Shown: piece after piece, positions 1 to 64,000 of the stretch
How positions within the stretch are numbered: the first letter of the stretch is position 1
Layout: each line of letters starts with the position of its first letter
Source of the DNA: Larus michahellis
Taxonomy: Eukaryota > Chordata > Aves > Charadriiformes > Laridae
Direction: 5' to 3'
Assembly (NCBI RefSeq): GCF_964199755.1
Contig: NC_133911.1
Location: forward strand, 3,871,001 to 3,935,000
DNA length: 64,000 bases
Notes under the pieces: generated by a model
Told to the model about the DNA's origin: nothing
Databases searched by the model: none
Seen by the model: only the letters and a program-made list of their open reading frames with translations
Position numbers and translations under genes: made by a program

Positions 1-659
1 CAGAAGGTGTGGGGGGGGGGAAGGAAGAAAGCTGTCTACACCTAAAGCAGAGATGGAAGTTTGCATATGCATTTGTATAAGGCGAGACATTTTGGAATTG
101 AAACCCATCAGCTGGTGATGATTATAGGCAACATCTCTGTGCCTATTTACAATTTTACTGAGTCTTTTGTTACCTAAATCCCAGGGATCTGGGGCTCAGA
201 GGAGTTGTGCGTGCCCCTAAAGACCCCATCGCAGCCAATTTCAGTTTTGGTACCAGGGCTGATTTTGCAGCCTGTGGGGATGACGGTATTCTTTCTCTTG
301 GTTTCATGGTATCCATATGGAGTTACATCAGCTCTGGAAAGTAATTCAAGAGTTCTCCTGATCCAGAGTGAAAGAAGTTGAAAACAATTAACAGAATGAG
401 AATCAGAAAATCTGCGTGGATGGATGGACTTACTATACATTGCAATCTGATAGTTAAAATCCTTGAAGGTTTCTAACTTTATTAGGAACTCAAGTCAGAA
501 TGAAATAGTCTGAGAGCGCTGAAGTTCACACACTAATTTAATATGCATTAATTTTCAATTGTATATCAACTTGCAAAATCCTTTGAAAATCAAATTACGT
601 GATGCTACATCTTGCTCCTAACCTGCTGCACTCTTAATGGAGTCACTGGTGCATGGTTG
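1..659. other. upstream flank, no gene seen
   Basis: AT-rich sequence upstream of TNFRSF18. A short G-run lies near base 11. I see no exon with matching splice signals and no CR1 tail. By comparison with the human order, TNFRSF4 would be expected further left, outside the window. Confidence 0.5.
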
Positions 660-848
660 CTTAGCTCTACTTTTTTAATAATTTGATGACGTAAAATAAA
701 ATCTTTTCCCCGCCCCTTAAGAAACAGGAAGAGTGCAGCCACAAAAAGCACAGTGCCTTCCCACGGTGTCAGGGGAACGAGAGCTTTTGCAGAAAAGTCC
801 TGATACAAGCCCACCCTAGGTGTGCTTTGGGGTTGTATAGCTCAAGAC
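660..848 (+). promoter_or_regulatory. possible TNFRSF18 promoter / 5' UTR
   Basis: Directly upstream of the first ATG of the receptor gene. A CRE-like TGACGTAA lies at 687-694, an A/T-rich stretch resembling a weak TATA element follows at about 695-702, and a GC box (CCCCGCCCC) lies at about 708-716. These are motif matches only. The transcription start is not visible in the sequence. Confidence 0.3.
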
Positions 849-3800
849 ATGACTGGCCTGGCAAGCGAAGTCGGTCACCTCAAGATTCGAGCGTGCTTGC
901 TGCTGCTGGCGTGCCTATGGCAATGGACACAGCAAACTCTGGCAACACCGTGCCAGGATGGTGAACTGAGAATAATCGGTAAAGATGAAAAGAAATGCTG
1001 CCCCAAATGCAACTCAAACGCAGGTAAAGGAATGATGTGTCTGTCTTCTTTCCGTTTGTCAGTATTGTTTTATGTCAACCAGGGTAGTCGAGTGTGGGGA
1101 ACAGACATGTGGGTATGTAAATGTATCTTGATTAACTGTATATGCAAAACAAAGTGGCAAGGGCTTCCCTCCTGCCCCCCAAACTCATAATGGGCCTTAG
1201 CTATAAACTTCAGAGTAGACTCATGTTTCAGATTTGTTATGTGCTTTTACTTGTTATTCTGTAGTGGGAAAGGGAAAGGAAGTTTCTGTGGGCTGGTCTG
1301 CCTCACAAGGAAAGAAAGCGTTCACTTAACACCGATTCTGAGCCCTTGCTCCATTCTGACGTGGTTTTAGAGTTTGTCTGTGCCATTCAGACTACAGAGG
1401 GAATACCGGGAGTGATGCTCCCTGTAAGGCTGTCCTTTGCAATTTGCAGTCCTAAAGAGTAGGAAACATTCCACTTCAATCCCTTCGTTCCACTGTCCTG
1501 TGCTTGTCCCAGAAGTGAAGGCACAGACAAGGTCTCGGGTGGTCATTGGTTTCAACAGCCTGTTCTAACCCGTATCCTTGCCTGATCTTAGGGTGGTGGT
1601 GAGATGGTAATGGCTTCTCACTTGCCTGTAACTTTAAGTCAAATTAAGACACTAGAGGTGGAACAGACTAGCTGCAGGACTTGCTGGGTGATGTTTCTGT
1701 GCCTGTTAGGCTGAAGGACGGAACAGGTGGTTCCAATGGCCTCTTCCGTGGTCGCAGGAACAATCATACTATTCTTCCTAATCTAGTGTCGTCCGTAACG
1801 GTAGCCAGAGATGAACAGCAGGGAACATGCAGCTGTTTGTATGACCTTATAGTAAGGAATGCACCTTCCTTTTCTGCTTATCCTGAAACAGGGTTGCTGG
1901 AAGCCTTGTCTAGCTAGCATGGTAGGGCTGGTGTCCTGCAGGTTAGCCACAGGACTAGCTGAGAAGTTACATCTTTCATTGGTGCCTCCGTAGGAGTCAG
2001 CCTCCTATTAGCAGCTTGAATATATCTGCTTGAATATATCTGAATTCCCTGTGGAAGGAGCGGACACTTGAGATTTGTGGGAATGAGCAATAAATAGGTG
2101 AAGAGCTATAGAGTCCTCGGGAGTGTGGAGACCCCAGGGTATAACCCTTCCCACTGAGATAAAGTGGGATGAGCATGAGGTAGGAGAGTCATTGCTCGGT
2201 GGGATCACCTACAGAATCACCCACTAGTAATGGGCAGAAAGAAGCACCCCCAGGCTGGTTCCTTTTTGCTGAACTTCACTAAGTTTTGACAGACTTCACT
2301 AAGCTTTGGAGGAGGCCAGTGGGCTGAGGAGGATGTGGGGAGTTTCCTGGTGGCCCTGTACGTTCCATGAGCAACATCAGGAAATAATCTTTTCTTGATC
2401 TTTGCTACTCACTGTGGGGTTTTAAGCACGCTATTGAACTACGCAGCATTTCCCTCTATATTTTTTTTCCTTTAAGTTGTACAGCTTCCTGGTTGAACAG
2501 CACTTTTCTTTTAACTGGTCTCCAAGTGCCGGAAGGACTGCTTGATACTGTTTACTGATGGGATCAGTATGTGTGATAAATCCTTTGCTTTCGTGAACTC
2601 AGGAGTGTCTCAGAATTAGAGATGGTATATTTTGAGTGAAAGCAAAGTTCACAACAGAACTCCTCTAGAAACACAAGGACAGAGGGTAGGAAGGGTGCTG
2701 GTTTTATGGCGTGGATTTAGACTTAGTTCTGCCAACAGAGTGTAGGAAGCAGCAGCTGTTGGGAAAAGCATGAAAAAGGAGCTCTAGCTTCACTGGCCAA
2801 GGATCTTTTGGGCATCCCTCCTCTAACATGTGCCTAACTGAGAAGAGCTCTGGCAGTGTCTGGAGAGCTGACTGGATGGCTAGTTAATGCGTAGCGCTTC
2901 TCTGGGGCACTGGCAGTGCCCTCCTCACCCCACAGTGTCTAAACCTGCACAAACCTGCTAATGTAAACCAGCAAATCTGCTACCTTACTTCTGTCTGCCG
3001 TGACCTAACGCTGGTTTTCCAGGTAAGAGAGAAGGGTTACAGTGGTAAGTCGTGCAGTCCTCAGATAGCCACGGGGTAAAAAGCTGAGTGATGTGAATTT
3101 GAGTACTCTAGACTTTACCCAGTATGTATGGGAGTGACATCTTTGTTATCCATTTTTTCTGCCACAGCACAGTAAGGAACTATTTCACCTCTGTCAGCCG
3201 GTAAGACTAATAGTTAAGTTAATTTCTGGCCTCTGTGACAAAGGCAAACCTAACTTTTTTCTTCTTGACAGGAGACAACAGCACGTGTCAAAATGTTGAG
3301 GACCCTGACTGCAAATGTCGTCAGGGATACAGCTGTAGTGATAGCGCATGTCTCTACTGTGAAAAACTGCCCGAGTGTGCAGAAGGCGAGGAGCTGGTTA
3401 AGCTTGGTAACTAAAGAAACACAAATGACTCTAAAAGGCCGAGTTCAATATAAGTGGGTAGTGGAGCAGCAGTTTCCTTCACTTATTACAACCTGCTTTT
3501 GGGAAGGCTCGTGATGCAGACAGAAATGTCATTTGTCCTGTGACCTCTGTGACTAAAACCCTTGCTTCCCTGTTTTATGAGTCTTCCCTTCCTAAATTTG
3601 CGGCTTTCACTTTCATGCTCAGACTTTCAGTATTACTGTTTTTCCAAGCTGCTAGAACTGTCAGCAGAAGAGTGTTTTATTCTGTGTTGCCTCTTAACTT
3701 TACACCCTCTGCTGTCAGATCAGACTATTCTGTACCTCTTCTGTAAGGGGTCCACCCATACATTTCCCAAAACGCAAAGGTGGCAAGAATTGCTTACGTG

Positions 3801-6019
3801 TTTCTCCAGGGAGGTGATTCATAATGATGAAAGAGCGTAGAGGGAATGCATTGTGCTCTATTTTGTTATATTCCCATCTTCCAGTAAATCACTGTCCACT
3901 AATAATTCATGTTCTTTTTTCTTGTAGGAATTTTAGACTTCATATTCAAATGTAAACCGTGCGAGATTGGAACCTATTCTAATGTTAAGAATGGCTGGTG
4001 CCGTAATTGGACTGAGTATGTATTTATTGATACTTTCCTTCTTTGGAAAAATGCGTGATAAAATTCTCAAATGATTAATACTTAAATTAGAAAATAAAAT
4101 TGGGTTAAAGATGAGATCACCGATAAGATTAAATGATGAATTTTTTAAATTCAGCAATAGGATATTTCACTCTCCTTTGGCTTTATAAATAGTCAGTCTC
4201 AAAGCAGAACTTAAGACAAACTGCTGTGTATTCAACTTGCTTCCAAGTCAAGCTTAAACTGATGCAAAATTATTCCAAAAGTGGACATTACTTGAAACAA
4301 GAGACTCAAAAAAATGTGCGCATAAATAATTGTGATGTAGTGTTAACTTGTTGGGGAACAGCCATAATTTTACCTGCACTGCTATAAAAAGGAAAAAAAG
4401 GAAACAAGTAGTGGAAAGAGTGGAGAGAAGGAAGAAAGGGAGCCAAGAGAAAGACTGGAGAGGAATGAAGGGAAAGGCAGGGATGTTCTAAATGTGATTC
4501 TTATTCTTCTTTTAGTTGTGAAAGTTCGGGGTTTCTAACAATCAAGCAAGGCAACAGTACACATAATGCAGTATGTGGTTTCCCTTCTAAAGATGTGGAG
4601 CAAGGTACCTTCTCACAATGATTTGTTTCTTTGAGCCTATAACTTTTCTCTGTGCTTCCTTAGTTGGTGATTTGCTGCATAATTATCATCCAGAGTTTGC
4701 TGTCATGAAAATTTGCTTTGACAATTACTGTTGTATTTCTTGTGATATTAATATAAGTAGATTTGTTGACCCAGGCAAAGGTTCCACCATTAAAGCGCTG
4801 TCAGTAATAAAGGTACAGAAAACCCAACAATTGTCCTTAAATAGAGTACACTTATTTGGCAAATTGTCAGAGTCTTCCGTTGAACTGCTCTTGCTGTTTT
4901 GCTAGATTTTCTTAGGGAGACAATAGCTTAGTTAGTTATCCAGTTCCTTTACAAGTATTGGTTGAGTCCACAACACCCGGGACTGAAATCTCATGTTTTA
5001 TCGTGGATCAAATTAGATACGAATAAGTGGGTACAGGCTTTGCAGATACTGAGTATTTTAACAATTGTCTGGGCACATGATTGCTTAATCTTTATTAAAA
5101 TATTTTTAATTGCAGTTCCTGTTGCGAAAGATTCTCTATATACCACCATCCTGGCCATCCTTACTGCAGTGGCTGTATTTGTTCTCATCTTGCTGACTTT
5201 CTTCTTGCATTTCTGCATATGGTCTCTGAAGAAGGAAAAATATCACACAGCTGATGGTAAGCGCACCTTTGTGAACTTCTATAGAATCATAGAATCGTCG
5301 AGGTTGGAAGGGACCTTTCAGATCATCGAGTCCAACCATCAACCCAGCACTGCCCAAACCATCACTAAACCATATCCCTCAGCACCATGTCTGCCCATCT
5401 TTTAAATACCCCCAGGGGTGGCGACTCAACCGCTGCCCTGGGCAGCCTGTTCCAACGTTTGACAACCCTTTCGGTGAAGAAAGGTAGAGAGCGATAAGGT
5501 CTCCCCTCAGCATCCTCTTCTCCAGGCTGAACAACCCCAGCTCCCTCAGCCACTCCTCACAGGACTTTGTCCTCTAGACCTCTCACCACCTTTGTTGCCC
5601 TTCTCTGGACTTGCTCCAGAATCTTTCAGTGGAGAACAATGTCTCTGTTGATCCAGTCAGAATGGAATAAATTAAGTTGAATAAACAGAGTAAATACGGA
5701 TTTACTCGGCAATTTTGGGCGGGTTACTTAGTTTGATTAAGATGCAGTGCATCACCTGTCTCTCTGCCCTTTCCTCAGCGAGAGGCTGTGTTGGTAAAGG
5801 TCACGGGCAGCAGACTGACATGTGTGAAGACCTCTTGTATGTGCAGTGCTTTTGCTTATTCTCACCGCAGATCTGGAACATAACTTCCCTAGGCTGCCGG
5901 GGGCTCCACAACTGTCACACCATAGAGAAGAGACTTACAGCTGCCAGTTTCCAGAAGAAGAACATGGAGACAAAACACCAGAAGAAAAGCCTTGCTTTTT
6001 CCACCCTCAGAGTCCATAA
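849..6019 (+). CDS. TNFRSF18: TNFRSF18 (GITR) receptor, six coding exons
   Basis: Glucocorticoid-induced TNF receptor, a single-pass costimulatory receptor of T cells that binds TNFSF18 and signals through TRAFs. Exons by GT-AG borders and phase: 849-1023, 3272-3406, 3928-4015, 4516-4604, 5116-5256, 5871-6019, giving 777 nt and 258 residues (human 241). Residues 1 to about 32 form a signal peptide with a leucine-rich core. About 33-160 are cysteine-rich repeats, with possible N-glycosylation at N61, N130 and N146. About 172-198 is the membrane segment, and the rest is a short tail. Identity rests on WTDC...GFLT...THNAVC in the third repeat and [18 protein letters not shown] in the tail, both matching human GITR closely; PEEE fits a TRAF-binding core. 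The ATG at 849 is the first in frame and has G at -3. It converges on TTLL10, as in human. Confidence 0.93.
2014..2041. repeat. 14-bp tandem duplication
   Basis: The unit GCTTGAATATATCT occurs twice in immediate succession (2014-2027 and 2028-2041) inside TNFRSF18 intron 1. It looks like a simple replication-slippage duplication. Confidence 0.8.
5281..5655 (-). mobile_element. CR1 LINE 3' fragment in TNFRSF18 intron 5
   Basis: On the plus strand this begins with the inverted CR1 tail (TAGAATCATAGAATCG) and continues with the inverted 3' UTR and the end of ORF2, so the element points leftwards. It is 5'-truncated, as most bird CR1 copies are. It starts only about 24 bases after the exon 5 splice donor at 5257. 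The left edge is clear; the right edge is approximate because similarity fades near 5630-5660. Confidence 0.85.
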
Positions 6020-8740
6020 TGAAAACAGCTCAATTGCAATATGCTGTGAGAATGGGAAGCCGAGCTCAGCTTTTCAAGGAAAAAAGAAGGGAGGGGCTGG
6101 GTGCGTAAAGCATCGTTATATAGATAGCAGCAAGGAATGGCTTTGGAGGGAGTTTCGCTTTGTTTCTTCTCAACAAACCTAGCATTTAGAAACAGAAAAA
6201 CTGCTAAGTCAAGCTGACATTCTGTTCAGCTGCATTGCATTATTGCAAGTTTCCTGGGTTGTTGGGTTGGGGCTTTTTTTTTCACTGATGCTCTCTTCAA
6301 CAGTGTTTGGGACCAAGGACCCTTCTTGTCATTATTCCGCTTTGCATCTTCTGCACATGTCTCTGTGATGCTCCCACAGATTGATACGCACGTAGAAGGC
6401 TGACGTCCCACTGCAGGAAATACAGTAGTTCCTACAGGGCACTCTCACAGCTTTCGCAGGCTCTCTGTATTTCCAAGATGTGTCCTGATGCTCATATTAA
6501 GGGAATAAGGCATTGTGCCTAGCAACCCTATCTACTACTCTTCCCTGAGCAGACGGTGCCTTTCACTCATGTCAAATGGCTCTCTTTGCTGTGCAGCAGA
6601 AGGCCATCACTCTTCACCCATGAAATCCTCTCTCCAGTCTCGACAGAAGGTGTTGGTTTGGCCAGTCTCGGTTCACAGAAGTGCCAGGGTGAGACTGCCA
6701 TGGCCGCATCACTTGTGCTTGCAGAGGTTTTCCTATGCAAGTTCTGTGATCCCCTCGTCCCCTCCAGGGAAGTTAAGGGGAGAAGGGAGTAACGTTTATC
6801 CTCCTCCCCTTCTATAACTCGGCAGTCCTGGGTACTTGAAATACTGAATTACAAAAGGGAGACTTCTAACGCACTCAAATGAGAATCACACTGTTTAGAG
6901 AATGACATTTGGTTTAATGCTCTCATCTAACCTAGTTTATAGAGGGGGAAAAGACAGTGGAAAACAGAGAAAAGCCCAGCATTTGTTCTTCATGCTTTTT
7001 TCCCTCACCCCAGAACAAAAAGAACCAGAGCATCTGCTGGTGTGTACCAGCATAGCTCCAGTGACTTCATCATCACTGGAAGATGTTTTCCCTTACTGAA
7101 ATTCTACCATGGAGGATTTTCGTTAATGTTGATTTAGTGGCCCTCCAGTTTCAGAGCTCTAACGTGGCTAGAATTAATTCTTTTGCCCCAATTTAAAGGG
7201 GCAGGGTTTCAGCTAGAGTTGGTTGCTTTCTGTGAATTGACGCCGATTTCAAATAATCTCGCCTGTGGCTTCAACTAGTTAAAACTCAACGTGTCTTTTT
7301 TTATATAATTATTTTTGTGTTCTGTGACTGCAGTAATAGCTTCAAAGCTCTGAATGCTTTCTGGTTTGTCCTTCTGGTGAAAGGTGCTTAGAGTAGACTC
7401 TTTTATGACCGAATCAGCTCTGGCCAAAAATGGGTTTTGACTCGGCCTTCACATGAAATGTTATAAATATCTGACAGTACAGCCATTACATCAGCTTCCT
7501 CATGATTTCTTAGAGATAACCTAAACTGTACAGGGCTTCTAAATTAAATCCTAACAGAATAATGAAATTTCTGTTAATCACCTTACTAAATGCTCAGAGG
7601 GGATTATTCCAAGTCTGAATGACATGCTGTTTTAAGTAGGGCTCTGTGAAATTACAGTAGCTGCAGAGCAGAAGTTATTGCCTCCACAGACGTGTGTTGC
7701 GAAAGCACTTGAACAGAGAATCCTCGGAAGTGGGACAGGTTATTCCCTTGGTAAGCAAGTCACATATCCTCTCTGCTCCCAGACAGGCTTGGTGAGACTG
7801 GACGACGACCTACCCGTTAGACTTCCATTGAGGTGACTCCATGACCTCCCTAGGGAATCCAGTGCTGTGACTGATTTCAAATCAGAGGAGAAGAGATAAT
7901 TTGTTGGTTAAAATTTACATTATCCATTATGATGGATCTATCCTTGTTTTCTCTAGACTCTTATCCTGCTTCACAGGCTGTGGTTTCTAGTACTCTTAGT
8001 CTCTCTAAGCTCTCTCCAGATGGTCTTTCTCAAAGCCTTCTCTGGAGGAGGTCTTGGCAAGCTTGAGTAAAGCCGAAGGATCAATTTTGTGATTCATGGA
8101 CATGGTTTTATTGCTGAACATTTCTTCAGTGATTATGTCAAGAGGAGTTATCCTGTCTTTTTTGCTTTGTGCCTTTTTTTATTTTTGTGCATTATAGAAT
8201 CTTGTAACTGGGTGAAGTAATTGTAAGGAAAAATGAAGTGCAAGGGGTTATCCTTATTCACTATAATGTATTCCTCCATAGTCCCAGTTTCAATCTTCAA
8301 GCTTCTCTGTTATTGTGTTTCCTGCAAGAGACATCCCTATACCTTCTTTGATCCTCTTATTGTTAATTCTTGTGTTACTGATATAATTTTTCGCATAGGT
8401 ATCCCTATGTGAAATTCACTTACAGAGTGAGTTTTCCTCCATTGCTTTGAGTAATGTGCAGATTTTTAATGGAGGTGAACTGGAGGTTCAGCCAAGGAAA
8501 GGTGAAAGCATTGGATTGGATTAAAAAGGATCACTTTTTTAAAGTGTAAGACTGTCACTGTCTTGTAAGGAGTTTCTCTGTGGGATTTAATATACTCAGA
8601 AGTCTAAACACTGGCTAGTAAAGACACTGCTCCTTCTATGTTGGCCGTGTGTAGTCCCGGCTCTGTATTGACCCTTCTCGGTTTTTTAGTTTTCAACAAG
8701 ATTTCTGACTGTAACCTTTTGTAAAGGTAAAATAAACTTG
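6020..8740 (+). other. probable TNFRSF18 3' UTR
   Basis: No coding exon could be supported here. An ATTAAA lies at 7543-7548 and a canonical AATAAA at 8731-8736, so the message may end at either. The length of the 3' UTR is inferred only from these signals. Confidence 0.4.
8731..8736 (+). terminator. candidate polyadenylation signal
   Basis: Canonical AATAAA, 2.7 kb after the TNFRSF18 stop codon. It is the first perfect hexamer I noticed on this strand. It could equally be fortuitous in AT-rich DNA, with the earlier ATTAAA being the one used. Confidence 0.3.
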
Positions 8741-11700
8741 AAAATTGAGTTAAGTGCCTATGTGATATAATTAAGCAAATTGGAAAGGAAGGGGTTTATT
8801 TTTTAGGTTGTCCCAGTGTTCTTAGTTTTACTTTCGCCATTCACTTCCCCTCTCTTCCAGAACTCTGGCTATTTCAGCAACATACCCCCAACCAAATTCT
8901 TCTGTCACTGAATTTTAGATCGCTGCACTTTCACTTTTTTTCCCTTTTTAAGGAAGTTGCTAAATGTTTCCTGGCTAAACCAGCTCTTAAGCTACCCACT
9001 ACCAAAATGGCAGGAAACTCTGGCTGATGTTTTTTTCCGTTCCTGACGGTGGCAGAGAAGCAGCAACAAAAAAAAAAAAAAAAAATTCAACAGAGCTTAT
9101 GATTTGAGGAATGAAAGATTCGAGTGTCTAGTGGAGTGTCTTGCGCCTCTGGCAACGTGTGGCAAATCTTGGTGAGGCGTACAAGGTTTTCTGGGCGGTG
9201 GGTGTTGAATAGCCGACGCTACTGCCAGTTAATATTGAAACAGGATGAGCAGAGCCGTATTATTCATTGGAAATTTGCACAGTGGCCTTTGGGTTTCTAT
9301 ATGCCTACCTTGAAGAACAGTTCCACTTCCTGCTTACCTAACCACCTGACTTTACGGCTGCTTCTTGATGGGAAAAGCAACCAATTTCCTGACTTCTTAA
9401 AGCTCCAATTTAGAGGGAAAAACCCAACGTGTGAATCATTTAAGCCTCGGAGAATTTCAGTAAAAGAGCTGTTCTTTGCATCAAAGGAAATGAAAGCCAT
9501 TGGCTCAGAACAGTGAGCTTGTAAGAAAACACTGTATATAAGTTTCCAGTCAGAAAGAACAATAGCTGTGTTTTATCAGTGTGCAATTACTGCAATATTT
9601 GAATCAGATTATGGCTGAATTTTCAGCTCAAATCCCAGAGTTTATGGGGTTTTTCAAGTTCTGATTTGAACTTCTGCTTGATCTCTGTGTATAGACTGTA
9701 GGTTAAAAAAAGGCTTCTCCCTCAAATCGTTTACATCCAATGAAATGATTCTAACAAGATTTGGGTTTGCTTGAATCTCTTTTCAAAAGAGAAAATGAAA
9801 TATCCCTGAAAAATATCGTGAAGTTTCTAGAGGCTAAGTGATCAAGCAAATTTAGAAATGCAAGGTTTCATTAATGTTAATGTCAAATAGTTAAAATATG
9901 ATACGTGGTTATATGTAAAAAAAAAAAAAAAAACAAGAAAAAGTTCCTTCACATTGCTAACAAAAGGCAAATATGCAGGCTCCAAAACGACAATATCGAA
10001 TTACGGCTTAAGTGAGGACATAATAAGTCCTACACTTTGCGTAGGTGAAGCTTAAAAGGTGTATTACGTGTTTATGGAAAAAAAAAATGCAATTTTTTTG
10101 GTAGGACAGTTGGTAGCACTTAGTCCTTGTTTTATTAGAGTTGTCCAGCACTTATCTTAAACTTGCCTTTGAGATGTCCTATGAACTGAGGAATGTAAAA
10201 AAAAGTTCTTGAGCTGCCAGTGATGAGTAAAGGCTTTTGCCGTTTAAGGGGAGTCTCTTAGACATGTATTTTGTGATATCAGTCTGGGGCGTGCTTGCCC
10301 TCACCAGCAGCCCTGATGCTGTCCCTGGCTTGGCATGACTCGGCAAGTCGTGTCCCTGACTTGAATCCATCCAAGAGGTAAGGAGGTGGATCACTCGGTT
10401 GAGAGAGAGCCGGGGGTGGGAGCTGGGTTTGTGCTGCCACCACTGCTGCGGCCACCAAAGTGCCAAGGTCCGAGGGAGCTGCTGCTCTGAGGGCTGTGTC
10501 TCTGCCCCATGGCAGGCGTGGGCTGGGTGTCCCATCGCGTCCTGCAGATCAGCCCTGGCTCTGGGGTGACATGGACCTCCGCTGGCGGTGTCCGTCTGCA
10601 AGAGAAGGAGCTCTCAGGTAGTGTTTTGGGTTTGGTGGTGGTGTCCGTCTGTCTGGGAGGTTGGGTTATGTCTCTGCACCCCTTCTGCTCCACAGGGGAG
10701 GGCTGTCTGCTCCCGGGCTCGGAGGGCTCTGCCTCCAGCTGGGGCAGCGTCTCCCAGGGTTTGCCTGGCTGCGTTGCGCGGCCAGCGCTGCTGCCGTTGC
10801 TTGTTGAGGAAATGGTAGATAAAAAGAGTGTTGGGCACAGGTGTGTCCTGCTGCAGCCTACGTGTGAGCGAGGACTCTGAAAAGCTTTAACTAAGAAATT
10901 TCTGGAACAGCTCCGTTTATACAGCAGAGGTGGAAGAAGTCTCTTATGTGCTGAAAAGTGTGCCCTTTCGTTCTGCTTTCCATCCTGCTCGAGGCAGCCT
11001 CGCAAGCTGAGTGTCTCAGACCTGATCAGTGAAATCTTTCACCGGCTTAAGAGCCATCTCTTTTAGCACACGTGCTTTAATTATACTTAGAAAGGAACAC
11101 CATTGACAAATTTTACGAAGCTGCTAATCTAAGATATTTTGTGATTTCTTTGAAACTGACTGTGCCCGAGGCTCCCTTGCCTGTCCCCAGAAAAGGGCCT
11201 GACCTAGCTCTGGAGTTAAACCAAATTTAGCAGCTTTTCTCTGAGTGATGTATATTATTTTCCTGATGCCAGATCCAGTGTTACCATTTAGCATTTTGTG
11301 CTTCTAATCTGGATCTGTATTCCTGAATTTTGACTTCTAAAATTAAAAAGGGTAACGATGGCAAAATTTCAGGGCAGGGCAAATGGCAGGTAGCAGAGGA
11401 GGGGAGTTATCTTTGTTTTCGTGCACCTTCTCCAGAAGTTTAATAAAGAAAAATTATTCTGGATCTACAGTTCTTCAGGATTTGATTCAGCCTGTAGGTT
11501 TTTGGGTTGCTCTTCTTGGAGGGTAGTGGACAGAAATGAGTATTTGGGGAAACAGTTTTTGTTTTGTGAAAACTTCCAGGATTAACCTTTCTTCTTGATT
11601 TGGGCAGAGAAGAAAAGCTGTAGAAAAGGGACTGTTCACCATCAAGAATTGCGCTGTGCCTGTCACTTCAAAGGAAGGCAATGGATCTCCGAGCCAACAG

Positions 11701-12766
11701 TCACCCGAATGCTGCTTTTCACGCATGGTTTAAGCTCAGGTAAATGGGTTTTATTTGTACTATTTACACAGTATTTTACAATGTTTCTTTTTCTGATAAA
11801 AATCAGGCAATAAATATAGTAAGAAAATGGAGAAAGATTTCTCCTTATGGCATGTGTACAGCTGAGATCAGAATTACAAGATCCGACACTGATTGCAATG
11901 GCCCGTTCAGAAGAGTGGCCAGTGGAGAGCAGTTCGTGTGCAGACCTTTATTGGCCTCTCAGTCTGAAAGAAGCTTGGTTTCCTATTTCCAGTTCACTCT
12001 TACTCATTCTTGCAGCTTCTTCGCTTTCTGTCAGGATCATACTCAGCATCCCTTCTCCTTGTCAGTGCAGGCTAACGTCCTACCGATGTTGCCGGGATTT
12101 CTTAGGGATGATTGGTGGTGGCTGGAGAGTCAGAGGATCAAGGATTTTCCGTGGCTGGAACATATTTTCAGCACGTGAATATCCTAGCTCTGCCAAGAAT
12201 TCACACACTAGATAAACATAGCCATGCTTAACTATAGAATAACTATATTGATTAATAAATACTCATAGCCCAAATCCCTTCTGCTTTTAAAACATCCACT
12301 CCTGATTCACCTTTCTCTCCTCTGAGCCCAAGTAGGGTTGTCCACTGGGTAGGGTGTGCTATGTGTGCTGGCCAACAAAAAATGATTGACTCTGAAAAGC
12401 AGTTTTTGAAGGACCTACTTGGAAATAACTCCTGTTTAGATGAGTATAACTTGCAGGGAACCAGGTCATAAGCTGGTAGTGCAGTCATGGGTATTCTAGG
12501 AGTTGGTGTGACATAATGTGTCTCTCTAGCTTCATAAAATAGAGTCCAATGGCCTGCCTCCTCCCCTCAGTAGTTCTGCTTATTTCAGTATGTAATTTCT
12601 ATTGAAATCAGTGCAATTTGAGTGCTTAGGTATCAGTCTTTCACTCCTAGAGTAGGTAGGTGTTTTGTCTAAGAGGACCCAAATGCAGTCCCTGCTGACT
12701 GAGTGTTTTTCTTCTTTGTAAATACCCACTGATATTTTACTGGCCAAATGGATGAGTCTTATCAGA
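8741..12766. other. intergenic, no gene supported
   Basis: Mostly AT-rich DNA with A-runs at 9068-9085 and 9917-9933. A GC-richer island at about 10380-10870 is open in several frames on both strands, but the translations resemble no family I know and have no splice context, so I treat them as chance. Confidence 0.5.
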
Positions 12767-12980
12767 AGAATCATAGAATTGTAGGGTTGGAAGGGCCCTC
12801 TGGAGATCACCCAGTCCCACCCCCTGCCAGAGCAGGGTCACCCACAGCAGGTGGCACAGGAACGCGTCCAGGCGGGGTTGGAATGTCTCCAGAGACGGAG
12901 ACTCCACCACCTCTCTGGGCAGCCTGTGCCAGGGCTCTGCCAGCCTCGGGGTAAAGAAGTTCCTCCTCATGTTTAGGTGG
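12767..12980 (-). mobile_element. CR1 LINE 3' fragment
   Basis: The inverted CR1 tail at 12767 (AGAATCATAGAATTG) is followed by the inverted ORF2 C-terminus, which on the minus strand reads [18 protein letters not shown]. It shares long stretches with the copies at 41885 and 51190 and so belongs to the same CR1 subfamily. It is 5'-truncated near 12980. Confidence 0.88.
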
Positions 12981-13423
12981 ATAGGCTTGAAGACAACTCC
13001 CCACTCAGGTGAATCTTTTGTGCAAACGGAGAAGAAAAGTTGGGAGGTTGATACGTGTTAGATCAATCTATGGCTGGGAAAATCCCAGGCTTGAAAAGAG
13101 ATGTTGCTGCAGAAAAGTTTGCAGTATTGCTGCTGATTCTAAAGTTCTCTGAAAAATACCTTCTGTAGGTAGAAGAGGCATTTTTCATAGTCCTCTGCTG
13201 TGGAACAGGTGATAAGGATTGGTTCTGTCAGCCTTCCTGCAAGACATCAGCAGGGAACAGTTTGGTGACGGAAAAGTGTGCAAAGTTTGCCATGACACGC
13301 AATTTATTAGCCCATTGCAAGGAAAGTCACAGGGACTGTCCCCTGTGGGAGGACAACTTCACAAGATAACCAACCCTTCCTCAAGGCAAGCCTGAGCAGC
13401 GAGCGGTATTGCACAGTTTCTCA

Positions 13424-13655
13424 TGAGAATCGCAAAATGGCTGAGGTTGGAACGGACCTCTGGACGTCACCTGGTCCAGCCCTGTGCTCAAGCAGGGCCA
13501 CCCAGAGACGGTTGCCCAGGCCCGTCTGCAGGCAGCTTCTGAGTATCTCCAAGGTTGGAGACTCCTCAACCTCTTTGAGCAACCTGGCCCAGTGCTCAGT
13601 CACCCTCACAGTAAAACACTGTTTCCCAGTGTTCAGCCAGAAACTCCTGTGTTTC
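13424..13655 (-). mobile_element. diverged CR1 LINE 3' fragment
   Basis: Inverted orientation with a degraded tail (GAGAATCGCAAAATGG). The body contains the usual CR1 3' UTR wording GGTTGGAACGGACCTCTGG and the end of ORF2. It is more diverged than the copy at 12767, so probably older. Confidence 0.8.
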
Positions 13656-16600
13656 ATTGCTCTCATCTCTCTTTTTCAGTTACATACCTGTAATTTCAAA
13701 CTGTAACCTCCCCAGCATAGCAGGTTTCTCCTTTGCCTGGATTCCAGTTAGGGGGAGTTTTCCCTTCAAAGAAGAAAAGAAAAAAATGTGCTTTTCCTTT
13801 GCCTCCTCCCATTTCTCCTTGCTATTCAGATGTTTTCATCACCCCGTGCTGCTCAGTAGCTCCAGCTCCTTTTAGTTCTTCGCTTATTTGACCATTTCCA
13901 GTATTTCCTCTGTTACCTTGTATGTGATTGCAGTTCTGTCCGTATCCACAGAGAGGAAAAGCAGGTCTTCTGGAAACAGGATCAGCAGTCTTTCCTCAGG
14001 GGCCTGTGGAAAAGAGGCACCTTGGAGACAGCAAAAACTTTCAATGACGTCCGCTCAGTGCGTCTGTCTCAGTCAAAGGCAGAATAGGGAGTTTAATGAC
14101 TGTGACAATACACCAAAACTTGGAACTCTGCAGCACCCACTTGCTCTGGTGTCAGCCACACATACCCCGCTTTGTATTTCTTATTCAGGTTGGCTATTCA
14201 TTGCTTAGAAAGCTGATAGGGTATCACAAAGTGCCGAGCTTTTTTTTAGAATAGGTCAGTCACACGTCTGCAAGGAGGTGTTTAGAAAATGGTGAGACCT
14301 TCCTGTGTGATGGGAAAGGGGGGGACTGTCCCTCCCAGCTCTACTGCCTTGGGAGTTGAGTGCAACTCTTTGGACACATTGTCAGAAGCAGCTTTCAGAC
14401 AAAAGCATCTCCTTTTGTCTCTTTAATACTGTGAATCTTTGACATAATTAACCTTCTTTTTTGTATTTTTTTTCCCTCCCCTTTTCTTTAAGCAACAGTA
14501 TCATGTGAGCCTAAACTTTCACTGGTTCCAGCCTTCTTAAAGCCACCCACACGTCAGAGTGGTATCGGTGTACATTACCCCCATGCAGCCACTAGTCACT
14601 TGCACCATGGTCAAATATTGGATCCTTCCCAGATGCTGAATAGGTTTTCCTTCCCACTTCAGAATGGTGTTACACCACAGATGTCTCACCAGCTCCCTTT
14701 TCTTCCACTGTTCATCACATGGCACCTTTTTTTTTTTTTTTTGAGACAGAATGAAATAAGATAAAACTACAAGTATGATGTTTTTCAGGATTATACGGTC
14801 ATAAAAGAAAAGGTATCTAGGAAATAACACTTGGAAGTTGTGAAACCCAGGATGAAGTTCCTAGTTTGCTGTAGGTTTCCTACCTACTTGAAGAAGATCA
14901 TGGGTGCTGTGGTTTCATGAGAAGCAACTGAGACAACCAAACAGCTTTATCTATTAAAAGGGTAAGCTCTCATTTTCCTTCTGCCCCTCAGAGGAGGTTG
15001 TTTGAGACACTGGTTTGATTTGAATTAGAATTTCATCTTAGTTCAAAGCACTTTCAGATTGCTATTCAGGTCCCTTTATTTGGGGATATTTTCCTTTTCC
15101 TTCGAAGCAGTGCTGTGCAGCTAACAGGAGAGTGGGGTTTGATGTGGGCGCTCGGTATACGTGGCTGTGCTCAGTCCCGGATGGATTTCTGCAATCTATA
15201 TCGAATCCTTAGAGCAGGACCACCTGGGCTGACTACTGCAAAATTAGCTTGTGTCCGCTACTACAAACAATTACATGAACTGTAGGGAACATCAGAAATC
15301 AGCAGCTCTTAAGGATGGCTGGTCTGGGTTGTAGTTTCTCCCCCCAGCCTGAAGACAAGCGTTGGACACAACTAAGGTGCAGCGTTGCCCTGGAGTCTGT
15401 GCCACGCTAGCCAACAAGGACAGCGGAGGGGATGTTTAAAAAAGGGGGAACCTTAGCAGAACTGTTAGTAAATAACACTAGGGAGAGGGGAAAGACTGGC
15501 TTTCCAGTTGGCTCTTACCCTGTAGGAATGGGAGCGTACCACCCCATGGGCAGAGGCTTTGGAGGACTCGTTGGGTTGGTGTCTGTGAATTCCCTACGGC
15601 ACAGCTGTGCGGATGTTCTCAGTGGCAGCGTAACCCTGCCATCTGGTGACCCTGGTGGATGTTGCAGTGCGTCGCTTGTGTGACAGCATGTATTGAAGGG
15701 TAAAGTCTTTATTCGGTGACTGTAACTAAGAGGAAATTTATTTTTTTTTAACGAGTGTAGTAGTTACATCCCTACATCTACTGCTACATTTGTAGTAGAA
15801 CAAAAACAATCATCAGTTTTTCTAAAATCTCTCAGCTGCAGATTTGCGTGCAGCAAGTTTACTTGCCTAGAACAGCATCCTCAAGTAACACCACTGTTCG
15901 TTTCCACCCTGCCTTCTAAAGATCCCTGAAGAACCCTGTCCACTTTCAAAGCTGCCACTGTTTCCTGTTTTCATCCCGTGCTCTTTACGTCTCTTCTGCA
16001 GCGACTCACCAGAAAAGAGATATTATTGTTGGGACTGACTGGGCAGTGAGCGTTTGCCATCTTGATTTGGTGCTGGAGATGTTGAACCCACATGTCAAAG
16101 TCAGCTGAATTCTGGCAGCAAACGAGCCTGGATTCTATCATGGACCCTGTGCAAAGAAACAGAGATCCCCTGGGTCTGGGGAAGGGCAGTTGGGATCTGC
16201 CTTTGACTCTAGTTGGGTGAATTCTGTGTGCTGCCCCTCCACTCTGTCATTCGTTATCTCCATAGCCATATTCCACCTGTGCTGTGATATCTCATGATGA
16301 AACATGTCTCGCATTGTTCTTGATGGCAGACGCTGGGTTGGCGCTGGGACAGTTTCTTGTTCTACATGCAGACATCAGCATTTGCCCCCTGTTTAGTTTA
16401 AGTAGAAAATTAGAGTCAAGGGCAACCTATAATTTATGTTGCCTTGCACGGGAGGAATTCTAGTTAACCCAAAGGCATTCCTGGTTTAAGGCTGTGCAGC
16501 AGTTGTGTCTACCTGTAAAAACTAAGATTCTGAATTCCTTCCATCTAAGCTATGTCTCATCCCTCTGTGCCACTGTAGCGTGTGCTGCATGTGAGAGTCC

Positions 16601-19219
16601 AGTGCAGAAAGGCACGGCATATTCTCCAGCATGGCTGAATGTTGGAGCGGAGGCACGTCCCTTGTTCAGTAGTCCTCTGCATGGCTGCGTAACCCCTCTC
16701 ATCTTCTAGCCATGTGGGCCAGTCCTTGAAGGCTAGAGCATGGGTATCATGCTTGTGACCTGCTTTGTGACTATCACAGGCCTTTCAGGAAATGGCTTAC
16801 CAGAAATTTCAAATGTGTGGCTGATTGCACTCGCAATCTCTCTCAGACGCATCCCAGCAAGAGGAAGGAGACCCTGGTACGGAAGGGAATTATGTTAGAA
16901 ATCGATTGGTAACGACGACTTCTCTGTGTCCCGCTGCAGTCCCTCTGATGCACAGCGAAATGCTTTTCTGCAAGCAAGGCTAAAGAATTTCCCATCCTTT
17001 GACCCTTTGACTTTAAGGAAGTCTGTGTGGGATGGCACTTGGCTCATTGGCTCAAGGCGTAGGAAATGGGGAGTTTATTCTTGCTTCCCTACCCATAAAA
17101 TGACTGTCCGCCTTCATAAAGTGCTCTGAGAGATAGGAGTTAGCGGCACCAATAGACCAAGGCTGGTGTTGAAAAGTACTTTGTATGAACAAGGTGGACT
17201 TTCATCTGCCTTTCCTCTGAGCAAATAGATATTTAGGAGATCTTGAATACAAACATGAATGCAACAGACACAAAAGGATTCCCGTGGTTTACCTCATAAA
17301 CAAATGCCTTATTTCTGCGATCCACTGAAAGAATCAGCAAGTGGAAGGAGGACAGCACAAGGTAGCATTCACACATCTCCTGGTGAAAGAAGATCAATTA
17401 TATCTTCCCTCCAAAATGTTTCCAATTTTTTTTTCTTTAAAAGGGAAATTATATTTCCTCAAAGTTCTTCACCTTCCCTTCCTTTCTGCTGTCACCTCCA
17501 GCACCGGTGGAGAGGGCTCGATTGTTGCACATACAAATTTGCAACCATAATAACCAGTCCTTATCTCTTTGGGGAAGAGAATACAGAAAACTCCTGACAA
17601 AAAAAAAAAAATGGTTTTGTTTCCCCAGGGAATGAATGAAAAGATTCACGTTGCTCAAGGAAGTGGCTATGAAACCCATTCAGCTTTTGCTGGCACTGGT
17701 GAAAAAAGTTGAATGTATTAGAATTAACTCTCAAAAACAAAGGTCAGGATAAATTATAGCTTTAGTCAAGCCCTAGGATTTAACAGTAATTTGGACAGGA
17801 TGTGTGAAATCCAAATTTACCCCCACCTTATCCCTTGTGTGTTACTCAGTGGTTATGGTAAGAGGATGATTACCTCCATGTAATAAGTTCCCAGAAAAAC
17901 CAGGGAGGACCAAATAATTTCCCCAAGAGAGCGAATGCTCATCCCTTCCCAGCCCCTGACAGGCTGTGTGCTCAGCAAGTTCGCTAGTTCCTCCCGTGTT
18001 CTTCCCCACAGTACGTCTGGCTGAAACAAAAAAAAAAACATTAACGTGCATTTCTTCTGGTAATCTTACCAGACAATTGGTAATGGAAACGAGAGCCAAA
18101 CAATTATTTATAACACTAGGTAAAAGACAGAAGGGGTGGTTTTGCAGCCCAGATGTTGACCAACCATGTGAATTTGCATAAATCACTTCCCCTCCCTCTG
18201 AGCATCTTCTCTCAACAATGGTGATAAAACGTGGTCCCAGGAAAAAATCCCAAACTGACTTGTGACGGCAAACTTCCTTGCATGTGAATTTGTAGAGCAA
18301 CGGCCGAAAACCTACACCTGGGCCTCAAAACAGAGAGACCTGTTGGTTACTTGCTTTCAAAACAAAGGGCATGTCGCAGCCTCTGGCACTTTACTGTAAT
18401 GGGATCCAGCGTCAGGATGATGCCGTGGTGGGGGAGGTGAATAGGCCTCTGATTTCTTCCTTGGCTCTATGTATAAATCCTTGCTGGCACGATCCTGCTC
18501 ATACTCACATCTTCTGTTTCTGCTGGGATTGCAGGGTCCCTAGGATGGAGGGATGCGTGACTCTGGCCTTCTGAATTGGACCACATTCTGAAATGGAAAA
18601 GAATATGAAAAGGCACAGAAAAGCACTTACGTGAGTTGTATTTTTAAAAAAAAAAAGAGAGAGAGAGATATCAGTGCTCAGTGAGCAGATAAATGTATGG
18701 ATTTCTGGCATAAATTTGGTGTATTTTAGAATATGCTATTTTTGACAGGAATATTGGTTGGTAACAGCTCAGTGAACTCTAGGGGGACAAAAAATGTAAC
18801 AGATGCAGAATCAGAAAGCAGGCATGTCAGGGAATAACACAGCTGAACTTTTGGGCAACATACCACTAAATGTCCCCTCGCATTAAGCAGGTCCTAAATT
18901 CAGCAGAGCGCTTAGACTCCTAATTTTCCCCTGGCGTTACACAGAAAAGAGTGTAGGGATGATGAAGGCACTCTCAGTGTGCCTGCCTTAATGGACAAAG
19001 AAGGAATAACACCGTTTCTTGTAACATGCTGAGACTGTGGAAGGAAACGCATAATGTAGCTCAACACTTGGTCTGAAGTAAAGAACATAGTGGTGGTATC
19101 GTCTTCGCATATGTAAAAGACCACTGGAAAGAGGAGGGGATCGATTTTTTTCTTTTTGCCTGTGGTGTGTAAGATAGGCAATGGCCTTACCTGCGTTAAA
19201 GATTAGCTATTAGGAAAAA
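13656..19219. other. intergenic, no gene supported
   Basis: I find no exon chain, RNA gene or clear repeat other than homopolymers (T-run 14727-14742, A-run about 17600, A/GA tract 18648-18669). Open frames are short and not conserved in any way I recognise. Confidence 0.45.
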
Positions 19220-19390
19220 ACAAGAGCTTGCCTGGGACATTGCAGAACCTTCATCACTGGAGGTTTTCAAGGACAGGTTAGACAAGAGTCTGACAAGCAA
19301 GATTTAGGAAGAGCTGAGGCTGCTGCAGAGGTGGAAGCAGGACTAAAGGCCTCCTGAGCTTCTTTTGAGGCCTCCGATCTGTCTCTGACA
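19220..19390 (+). mobile_element. old CR1 LINE remnant
   Basis: Phrases such as CATCACTGGAGGTTTTCAAG and GGACTAAAGGCCTCCTGAG match the ORF2 end and 3' UTR of older CR1 families. No clean tail remains. Both borders are estimates. Confidence 0.55.
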
Positions 19391-20279
19391 TGAGAGAGTC
19401 TGATTGAAAGCATCCATTTCTGACAAAACACGAGCGGTGCTTGCCAGAGCCCCAGGAGTTAGTTGTGATTGTCCGCCCAAAACGGAGTTACATCCAGGGC
19501 AGGAAGGAATGTTTCCACCTTCGGTTTCTCAAATGCTGACCCTCTATCTTAAAAGACTGCAACACCTGGGGGGATATGTTGAGGAGAAGTAAGCAGGCTC
19601 TAGTGAGAAGATTAAACGAATCTAACGCTTAGCATTATGGTAAATTCTGGCTAGAGAAAAGGAAGAAGAGAAAGCTTTGCCTTGAAGGGAATCACATTTG
19701 GAAAGCAAATACAGCCACTGCGTTTCAGTCTCCAGCACCGAGTATCTTTCTGTTTGGCTGGAGCTGACTGGCTTTTTTCACGTGCCCCCGAAATCTCTAC
19801 CTACCTGGTCCTGCCTGTCTCCAGGAGCTCCAGCTCACCCTGCCCTGCCCCTGCAGAGCCCGCCTGCCCGGCGCTCAGGCCGCAGCATCCCATGCTTGGC
19901 CACAGGTGCTTCAAATTGATGCTGCAGTCGCAGGATCGCATGAATGTGCCTGAGCTGTGGTCAGTTAGAGTAAGCGCAGGAGAGGAAGGAAACACGCATG
20001 TACCCTTCAACTTACTGCTCATTTACATGCCTCTTGGGTTAGAAGCAGCAGTGTCTGAGATGTAAAAGCATTTCCTGTTGGTTTTAAACCTCTCTCCCTT
20101 CCTCCCCGTCTCCTTGGTCCCCCAAGCGTCACGGTTTCCTGCTGAGATGGTGGCCTGATGCGATAAGTACGTGCTGCTGCTCAGCTGTCACCACAACCAA
20201 ATGAAAAATGAAGGAGAGCCTTAATATAACAAGGTTAAATGTGCAAGGGACAGAGGATCTAATGAGTCGATCTAGCAAG

Positions 20280-20603
20280 ATCTTAAGGGGGCCTACAAGA
20301 AAGCTGGGGAGGGACTTTTTAGGATGTCGGGTAATGGTAGAACTAGAGGGAATGGATTAAAACTAGAGATGGGTCAATTCAGATTGAACTTTAGGAAGAA
20401 GTTCTTCACCCTGAGGGTGGTGAGACACTGGAACAGGTTGCCCAGGGAGGTGGTGGAAGCCCCATCCCTGGAAGTTTTTAAGGCCAGGCTGGACGGGGCT
20501 CTGAGCAACCTGATCTAGTGGGAGGTGTCCCTACCCATGGCAGGGGAGTTGGAACTAGATGATCTTTAAGGTCCCTTCCAACCCTGACAATTCTATGATT
20601 CTG
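20280..20603 (+). mobile_element. CR1 LINE 3' fragment
   Basis: Plus-orientation copy with the last part of ORF2 ([20 protein letters not shown]) open to its natural stop, the 3' UTR, and the tail CAATTCTATGATTCTG. By eye it differs at about seven positions over 320 bases from the 3' part of the copy at 23305-24012, so both come from one recently active subfamily. Confidence 0.92.
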
Positions 20604-20809
20604 AGTGAGGGAGCTGGAAAGGGTTGTCAAGCATTGGAACAGGCTGCCCGGGGAAGTGGTGGAGTCACCATCCCTGGAGGTATTTAAAAGATGTGTAGAT
20701 GCGGTGCTGAGGGACGTGGTTCAGTGGTAACTTGGCAGTGCTGGGTTAACAGTTGGACTTGATGATCTTAAAGGTCTCTTCTGAGCAAAACGATTCTGTG
20801 ATTCTATGA
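20604..20809 (+). mobile_element. second CR1 LINE fragment, directly adjoining
   Basis: Follows the preceding CR1 without spacer and in the same orientation. It reads TGGAACAGGCTGCCCGGGGA and ends in GATTCTGTGATTCTATGA. It belongs to a different, older-looking subfamily. The arrangement fits insertion of one truncated copy at or beside the 5' end of another. Confidence 0.85.
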
Positions 20810-21170
20810 CATACAGCTACGAATGATGGGACAAATGGGGGGATTTCCACTGCTAAGCCTTAGGTTTAGTCTTTGCAGCTTCTCTCCCTGCCTTTTTCTA
20901 TAAGGGCTTTGTGTGTAATAAGTCTGGCCTGTTTCTGGATTGCACCGGTCGATTAACATTGTTTTTAAAAGGGATGAGTTTTCATGTGGTAACGGTTGTC
21001 TCATTTTCTGTAACTTTCCTATAATTTCTGGCTGGCTGGTTAAAGTTTAACTTTCCACAGAAGAACTAAGAATGTATAGAAATAGTTGCTGGTTTTCCAG
21101 TTGAAGTTGATTGATAGCTCTTTGTTTCTCTAAGGTGAAAAAGAGCTGGACATGCACAGCACACACAAGT

Positions 21171-24100
21171 TTAGCTTTTATTTTCTTTTTCTGTCTTCTG
21201 AACTTGTGAAAGCCCCCTTGCTCTGTAACGGTTCCGGGGGTTTTTCCATGATGGTCGAAGAGCTGCATGTGTGGTGCAGTTGGGACAGTTTGTTGACTTT
21301 CTGGGCAAGAAGGCAACTTTTTTTCTAGAGCAACCAAGCTTCTTGGAAGAGTTCTCCAGCCTTTTGGCAGGGCTCTGACCGAAGGGGCTGGTCATGCTGG
21401 TTTGTGGCTTCAGAAATCGGCCTGTGCACGGTCCAGTTCTGAACTTCAAGGGTTGTTTCTGGCCCAGGTCTGCAGCATCCTCATGATAAAGAAGCACAAA
21501 ACGGCCGAGCGTCTCTAAAGGCAAAACTCTCTGGCCTTTGAGGCGCTTTTTGAAAACCTCAAGAACCAAATCTGGAAAAGAAGATGTGGTTGTGAGATGG
21601 TCTAAACGCTCTGACACTAAAATACACCCGAGCTGTCATGTGGGAGGGGAAGTGGTTTCCAACCTGTGATCTGTGGCCTCTGTGGACTACTGCTATTAAG
21701 ACAATTTTAAAAAAAAAAAAAAAAAGAAAAAAAAGAAAAAAAGAACACTACACTTTTCTTGCATCCACTTCAGCCAGCTTCAGCTCCACTGGAAGCATTT
21801 TAGGAGATTGGTAGGAAAAATATTGTAAAATGGCTTACAGTGCCATATAGGATATGAATAAACCCCAAAAGAAACATACATGTGCCCAGGGAGGTCACTG
21901 TATGAAAGTAAGCATGGTAGGGTATTGCTAATCCCCTTCATGCAGACATAGACTCTCCCTTTACTACTTCTTGCAGGGATATCACAGAAAATCAGAGATT
22001 TTGGTCCTCCAGGCAGGAGCAGTTCTAGTTAATGTATATCAGACTACATCAGGATTTTTTCAGTCTTTGTATAGTTCACATAAGAGCTGCCAGCTCTGTT
22101 TGTGAAGTATAGCTGTGTCAGGCGCGCTGTAAAAACCGTCCCAAATTCCCGCACATTCAGAACAACAGGCATGAGAAAAATGTGCAGGTGCAGTTTATAG
22201 GGTCATGTATTAAGATTTAGCCTTTTGTAGGCAAATATGTAAGAAAATATTCTTAAAAATAATTATAACAAAAAAATTTAACCGCTTATTTCTTTCTAAT
22301 GGGGGCATGGCTAAAAAGACTGTAGCTTTTCCAGGTCTGCATGGATTAGAATTTTCAGTGCCTTCTAAATCGCTTACAAACTCAGCAGCGAGTTATCTTT
22401 ATTTGAAGACTGCTTTTGAGCTACAACTGATATAAACAGGAGTCTTTCCTCTGACATGCAATGGAGTGATAGGATTTTCTGCTGCTGGCCACCCCGTGAC
22501 TTGTTCACTCACCAAGACTCTCGTAGACTACAGTTGGGATGATGTCTTTCAAGACTTGGCAGTTGGTATGCAGTGCTGGGTTTGCGTTCATCTCCAGAAG
22601 CCACACCTAGGAGAGATGAATGCCAATGAGGAAGCTAGGCTGGATCTCCTCAGAGTCAGAGCGATGCCCTTTTACTGACTTAGTGAGCACCTTGAGAGGT
22701 GGGAGTGCTAATAAATCCCAACAAAATCCCATAACGCAAAGCACAGGCAGGGCAGAATTTTCATAAGGACTGGGTGAATTAAACAAAATCCCTTTTTGCA
22801 TACATTTACGCCCTTGAGAACAACACTACACATTACTTTGTGTCTCCAGCTGATTCTCTTTAAATTAACTCTTGCTCTATAGGTGTGTAAAGGCACTGTT
22901 GTTCTTAACATATGAGTTTCCATAACAATTTCTAGTTGAGTTTTTTGGATATCATGAAATAAAGTTACAAGGAATCTAGGAATCATTTTGATTTGAGATG
23001 GATGTGGGATCAACACTAAGCAAACGTGGCACTGAGTTTTCAATGAACCCTTGATTTCCTGGATAAGCTTTAGTTTCAGGTAGAAGCCATGTAAGATAAA
23101 GATTTTCCATATCTATACTAGTCTCATCTCTGTTTCCCTTCGAAATGCCGAGCTCTGAAGCAACAAGTGCAGAACGTGATGGTCCAGTTGCAATCTGTGT
23201 GAAACCAAACAACTGACTTGCACGTAATGCTGTTTACGATTTCTTTTCCCTGTAGTGAGAGAAACTCATCTGTTCATTTCCTGCCTCCACCATATGGTGC
23301 TGCATCGTGTATATTGAGAGCAGCCCTGAAGAAAAGGACCTGGGGGTGCTGGTAGACAAGGGGCTCCACATGAGCCGTCAGTGTGCACTTGCAGCCCAGA
23401 AAGCCAACCGTATCCTGGGCTGCATCAGGAGAAGCGTGGCCAGCAGGTCGAGGGAGGTGATTCTCCCCCTCTACTCCACTCTCGTGAGACCCCACCTGGA
23501 GTGCTGCATCCAGTTCTGGAGCCCCTACTACAAGAGAGATACGGAGGTGCTGGAACATGTCCAGAGAAGGGCCACGAGGACGATCAGAGGGCTGGAGCAC
23601 CTCTCCTGTGAGGACAGACTGAGAGAGTTGGGGTTGTTCAGTCTGGAGAAAAGAAGGATCCGAGGAGACCTTTTAGTGGCCTACCAGTATCTTAAGGGGG
23701 CCTACAAGAAAGCTGGGGAGGGACTTGTTAGGATGTCAGGTAATGGTAGGACTAGAGGGAATGGATTAAAACTAGAGATGGGTCAATTCAGATTGAACTT
23801 TAGGAAGTTGTTCTTCACCATGAGGGTGGTGAGACACTGGAACAGGTTGCCCAGGGAGGTGGTGGAAGCCCCATCCCTGGAAGTTTTTAAGGCCAGGCTG
23901 GACGGGGCTCTGAGCAACCTGATCTAGTGGGAGGTGTCCCTACCCATGGCAGGGGAGTTGGAACCAGATGATCTTTAAGGTCCCTTCCAACCCTGACAAT
24001 TCTATGATTCTGTATAACACACGTAGGAACTATTCAGTGTTCTATAAGGAAGGATATTTAATCTTACAACAGCGCCCGGGAGAATCTTACTCCCTTTTAA

Positions 24101-27100
24101 TTGTTTTTAAAAAAATAATTCTAAAAAATGCCTTTTTTTTTTTCTGAAGCAGCAATGAGTTTGCTTGCAAGTACCTGTGAAATGAAGTCTAAGTGTTTGG
24201 TATACTTTGGCAATATGATATATATAACAATAATTTTCACTTCTTTGAAATACTTCATTAAACAAATGAAAAGACTGGTAAGCGAGGACAGTAAATTGTC
24301 TTTTTTTTTTTTTTTTTTCCAGAGAACTGGAACATCTGATCAAAAAAACCTGCTTTGCAGATGCCAACAGAGGGCACCTGAGTTACATATGTTTTTCTTG
24401 GCAAACTCATTCATCTTCTGAGTATGTGTTCTTTTTCCTATTAAAAGTTCATAAGATTTTGTGCTGACAGACAAACTCAGTGAACCTTCATAATTGTCTT
24501 GATTAGGTTTTGGTTTCTTCTCCTTTGAAACAACTAAAACTGACAAAGAGGAGGAAGAAAGTTCTCTGTTCTCAGGCTCTTCATCCTCTACGTTCCCCAT
24601 TTATTGTACCGTGTGTCTCAGTTTTTAAATGTTCTTAACCTCTCAACAACCAGGGCAAGTTAATAAATCCCCTTGGTTCTATTTCAGGAAGAGCGGAGAA
24701 TAAGCATAATGAAATATAAGAGGAGAAGAGAGAACAAGGCCAAGATTCACCATATCTGTGTGAATATCAGGAATTTCACAGGAATTTCATGTAGAATGAA
24801 AATTCCTGTGCTTCCCCCTGCATCTGGCACGCAGGCCACGCTTGCTCAAAATTTCCTAGCAAAAGAAAGGAAACCAAAACCCAGAATGTCTGTCCTCGAC
24901 TTCCTAACCATGGATGGTCCTTTTCCTTTAGGCATCTCAAGTGATGAGAACACTAACGAGTGCCGTGTGGCTTTGGGCAGAAGTGCTGCTCTGGGTGTTT
25001 CCCGGGGATGAAGAGGTTACTGCTCCCTGCAGCCTGCCAGTACAACTCCCATCTTCTGTCGCATCTTAAACTCGCTCTGTCAAGACATCACAGGTAGGCT
25101 TAAAACATTTAAATATTAGGATTTTTCCATAGGTTCTTGAACAGCATGCCGACTGAAACCGGATCATGCATTTACACCGGGATCTGAGGTCTCATTTCTT
25201 CTTCTTTGTATGGTGTTAGGTGCAATATTAGCATCTGCCGCATACTTTTTATTTTCGTCTAGTTTAATTACTATTGTAGTCTCATTGGTCCTTACAGCAG
25301 CAGCTCAATGTCTTTCAAAGGAGCGTTGGGTGACAAGACTGGGCTCTGTCAAGTGTTGACATGGTGGCTAACAAACAGCATAAGACTTGTCTCAGGGGTC
25401 CTTTCCCTGCCGACACGGGCAGAGGTAGGACTTTTTGGTGTGCAGGAAATGCATGACTGAGCCAGAGTTTCGTTCTGTTTAAAGCATTTAGCTTATTTAA
25501 CTGTCTGGGTCTTTGCTGGAGCTCACCATGTGGACACTGAACATCCTGCTGGGGTCTCAGAGAGGGAGGGGGCATCGGTCCCTGCTCTCAGAGGCGCCGA
25601 CTGACGTGATAGCCGAGACTGAATGGGAATGTCTATATCTGTCTCCATCAGAACTCGTACCTAGGATGGTTGTACCATGCTTCAAAGCCCAAAGCTATCC
25701 ACAGCAGGGCTGTCTTGTTCTGCATTTGTGTGGCAGCAGGTGTCCAGGGAGCCTGACCTCTGGCTGGAGCTTTAAGCAGCACTGAAATACCAGTCAGAAA
25801 TAGGAATAAAATCACCTCATCTGTGTGGATGTAGCTGAAGCCACGTGCACAGTCACAAACCAAGCCCTGGAAGGGCTGCTCGGATGTTGCTGACCCAGAA
25901 AGAGACCGGCTTAGCGACAGCGGAGACCACAGCCCAAGGCAGCAGGGTTCTGTACTCCACAGTCTTAACAAGCTTTTATCAGATTTTTTTTATCGTCGTG
26001 ACCTGGAGTGGGCACAACCAAATCTTACAGTATCCATGTGGTACCTCCTACTCCCGGGGTGAATGAAAAGCTGTGTCATTCAAATCAAAGGAACCGTCCC
26101 TGCTTTCACTGGGGATTTGAGTGTTATCTTCATTTATGTACATCCACCACAAATTGGCAAATGGCTTATCTCTGTTCAGTCTGTTCTCTACTGGTAGATA
26201 GCTGGATCCCTTTATGACTGATAAAAAAATGTACACATCTGTCTTCCCAGCATACCTCTGGAGAGAAGGCCTTTTGCTCGGCTGATGCAATGCTTTCTGA
26301 AAACAGGTTCCTTGAGCATTTAAATGACACTGTCCTAAGCTGTGCGGTGACTTCAGCATTTACAGCGCAGCACAAGGAAGCTCCAGAAAACAGTAGGAAA
26401 AAAGCCAACAACAGCAAAACCACATCCGTCGCTTTTGCTCCCTCTTCTCTTCAAGTACTTCATTCTTTTCTCAGTTTACATGTGAATATGCAAAGCTCCG
26501 CAGAAAGCTGTGGTTTCTCAGCAAGCCCTGCTTTCACAGTCTGTGCTTCTAAGAACTCTGAGGCAGGAAAAACACCTTCCAAAGACTGAATCAGGATGCT
26601 GCAGGGCCTTCAAGAATTATTAGGAATGATGCTGGGGGCATTTATATCTCAGACAACTAAGGAAGAGGGAATGGCACGATAAGCTATAGGACTGAATGTA
26701 TAAGACCGTGTTAAATCAGTATAAAGCAGATTGTACACGCGTTGTGAAATAGGATGACAGGGAGGATAAGGCTGTTGTGTATTACAGGTGGAGAAGGCAG
26801 GACGTCAGACCGGGAATTGTAATTTCTGGGTCTAATTGCCCACAGAAAACGGGGAGTTTGCTGCTCCGACCAGTGTTAACTGTGGGTTGAAGCTGCCAGT
26901 CCTGCCTCTGCGGGGAGTGCGCAGGTGTCTCCCGATGCAGCACTGCACCAAGAAAAAAGTAGGTTTGTTGCTCCCCAGCAGGGGCAAGAAAACATAGACA
27001 AACCTAAATGCCTAAATTTCCAGATTAGTCTCTCTCTAAGGGAAGTTCCAGGTTCCAACTGACTCTGTCACCACTAAGCGTCCAGAAATCCTCATCGTTC

Positions 27101-30100
27101 TTATAAATAATACCTGTCAAGAAAGAGATTTTGTTTATCTCTCCATATGTAAAATACATGGGGACGTAATGGTCTTTAAATGCCGAAGTTTTTAACTAGC
27201 CAAGTAGGAATTGCCACAATAGAGTGATACTGGATCTTCTATTCTACTTAAAGTTTACACAGCCAGGGCTTTGCATGCCGACATTGCAAAAGACAATTCC
27301 CACTGAAATCTGAGAAGCCCCAGTTTCTGTGTCTTTGCCGTTTACTCTCCCTTGCCATTGACTTCCTGTACAAAGGAGCCTATTGTCCGGGTGCCTTACC
27401 CACTGCTGCATACATTAATTCCATTCTTTCGTAGGGTTTGCTGTTCCCACTCTGCCCTTGGCTGGAATATGTTTGAGTTCCTTTCTGCTTTAGCAACAGC
27501 AGAATCTGCCAGATGGCTTTCTGTTATGTTCAGGCCAGGTGGTTTTGAAGGACTGTGCTGCATTGAAACCACCTCAATCGCTGTGTTTAACATTTTCCTT
27601 TCCCTTTCTTCTGGCTTTTCTTGCCTGTGTTTCATTCACTCTTTACAAGTTTGAGTTGTAATTCTAGCAGATTTTATAGACTCATTGGGCTGACCTATTG
27701 CTAAATGGTGAACCCGCGGTGAACGTGGAGATGCTGATGCTGGCGCCTGAATCGATAATGACTGATCTTCAGCATGGTGAGGGCAGGTCCTTCATTGCCT
27801 TTGATGGCTACTCAGCCAGCGTAAATCAGTGTATTTTGTGTGATGTCGAAGGCATTGCACACTGATTTATGCTGGCTGATCATCTGGCATGTTTGGTTTG
27901 TGGAGAAAGAAAAAACTGCGTGGGCATAAAAATTCCCATACTTTTTTGACTACGAACTCCACTGCCCTGTGAAAATTCTGCCCAGAACAGTTTCAGCTGC
28001 AGTAAATACTTTTCTTCCCATCCTGAGCTGTTAATGCCGGGGTTTCTCTGTGCAGTAAATGCTCAGGCAGTGCAGGTGCCATGTCTTGATGCTGGAATAT
28101 GGAACTGGAGAAAAACATTGAATCCTGTGCTTCACACCTGAGTGACTGAGTACTCTACTCCATTCCTAGCACCAGAGCCTGTGACAACCATGCTATACTG
28201 CTGGCATCAGACATCTGGCCAGTATCACACTTAGTATTTGACGATATGGCATTCGTACCTTGAAGTTTTCATCAATTAAAAAGTCACAGCCGATGAGATC
28301 AAAGTAGCCCAGTTTGCGATCCAGTTTGTGCTTGGCTGCCAGGAAGCACTGCAACATGATCTGCTGCATCCTTTTCTGAAAGGGAAGAGAGGGAACGGTG
28401 GTGGTAGCTGGTCGTTGTGAATGCCAAGGGCATGGGCGTGACTGTAAGTCATAGGTGCCCTCTTGGTTTAGGGATGCTTTTTCCTTCCCCTGCCTCCATC
28501 AGAGCTCCTCTCTAGACCTGGGAGGATGTTGTATTTTGCAGACCGCCTATCTGTCTACTTTGAGTTGATTGAAACCCCCTCTTGAACTCGGTGTGGTGGC
28601 GTGTGAAGGAATCTCGGCCCTTGTCCCTTACTCAGAACGAGCTGTCTGAAGAATTTTTAGTGGTGTTCTTTCATTTACTCCTATGGGGGTATCTGGATGT
28701 GAGCTGAACACAGCCATTTCTGACAGTGATGACTTGCAACCCCCTCACAGCTGTGCTGGACATAGTGTTTTAAAGAGCTATGCAACTTACGGTAGGTGAT
28801 GCTAAGTTTCCTTCCATTTGGAGTTGAAATGCCCAGTGGGGAATTTCTGCATGAAGAGCAATACCATAAAGCTGGCTGAAAAGTTTCTGATCACCTGAGA
28901 AGCTTGGCAAACCCAACTAGATTTGCTTCTGAGCTGTTTTTCTAAACAAAAATATATTTTAACAAAGTTTTTAGCTTTTTATTTTTCTTTGTATTTGACT
29001 TTAAACTACAGCATTTCCAAAATTAACCTGAGAAAGCTGTGTCCTCTGCCCTTTTCATTTTCACGCCAGCAAGTCATGTAGAGAGCTGATGCATTTTAAG
29101 ACTCAGGCTGATGAAATGAAGTCTCAGGGACTCAGGTAATTTCTTCTCTGTTTCTCCAGTGAGACAGGAAGATGGTAAGAAGTCAGGCCAGTTGAGTCTT
29201 CTTATCTCTCCTCCATGATAAAAGAAGGTCTAAGGCCCTGACATGGTTTTCATGTGGCAAAATCAGGTGGAAAGTGAAGGGTGAGACCAAGTCAGACATG
29301 AATGAGACCACTGAAAGTGCAGTCCCTTTTCAGACTAAGACTGTCAGGCTGGGGAGCTCTCTAACGTCTACTTTATTTTTTAACGCAGGATCACAGCGTT
29401 AGGCAAGGAACGTGAAGACCATAATTGCATTTTTGTAGCTAGCGTTTACATTCACACTCTCTTTGTCAGCAGTTTACCCATTTTATTAAAGTTAATCTCT
29501 TTGTGTCTTCACTTCTGTGTTTAGCATCTGCAGAGAAATGGTTACCATGGGGCCATCAAGACTTTCTCGCTCGGTGTATGTGTTTCCTTGGGGGCTCCGG
29601 TGACCTGACGGGGTTTCTCCCTATTTCTGTCACCCTAATTAGGCAGAGTAGCACACCATGCGCTTGCTTGCACTTACGGTAAACACAGTGAAAACCCAGT
29701 CTATGGGGAGGCCATTGGTTTTTCTGAACTTCTCATTAACGTAGCTGTTGAAGTGCTCCATCCGCCAAACTGTCTCGTCTTTCAGCTGGCTGTACAGGGA
29801 GTTCTTCTTCTGCATGTGCTGAGAGGTGGGGAACAGAGCAAAGGGAGCATTAGATTTCTGGCAGTGAAGGGCAACTGGGAACCAGCTTGCATGGCAGACA
29901 TCCAACCACCCTCGCTTGTTCCAGGCATCTGGAGTTGGGAAGAACCCCAGGATCAAGTTATAGGGGTGGAGGGAATAGAGCCCCTCACTAGCGGAGCTAA
30001 ACCCGAGGAAATGTGCCGACTCCCATTGTACAAGAGTGCCGTAGGCAGAAGTGTGCCTGACCCACGTGGCCCTTGGAGAGACAATTTGCCAAGGTCACCG

Positions 30101-33100
30101 TCAAAGCGGTGTTTTCTCTGTGTGTGTGTGCGTGTGTATGACACATCTGGACCAGTGGCTGGCAGACAGGGAGAGGTGCTTTCAAGTCATAGTCATGATA
30201 TTTGAACTAAATCCAGTTCCAGTGTCTGGTCCTCTCCTAGAGGAGACCGTGTCTGGGAGAGGTGTATGGATGTTTTCCATAGGAAACCAAGGTGAGGGCT
30301 TCTCTCTTCCACTGTCTCATTAATCCCTATGTCAGCTGGAGTTTATCAATAATGGGGTATTTATATTGTTCAGTCATAGGCAAGTCCCCTTTCCCTGCGA
30401 AACAGCTGGGCTGGGCTGCACGTCCATCTTTGGGACGGTCCCTGCGAGGTTAGTGATGCTGCCTCTTGTCTTTTGGAAATACAGTAGGAGAATGGCTGAT
30501 TCCAGGTGGGATGAAAGGGTAGGAAGGGAACGAGAGCGGAATCAACTGTAATTTGAAGGAGTCTGGTAATAACCAGCCACTCCTGTAAATTTTGTTTCCC
30601 TCCTCCCAGCAGGAACCCACGTAATTTATGTTCTGCTAATAAACACCTGTCCTTTGTTTAATATCACTTGTGCCATGGGATCCTACCCGAGCACCTGAAT
30701 TCCCGTGTGGCTAGCTCTCTAGCTGAGCAAACAAACTATTCCAGGAAAACAAGTGGCAGAGTGATAATAGCATATATTGTGATAATAGCATATATTGCAG
30801 GAAGCAGGTGTAATCTGCTGTCCTGAACTGCACTTCCAGAGGAACCGTAAAACTCCAACTGAAGTGGGCTTGTCTGATACCTCTCGAATCTGTATTTCCC
30901 TCGTTCTCAGAGCACAGTGTGACACTGGGAGGAGAGAAGGGCTTTAAAAGCAAACTGCTTTCTTCCTTCTGATTCTTTTAATTCTCTTTCATCACGGCCA
31001 GTTCTAACTACAGAAGGGCCCCATTTGAAGCAAAACCGCAGGGAGATCTGAGCAAGGCAGGCTTCTGTTTTGTATGATAAAAGATGTACGGGGGTACAAG
31101 CCTGAGCAGTCTTGTTCTGTTATAGCTCTCATTTGAGAAGCGAGGCAAGCAAAGATGGAGATTTAGGAATGATGGCTCTTGAAGAACACATCTGCATCTT
31201 ACATCGTTATGATTATTGTGTTTATGCGCAAAATCCTTCGCCAAGATTAAGGCTCCTTTGTGCTAGGTATCTGCAATCAAAGGCTTCTTGCCCTAAGAAG
31301 CTTACAATCTGTAGATACATGAGAGAACAACAGCAGGAAAAAGAGATCCAGGGAAAAAAAATTGTCAGGTTAAGCAGAGAACTGGTCCGTGGCAGAGAAG
31401 GGAACCTGATCCGGTACTGCTTCTGTTCACTCCTGTTGCCGTGCCTGACCATGAGCCCCCCTCCCTTTCCTGGGGGCATGGATTTTGCTTGCACGAGGCA
31501 TTTATTTTTAGCCTTTCTAAAGTCTTTTTTGCTTCCCACCTCTGTTAACCACAGCCTCCCTTTCTTCTGAACTAAGTGCGCTTCGTTTACCTGGTTGGTC
31601 AGATGGACAGTCAGATCATCAGAAGCGGCATCATAATTGACACAGGTCAGCCGGACATAACCCTGGGCAAAAAATAACACGTAGGGCGCTGTGCAGGCAA
31701 TGAGGAGGTAAGACCGGACGTCAAACTTCTTCCCTTCCAGGAGCAGAGGCTGCTGAATATACCTGTCAGAGCAGTATTTCAACACGCGTCACCAAGAAGT
31801 AGCCATAAGACGTGGCAATTCCAAGCTCACACAAAAGCCAGTTCATGTCTCACCACAGAGCTCATCTGTTTGTCCCATTCTCAGCACTGGTTTTAAGGTG
31901 AATGGCAGCAGAGGGCGCTCATAGGAGAGGTTAGAAATGCCAAGAGTATCTCCTTTCAAGAGGGAAAGACGCTATGAGTCTTGGGAGCGGGAGGTAATTA
32001 AAGATTTACTAATATTTACTGGAGAATATGCAAAGTTTATGTCTGAACACAAAGAGCCCTTCATACAGCACCATTGCTTTTATTGCCAGCGTGATGTAAT
32101 CTGGGAACTGTTTCCCTTTATCATCAAAGGTTGCTGGATGTCTACATAAATAACGAGGATATGCTGTTAAAACAATCAACGCTAACAACGGTTTTCAAAG
32201 GAATATGGAGCCTCGTTCTGCAGAGCATAAGCCATTCTACTAGAAATCAAGGTGACATCTAAGATAGGGTCCAACCACTTCTTCCCCTGGCACTGCTGCT
32301 TGTCCATGTCAAAGAATTGGTCTAACGAAGTCCCTTGGTCTAATTTTGTCAGGCAGTTGTTGTTTTGCTCTGTATACTGGCTGCTGCGTAAACACAGTCC
32401 AGCCTATTCCTGAAAGACTTTAAGATCATCATTCGAGTTTGCCATTTTACAAATCTCTCTTATCCTTCTCAATGAGGCCCACCATCCCGTTGTGATGAAA
32501 AGAAATGTTTGGATGAATGTAAGCAGGGAATATTGCTTGTTTTGGCTAGGGCAGCTCTTGGGAAGGTCACTGTGTTCTCTTGCAAAGTAAAGACGCCAAA
32601 TGACAGCAAAGTGTCAGGGAAGTGGCACTGGGTCAGCGTGAGGCATTGGTATCACCGCTTTGCCAGGACATAGAATGATAGAATCACAGAATGGTTTGGG
32701 TTGGAAGGGACCTTAAAGATCATCTAATTCCAACCCCCCTGCCCTGGGCAGGGACACCTCCCACCAGCCCAGGTTGCTCCAAGCCCCGTCCAACCTGGCC
32801 TTGAACCCCTCCAGGGATGGGGCAGCCACAGCTTCTCTGGGCAACCTGGGCCAGGGGCTCACCACCCTCACAGCAAAGAATTTCTTCCTCATATCCAATC
32901 TAAATCTGCCCTCCTTCAGTTTGAAACCGTTACCCCTCGTCCTATCATTACACTCCGTGATTAAGAGTCCCGCCGCCCTTTCTGTAGGCCCCCTTTAGGG
33001 ACTGGAAGGGGCTGGAAGGTCTCCCCGGAGCCTTCTCTTCTCCAGGCTGAGCCCCCCCAGCTCTCTCAGCCTGTCCTCACAGCAGAGAGGCTCCAGCCCT

Positions 33101-36100
33101 CTGAGCATCCTCATGGCCTCCTCTGGACCTGCTCCAACAGGTCCACGCAGTGATCACTACACAGCAAAATGTGCTTTTGCTATGCCAATACTGCAGCGTT
33201 GTCACGAGCGTATGGCATTGTCATTGCTGGCACGTCATGACAACGCCAGGCAGTGCCATGCATGTACGGGCACCTCAGAGTGCCCCATGTGCCTGGCTGT
33301 GCACACCAGAGGCAGCATCAAAGGCATCTGGGAGCTGCAGCTCCTAGGATAAATACAGAAAACATCTGTTTTGCATGTCTCTCTCTTTATTCACTCATCT
33401 CAAAGCACTGAAGTGATTTAATTGTAATCCATTCCTCAGTTGAGGGAGGGCCACTGGGGCGAAGGGAAGTCAAGTGAGTTTGTGTAAGAGTATGCAAGTA
33501 ACGTCCAGTGGCTGAAACCGTTCTCGTGGCTTTTACTGCCTTATTTTTCCCTTCCTCGTTCTGCTACTTGACAAAAAGTTCTAGCAGTGGCTGAGAGGGT
33601 GTGTATTCTACAAAGAACCATCGTGGTTCTTTTATTCGTGAAAGGAATAAAAAACTAAAACAACCCTAACCCAAAATTCTAGGGACTTTTAGCCACTGCC
33701 TGTTGACTGAGGTATAGACTTTTGCAGCATTGAGGAAGAGTTAAGAAGATATTTGGGAGGCTTTACTAGATTGCGTGGAACAGATATTGTAGCTGTACAA
33801 TTTGTAAAATGCCAGCTTTGTATAAGAAGCTGGGATAATATCTAATTTGAATTGCTTTGCACAAGGCTTTTTGTCTAGCATTCATGTACAGAACTGCAGG
33901 ACCTGGCCTTTTGAAGTCATTCTTAAATTTCCAGACAAAGGGAAACGCAAATCTTTCTGATGACAAAGATCCCCTTTGAAAGGACCGCAGCGTGGATGCA
34001 AGACAGACTAACCAGAGAAATAGCCTCCCTCCCCCAAAATGAAATCTCCTAGGTTGATGAGATGTGGTGCAACCACGTTAAGTACCTATGGGAACAGTTC
34101 AGCTCGCTGAGGCCACTGTTCTTCATCAAGCACATTACTCACACGTGAGTTCCCAGGCTTCAGTCTCTACCTTTGCACTATCCTTGCCTTGGGAGCCTTG
34201 TATGGCACCCTCTTATGGAGGAGGTGGTCTTCAGCGCTGTGGAGCTTGGCTTGAAGGGTGTTGACGGAAGCTGGGTTTTTAAGCAGGAAAATTCCTCGCC
34301 CTTGGTTAGAGCAGCTCGGTTTGCAGATCCAAATCTGTTCTTCTGCAGAGAGAATGAGTCCATTACAGTAATTTGTGTGCTAGGAAATGCCGATGCGCCC
34401 GTTAGTGGGCTCTGAAAACTGCTCATTGAGCGACTGTGTATGTACATAAATACACGTGCATACAGATATGAATTGTTTTTACTATGTATACTTCTATGAA
34501 CGTTTTAGAGGATCATGTAGCTATTTAAATTGGTTGCCACCATGATTAAGACTATCTACCTTTGCAAAGCTCAAAAAAGGCATTTCTCTCATCTTCTAAG
34601 TCCAGGCGAAAAGATTCTGGGAAGAATTCTTCCATCTTCAGGAACCTATGGGAGAACCAAATACAAGTTGAAAACCCCATCCAACACGTTCATTCCTCTG
34701 TTACTCTCAGAAAGGATGGGTGCGAGTAAAAACTTAAGGAATGCCTTTTTTTTTTTTCCTGCTTCTAGACAGTTGTGTGTTTGTTGTATGTTTTTGCTGA
34801 GCTACCTCATTCCATAAGCTTCCAAGAATATATGTGAGCCTTAAGACATTCTTCATATGCTCAGTTTTTTGAAAACCAGTTGAGATGGCTGCAGGTGACC
34901 ACGGTACAGGATCGCCATTTGGTTTTTTGATCAGTTAAAAATACAGGAGCAGAAATGGCAATAAACTTCTCTTACATTTACAGTGTCTGTGGCACAAGAA
35001 ACTGTGGCCTTTCCAGTAGGACAATGTACCCAAAATAGGGGAATTGCTATGTCTATGGTCTGCGGGGGACCTGGCACTCCTACGACTCCAGACAGAAAAG
35101 GAAGAAATTCTGTCTTTGATGTATGTACTTCTGGAAAAAAAAAGTGATTTTTCTGGAAGATAAGAAAGAAATAAAACCCCAATACTTCATATTCTGTAAT
35201 GTTACGCGTCCAGAAGAAACTGGTCCTTTGTTTATGTGCTCTCACTTTCTGTTGGCACGTTTCTGGTCAAGGCTCAAAGGTGAGAGTTCTTACTTGGAAT
35301 TAGAGCTCCTACTGATCTTTGTCATCGCTCGCTCTTGCTCTCTCAGGCAGCATAAAAGCCCTATCTTACTGGTCAGCACTCCATTGTTGGGAATCTGATA
35401 GAGAAGCTGTTCACCTGGATGAGAAAGGAAAAAAAAAAAAAAAAGCAGCTTGCCCTCGTTGTCCCATGCAGCAGAATCTGCAGGATGATGCTGACTTTGT
35501 CACCGCTGACTGTCACCAATTTGCTTTAAGGCTGTAGTGACAACCCACAGAGCGGTGAAATCACGTGCTGTAAATGTATTTCTGTCTGACCTTGTAGCGG
35601 AACAGACCGACCTGATGGGGCTTCGTAAATTAGCGCGTCCCTTGCCTGCTCCAAAGGTGCCACTGCCCTCACACCATTCCAGCTGCAGGATCGCATTGAA
35701 ACACATCTGCACGGCTGTAAATGGTGCAGCCTGGCAGAAACAGCCACCGCATTGCCATCAGAGCCGGCAGGAGGGGAAAGGGGGCTGGTAGGGAAGAGAT
35801 AACACGTTCCTCTGCCACAGGAGAGCCAGCGGGTCTGTGCCCCGATGCTCAGGCTTGCCAGGGCACAGGTTTTGACCACCTCCCAGAAGTAAAAGAATGG
35901 CGCCAGGGGCTGTGCTTTGGGAGTTGTACCGCTCCAAGGGTGCCAGCCAGAGGTATTGCTCTGGGAGTCCTTGATTTTATGCTTTTCTGGTGGGAAAGCT
36001 GGGCCCTGAGAAGTCAGGATGTACTGATGAGATGAAGGGTAGAGCACAATTCCAGAAGTTGCTGGCTAATACAGTGGAGTAGTTTGGCTTTTTAGTGACT

Positions 36101-39100
36101 CTGTTCTCCCTAGATGGAGATAGCTGGGCCTGGGGTGTGTGGGGCGACCCACCTTGAGCTTACTCGACTTCTGTCTCCAGGTGCACCCTTCCTTCCCTTT
36201 CTCCTCTCCCCACCTCCACTGTGGGAGCGTCTCGAACTGCAGGGCACCCTCCGTAGCGCTCGAGAGATGCCAGAGCAGGCTGGGTGCTGGTCCTGTGCTA
36301 CAGCCCTGTGTCCATCCTACTGCAGCCTCCGCTCAAAGAGGGAGGACGGCCTTTCAAAAGTGATTGCGATGGTTTGCGTTTAAATCTCCACGCTGCTCAT
36401 TTTACTATACTTAGTTCGTTTCGATGGTATCTTTTCTCCCAAAGCTGTTTTCTTGTCTAAACCCCTTTCTTTAATCACCACGGCAATCCAGCTCTGATAT
36501 CCCTCCCCTCTGAGGTCTCCCAAGGAGTTGAGGTTACCTGTTCCTCCTACCCCCAGGCGACCTCCTCAGCCCTGGGAGTTAAAAGTCCAGCATTCTCAAG
36601 TTTTTCCCACTCCCCTCTCCCACCCAAGGCCCACAGGCACCTCTACCTTCTTTGAAATGGTAATAGGTCTCTCGGCACTTGATTTCACACCATTTGAGTG
36701 CATAATCCTCTCTTCTGTTGTCATAGATACGCTGCCAGCCTCTGCTCTGGCAGTAGATGTTCACACTGCACACGGAAAATAAAATAGCAAAGTAGCCTCC
36801 CTTCTATTAATAAATACTTAGCGCATATCCCTTGAACTCCTAATAATTTTCTCTGGGAGCCTGACCTAACATGCCCAGAAGCCCCTGGGTGGGGGATAAA
36901 GTGGGAAGCACTAATTAGGATGGCCGCTGGTGGACCTGCTGGTCTGAACTCGAGAGGGCGGCTGGGGAGTAGCTGAGCATGCGAAGAACACTGTGATTCA
37001 GCAGCTCTGCCGAGAACTTGTACCGATTCAGCAGGGTTTGTCCAATTAGGATGCAACTGATACCCATGGAATAGAAATGTTGAGGGTCTAGTCTTAATAA
37101 GGAGCCTCTCTGCGGAGGAGTTTAGGGAGAGATGACAAGTAGCGAGAGGAAAAGCTGTTTGTAGACAAAACTATGGAAACATAGCAAAGAAAGTGCTGTT
37201 TGCAGCAGAGATTCTGGTGACAACATCTAGAGAAGAATGCCGATATGCTGGAGAGAACTCAGAAAGGAACGAATGGAACTTCTGATCTGACAGTTTTTCC
37301 TGGGCAGAAATCTCTTCTTATTTTTCGCTTGTTTTACATTTGGCATAACAGAATGTTATTCAACAACAGTGGTGCCTAGCGCTAGGGATGGTGCTAGCAC
37401 ATTTGCTATATGGTGTAGCTAAGTGATTTCTGAGCAGCCCCGACAGAGAAACTTATATTAAACAAACAGAAGTATTTCATTCTTTGCAAAGACAGAGTAG
37501 TTAGCTACTTTACCACGGGTGGCCTTCCAGTCAATGCTTTCTATTTGAATTGTCTTTAAACGGTTCCCCAGGTGTACCCCTCCAAAAAGACAGCACACCA
37601 AAGGAAAATTATTTAAGGGCAATGAATAACATTGCATGACTTCGTATATGGTCACACTGCTGTTCATACGAGTCCGGTAAAAGGACCTACTTACAGCCCC
37701 GCTCCATTAGATCCACTGATATAAAAATACGGTCCTGGTCCCATTGGTACTTTTGGTGTCTCTTCTTCTGGCTGTTTTTCTTGAGGGCATGCCTTACCCT
37801 GCGTTCTGTTCTCATTAGCCTTGGCTTTGTCAGGCTCCACTCCAGAGTTGGGAGAAGTACCTGCACAATTGGAAATTGAGAAACTTCAGACGATCCGGGA
37901 TCTGCTCCATAAAATCCACATCTAGAACGACAGCTGTTACAGAAGAAAATACTGTAAGGTAAGGGACCGCTTCAGTTGGTTTCATAGCCATCACTAGGGG
38001 CATTGTCTTTAAACAATTCAGAAATTATTGCTAATGTAACCTGGTAGCAGGTATTAAGCGCTCATGACTACTTATTTAACTAACATTTGGGATATCGATA
38101 CCCAAATCACTGTCTCCAAACCTATGGAAAACATACAAATCTTAATATTACCAGGGGCTGCGAAGCTATGCCACTGGTTTCTCTTCAACTTGGTTATGCA
38201 CAGAACTTTTGGCAACAATAAAGCACCTGTGAATAGAAGAAAAAGTCCACTCCGTCCTGGTTCTGTGCCCACTGGGAACAGGGAAGGAGGGAGCAGGAAG
38301 CAAGGAGATGACAAGAGTCTACTCTTTGGACTGTTCTTTTATTGTTATTTGTTATAGTGATCACATGAGTAAAACCTTCCATCTCAATGACAAAACTCTT
38401 TTGACTGAAGTGGAGCAAAGGTATTGGACATTGTTATCTCTCATTTTACAAGCCCTTGTTTTATGTCTTCGCTGCACTCCACCCATGAACACAGGTGCAG
38501 TCCAGGGGGAACTGTGTGCCCACGGTTATTGGATTTCCCAGCAGGCTCCCACACCTGGGTCCGTTTGCTTTGGAATAGAGCGAACACATTGCAAACGCTT
38601 TGCGGCGGGACTTGCTTTAAATTTCTGCGTCAGGTAGTACTTGGCACCAAAGGGCTCTGACAGCAAAAGCCTCAGCGTTGTTACAAACTGCAGCATTATC
38701 AGTGCTAACCCCTGGACTCCTGCCTTGAATTTCCTCCTTAAATTAAAACCAAACCAAACCAAAAAAACCCACCATGCGAAACAACCAGTTTGAACAAGCC
38801 AGGGCACGATGTCCATGGTGGAGAACGCTGCCTCGGCGGTGTCGCGTAACCCACGGAAATGAGCTTTTTCCACCGTGAAATTTCAAGCTGCCCGTTACTG
38901 GTTGTGCGGAACCGAGACCGCGCTCGCTCCTTGCGGGACGGTGGGAGGGCTGCAATGGGGAGGAGTCTCCGGCGGTGCCTGGCACCTTGGCCACCTTCTC
39001 ATTTTGCCACCACAGCACCCAAACTGGGCGAAAACATCACATAATTGGGTTCTTCCTGCAGAAGAGACTGTCGTTTGCCACTCAGTGTAACAGATCAAAA

Positions 39101-41100
39101 GCAGCTCGAAGACAGGGTTAATGCACTACGCGTAAGCGTCAGGCAAATTGAAAGACGCGCAGAAAAGCGCGACACAGCTCAACTCTTCCCTAGAGCCGGT
39201 GTGTTTTCTGGAAAGGTTGTGCCGCAAAGCGGTGCCACCCCTCCGGCTACTGGCATCTCCCACGAGGGAGGCTGATCCCTCTCCTCTGCCTTAGCACGGG
39301 GTGCTATACTGCTGCTCTCGTTACTCTTTGATACGGGAATGTAAATATTTATCTATTTTTAACATTTAATTGCTCATTCATACCTCCTGCCTGCCAGAGC
39401 TTTTGCCTCTTTTATCACCTCCCTCCGTGCCTGGATTGCTAAGAAATTAACTAATTTTAACCAGTCCCATTTATCCCGAGACATGGACGCATGAAATAGC
39501 CTGCCATGATTGAAGTGCTGGTAAGATATTCTTCCATTAGTCTGAAGACATACTTGTCTCTCCCTCTCTAATCTTTATACAGAGACCCAGGGGGTGGGAG
39601 CCTTTTATCTTCTTTTGTGTCTAATTATGGAATCTCCCAGTATTAAAGACGAACCTTCATTTCATTGCATCTTTCGACATGTATTATTTAAGCGTGAGTC
39701 CCCTCAGCCTTCATTTGTTTGCGTGGTTTGCATCCTTACATGGCTAATTATTAAAGAGGCGAGGAGAAACAGGGATGCGAGGGGGGTGAGGGTGGGGGAG
39801 GGTGGGTTATTCCCGTTGCCTGATTGCATAAATTTCAGGCCTTTTCACTTGTTTATCATCAGGGGTGGGATTAGCCGCTTGTTGGGACTTGAGCTCTTGG
39901 GAAAGAACAGGCAGGGTGGCTTGGCTCGCAGAGCCGATCAGCCGCCAGGAGGGGATATTTCAGAGGCTGAGTTTGTGCATCTGAACTCAGTTCTACGTTG
40001 TCCTGTGAAAAACAAGTGCCCCAAAGTCATTTCGGGAGGGGAGGTGGGGAGAGCCCCTGGGGAAAGGGGCTTCTAACTCCTCCCGTAAACTAGCAGCATG
40101 AAATTAAACAGCGTGATTCCCTTCCAGAGAGCCCACACAGAGATCGTCTTCGCACCGGGAGCAGCCAGCAAATTGCATTGCTTGAGACGATTTTGAGTTC
40201 GGCTCATTAATTTCTTTGGGACTGGTGTGTTGGCGGTGTCTGCGCGAGAAGCCCCGTCTAATCTCAGCTCTGCTTTCAGCACGCACGGGGATAAACGCGC
40301 GGGCAGGGAGGTGCAGCCTGCTTTGTGTCATTTCCTACCAAAAATAAAAAAAAAAAAACCAACAGAGTTTAGAACACAGAACTTCTTTTTTTTTTTCCCC
40401 TTTTCCACGTAAAGGAAGGTTTAACAGAATAGTCACTGACTGATTTCTCTAGAATCCAGCGTTTAAATCTAGCTGAAATTTTCATTTCAGAAAACGAAAT
40501 GATCTAATCATCTTTCTAAAGACAAGGGTTGCCCTAAAGGTTACCTCTGTATTAAAAAGGTTTTCATGTGAAACGAATGTATTTTTTGCTGCCGGTACAC
40601 AGAGCTGAGTTCAACAACAAATACCTCAGAAAAATAATACTGTCCCTTTTGTCATTGAGAGGGTTGTGGCATTTCAGCCAAATTATCTCTTCCATAAAAA
40701 TGTAACGGTCTATTTGCAGAGCAACTGCTTGTATTTTTGTCTTCGTGTCTTCAACAAAACACTTCAAATGTTAGTGTGAAATGTATTAATTTCACTAGAT
40801 ATTTGTCAGCCAATATCGATAATTTCTGTCTTGAATTATTTTAGAAGCAAAGGGATGGGCTTGTATTGTCACAGGGTTTAAATGAAAATGGTGTAAATTA
40901 CGTGCAATGTGACTGTAATTTTAGGTGAGTGAGTGGCCGGCACTTTGGCAGGTATAAGAAGATACAAATCCCTTGATACTGGCATCAGCTGAGAACCCGC
41001 TCATAGGACTTGGCACAATTAATAGCTGAAAAACAAGGATACGAGATTCACCTCTGTCAGCTGATAAGGATCCAGCCTGTTGTTGGTTACTTCCTCGCAT
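21171..41100 (-). CDS. TTLL10: TTLL10 tubulin glycylase, minus strand
   Basis: Tubulin-tyrosine-ligase-like protein 10. In vertebrates it elongates glycine side chains on tubulin of cilia and flagella; substrates also include NAP1. Exons in transcript order: 41100-41052 (start, tentative), 37860-37695, 36765-36647, 35414-35294, 34645-34560, 34342-34171, 31762-31591, 29818-29678, 28375-28259, 22606-22513, 21571-21171 (stop TAA 21173-21171). All junctions are GT-AG and phases agree; the model has 545 residues. Family marks: [23 protein letters not shown] and ALKWCEIK near the N-terminus, the ATP-grasp lysine in [11 protein letters not shown] (K188), [11 protein letters not shown] (about 250-259), DFLIDENFK (373-381), and [10 protein letters not shown] with metal-binding E386 and N388. 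The catalytic residues look intact. The last about 100 residues are a basic, poorly conserved tail. Compared with human there is a shorter linker before [12 protein letters not shown]. Confidence is high from 37860 leftwards, lower for the start. Confidence 0.9.
21709..21742. repeat. A-rich tract
   Basis: Long A-run interrupted by single G bases, in the last TTLL10 intron. Read on the minus strand it is a T-rich tract about 140 bases before the final acceptor. Confidence 0.8.
23305..24012 (+). mobile_element. CR1 LINE with open ORF2 C-terminus
   Basis: The longest CR1 copy in the window. From about 23307 to 23927 it keeps one uninterrupted frame of 206 codons covering the C-terminal part of the CR1 reverse-transcriptase protein ([48 protein letters not shown]), then the 3' UTR and tail. 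It is 5'-truncated, so it lacks the endonuclease and most of the polymerase. It sits inside the 5.65-kb TTLL10 intron, antisense to the gene. The intact frame suggests a fairly young insertion. Confidence 0.92.
27813..27878. repeat. 20-bp inverted repeat
   Basis: Left arm 27813-27832 and right arm 27859-27878 are reverse complements except for one G:T position, around a 26-base loop. The arms contain the word AAATCAGTGT / ACACTGATTTA plus GCTGGCTG, which I associate with old palindromic MITE-like repeats of reptile and bird genomes. It lies in the large TTLL10 intron. Confidence 0.65.
30761..30796. repeat. 18-bp tandem duplication
   Basis: The unit GTGATAATAGCATATATT is present twice without a spacer, in the TTLL10 intron between the exons at 29678-29818 and 31591-31762. 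No function is apparent. Confidence 0.85.
32670..33146 (-). mobile_element. CR1 LINE 3' fragment
   Basis: Begins on the plus strand with the inverted tail AGAATGATAGAATCACAGAA, then the inverted 3' UTR and ORF2 end, and stops near the phrase GACCTGCTCCAACAGGTCCA. It is same-sense with TTLL10, in the intron between the exons at 31591-31762 and 34171-34342. Confidence 0.9.
33613..33652. repeat. two adjoining short hairpins
   Basis: AAGAACCA/TGGTTCTT (33613-33620 and 33624-33631, 3-base loop) is followed at once by TTTTATTC/GAATAAAA (33630-33637 and 33645-33652, 7-base loop). Both stems are perfect 8-mers. They lie in a TTLL10 intron. Confidence 0.55.
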
Positions 41101-41156
41101 CGTGGATTCGATGTTCTTTTTCCTCCTGGTTGGCACAAAGGCCGTCGCAGCCGAGC
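41052..41156 (-). CDS. TTLL10: candidate start exon of TTLL10
   Basis: On the minus strand a good acceptor (CTCCCTTTGCAG) ends at 41157 and a donor AGAG|GTGAAT begins at 41051. The exon leaves phase 1, exactly what the next exon (high end 37860) needs, and the join reads ...[14 protein letters not shown]. An in-frame ATG at 41100-41098 with A at -3 would start the protein; upstream codons in the exon are also open, so translation could begin further upstream. The hydrophilic, low-complexity sequence fits the poorly conserved N-terminus of TTLL10. There is no homology proof, because human TTLL10 has a longer, unrelated-looking N-terminus. Confidence 0.42.
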
Positions 41157-41853
41157 CTGCAAAGGGAGAGACCATCGTCAGCCACTTTGCCCGAGTCAGG
41201 AATGCTCTGGGACAGTCTGCGAGACGTAGTTTTCTCTTTGTCATCATTTCCTCTGTTGATTGTAGATGCCATTTTCCACCGTTTTCTGCAGTTCTTTCAT
41301 TTCTTCAGAATCTTTGTTTTGACTTAGTTGTTTAGCTGGAAATACACAGGCTCTACTTTCCCTCTGTAGCTTCTTCTCGGTGGTCTCTAGTGATAAGCTC
41401 TTGGGGACTGTGTTGGGATCCACGTGCTTTTGTATCTAATCTTGGTGGTCCTTCTGCTTCCTTCCCATCGATAACACTCAGTGCAGCTCTTGGGTTGCCT
41501 TGTAAGTAAATTCAGGTGCTTTTCCGAAGTCTGCTGCTCGTGGTGGCGCAGTGTCCAAGAGTTGTTCTCAGATATAGCTGGCATTCTTTGTCTATGGCAT
41601 CTTCAGGCTCCAGTTGTTCAGCCTCGGGATAAAAGACAGGCTTCTTTTCAGGAAGCCGGGAAGCCGAGACTCTTTTTTTTGTCTTTGCAATGGATATGAA
41701 AACAACAAATGAGATATTTTATCTGGAGACAAAAACCATAACGCCGGATAGTTGTTGGACATAGGCAGAATGTTTTCAGCAAGTTTCATGCTTGGAATAA
41801 TCAGTTGTGAAAAAAGGATTTGTTCTGAGTCAAGGCTGCAACTGTTTTGCAGG

Positions 41854-41915
41854 AAGTTTGTGCCCGTTACCTCTTGGTGCCCAGTGACAGGGCGGGAGGT
41901 AACGGGCACAAACTT
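41854..41915. repeat. 20-bp perfect inverted repeat at a CR1 5' edge
   Basis: Left arm 41854-41873 and right arm 41896-41915 are exact reverse complements, separated by 22 bases. The right arm is normal CR1 body (GGTAACGGGCACAAACT); the left arm is an inverted copy of it just outside the element. Confidence 0.85.
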
Positions 41916-42148
41916 GACCATGGGAAGTTCCATCTCAACATGAGGAGGAACTTCTTTACCCCGAGGCTGGCAGAGCCCTGGCACAGGCTGCCCAGAGAGG
42001 TGGGGGAGTCTCCGTCTCTGGAGACATTCCAACCCCGCCTGGACGCGTTCCTGTGCCACCTGCTGTGGGTGACCCTGCTCTGGCAGGGGGTGGGACTGGG
42101 TGATCTCCAGAGGTCCCTTCCAACCCCCACCGTTCTGGGATTCTGTGA
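41885..42148 (+). mobile_element. CR1 LINE 3' fragment
   Basis: Plus-orientation, 5'-truncated copy encoding MRRNFFTPRLAEPWHRLPRE, ending in GGGATTCTGTGAAG. It is of the same subfamily as 12767-12980 and 51190-51460. It lies just upstream of the candidate TTLL10 start exon, in the opposite orientation to that gene. Confidence 0.9.
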
Positions 42149-44476
42149 AGGATGCTTACCTTAGAAAGCACAGGACAACTGAAACATCAGCTAGAATTAG
42201 AGAGGGAAATAGATATTTGCTGCTTTTATTTACAAGCAAAAGTAACAAATAGTCTAAGAACACCACGTAAGTGGAGCACGCATACTGTGTAGTTCAAAGT
42301 CCGTAAGCAGGACAAATGCGAAAGTGCTAGTTACTGTAAATATTCTTATGTAGGAAGATATAATGCAACAAGCTGAATTATAATATTGAGCTACTGACTC
42401 TACAGTTAGATAAATTTAGAGGATATTTCCCATTGAAGACTGTCCTCCCCGGGTGATTTGTTGGCGTGGGTCGGCAGGGAAGGCAGACACGTGTGTCAGT
42501 GTCTGGGTGGAGGCAACGTGAGGACTGGGGACCAGGAGTCCTCAGGGGTGGTTGACGTTCAGGTGGGTTTGCATTTGCTACTCCTGCTGCATTCTCCCGC
42601 ACTCGGAATGCACCGCTCAGGAAAGGAGTGAGGCTCAAGCATGGAACTGAAAAACACATTGAAAAATCCTCATCACGCTGAGGAGATACTTAAGTTTGTG
42701 TTCCTCTTCCAGTTGTCCCTGCTGTGAACATCAAAAGCAGAAATCTTCCTCTCAGGCAAAAGCAGCTCTTCCATTCTGCGGGCGTTCTGCTGTTTGCTTG
42801 TTTCTTATCCCAGCCTCTTCCTGTAGCTTCATTTTAGGATAAATGCTTCTCAGAGGTTTCTCTTCCCATATTATTGAGCACTTACACGTCACTGTCCCCT
42901 GAGGCTGAAGGACTCGAGCTGAGCCGGCAACTGCTTGTGAGGAATTAGCGCACACGGTGGCCTCGCAGCCTGTGTGTGCCTTTGCATCCCCATACCAAGC
43001 CCTGCGGACGCTGTTTTACGCACTCTCCTGGCAAAGTAAAAGGATTTTAAAACAGCAGAAAGAGAAGCCTGCAGTAAGTGAGAAGCCTCCTCCTTACGCC
43101 TGTCTGTTTAGTGACGTGTGTCTGTGTAACACCTTCTTACTAACAGGTACAAGACAGACACCGATCGCTGGCGGTAATAATGATGGTGCTGCCGTACCCA
43201 GAATGTATGTAAAGCCTTTTATAGCAAAGAATAACATTTTAGGCGTCATCTTGTTTGTCTGGAGCGGTAGTTGTTCTGCAACAACTCAACAACACAGTGC
43301 AGTGTTTTTACCAAAGCGTATCTGGTGGCCGCAGGTTGCCCGGTTTTGGTGATCTGATGAGATCTCAGGGGATTTGCCAGGCCATGTCTGGGGAAAGGGC
43401 CTGCGACGTTCGCTCCAGATATCATAATATAGCTGCAAATAGCTGGTTAGCTTATAAGTCGTGACTGCTGGCATTAGATGACACAAAATCACTTCAGCAT
43501 TTTACTGAAAAAAAATCACTCTGTACCATATCTCCTCAGAGATGAGAGGCACTCTGTACAAGCACGACTTCTTGCCTTTTAGCCCCTTCTTTCGGGGGCT
43601 AAAACCGTACCTTAAGCTAAAAAAAAAAGAAATGGAAATTCTAACCTTCGCTCGGCGGTTTTTCTAAATACTTCGGCAGAGCTTTGACTGCTCCCTGCCC
43701 TGCCTGCGGTTTGGAGAACTTGCACTTGACTTCTAGTCGGGCCGTGAACAGCTTCTAAAGAAACCCGGCATCCCGCGCTGGAGCTGGTTTCACTCTGGGA
43801 GAGCACAGGCTGCCTTATTCCATCGGCTGAAGCACGGTGGATTCGCACAGGCAAGCGGAGGCTCAGAAACCCGGGCTCTTTCTGCTTTATAGATACCGAG
43901 ATCGCGTTGTGTCTGTCCGGGAGGCTCGGAAAGGCTTCAGCGCTATAAACACGGGCTGATCCCCTGGCAACTGCTGCCTGGCTACTGTTGGTAATCACGC
44001 AAGGGCTTCTGGTGTGAAAAATGCGACGGGATTTCCACAAACGTGTGTGCTTTCAGATAAAGCCACCCAACGGCAGTGTTAGAGGAGGGCTGCTGAGCAG
44101 AGCGGCCCGCGGGGATCCGAGTCGGCTTGCGTAACAGAAAAACGGGAAAACCAGTTCGGTTCTCCGAGCGTCTGCTGGCTGACACAGTTTTGCTCCCTCT
44201 CCTGCGCCTTTCCTCAAGTCTTCTCAAGGTCACCTCTGCTGCAGACACCCTTCCCACTCGCCCCGAGGAGCAAACCACAGAGTCCGGTTTCATTCTCTCC
44301 GAGGCACAATCACCAATAGGCCAACAGGTTAAAGACATGAAAATATAGATTTTTGTCTATAATGTAGTTTTCCTTTCTGAGGCAGAGTTTGCATAGCTCA
44401 GTACTTTGTTGGCCTTGGTTAATGCCGAGTCCGGGAGTCGGCCCGGTGCAGGGTGCACTGTTAAATTTGCCAGATT
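42149..44476. other. presumed TTLL10 upstream intron or flank
   Basis: No exon could be supported. CpG content rises from about 43650 to 44330, where both strands are open over several hundred bases. The translations have no recognised motif. Confidence 0.4.
43577..43604. repeat. perfect 10-bp hairpin
   Basis: TTTTAGCCCC at 43577-43586 and GGGGCTAAAA at 43595-43604 with an 8-base loop. It is followed by an A-run on the plus strand. It does not match the histone stem-loop or a tRNA. Confidence 0.6.
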
Positions 44477-44600
44477 AATCATAGAATCACAGAATGGTTT
44501 AGGTTTGAAGGGACCTTAACGATCATCCTGTCCCACCTACCTCCCACCAGACCGGGTTGCTCAAAGCCCCATCCAACCTGGGGATGGGGCATCTACGATC
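44477..44600 (-). mobile_element. short CR1 LINE fragment with internal deletion
   Basis: Inverted tail TAGAATCACAGAATGG followed by about 100 bases of 3' UTR. Compared with the copy at 32670, a piece is missing around the phrase CCAACCTGGGGATGGGGCA. Confidence 0.82.
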
Positions 44601-47476
44601 AAACCGTGAAAACTGGTAACAGGGCAAAATTAGCGTCCTAAATCCTCCTAAGTCCTTCTGTTTCATTACTGAACAGCGGCGATTCCTCCTGCGGTGTTCT
44701 GAAGGGCAACTCGGAGGCCGAAGGCAGCTGCTGCAGCAGCCCTCGGGAGCCCACCAAAGCTGCTCGGTGCCAAGGTGAGGTCTGCCCCGGCAAATACATC
44801 TGTTCAACAGAAGTGGATCTCTAGAGAGAGGGAGGACGCCTTTTCCGTAACGTGTGTGCTGCGGACACCGGGTCTCCAGAGCCCCCCATTTCTGGTGGGG
44901 CAGGGTGTGTGCCTTCCCTAGCTCAGCTCCGTCGCGACAGAATCCAGTCTGCGAGCTCAGAGGGCACCCAAGAGCTGAGCCGGGGCACCCCGAGGAGCAG
45001 CGATCGGGGCGGTTCTGTGGAAATTGCCTGCCAGATGTGAGCAAAAGCACACCTGCAAACTCACCCCTAGCCACCGAAGAAGGCAGCGGTGACGCTGTCA
45101 GCTCACACTGATACAAAATGACACTGATTTAGGGAAAAAGCATAAAGTCAAACATATTTTTAAAAGGGGGAATAAGGTCATGATAGTGTGAGATAACTGC
45201 CAAATACGGCGATTTCTCTTAGCAGACTGCCTGTAACTGGTTATCGAATCCCTTGAATAGTTGTATTGTGTCACTAAGCTGCAGCTACTCGTGAGCTGAG
45301 TCTACAACAACCCAGGGATTAATTGTGGGAAGGGAAGGGGAACTAGCTATAATAAAGGATTTTGACACTTAGGAAGCCCCAGTCAAAAATCTAAAGATAG
45401 AAAGGCTTATTTATGCAGGCCTAAATTCCTCTCTCTATGTATTTTCTGTCCTTCAGCTGCAGGAGCAAAAAAATAAAGGTGATTTTTTTTTTTTTTTTTG
45501 TGAGCTCAGCTGGATATGCACAGGGAGTAGGTCGTTTCCAGGGTTCACATCAGAAGATAAAGCTTGGAAAAGTCGGCATTTACTGCCAGGCTTTGACGCT
45601 TCCAACTGCAGGTAAAACAGTCAAATTGTTGGCCTACCCAGAAAACTTTGGCCACATCTGCCAGCAGCGCCTGAGATGCTGAAATCTGCTCCCTGAGGAG
45701 AGAGATCCCCTGCCAGGGGCATCGCAATTAAAACTACAAGGGCGGAAGAATGAAAACCCTGCAGCAAACCTGTGTTTTCTTGCGTGATAACTCCCCACCC
45801 CAACCAAAAGGCGTGAGAAAAGTTGATGGAAGGCGGAATTTGGCTTCGCTTCAATCTCTCTCTGGGTTGGCCCTTGCGTCCTCCCAAGGTGGTCGTGCCA
45901 AGGCCGTGTGAATACCCTGGCACTCCTCCCCGGCGGTCACGGCGACCTTCAGGAACGTTCTCCGTATTTTCCTGTCGGTGCACAATGGCTCTGATTAGCT
46001 CCAGTGCTCACGCAGCACCGGTCGGGATCCTGTCCTTGCCTTACCTTCAACCTTCCTGGATTACCTCTCCCGGCCAACCCGCCCAACCTACTCTCTCTGG
46101 TCATACTGGGAACAGCCTGGGGTGGGAGGACACGGCGGTGTCGCAACCTACTGGCACTGCAAATACCTTCAGCAAACGTTACACCCTCTAGGAAATATTG
46201 CCTAATTGTTGGAGAAGGGGAGAGGCTGACAGCTGCAGAGCTAAAGGAGGCGTTTCATTCACCGGAGACGACGAAATGTGCGGCTTTTCAGTATTCCTCT
46301 GCATCCAGGGAAATGAGACATTCCTCAGAGAATTCCCAGAGAAGACTGAACTAGGTATTCGCCCTGTGTTTTGAGCTCTATTTTATCTGGACACCTATTT
46401 TCCTGACCTTTTCTGTTTGAATCCCCAATGCTAAGCGCGTCGGTCAAAGAGCGCTGAAGGTTTTCCCTTGGCGGCGAGGGGGAAGGAGCGTTCGTCACCT
46501 CCCCGTCGTCCACCCAGCCCCACGAAACCCGCACCAATGCAGGAGGCCTCTAAAAACCAAGTGTTGTAGAACTTGACCAAAAGGTTTAAAAGTCCTTAGA
46601 GTAAGAAATGCCAAAGACGTTTGTGTGTAATCCTTATTCTCTTGGGAAACCAGGCTCAAAAAATAACATGCAATAGAAAAGAACGCGTACTGCCAACACA
46701 GGTACGGCCAGAGACGGCGCGTGTTTAATTCAAGGTAGTTCTGCCAAAGAGTTTCTGTGACTTAATTATCTCTACAAGCAACATTCGCGTCGTCTCTGTT
46801 GGGAATCAGACAGTGCTGCATTTGGTCTGTTGTTTAAGTGTACAAAGTCGGAATGTTTTGATGTGAAAGGCCCATTTGCGTTCCCTATTTCTGAAAGTCT
46901 CATGGGATCCATGCACAATACGAGTCTAACAAACGATAAATATATCAGGATTTATATAAGGAATGTATTTCGGCTATAGAAGATGCAATAATAAATTTAT
47001 AATTCTTTTTTCAAGGTTCACGAGAAATCCAAGCTACAAAAGCGAGGAGCGCTGTATGAAACAACAACTAGTAAAAGCTCAAATATTAATTCTTTTTTTA
47101 AATAAAATAAATGTTCTACATCGTTACTTATGGAGAACCTTGAAGCAAACGACTGAGCCTTGCTATTCCAGGAAAAGAACGGAATCGAGCGCTCCCGTCG
47201 CACGCCAACAGTGCTGCCGGTAGAAGAGACAGCAGCTCTCCCAGGGCCTGAATTTTTCTCAGGTTTTGTAACCACCTGACGGCTTGATGTCACACAGCGT
47301 ACTGCGCAAGGAAGCAAGCTGCGTAAACACCTGCTAATATTTTCTTGCTGAAGAAAACAATCTTCGCTTTACTGCAGGTATGTGATGCTTCTTGATGCGT
47401 CTCTCTATAAATAGATGCGCTTTGAGGACAGAAAACACAGTTTCAGTGGCTCATGAGAGATGCTTTAGTGGGTCTT
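44601..47476. other. no gene supported
   Basis: Mixed sequence with a T-run at 45483-45499. Open frames at 44523-45116 and 45821-46191 have no splice context and no recognised domain. Confidence 0.4.
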
Positions 47477-47990
47477 AGAATCATGGAATCATAGAATGTG
47501 TTGGGTGGGAAGGGACCTCTAAAGGCCATCTCGTCCCACCCCCCTGCAGTGAGCAGGGACATCTGTAACTGGATCAGGTCGCTCAGAGCCTCATCCAGCC
47601 TGGCCTTGGATGTCTCCAGGGATGGGGCCTCCCCCACCTCTCTGGGCAACCTGGGCCAGTGTCTCACCACCCTCAGTGGAAAGAACTTCTTCCTGATGTC
47701 TCATCTAAACCTGCCCTGCTCCAGTTTAAACCATTGGCCTCGTCCTATGGCTACCTGCCCTTGCAAACAGCCCCTCCCCGGCTTTCTTGTAGCCCCCTTC
47801 AGGGACTGGAAGGGGCTCTGAGGTCTCCCCGGAGCCTTCTCTTCTCCAGGCTGAACCCCCCCAGCTCTCTCAGCCTGTCCTCACAGCAGAGGGGCTCCAG
47901 CCCTTGGATCATCCCCGTGGCCTCCTCTGGCCCCGCTCCAACAGGTCCATGCCCTTCTTGTGCTGCGGGCTTCGGAGCTGGACACAGTAA
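47477..47990 (-). mobile_element. CR1 LINE 3' fragment
   Basis: Begins with AGAATCATGGAATCATAGAA (inverted tail). It extends through the inverted 3' UTR and ORF2 C-terminus to about the phrase GGAGCTGGACACAGTA. It is similar in length and layout to the copy at 32670-33146. Confidence 0.9.
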
Positions 47991-50900
47991 AGTCTTGATG
48001 CTGCTCATCCCGGTGTTGGGGTGGGCAGCGCTATTCCAGCCAAAACCGGCGCTCGGGGCTGGGATCGGCGCGGCCGGGGCTGGGTACCAGCTGCAGCCAT
48101 GAGGTTTCACCCCGTGCTGGCGGTGGGAGTGCAGCCCTGTCTACGCAATCGCCTTCATTCAAGGATATTTTAGGGGTGACTCGTGCCGGTGGTGCGTGTG
48201 CTCCCAGTGGCCTTTTCCGTAGCAAACGGGAGGGTGAGCACAGCACGTCTCTCAGGGAGCAATGTCTTAATCACATTTGGAGGCTGTTCCCCCACACACA
48301 CACACAAACGGGGTCATTCCCAAACTGCCTCTGGAGCTGGGACGAGGTCAATTCCAATGCTTTTTCCAGGGTTTGCAATTCCAGGGTATTTTTCCTAGCT
48401 TGGCATTGGCATTTTCCAACAGTAGTAGTGTTTTTTACGGAGAGCGCTTCTAGAGGGAGGGAGGGAGAAACCGGCCGTGAGGAGGCAGATCGGAAGGACC
48501 GTGCACCGTCACGTACACGTGTTTTTTGCTGCTGTAGGGGCCAGGAAGGATCATCTCCCCTTGGCTCTGCAAGAAAGCCACAGAGAGCGACGGGGAGACT
48601 CACCTGTGCGATGGAAAAAAAACCCCCCGACATTTACATGTTGCGGACTTTAACGGTAATGGATAATTATAAATTGCTTTGATAGGTGTATTAAACAATG
48701 CGTGCTTGGGCTCCCCGGTGGTGAGTTGTGGTTCCCACACAGAGTACGGGTGGTGTGGGGGGTTTATGTCGGTACCAGAGGGAAAGCGGTAGGAACACGG
48801 GGGCAGGCACCACCTTTCCCAAGGCGTTTATCAGCCCAGCCCTGGCTCACTGCACAGCAGGCATGCGGCCCGCAGACACGTGGAAATTAATGATTAAGCC
48901 CCAAATTTGGAAGCGAAGCCGTGGCGTTAGGAGAAGACAAGCCCAACGCGCCCCTCCAGCAGCAGGTGAATCCTCCGCGCGGCGATTTCGTCAAGCCAGT
49001 TCCTCCTGAAACAGGCCCATTTGTCGGTGTCGCTGAGCACCTACAGTCCTGCTTGAGATCAGCAGAAAGGCGGGAGCACGTCACTCCGTGAGAGGAGAGG
49101 CTCCGTCAATCGTGGAAAAAGGAATTTGGCCTGAAGTCCCGTGAAGGCTGTGGAAAACTTCCAAGGGTTTCATCTGGCTTTGTATCAGTATTTTGAGGGA
49201 ACTGGGAGTGTTTCCTAGAAAATGCGCACCCTTTCTCTCCCTTTTCACGTGGCTTTGGTGCCCAAACCACGACATTTGGGTTTGCTGCTTTGTTTTTGTG
49301 CTGAACCCCTTTCTGGTGTTGCGTTCTCCTGCCTTGTTTGGATTTGGAGCTGCAGCTGAAGGAGCGGCGAGTCCCCGGAGTGACGTTACATCCCAGCTTC
49401 AGCAACATCCAACCCACCGTCCGAGGCGTGGCGGCGGGAAAAAGAAAGGTGAGCGAGGAGTAAAGCAAACAGCCGTGGCACGTGGTCCTTCCCGCGGCTC
49501 GGGTTTCCCGCTGCCCAGTCCCAGACCCAGCAGCTCTTCGTGCGGGAGGCAGCCGCCCCGCCGGAGGGTCTCCCGCTGGATCCACGGGTGCTCCTCTCGC
49601 CGTGTGTATGTCCTCCTGGCCCACCGTCTTTAATATATAAAATAATATATATATTACAGTGTATTAACATATACAAATATATATATTTAATATATTAAAA
49701 AGAAGCCGTGTGAGGCACAAGGCCCAAGTTCTGATTTTACAGGAGAACCACTCGCCTTGGCTCCCGTTCCGTACCTGCAGAGCCGACTTCCAGAACTCGC
49801 AGGAAATTCGAGAGGGACGTGAGCAGGAGCAGCAGTTGTGAGTGAAAAACGGTTGTGTTTTGGTTGGTTGGGTTTTTTTTTAAAGACAAACTACTGCCAA
49901 GGAGTTGCTCTTGCCTGTTGCTGCAGCAAAGGGTGACCGTATCATTCAAAGCCCCCCCATTTGCCTTTTCTTGCTCTGGTCACTCCATGTGTGCGGTCAG
50001 ACTCCGGGTGAGGCTGGAATTCCATCTCATTGGGGCATGAAGCCATGGTAAAGCAGCCGCCCGGGCTGATTCACAAGCGGAGCGGTGCAGGTTCTCACAT
50101 CATTTGTGGCATTTTCAAAGGTCGTGGGGCGCTGAGCACCCAAAGCCCGTTGAATTCCAGTTTGATTTGGGCACTTTGCTGCCTTGGCTTTTTCCAAACC
50201 GCCAGCTGTAAATTCCCAGGGCCTGTCTGCACCCTCTGCATCCCCGTGGAGCTGGAATAACCGCAGTGACCTTATTGACCTGCCCAAACACAGCCGCGCC
50301 GTCGGCAGCAGAGCCAGCCGCGAGCCGGTCTGTAGGGGCTGAGGCTGTCACAGACCCAAAGCCATCCCCGTCCATGCCCAGCTCTGTACCTCTGCCTCCC
50401 TAGATGGGGTTCAGTCTTCTTTTATTTACCGTGGTATTTTCTTCGGGCGTTTTATTTCATATACAACTTCGGGAGAGTCTCAGCAGCTTTCTAAGTACAA
50501 ACCATTGCTTGGCAGGACTTTGCCTGAGACTTAAACAAATTCCCCGTGGCCGTACCCGTCAGGCTCACTCGGCATGTGTGTCCTCTTTCAGAAATGCCTT
50601 TGGTTCATCTCAGAACCCGCAGCTGCTCAAGCCTGGACCCGTCTCTCGGATGCCTGCGGGACTCTGAAGTGCTGCCAGCAAACCGAGAAGTCGGGACGCT
50701 CCGCCCATGGCCCCGCGGTCTCCCTCCTTGGGAAGGTGAGAGGGATGCCCAGATGCCCTCAGAAATGAATTTCTGATGAAATTCCAGTAGTCTGAGGGCA
50801 AACTGTGGCTGTCGTTTCAGTATTTTGGCAGTCGGATTGCTATGGGATACGCATCGCTCCGGTTACTTCTCTCCATTCAAACCCTGACGGGGCCCCATCC

Positions 50901-51189
50901 GTTGCTGCGAGTTCCTGGCCGAGCGCTGCCGTTCAAACACGCGGTCGCTTCACAGTATCGGATGGGGCCAAATTTTCATGCGTGTTGTCAGTCATGTTCT
51001 CTATAAACCACAAAGACCATCCCACGGAGCCATGCTGCTGGCTATTTTTATTTTATTTTATCACTACAGAGAGCAACCCGGCAAGCTTAACCATTTATTT
51101 GGCATGGCCAAGTGTTTACATGCCCCCCAGCTATAGCTTCAGATGAGGAAAGTTTGCCTCATAGCGCTCCAGAACTTGGCTTCTCAGTG
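47991..51189. other. no gene supported; CpG-rich patches
   Basis: CpG-rich stretches at about 48040-48250 and 49410-49620, a short CA tract near 48294, and an AT-rich simple repeat at 49629-49699. Open frames here are by-products of high GC. Possible first exons of TTLL10 transcripts cannot be excluded but none has a matching chain. Confidence 0.4.
49629..49699. repeat. AT-rich simple repeat
   Basis: Imperfect TATATA/ATTAA microsatellite of about 70 bases, immediately next to a CpG-rich stretch. Confidence 0.8.
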
Positions 51190-51460
51190 GTGCCTGGTGA
51201 CAGGACAAGGGGCAACGGGCACAAGCTGGAACACGGGAAGTTCCATCCCAACATGAGGAGGAACTTCTTTGCTGTGAGGGTGGCAGAGCCCTGGCACAGG
51301 CTGCCCAGAGAGGTGGGGGAGTCTCCGTCTCTGGAGACATTCCAACCCCGCCTGGACGCGTTCCTGTGCCACCTGCTGTGGGTGACCCTGCTCTGGCAGG
51401 GGGTGGGACGGGGTGATCTCCAGAGGGCCCTTCCCACCCCCATCGTTCCGTGACTCTGTG
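51190..51460 (+). mobile_element. CR1 LINE 3' fragment
   Basis: Plus-orientation copy running from GGTGACAGGACAAGGGGCAA through MRRNFFAVRVAEPWHRLPRE to a tail decayed to CCGTGACTCTGTGAG. It is close to the copies at 12767 and 41885. Confidence 0.9.
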
Positions 51461-51465
51461 AGGGG

Positions 51466-51540
51466 AGCCGTAGGACAAGGGGGAATGGTTTTAAACTGAG
51501 AGAGGGAAGATTTAGATGAGGTATCAGGAAGAGAGTTAAA
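51466..51540 (+). mobile_element. small second CR1 fragment
   Basis: AGGACAAGGGGGAATGGTTTT and the following bases match the part of CR1 ORF2 just upstream of the region present in most 3' fragments. It adjoins the previous CR1 in the same orientation but lacks a tail. Confidence 0.6.
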
Positions 51541-52870
51541 TGCAGGCTGTGTCTAATTCAATTTGGTCACTGTACAAAGCTCAGACTTTTCCCGGTCTTG
51601 CTGTTTTTTAAAGTATATTTATAGGCAGTTCCTTTATTCTAAAATGGCCCTGATTTTGGGAGCCGTTCTGCGGGAGATAAGGGCCGAAGACAAGTGAGCG
51701 AGCTGAAAGAGCCGCACGTTATTAACTCCTCCCGGTTTTTCAGGTTTCCCTTCATTCATGGGCGCACAAGGCTTTTTCTCTCGTGTGGCCTCCATTTATC
51801 GACAGGGCAGGCTCAGAAACAGCCATCAAACGGCAGGCAGTGAATAACGAGTTAAGCTCGCGCACAGCAGTGGGTTTGTTTCAAGCGGTGTTTGCCGTGC
51901 AAATAACACGAGCGATCCAAGCGCGGTCGCGTCTCCTGGGTGTTTGCTGAGCCTCTCCCTGCCCGTGGCTCCCGCTTGAGGGAATGGTTTAATACAGTCT
52001 ATTAAGCGCTCGGACACCAAAATTAAAGTGGAATCTTCATCAAATATCAGATCCACTTGGTTCTTCCGACACATGCACCACCACCACCCCTCTTTAGACC
52101 TGTGTTTATGAGGGTTTTAAAGTGCCGTGGGTCTCAGGAGGGGCCAGGGAAGTTGCACAAGATGCTCCAACCTGAACGTGGCGGTTTGGATCCCGGGTGC
52201 TTTTAAAGCAAATTGACACTATCTGGAAAAAAAATAAATAAATAATGCTGCTGCCACCTTGAAGAAGGTACATAGTTTGATAGAATTGTATATTACTCAT
52301 TAAACAGCTTCTTTAATACTTAAATCCACTTATTATCAAATGATGTGTTCATATGTCTGTAGTTTAAACGGCTTGAACTTTGTTCTTGAACGGGTTTGGG
52401 CTGTGCCAGGAGGTGCCTGTTAAATTTACTGCCCTGGGAGATGCCCCCACCTCGCCTGGCCTAAAATAAACCCACAAAGGAATATGAAACGAGCTTCTCC
52501 CAGGCCGTTTGTAAAGGGGGGGAGGTGTTATGGTTTTCTTCCCTACCGTCTAAGTATCTAAATCGCCTTCCACACGACACCTGGGGCTGATATTCTGCAG
52601 CTGTAAAGAACCCTGTTGAGAACCCTCCTTCCTATTGATGGTGCCTCCGTCCTGCGTACAGGTGATGTGACGTGGTTTTAACGCGCTGGAGTTTATTGCT
52701 GCATGACGACTAATAAAGTATTTAGAAGGGTTCAAGCTGGTTTTCCCCCCTAAATCTTTTGATTTCTGCAAAATACTAGGAAAGCTAAATGTCTTGTCTT
52801 TGTCTCTGCTCAGCTCCCTGTTAGAAATCCCTGGTTTATTTTTCGCTTGTTGTTAAAATTGGTAATTGTA

Positions 52871-52952
52871 GGAGAGAGGAGAGGAGAGGAGAGGAGAGGA
52901 GAGGAGAGGAGAGGAGAGGAGAGGAGAGGAGAGGAGAGGAGAGGAGAGGAGG
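52871..52952. repeat. (GAGGA)n pentanucleotide microsatellite
   Basis: About 15 nearly perfect copies of a 5-base purine unit. The plus strand is all purine, so the tract could form triplex structure. It is open in a repetitive Glu/Arg frame that is not a gene. Confidence 0.95.
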
Positions 52953-54304
52953 TGCTCACCTTTTCTTTTTTTAAAGCCATATGTTGCCATGCCAGTGTGT
53001 TAAACGTTAATGTTAGTAAGTTAAAGACAAATAAGGCTGAATACTTGGAGTCTACAGCAAAGTCTCTTGGTTATTTTCTTCTGCAGCTGCCCGGATGAGT
53101 TATTTTCTCTGCGTGTGCCTGAGTTTTCCCAATTTTAACCTGTGGGTGATACACAGCGACGCGACTGCAATGCCAACGGTGGTTGGGAAGTGCCGGGGCG
53201 GGGGGAGAAAGGGACGCTGTGAGATGAGGCATTAACAGCCCGGTGGCATTGCTACGTAGCATTCCGATAGCAAACAGAGCCAATTCTGACACCCATCCTA
53301 GTCGGAAGCATCAATACTAATTACGGAGTTGTGGGAGGCAAGGAAACAGGAGATATTTGAGGGCTGTTTGGTAAAACGCGATCCCCGCTGACGCTGTGCT
53401 TGATCGTGCAAAGGCGCGCTGGACCGCTGCCTCGTGGCGTGGAACGTACTCCCATATTTTACCTACTGGAATGTAAAGCGCATCGCGACAGAGTCCCCGG
53501 ACCTTATTTTGTACGTCACAGCACGAGCCGTAGGCTGGGAAAAGGATATTTGACTTGTGCTCACCTTAGAAGGTGGAAATAAGGGCCGCAGGGTTTTGGA
53601 GCAACAAATAAGGCTGAAAAAAAATATCCTTTTCACAACTGTAAAGCCAATGTTTGGCGCTGCTTTTACAGATTTTGAGTACCAAAGTCTAAGATTAACA
53701 AAAGGGAAGCAGACCGAAATGAAAGTCTGCCCAATTTTTTTTGGCCCCTCATGTAATAATTTGCTTACAAAGGTTTGTTTAAAAAAAAAAATAAAAAAAT
53801 TAAATACTCTACTAGGTACCAAGACTGAAAGCAGGGATTAAGAAGTTGTGGCGATACCTGGAAACCAGAGCCGGTATCGGTACTCCATGTGGAGTACCAG
53901 CTGAAGGTACTGCAAGTAGTCGGAAGGTTCCCACTTGCCTTGCTCTTGCGGTAAGTCCTCAATCAACGACACGAGCTACAATTACACCGGGCTGCAATGA
54001 GTTGCTTCAGTTCTCCCCCGGCTGAGCCCGGGCTGTTCCGGTTGCGGTGCCTCTTCCTGCTCCTGCTCCTCAGTTCGGAAAACCCGCCCGGAGTGTTTGC
54101 TGGTCGGTCAAAGGACGGGAAACGCTGGTTTTGCTGAAATAGATGTTGCTTCTTTCCTTCCTGCTGCTCTCCTCGGAGCGGGATGTGGTTTAGGATTTGC
54201 GAAGACGGAATGTGCCTTGCTACTGCCACGATCATAAGAGGGTTTTCAAGTCTAAAGTCTCCTTGGCTTGTTCCAGACTACAGATCAGCAGGACAAGTAA
54301 CATT

Positions 54305-54333
54305 AAATATATATATATACACACATATATATG
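54305..54333. repeat. (AT)n/(AC)n microsatellite
   Basis: Alternating AT with a short ACACAC interruption, about 29 bases. Confidence 0.85.
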
Positions 54334-54579
54334 TTGAGGCGTTACAAGGGAGTTTAATGCTTGTATTCTGCGAGAGACACCAGCTCCTGGCTTGTTTAAG
54401 GACCATTTTTTCTGGATTAAGGGTTTTTTTTTTTGGTGGGAGCTTATTGAGAAATTCCTTCCCCACCCACCCCACCCGATGGCAGGTCCTTCGCTTAGGA
54501 ATCAAGGATATTCAATGTTAAGGATAACGAAATGTTACTGGGTTGGTTTCGGTCTCACGTGGCTGGCTAGAGGTTTATG

Positions 54580-54895
54580 AGCGGGGCAGGGACGAGGCGG
54601 CGTTCCATCGATGGTCCATGTCCGGCCCCCAGTTCAGCCTCGCAGCGGTCGCGACCCCTTGGAAGAGTTGGTTGTAAATTGTGCCGGCCCAGCCCAGGCC
54701 GTGGGGAGCGACCGCGGGAGCAGCAGAGCTCCGGAATGCCCCAGCACCGCGCCGTGCCCCTGCCCCATCCCACCCATCCCACCCCGACGGGCAGGGAACG
54801 CGCCGGGGATTGGGCTCCGGCTCCCCCCAGAGCCGCGCGGGGCAGCACGTACTGCTCCGGGGCTGGAGCTGCTCGAGCGTCGGGGAAGGCTCGGT
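54580..54895. promoter_or_regulatory. CpG island
   Basis: About 315 bases with very high GC and roughly 25 CpG dinucleotides by eye, against an otherwise CpG-poor background. It lies about 2.1 kb downstream of miR-429 and about 13.4 kb upstream of the candidate TTLL10 start exon on the minus strand, so it is a reasonable promoter candidate for TTLL10. Strand and activity are inferred. Confidence 0.5.
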
Positions 54896-55884
54896 TTAAA
54901 CGCTCAGAAATCTGTATTGCTTCAAAATAAATTCAACTCAGAGCTGGGCTGAGATTCAACATCTTTTATTAAATATACGACTGGGTTTTTTATTAGAATC
55001 CTAAAATGAATAACGTGAGCTATAAGGCAGCGAAATAGCACATTAAACGGCGTGTAAGATATAAAAATGTATCTGTACAATAGCAGCGAGTGAAACTCTT
55101 CTTCCTGCTTCTACAAAGAAAACAATCTCTACGTAGGTGCCTGTCCACACGCGTGGGTGCCAGTGATAAAAACGGTGTCAGCAGAATATTCAGCAGAATA
55201 ATGACATCAAGCTCCTGGAGGGAGCGTGAGCTGTAAGCTACTGACCGCGGCATTGGGGACTAGACTTCATCTCTCTGCCTTCCCCGGGAACGCTTTGTGC
55301 ATATACCTACCCTTTAAAATCGATTGCATCAGGCATCGCACGGAATTATTTTTTTTTTATTACCAATTTCCCCAAAAAACATTTCAGTAAAAGGCACGCA
55401 GTTCTTGTTTTCGCTTCTTTTAAAGATAACTCGTAAAGTGTTGCTGAAAGGTCAAATTTGTTTCATTTCCGGGAACACCTTAACTCCAAAAAAGCCTCGA
55501 ACATCATGTCGAGCATCTCACGAAGACAGAAATAGAAGGTGAAGGTTCCAGCAAGAGACTGTGGCTTCTGCGAAATCCCAAGGGTGAGTGTTGGACAGAG
55601 GGAGGCGTAGAGAGGAACGGGACAGAAGGAACCCAGCGGCTGGAGTTCAGGGGCAGCACAGGGAGAAGCGTAAAATGTAGTGGCCTCGTCGCTCGGTGAG
55701 ACACTGCAATATACCAGACCGAGTAGCGCCTTTCCGTAACTTTTCGATGGAAAGGACTGCCGCTTGGACCCTGCAAAGCGAGACTTGCCAGCATGAGTCA
55801 TTTTAAGCGGGACATAGATACCATCTTCACCTTCCGAGCGAGTTTTGGGCAAGGCGATTTCCTAACTGGGAAATTCCTGACACT

Positions 55885-56155
55885 TGAGTGAGACTGGCCG
55901 TGGAGAACTCCGCTACCTCCGTTCCCCCGCCTCGGGGCGCAGGGTGCTCAGCGGAGGTCGGGAACACGCGGCGTCACGCTGCTCCCTCTCCTTGCGCGAG
56001 GAGGGGGGGCTCCGTTCAACCCAGCAACTGGCCAAGGCCGGTGCTGCGCCCCGGCACGGCGAGGGTAAGGGCTGGCCGCCACGTGCGGGGAATCCGGGCA
56101 CTTCCCGGGGAGGCCGCCCTTCTCCCGGTGTGGTTCGGCTAACCGCGTCTCAAAT
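55885..56155. promoter_or_regulatory. second CpG island
   Basis: About 270 bases rich in CpG (roughly 20 by eye), 0.8 kb downstream of miR-429 on the transcript strand. It contains a plus-strand donor-like GCGAGG|GTAAGG near 56064. No coding content is recognised. Confidence 0.45.
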
Positions 56156-56984
56156 AGAAGATCTGCTGAACTGAGGGCTTTGCAAACCCTCCCTTTTTAT
56201 AAGATGCCTTTAAAAGTACTTTTCGGTCAGTGTGAAAATAAAGCAGACCTCATTCGGAGTTTCGATATAGTAACAGGGCGCACTGATCTGTGGCGGAATT
56301 TTGCTCGTTTAACAAATAATTTCCAAACAGAAGCAGCTACTTAAACTGACGGCAGCCTCAGGCGGCTAAATGGCCCGAGTTTACCCAGGAAAATTCTCTT
56401 CTTCTTAAACAACAGCAAAAAAGCCTCAGAGTTTTCTGTATTGAGTATAGGAGTAACTCTGTATGATGAAGTTTGGAAGATTTAGAAACTTTCAGCTCCC
56501 TATGCCACGGCGCTGGGCGTTTTCAGCCGTGCGTACTCTACAGACTTACTACCGTAGGGAGCGACGAGGGCCTCTGCTTGGCCCATTTAATTGGATGACG
56601 TAATTCTCAAAGCTACTGGGTTGTTGCGTCTGCACCCATCAGACTCCAGGGAAGTCTGACGCTAGGTCCCAAAGTCACTGCCGTACAGACGGCTAACGAG
56701 CGCAGGAGCCTCGTTTCTTACGGAAGCAAGTCCAGAAAACAGATCTTGACCTACCTACGTATCACGGACATGCGAGCTCTTGCCTTTTCTCATCTCTCTC
56801 TTTACGCTCCTGGAGGCATTACAGGGCCTGTTTGGGTGTTGACGAGGCGCAGAACCAGCGCGCAAGCTTTCGGCGTAAGCCCAAGCTCCGGTGAGAAGGC
56901 GCCAGACACCAGACTCCATCGATTCTTCTGAAAAAGGCAAGCTTTTTTTCTCCGTATTTCTCTCAAGACGAAGAGGTTTGCCAA

Positions 56985-57060
56985 TGCGATTGACGGCATT
57001 ACCAGACAGTATTAGACAAAAATAGCTAGATCTAACTTTGCCTGGTAAGACAGCAATCAG
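56985..57060 (-). ncRNA. MIR429: miR-429 precursor
   Basis: The minus-strand hairpin has its mature 3p arm at 57014-56993 (starts TAATACTGTC, seed AATACTG) and its 5p arm at 57051-57031, separated by a 16-base loop; GATTG/CAATC continues the stem outside. The 3p sequence agrees with the bird form as I know it and differs from human at two bases near its 3' end. It is the last member of the miR-200b/200a/429 cluster in transcript order and targets ZEB1/ZEB2 with the miR-200b seed. Precursor ends are approximate. Confidence 0.96.
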
Positions 57061-57295
57061 CAGGCGCTCAGGCTAAAGGAAACCACCACCATTAAAGGCC
57101 TTTCTCCAGCTCCAGGACTAAAAAGATAGGGGAAGGCCGAGGGCCTCTCCCTTAGACAAAGCAATAACCGGTAAATATTTAACTTGGAATACTTGCTGAT
57201 TATGGGGCAGTACAATTATGAAAACACAACTGTTTCCAGTTCACTGGTATGCGAGTTGAAAAAAAAAAAAAATAAATGAATGGTAAAGAACTTAC

Positions 57296-57425
57296 CAGCA
57301 GCTGTGTCCGCCGCGTCCCTCGCCGAGGAATGGCTCCCCGTGGCCGCGGGGGCGCAGCCGTCCTCGGCTGATTCTAGAGGCTCTAGAGGCTCTGCCCTCG
57401 GCAACAGCCGACCGCCCCTCAGCCA
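57296..57425 (-). other. CpG-rich segment with a perfect splice donor; candidate 5' exon
   Basis: On the minus strand the segment ends in GCTGCTG|GTAAGT, a full-consensus donor with GT at 57295-57294. It is CpG-rich (about 14 CpG in 130 bases) and lies 0.24 kb upstream of the miR-429 precursor. It has no ATG on this strand, so it would be a non-coding first exon of TTLL10 or of the primary miR-200 transcript. The right border is a guess. A 9-base direct repeat TCTAGAGGC occurs inside. Confidence 0.35.
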
Positions 57426-59828
57426 GACAACTTTTCCAGAATTAAGTCTGACGCGGAGCAGGCCTCAGACAGCTCTTAACCCGTCCTAAGAATCAGTGGA
57501 AGTGAAATCCTGTGAAACCGATTGAAGCGAGAGGAAAGTCAGTAGGAGAAGGGGAGGGAGAGAAAGATGCGGAGGCAGAAGGGCATTTTCCTGAGTTGCC
57601 CCTGGCTCTCGTGACCGTCTCTCTCTGAGACAAGACTGAAGGGACATTTTCCTGAGCGTACGTCATCACGGAGGCGGGAAGGGGGACTTCCCCCGGTCTC
57701 CATTTCGGCTTTTTAAGGCGACATTCCTGTGCCTGCCATGGATGCTCAATTAGTTATCTTCTTTTTTTTTTTTTTATTTTTATTTATTTACTCAGCTCCA
57801 TCCAAGGTTAGGACCCATACTTTAAGAAGAGAAGATGGATGGGTGGTGGGTGCGCGCTCCAATTCCTCTTACTTAAATGCTTGTTAAAAGCCAATTTGCA
57901 GAGTCACTCAAATTTCACACCATTTCCTCCGTCCCTTGTGAACCAGTTACTTATTAACGCAGAAGCTAATCAGCAAAGACCGCTTCTCTGCTTCTTCCCT
58001 CTCTCTCTCTCTCTCGTTTTCCTGAGAATTACAACCTGCAAGGGTAAACACAAAGCTGAGCTCGTCCGGTTGGCGCTAAAGCAGGCCCAGCCAGCGCCTT
58101 TCAAGCTGCTCACACATTGCGATGGGAATAAGTTTAAGTTCTATCCGAATTGGTTCATTTTTTCCTACTGTTCTTGCGTGTGACCTACTGGTTTTGGCAA
58201 GGAATCACACGCCCAGCTTACTACAAAGTATTGAAAAAAATATTTCGAGATTTCCAGTGACCGAGGCGGAGAACACAGAATGTGCTTGTGTACCCCAGTG
58301 CTGCTCTGCCAGGTCCGTTTTGGAGCGAGGGAGGGGATTAACATGAGGTTGAGGGTGAGGAAAACCCTTTGGTGCTGGGACGCCAAGACAAATCAGTCCT
58401 TGGGATCCATTTCAAGCTCTGGGGCAAGGCGCGTGTGGTCAGGGTGCATGTGGAACACGGCCTTGCATTTCTCACGGAAAGGAGCTGAAAACCGACGGGT
58501 ACAAGACTGAAGAACCAGTACAAGGTCTGGGCACTGTTCCACCTCGTTACATCTCCAAGAACTAAAAATTCTGTGGTCTTTCGGAAGTGCAGGCAGCTCC
58601 TTGTGTAAAGATGAATCTCAGCTCGTATAGTGGACTGTTATTATGAATTCTTGTCCTCTACAGCTGGACCAGGCTGTCTGCAAAATACTGATTTAGGTTA
58701 ATCCAAGGGGTAGGAAAGGCCTGTGGGGTAAGCACAGACTGGCCCTGAATACGTACGTGCGGCTCAGGCAGGAGGCATTAAACGCCACTAGAGGAGGGCA
58801 AGCCTTGACCCAATTTAGTCCCCAAATTTGCCCTGCAAATACCCGCTTCGTTTCCGCTGTTTGAGCGACCCCAGAATCTGCTCGCAGAATCAGATCTTTA
58901 ACAGCAAGCAATATTACCACTAGCAGTGCGGAAACTTGTGCTTTTTCAGTAAAGCGGATGGAGCTGGACCATCTGGCTCCAATACGACGTGGCGGGTCAC
59001 GAAGATAATACTCTTACAGGAAGAAGCGGTCTCCTCGAGCTCCTCTGTCACCCCAGGAGGCTTGTTTAAGTCTGAGCTCTGTGCATTTGAGAGAAGTACT
59101 TATTTCCTTAAGGAGTCCCAGCTTCTAATCCAAACCTCATCCATTCTCCCACTCCGTGCAGCGATGTACTCCTGCGGGAGCTGCTGCACAATTAGAATGA
59201 ATTCTTGTGAGGGGGTAGCTCTTCCTGTGCCTCTGCTGGGTGAGGTGGAGCAGGGGAAGCAATCAGTAGCTGTTCCTTGCCTGGGTTAATTCCTTTGTTT
59301 CTTAGTGGAATGATTCGAGTGATTAACCCACCTGTTCTAGAAGCTGAAAGCACTGCCTGTAACAGGGCAGGGTATAAGGTTGGGAGTTCATAGGCCGTTC
59401 AACCATGGAGGTATAATTGCACTGCAATTGGGAAGAAGGACCTTTACAGCCAGTATCCCGCCTTGGCCACCTTTCACAGCCAGGCACGGCAACCTACAAG
59501 CCAATCCTTCAGCCCCCCTGGGCAAGGGCTGGGCCACGCAAAGGTATCACAGCTCGGAGCGCTGTTTGGAGAGAAGGACGCGTTACTGTGCCTCTGCCAG
59601 GACACGCGTTTTGTGAGTCCCGTCTCGCCTCCTTCACAGCAACATGGAGGTTGGGTAGCACCTAACGGAGCAGCTTCTTTTGGGAAGTATTTATGATTAT
59701 AGCCTTTTACTAATACATTTATTAACACAATAGCCAACATCCTTACCCTCTTGTCCAAATGTTGCACTTTGGCCTAAATTGTGGCACAGTGTCTTTCTGT
59801 GAGAGCTCCTCCTGAGGCATGTTGTTGT
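57426..59828 (-). other. pri-miRNA spacer between miR-200a and miR-429
   Basis: No gene seen. Contains a T-rich/ATTT tract at 57759-57791 and a CT repeat at about 57998-58015. The spacer is about 2.8 kb, clearly longer than the roughly 1.1 kb in human as I recall it. Confidence 0.5.
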
Positions 59829-59918
59829 TTGGTTCACCCTTTAAACATCGTTACCAGACAGTGTTAGAGTAGATCCAAAAAATCCAGCACTGTCTAGTAA
59901 GATGCCCACAGAGGACCA
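59829..59918 (-). ncRNA. MIR200A: miR-200a precursor
   Basis: The mature 3p arm at 59866-59845 is identical to the known vertebrate sequence (starts TAACACTGTC, seed AACACTG). The 5p arm at 59904-59883 starts CATCTTACTAG and differs from human at two bases. The loop is 16 bases. The arms pair over nearly their full length, and the stem continues outside them. The single seed difference from miR-200b/429 gives it a distinct target set shared with miR-141. Confidence 0.97.
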
Positions 59919-62209
59919 CGGTCTGTCCAGCAGTTGGAGAAATGAAGCAACTATTAATGATTCCGCATTCTTCGGGATGTCAGCGTTCCATAAAAACTAA
60001 CAGGAATGGCTCGAGAAAGATTGCCCTACATCACTGGGGTGTAAATAATTTACCAAATATGTGACGGGCAGAAGGAAGACATTTGATGTTAAAGGACCGT
60101 TTGAAAAGCACGGTGGATTTCAGGAGACAAAGATAGTGTAAAAAGTTGATTTAATAAAGATCTAAAATAGAAACACAAGGTTAAGTTCTGTTTCAACATG
60201 ATGTAAAGGCAGTAAGATTTCTTGTGGTTTGGTTCTTGGCTTCCTCACTCTCCTCCCTTTCGATTCACAAAAATACCAACTGATTCAAGTCATTAAAAAG
60301 ACATACCGAGAGCTGCGATATCAAGAAAACAGTGCTAAGAAGGGCACAAAAAAGTGACAACGATGGCCTTGCCTTCAACACAGTCGGTTGCTTTTACAAC
60401 AAATACTTTATTGTATCGGCTTTATTTTAAGGGGTGCAGGCAAATTTGAGTCTTAAATAAAAGTGACGGTGACAACAGACTTGGGGATGCAGTCGTTAAA
60501 CAGTAATGTAATTAAGCATAGTGAATGCTAACAATAAAGATGATGAGGTACCTGTCTCTGCTTGGTTTTCCTTTTTTCCAGCAGAAGGGGAAGTTTGCTG
60601 TAGCGCATCACGCAACGGAGAAGGTAAAAATCCAGCGCACGCTTTTCCCCGTGCAAGAGCCCTGCGCCAGTCTGAGTGGGGCTGTGACTCCAGGGACTCC
60701 AGATTTCGGAGTCTGCCCCTGACCCACCGCACGGCCCAGGCTGATTTGTTTCGTCTTCCTGTCTTCACCCCTTTTTGTTAGTCCTGTCTCGGGGTAGTCA
60801 CGACCTGTCACGATGCGATAGCTTAAGAGAGCCCTGAGCTGAGCTGCGCTGCGTGGGTGATGTTATACTGCGTATAACGTTTCTCGTAGCCAGAAGATAA
60901 ATCTTTGTGGACCCAGCACAGTATTTCACGTGGTAGATATACAGCCTTTACATCAAACTAAACTGTAAAGGAATACATTTCATCCAAGCTACGCTGCAGT
61001 GAACCATTCGGCTGATGCTTCAGAACAGGGTGCAAGGAAAGAACCAGCCTCCTGGGTGCAGGTAAGGGACCCCCCCCAGGACGCTGCCATTGCTGCATTT
61101 GAGTGCTTAACACCTGCCGGGTACACTGAAACGCCTGCGCGTACAGCCACGTGTCAGATAAAAACATCTCACAGCAGTAATACCCTTTCTCAGTCATAGC
61201 CTAAATCATTATTCACAGTAGCTTCCGTATCTGAAAACTGGGAAATGCAGCTTCCTGTAATTCTCAGGAAAGAACAAAAAGCCTCCGTGAACCTTTTAAG
61301 ACAAAATTCTCACTTCCACTAAGTCCGTTTTGACTGAGCTAGTTCTTCCAAGGTGACTTTAACTAGTATAATTGATTCTACGAGGAAAGAAACCTCGTAG
61401 AATAAGAAGCAAGCCCATCATATTTTAAAACGTATTCTAGTATTAGTCTGCTGAAGTAATGGGAACAATCAAGGGGAATGGGAGTGAAGTCTCATTCTCC
61501 CTCTCTCCCCCCAGCTCCCCCCAGAGAAGTGACAAACGGGTGTTAAAGTATATCTGTATAAAAATAAAATTTAAAATTTACACATTGCAAAAAATGTGAA
61601 AGTTTTAAAATCAATGGCTTTGCTATTAGAACATCCTACTGGAGCAGTCTAGAGAAATTGCTGTGAAAAGGAAAAGAGTAAGTTACGATAGCAAAGCTGA
61701 AAAAACAAACTCCACTTTTCATTTTGGCAGTCTAGTTCTTAAATTATCGTATTTTTAGATGAAAAGAACATTTTGATTTTGAGAGAAAATTATGAACAAG
61801 AAAACCCAAATGTTACATTTCAATAAAGTGTTTACTTTTCATTCTCTGGAAAGCCAATGTTTAAAAGTCAATAAAAAGAAGATGTTTGGAGAAGAGTTCC
61901 TACGTTCATCTTACTGCTACAAAACAACATTTTCATTTGAACGTATTCTGTTGTCGCCGTGTCAAACACGTGCTCTGATCCCCATTCTGCATGCTTTTCT
62001 ATTTACAGGCTCGCTCTAACGTTATTTTATCATTCTAGAATAAGGATAAGATTTTCTTACGTTTGCTTTTGACCTCTATTCTAGAACCCAAAGCATTTAA
62101 TTTTAAATTTACTTATGCTTGGGAAGATCAGACAGTCAAGCATGGATTTCTCTGCTGGCCACTAACCTCTGTCTCCAAATTCGCTGTTGAACTTTTCCAC
62201 GTTGTACAC
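59919..62209 (-). other. pri-miRNA spacer between miR-200b and miR-200a
   Basis: No gene seen. AT-rich, with a perfect 11-bp hairpin at 61375-61403 and a CACCTG E-box at 61111-61116. The spacer is about 2.3 kb against about 0.7 kb in human as I recall it. Confidence 0.5.
61375..61403. repeat. perfect 11-bp hairpin inside the miR-200 cluster
   Basis: ATTCTACGAGG at 61375-61385 pairs exactly with CCTCGTAGAAT at 61393-61403 around a 7-base loop. It is too short for a microRNA precursor. Confidence 0.7.
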
Positions 62210-62292
62210 GAAACACCATAATCATCATTACCAGGCAGTATTAGAAAAACTGAAAACATCCAATGCTGCCCAGTAAGATGGTAATGGCATCT
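62210..62292 (-). ncRNA. MIR200B: miR-200b precursor
   Basis: The mature 3p arm at 62243-62222 (starts TAATACTGCC, seed AATACTG) and the 5p arm at 62280-62259 (starts CATCTTACTG) both match the human arms exactly as I know them, with a 15-base loop. It is the first member of the cluster in transcript order. It represses ZEB1 and ZEB2 to maintain epithelial state, and in mammals those repressors in turn bind E-boxes upstream of it. Confidence 0.98.
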
Positions 62293-62391
62293 CAGGATCA
62301 TGGTCTACAAACAGCAGATCTACCACACGCTAGAAAGCCTGACTATTTGGAGTAGAAAGAAAAAGGCTGTGTGTTGGGGGGGAACAATAAC

Positions 62392-62397
62392 CACCTG
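62392..62397. promoter_or_regulatory. E-box CACCTG upstream of miR-200b
   Basis: CACCTG is the preferred ZEB/SNAI site and lies about 100 bases upstream of the miR-200b precursor. In mammals ZEB1/2 repress this cluster through such boxes. A single hexamer is weak evidence. Confidence 0.25.
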
Positions 62398-63247
62398 TAG
62401 CTGCCTCTTCTGTGTGACTTCAGCAATTATCATCGGGGAGAGGCGGAAGCAACAACGTTCTGAAAAATTATCCCAGTGATATTTGCACAGGGTCATATAG
62501 TCCTGACTCTTCCCACCATCCCCGCCTCCCCGCGCACACCTTCAGAACCGTCACTTACCGGGAAGTGGTCTTATTTATATTCACACCTAACGAAACACAC
62601 TAACGAACTGAAAAATTTGAGGCCTGGGGAATTACAGCCACCCTTATGCCCTATCTGCTACTGCAAATTAAAAAGGTGGGGAAATGCAAAATCCAGGAAG
62701 CACCACGGGTCTATAACTCTTACCTTTCTTCCAGTACCTCTAACAATTTAAGCTTTATCTATGTTTTTATTAGGCAATTCATATTTGCCGATTCCTTCAA
62801 TCATTTTTTAATCAGGTTTATATTTGGGGAGGCCAAAGATCTTGCAGAGCAGAGTTATTACAAAGAAACTGCGACTATTTAAATGCTAAGAATGTTTGGA
62901 GCCTCGTACTCTTCACATCATCTCTTAACGTTCACAAGATTTTTGCATGCGTGGTTTTTTTTACGATATTAACTCATATACATTAAAAATACTCCTAGTC
63001 CTCTAAACAACTCCGGAGCAACTAAACAAATTACTACAATTTGCTCACCACAAAGAAACTCAGCATTGACGGTTAATACCCTTGAAAAGAAAAGACTTGG
63101 AACCTGACAAAGATACTTTCCAGCGTGTTCTTGAAACCCGTTGGAAATCTCTGTTTGCCAGACCCTGCTGACAGATAAACCTTCCCCAGCCCAGTGGCTC
63201 CAGTACGGTGTTCGTCCTTCTCTCCCTCCTCCCATTTCCTCCTTTAC

Positions 63248-63391
63248 CTGCGCAGTTGCTGAGCGTCTAAACCAAACCCGCACCATTCTGAGCAGTGATT
63301 GATAGGGTACGACAATAAAACGACCTCCAACCCAACAAACATTGAGGGATGCAAAAAGTGCCGCTAAAAGAACGGGAAGAGAAATTTTCAT
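63248..63391 (-). CDS. unrecognised open exon with signal-peptide-like start
   Basis: Minus-strand ATG at 63391-63389 (A at -3) opens 48 codons that begin MKISLPVLLAALFASLNVC, a typical hydrophobic secretion signal, and run exactly in phase 0 to a strong donor CAG|GTAAAG at 63247. Without splicing the frame continues to 62969 (140 codons). I recognise no family, and no partner exon was identified. It could be a short peptide frame in the pri-miR-200 transcript or chance. Confidence 0.2.
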
Positions 63392-63970
63392 TCTGTTCCA
63401 GATAACTCCAGGTCAAAAAGGGCGAAATTGCTGAATAAAGGGAGCGAGTGTTTTAATTCACAAAAGCAACAAGACCAAACCCACCCTGACTGCTTGCACT
63501 GATGACTTCAAAACTGCCCTAAGGTGAGGGCCATTCCCGACTGCTCGGCTGCACGGGAGCCATTTGAACAGCAGGACCGCCTTCAATAAAAAGACGGTGA
63601 AAATGAAGTGAAAAACAGCTAGAACAAAATGGGGTGAAACGACAAATAAAACCCTTGTCGCAACTCGAATCTCATCCTGGTTTAAGATGCCTACATCTGT
63701 CGTGGCGTTACGTACAGTACCTGAGAGTGTAGCTGGGTCACTATAACCTCTTCGAGATTCACTTAAGAGAAATTCCAGGCAAATTCTGATGAAAATAAAT
63801 TATATTAAAAGAGCTGTTCCGTGAGGCAACCCCCCCCAGGGCTGCTTTTCAAGTCCTGTAATGCGTCCCATGACCTTACAGGGGCATGTGAATACGAATG
63901 CAGGTTTGAGTCCCCCACTCCATTTCAGGTTGACGTTCTGCAGATAGCTAAGGAGAGCACTACAGAAAAC

Positions 63971-63995
63971 TTGGGGGGGGGGGGCGGGGCGGGTG
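63971..63995 (+). repeat. G-run, possible G-quadruplex
   Basis: A long G-run followed by two more G-tracts separated by single C bases, ending in a GT repeat at the window edge. This layout can fold into a quadruplex. Confidence 0.6.
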
Positions 63996-64000
63996 TGTGT

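Follow-up and report, generated by a model that had tools for sequence, protein, structure and literature searches.

The miR-200b/200a/429 cluster of Larus michahellis and its TTLL10 neighborhood

Three hairpins of the mir-8/mir-141/mir-200 family

A total of three precursor hairpins of the mir-8/mir-141/mir-200 family (Rfam RF00241; gathering score, 47 bits) were observed directly on the minus strand of the window, by which we mean the whole 64-kb stretch of DNA analyzed. In transcribed order these are mir-200b (62218 to 62285; 71.8 bits), mir-200a (59841 to 59909; 69.9 bits), and mir-429 (56989 to 57057; 60.1 bits), with gaps of 2,308 bases between mir-200b and mir-200a and 2,783 bases between mir-200a and mir-429. 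All three scored above the RF00241 cut-off and thus belong to the miR-200 (mir-8) family, and they were the only gathering-level matches in the window to any of the 4227 Rfam families scanned. A preliminary description had placed a complete miR-200b/200a/429 cluster at 56985 to 62292 on this strand; the Rfam matches, the folds, the 3p arms, and the gene order bear this out, and each Rfam match sits within the stretch that had been proposed for its hairpin. A permissive Rfam search (E values up to 5) covered positions 48000 to 64000, the remainder of the window being searched at gathering level. It found no fourth RF00241 hairpin between 48000 and 64000; single weak matches to mir-459, permuted tmRNA, and osmY fell well short of the respective cut-offs. 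Scores against RF04301 (mir-200) were 29.2 bits for mir-200b and 22.7 bits for mir-200a against a cut-off of 86, and mir-429 was not listed. An ARAGORN search for tRNAs found none.

Folding of the minus strand gave -33.3 kcal/mol for the mir-200b stretch (62210 to 62292; z = -6.68), -38.6 kcal/mol for the mir-200a stretch (59829 to 59918; z = -6.57), and -26.3 kcal/mol for the mir-429 stretch (56985 to 57060; z = -4.77). Chance folding is ruled out by the shuffle test, in which none of the 200 shuffles of each hairpin reached its folding energy. In all three, the 5p side pairs with the 3p side, in agreement with the earlier claim that each hairpin has both of its arms. Plus-strand folds of the same stretches were weaker (-26.9, -27.6, and -18.0 kcal/mol for mir-200b, mir-200a, and mir-429, respectively) but still better than all 200 of their own shuffles (z = -5.84, -5.52, and -2.84), and the plus strand reached RF00241 scores of 39.3, 36.4, and 25.5 bits in the same order. 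Both the folding and the partial family match of the plus strand are as expected for near-perfect inverted repeats. The possibility of antisense microRNAs encoded by the plus strand was rejected, with all three family scores under the cut-off of 47.

The members were named from their 3p arm sequences. In mir-200b, the arm at 62259 to 62280 pairs with the 3p arm, and it agrees with the miR-200b-5p sequence. A search with a 16-base core sequence from the 3p arms, allowing up to three mismatches, gave 10 matches where 1.43 were expected, and the three exact ones are the arms described here. Two seed classes are present, AAUACUG in mir-200b and mir-429 and AACACUG in mir-200a. The 23-nt miR-200b-3p arm (62221 to 62243) and the miR-200a-3p arm (59845 to 59866) equal the gga-miR-200b and gga-miR-200a primers given in the available part of PMC3436634, and the miR-429-3p arm (56993 to 57014) equals both a primer from that source and a mimic in excerpts of PMC7793751. 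A chicken miR-200b-3p mimic (PMC7555432, in part) likewise agrees with the 3p arm here. Each of the three published chicken sequences has a single copy in the window, located inside its hairpin on the minus strand, and in all three hairpins the published mature sequence falls on the 3p side. The seed classes are consistent with excerpts of previous work in which group I of the miR-200 family has the seed AAUACUG (PMC9221129) and miR-141 and miR-200a differ from the rest in the seed heptamer (PMC2204047). In a single scan of viral contigs for stray vertebrate comparison loci, the miR-200b-3p arm was found in none.

The CNNC motif is a signal for primary-microRNA processing that involves SRSF3/SRp20 and lies 16 to 18 bases past the Drosha cut. 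In our three hairpins, CNNC begins 18 (mir-200b), 18 (mir-200a), and 17 (mir-429) bases past the 3p arm; the local chance of finding it in such a three-position slot is 0.162, or ~0.004 for all three. Pairing was also compared across a three-hairpin alignment, in which the miR-200b stem retained 89.7% standard pairs compared to 84.3% for shuffled alignments, of which 6 of 500 reached the observed value, and 31 to 52% when the partners were slid. Both sides had changed in 6 of 29 pairs, a count equalled by 40 of 500 shuffles and drawn from three sequences with the structure taken from one of them. Pair conservation of this kind is supportive, though not strong, evidence. An alternative proposal is that these hairpins are no longer processed, as relics or as inverted repeats that arose by chance. 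Given the strong folds, the Rfam scores, and CNNC in the expected slot in three of three hairpins, together with 3p arms equal to chicken microRNAs that others have measured (PMC3436634, in part), we regard that proposal as so improbable that it can practically be discounted.

TTLL10 and other features of the window

Partial coding exons of TTLL10 lie on the minus strand between 22514 and 34647, as indicated by tblastn blocks with bird TTL10 polyglycylase proteins and by Pfam TTL matches. Six minus-strand blocks (34561 to 34647, 34170 to 34352, ~31510 to 31785, 29642 to 29827, 28256 to 28381, and 22514 to 22645) were obtained by mapping five named TTL10 entries, not all of which cover all blocks; the block at 22.6 kb has the support of a single protein (P0007). 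The minus-strand open frame at 31402 to 31788 scored 53.2 bits to Pfam TTL (cut-off, 20.1) and has matches among TTL and TTLL proteins of solved structure. Among the exon open frames, Pfam TTL was above its cut-off at 34.2 and 31.4 kb and slightly under it at 28.2 kb. The exon at 31.4 to 31.8 kb had 20 homologous proteins, 15 of them unnamed. The five that carried a source name, from the birds Rhinoptilus, Circaetus, Anhinga, and Indicator and the fish Goodea, all bear the name TTL10 polyglycylase in one source or more, although a second source labels the Goodea protein "hypothetical protein." Among these named entries, Anhinga rufa had the highest identity (97%, across 45% of the query exon) and Rhinoptilus africanus the best E value (75% identity across 71%); one entry without a source name had 99% identity over 98% of the query.

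The six exon-like blocks follow one another in sequence between 34.6 and 22.5 kb, which places TTLL10 on the strand of the cluster and downstream of mir-429. The preliminary description had held that the order and strand of the cluster relative to TTLL10 are those of human. Its avian half is confirmed by the exon matches, and the arrangement in human is the same. TTLL10 may be either a downstream neighbor or the host gene of the cluster.

Several other features were observed in the window. Dispersed repeats up to 97% alike occur on both strands at ~5.3 to 5.6, 12.8 to 13.0, 13.4 to 13.6, 20.3 to 20.8, 23.5 to 24.0, 32.7 to 33.1, 41.9 to 42.1, 44.5, 47.5 to 48.0, and 51.2 to 51.5 kb, and no copy overlaps the microRNA cluster. 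Judging from the encoded peptide, they are presumably 3' ends of CR1 LINEs, which are usual in birds. From 52874 to 52951, the 5-base unit GAGAG is repeated perfectly in tandem (15.6 copies). Two plus-strand open frames, at 804 to 1190 and 4932 to 5405, resemble by eye a receptor domain rich in cysteines and a membrane-spanning segment, as would be expected if TNFRSF18/TNFRSF4 follow TTLL10 here as they do in human. As a TNF-receptor exon, the frame at 804 to 1190 was rejected: Pfam gave one sub-cut-off match to an unrelated family, and sequences of solved structures gave spaetzle alone (E = 0.3 to 0.36). Pfam gave no support for the frame at 4932 to 5405.

Transcription of the cluster

The three hairpins would most likely be carried by one minus-strand primary transcript that starts upstream of 62.3 kb. 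The window includes ~1.7 kb of sequence upstream of mir-200b, so the start may lie outside it; no CpG-rich stretch was found in these ~1.7 kb, and the promoter was not located within the window. ZEB-type (CACCTG) E-boxes on either strand showed no enrichment near the cluster, with 3 of the 49 listed across the window falling in 55 to 64 kb, where an even spread would give ~7. Excerpts from previous work describe E-boxes in the promoter of the human cluster (PMC3783398).

It is possible to imagine a different arrangement, in which mir-429 has its own promoter at the CpG-rich stretch 57301 to 57700, immediately upstream of this hairpin and separate from the mir-200b/mir-200a unit. This stretch lies in the 2,783-base gap between mir-200a and mir-429, reaches a GC content of 0.59 and a CpG observed/expected ratio of 0.76, and precedes, in the minus-strand direction, a donor-like GGTAAGT (57296 to 57290). 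With 14 CpG-rich stretches of this kind in the window, another of which (60551 to 60900) lies between mir-200b and mir-200a, the stretch argues only weakly for a separate start; as sequence features, it and the donor-like motif allow a separate mir-429 start but hardly support one. In leptin-treated chicken liver, moreover, all three microRNAs rose jointly, and the authors refer to one cluster in the part of the paper available (PMC3436634). We consider a promoter private to mir-429 very unlikely. Still less likely is the more specific scenario in which the cluster has split into two separate transcription units in this bird lineage, and a CpG-rich promoter and first exon at 57.3 to 57.7 kb serve mir-429 alone; if it were true, expression of miR-429 could be uncoupled from that of miR-200b/200a. 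The minus-strand interval 57290 to 57700 might also be viewed as a possible first exon of a transcript that either covers mir-429 or leads to TTLL10.

Comparison with known clusters and expected function

In this bird, the locus is almost certainly the complete ortholog of the miR-200b/200a/429 cluster of vertebrates. Its spacing of 2,308 and 2,783 bases is wider than the ~0.7 and 1.1 kb of the human cluster. A repeat insertion as the source of this spacing was examined by comparing 56901 to 62400 with the whole window (E values up to 0.001), a comparison that detects repeats common to the window but not ones absent elsewhere in it; the only match was that of the interval to itself, and the candidate was dropped. 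The miR-429-3p arm ends in UGCCGU, as in chicken, and differs from the human end, presumably AACCGU.

In chicken, gga-mir-200b/200a/429 on chromosome 21 has identical members and neighbor order (PMC6998359, in part), and the 3p arms given in excerpts of PMC3436634 and PMC7793751 are letter-for-letter equal to those found here. Across the features compared (members, neighbor order, and 3p arms), there was no difference between the two birds. The mammalian MIR200B/MIR200A/MIR429 clusters (human 1p36.33 and mouse chromosome 4) have the three members and the AAUACUG seed in common with ours (PMC9221129, in part). The mouse cluster is tied to Ttll10, as the cluster is here, and the accessible text calls Ttll10 its host gene (PMC5356520). 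In contrast, the miR-200c/141 cluster, the second one of this family in vertebrates, which shares the microRNA family RF00241, has two members and is located at human 12p13.31 (PMC9221129, in part), whereas the window holds only three family hairpins at gathering level, and the two-member cluster lies on another chromosome. Excerpts from other studies report that miR-200a, miR-200b, and miR-429 were all measured in chicken liver (PMC3436634), that miR-200b and miR-429 were higher in broiler muscle (PMC3107184), and that the clustering is conserved between mouse and zebrafish (PMC2204047). Because its members and their order are already in print for chicken, as far as the available part of PMC6998359 goes, the cluster is a known one.

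Transcription as a unit, processing, targets, and function in L. michahellis are most likely those established for the cluster elsewhere. Drosha and Dicer would cut each hairpin, and the 3p arms, once bound by Argonaute, would repress mRNAs that match their seeds; ZEB1/ZEB2 are the classic targets, and their repression would keep epithelial cells epithelial. The miR-200b/200a/429 cluster ranks among the main switches that control epithelial identity, and it has already been documented as conserved. In part of a previous account, ZEB1/ZEB2 form a double-negative loop with miR-200 (PMC9221129).

The reading of this locus as a miR-200b/200a/429 cluster is correct, and the cluster of L. michahellis is an ordinary and known one. 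Protein-based gene finding misses a mir-200 cluster, and the entry is useful for annotation. It provides one further bird genome with all three genes and the TTLL10 neighborhood and raises no new question.
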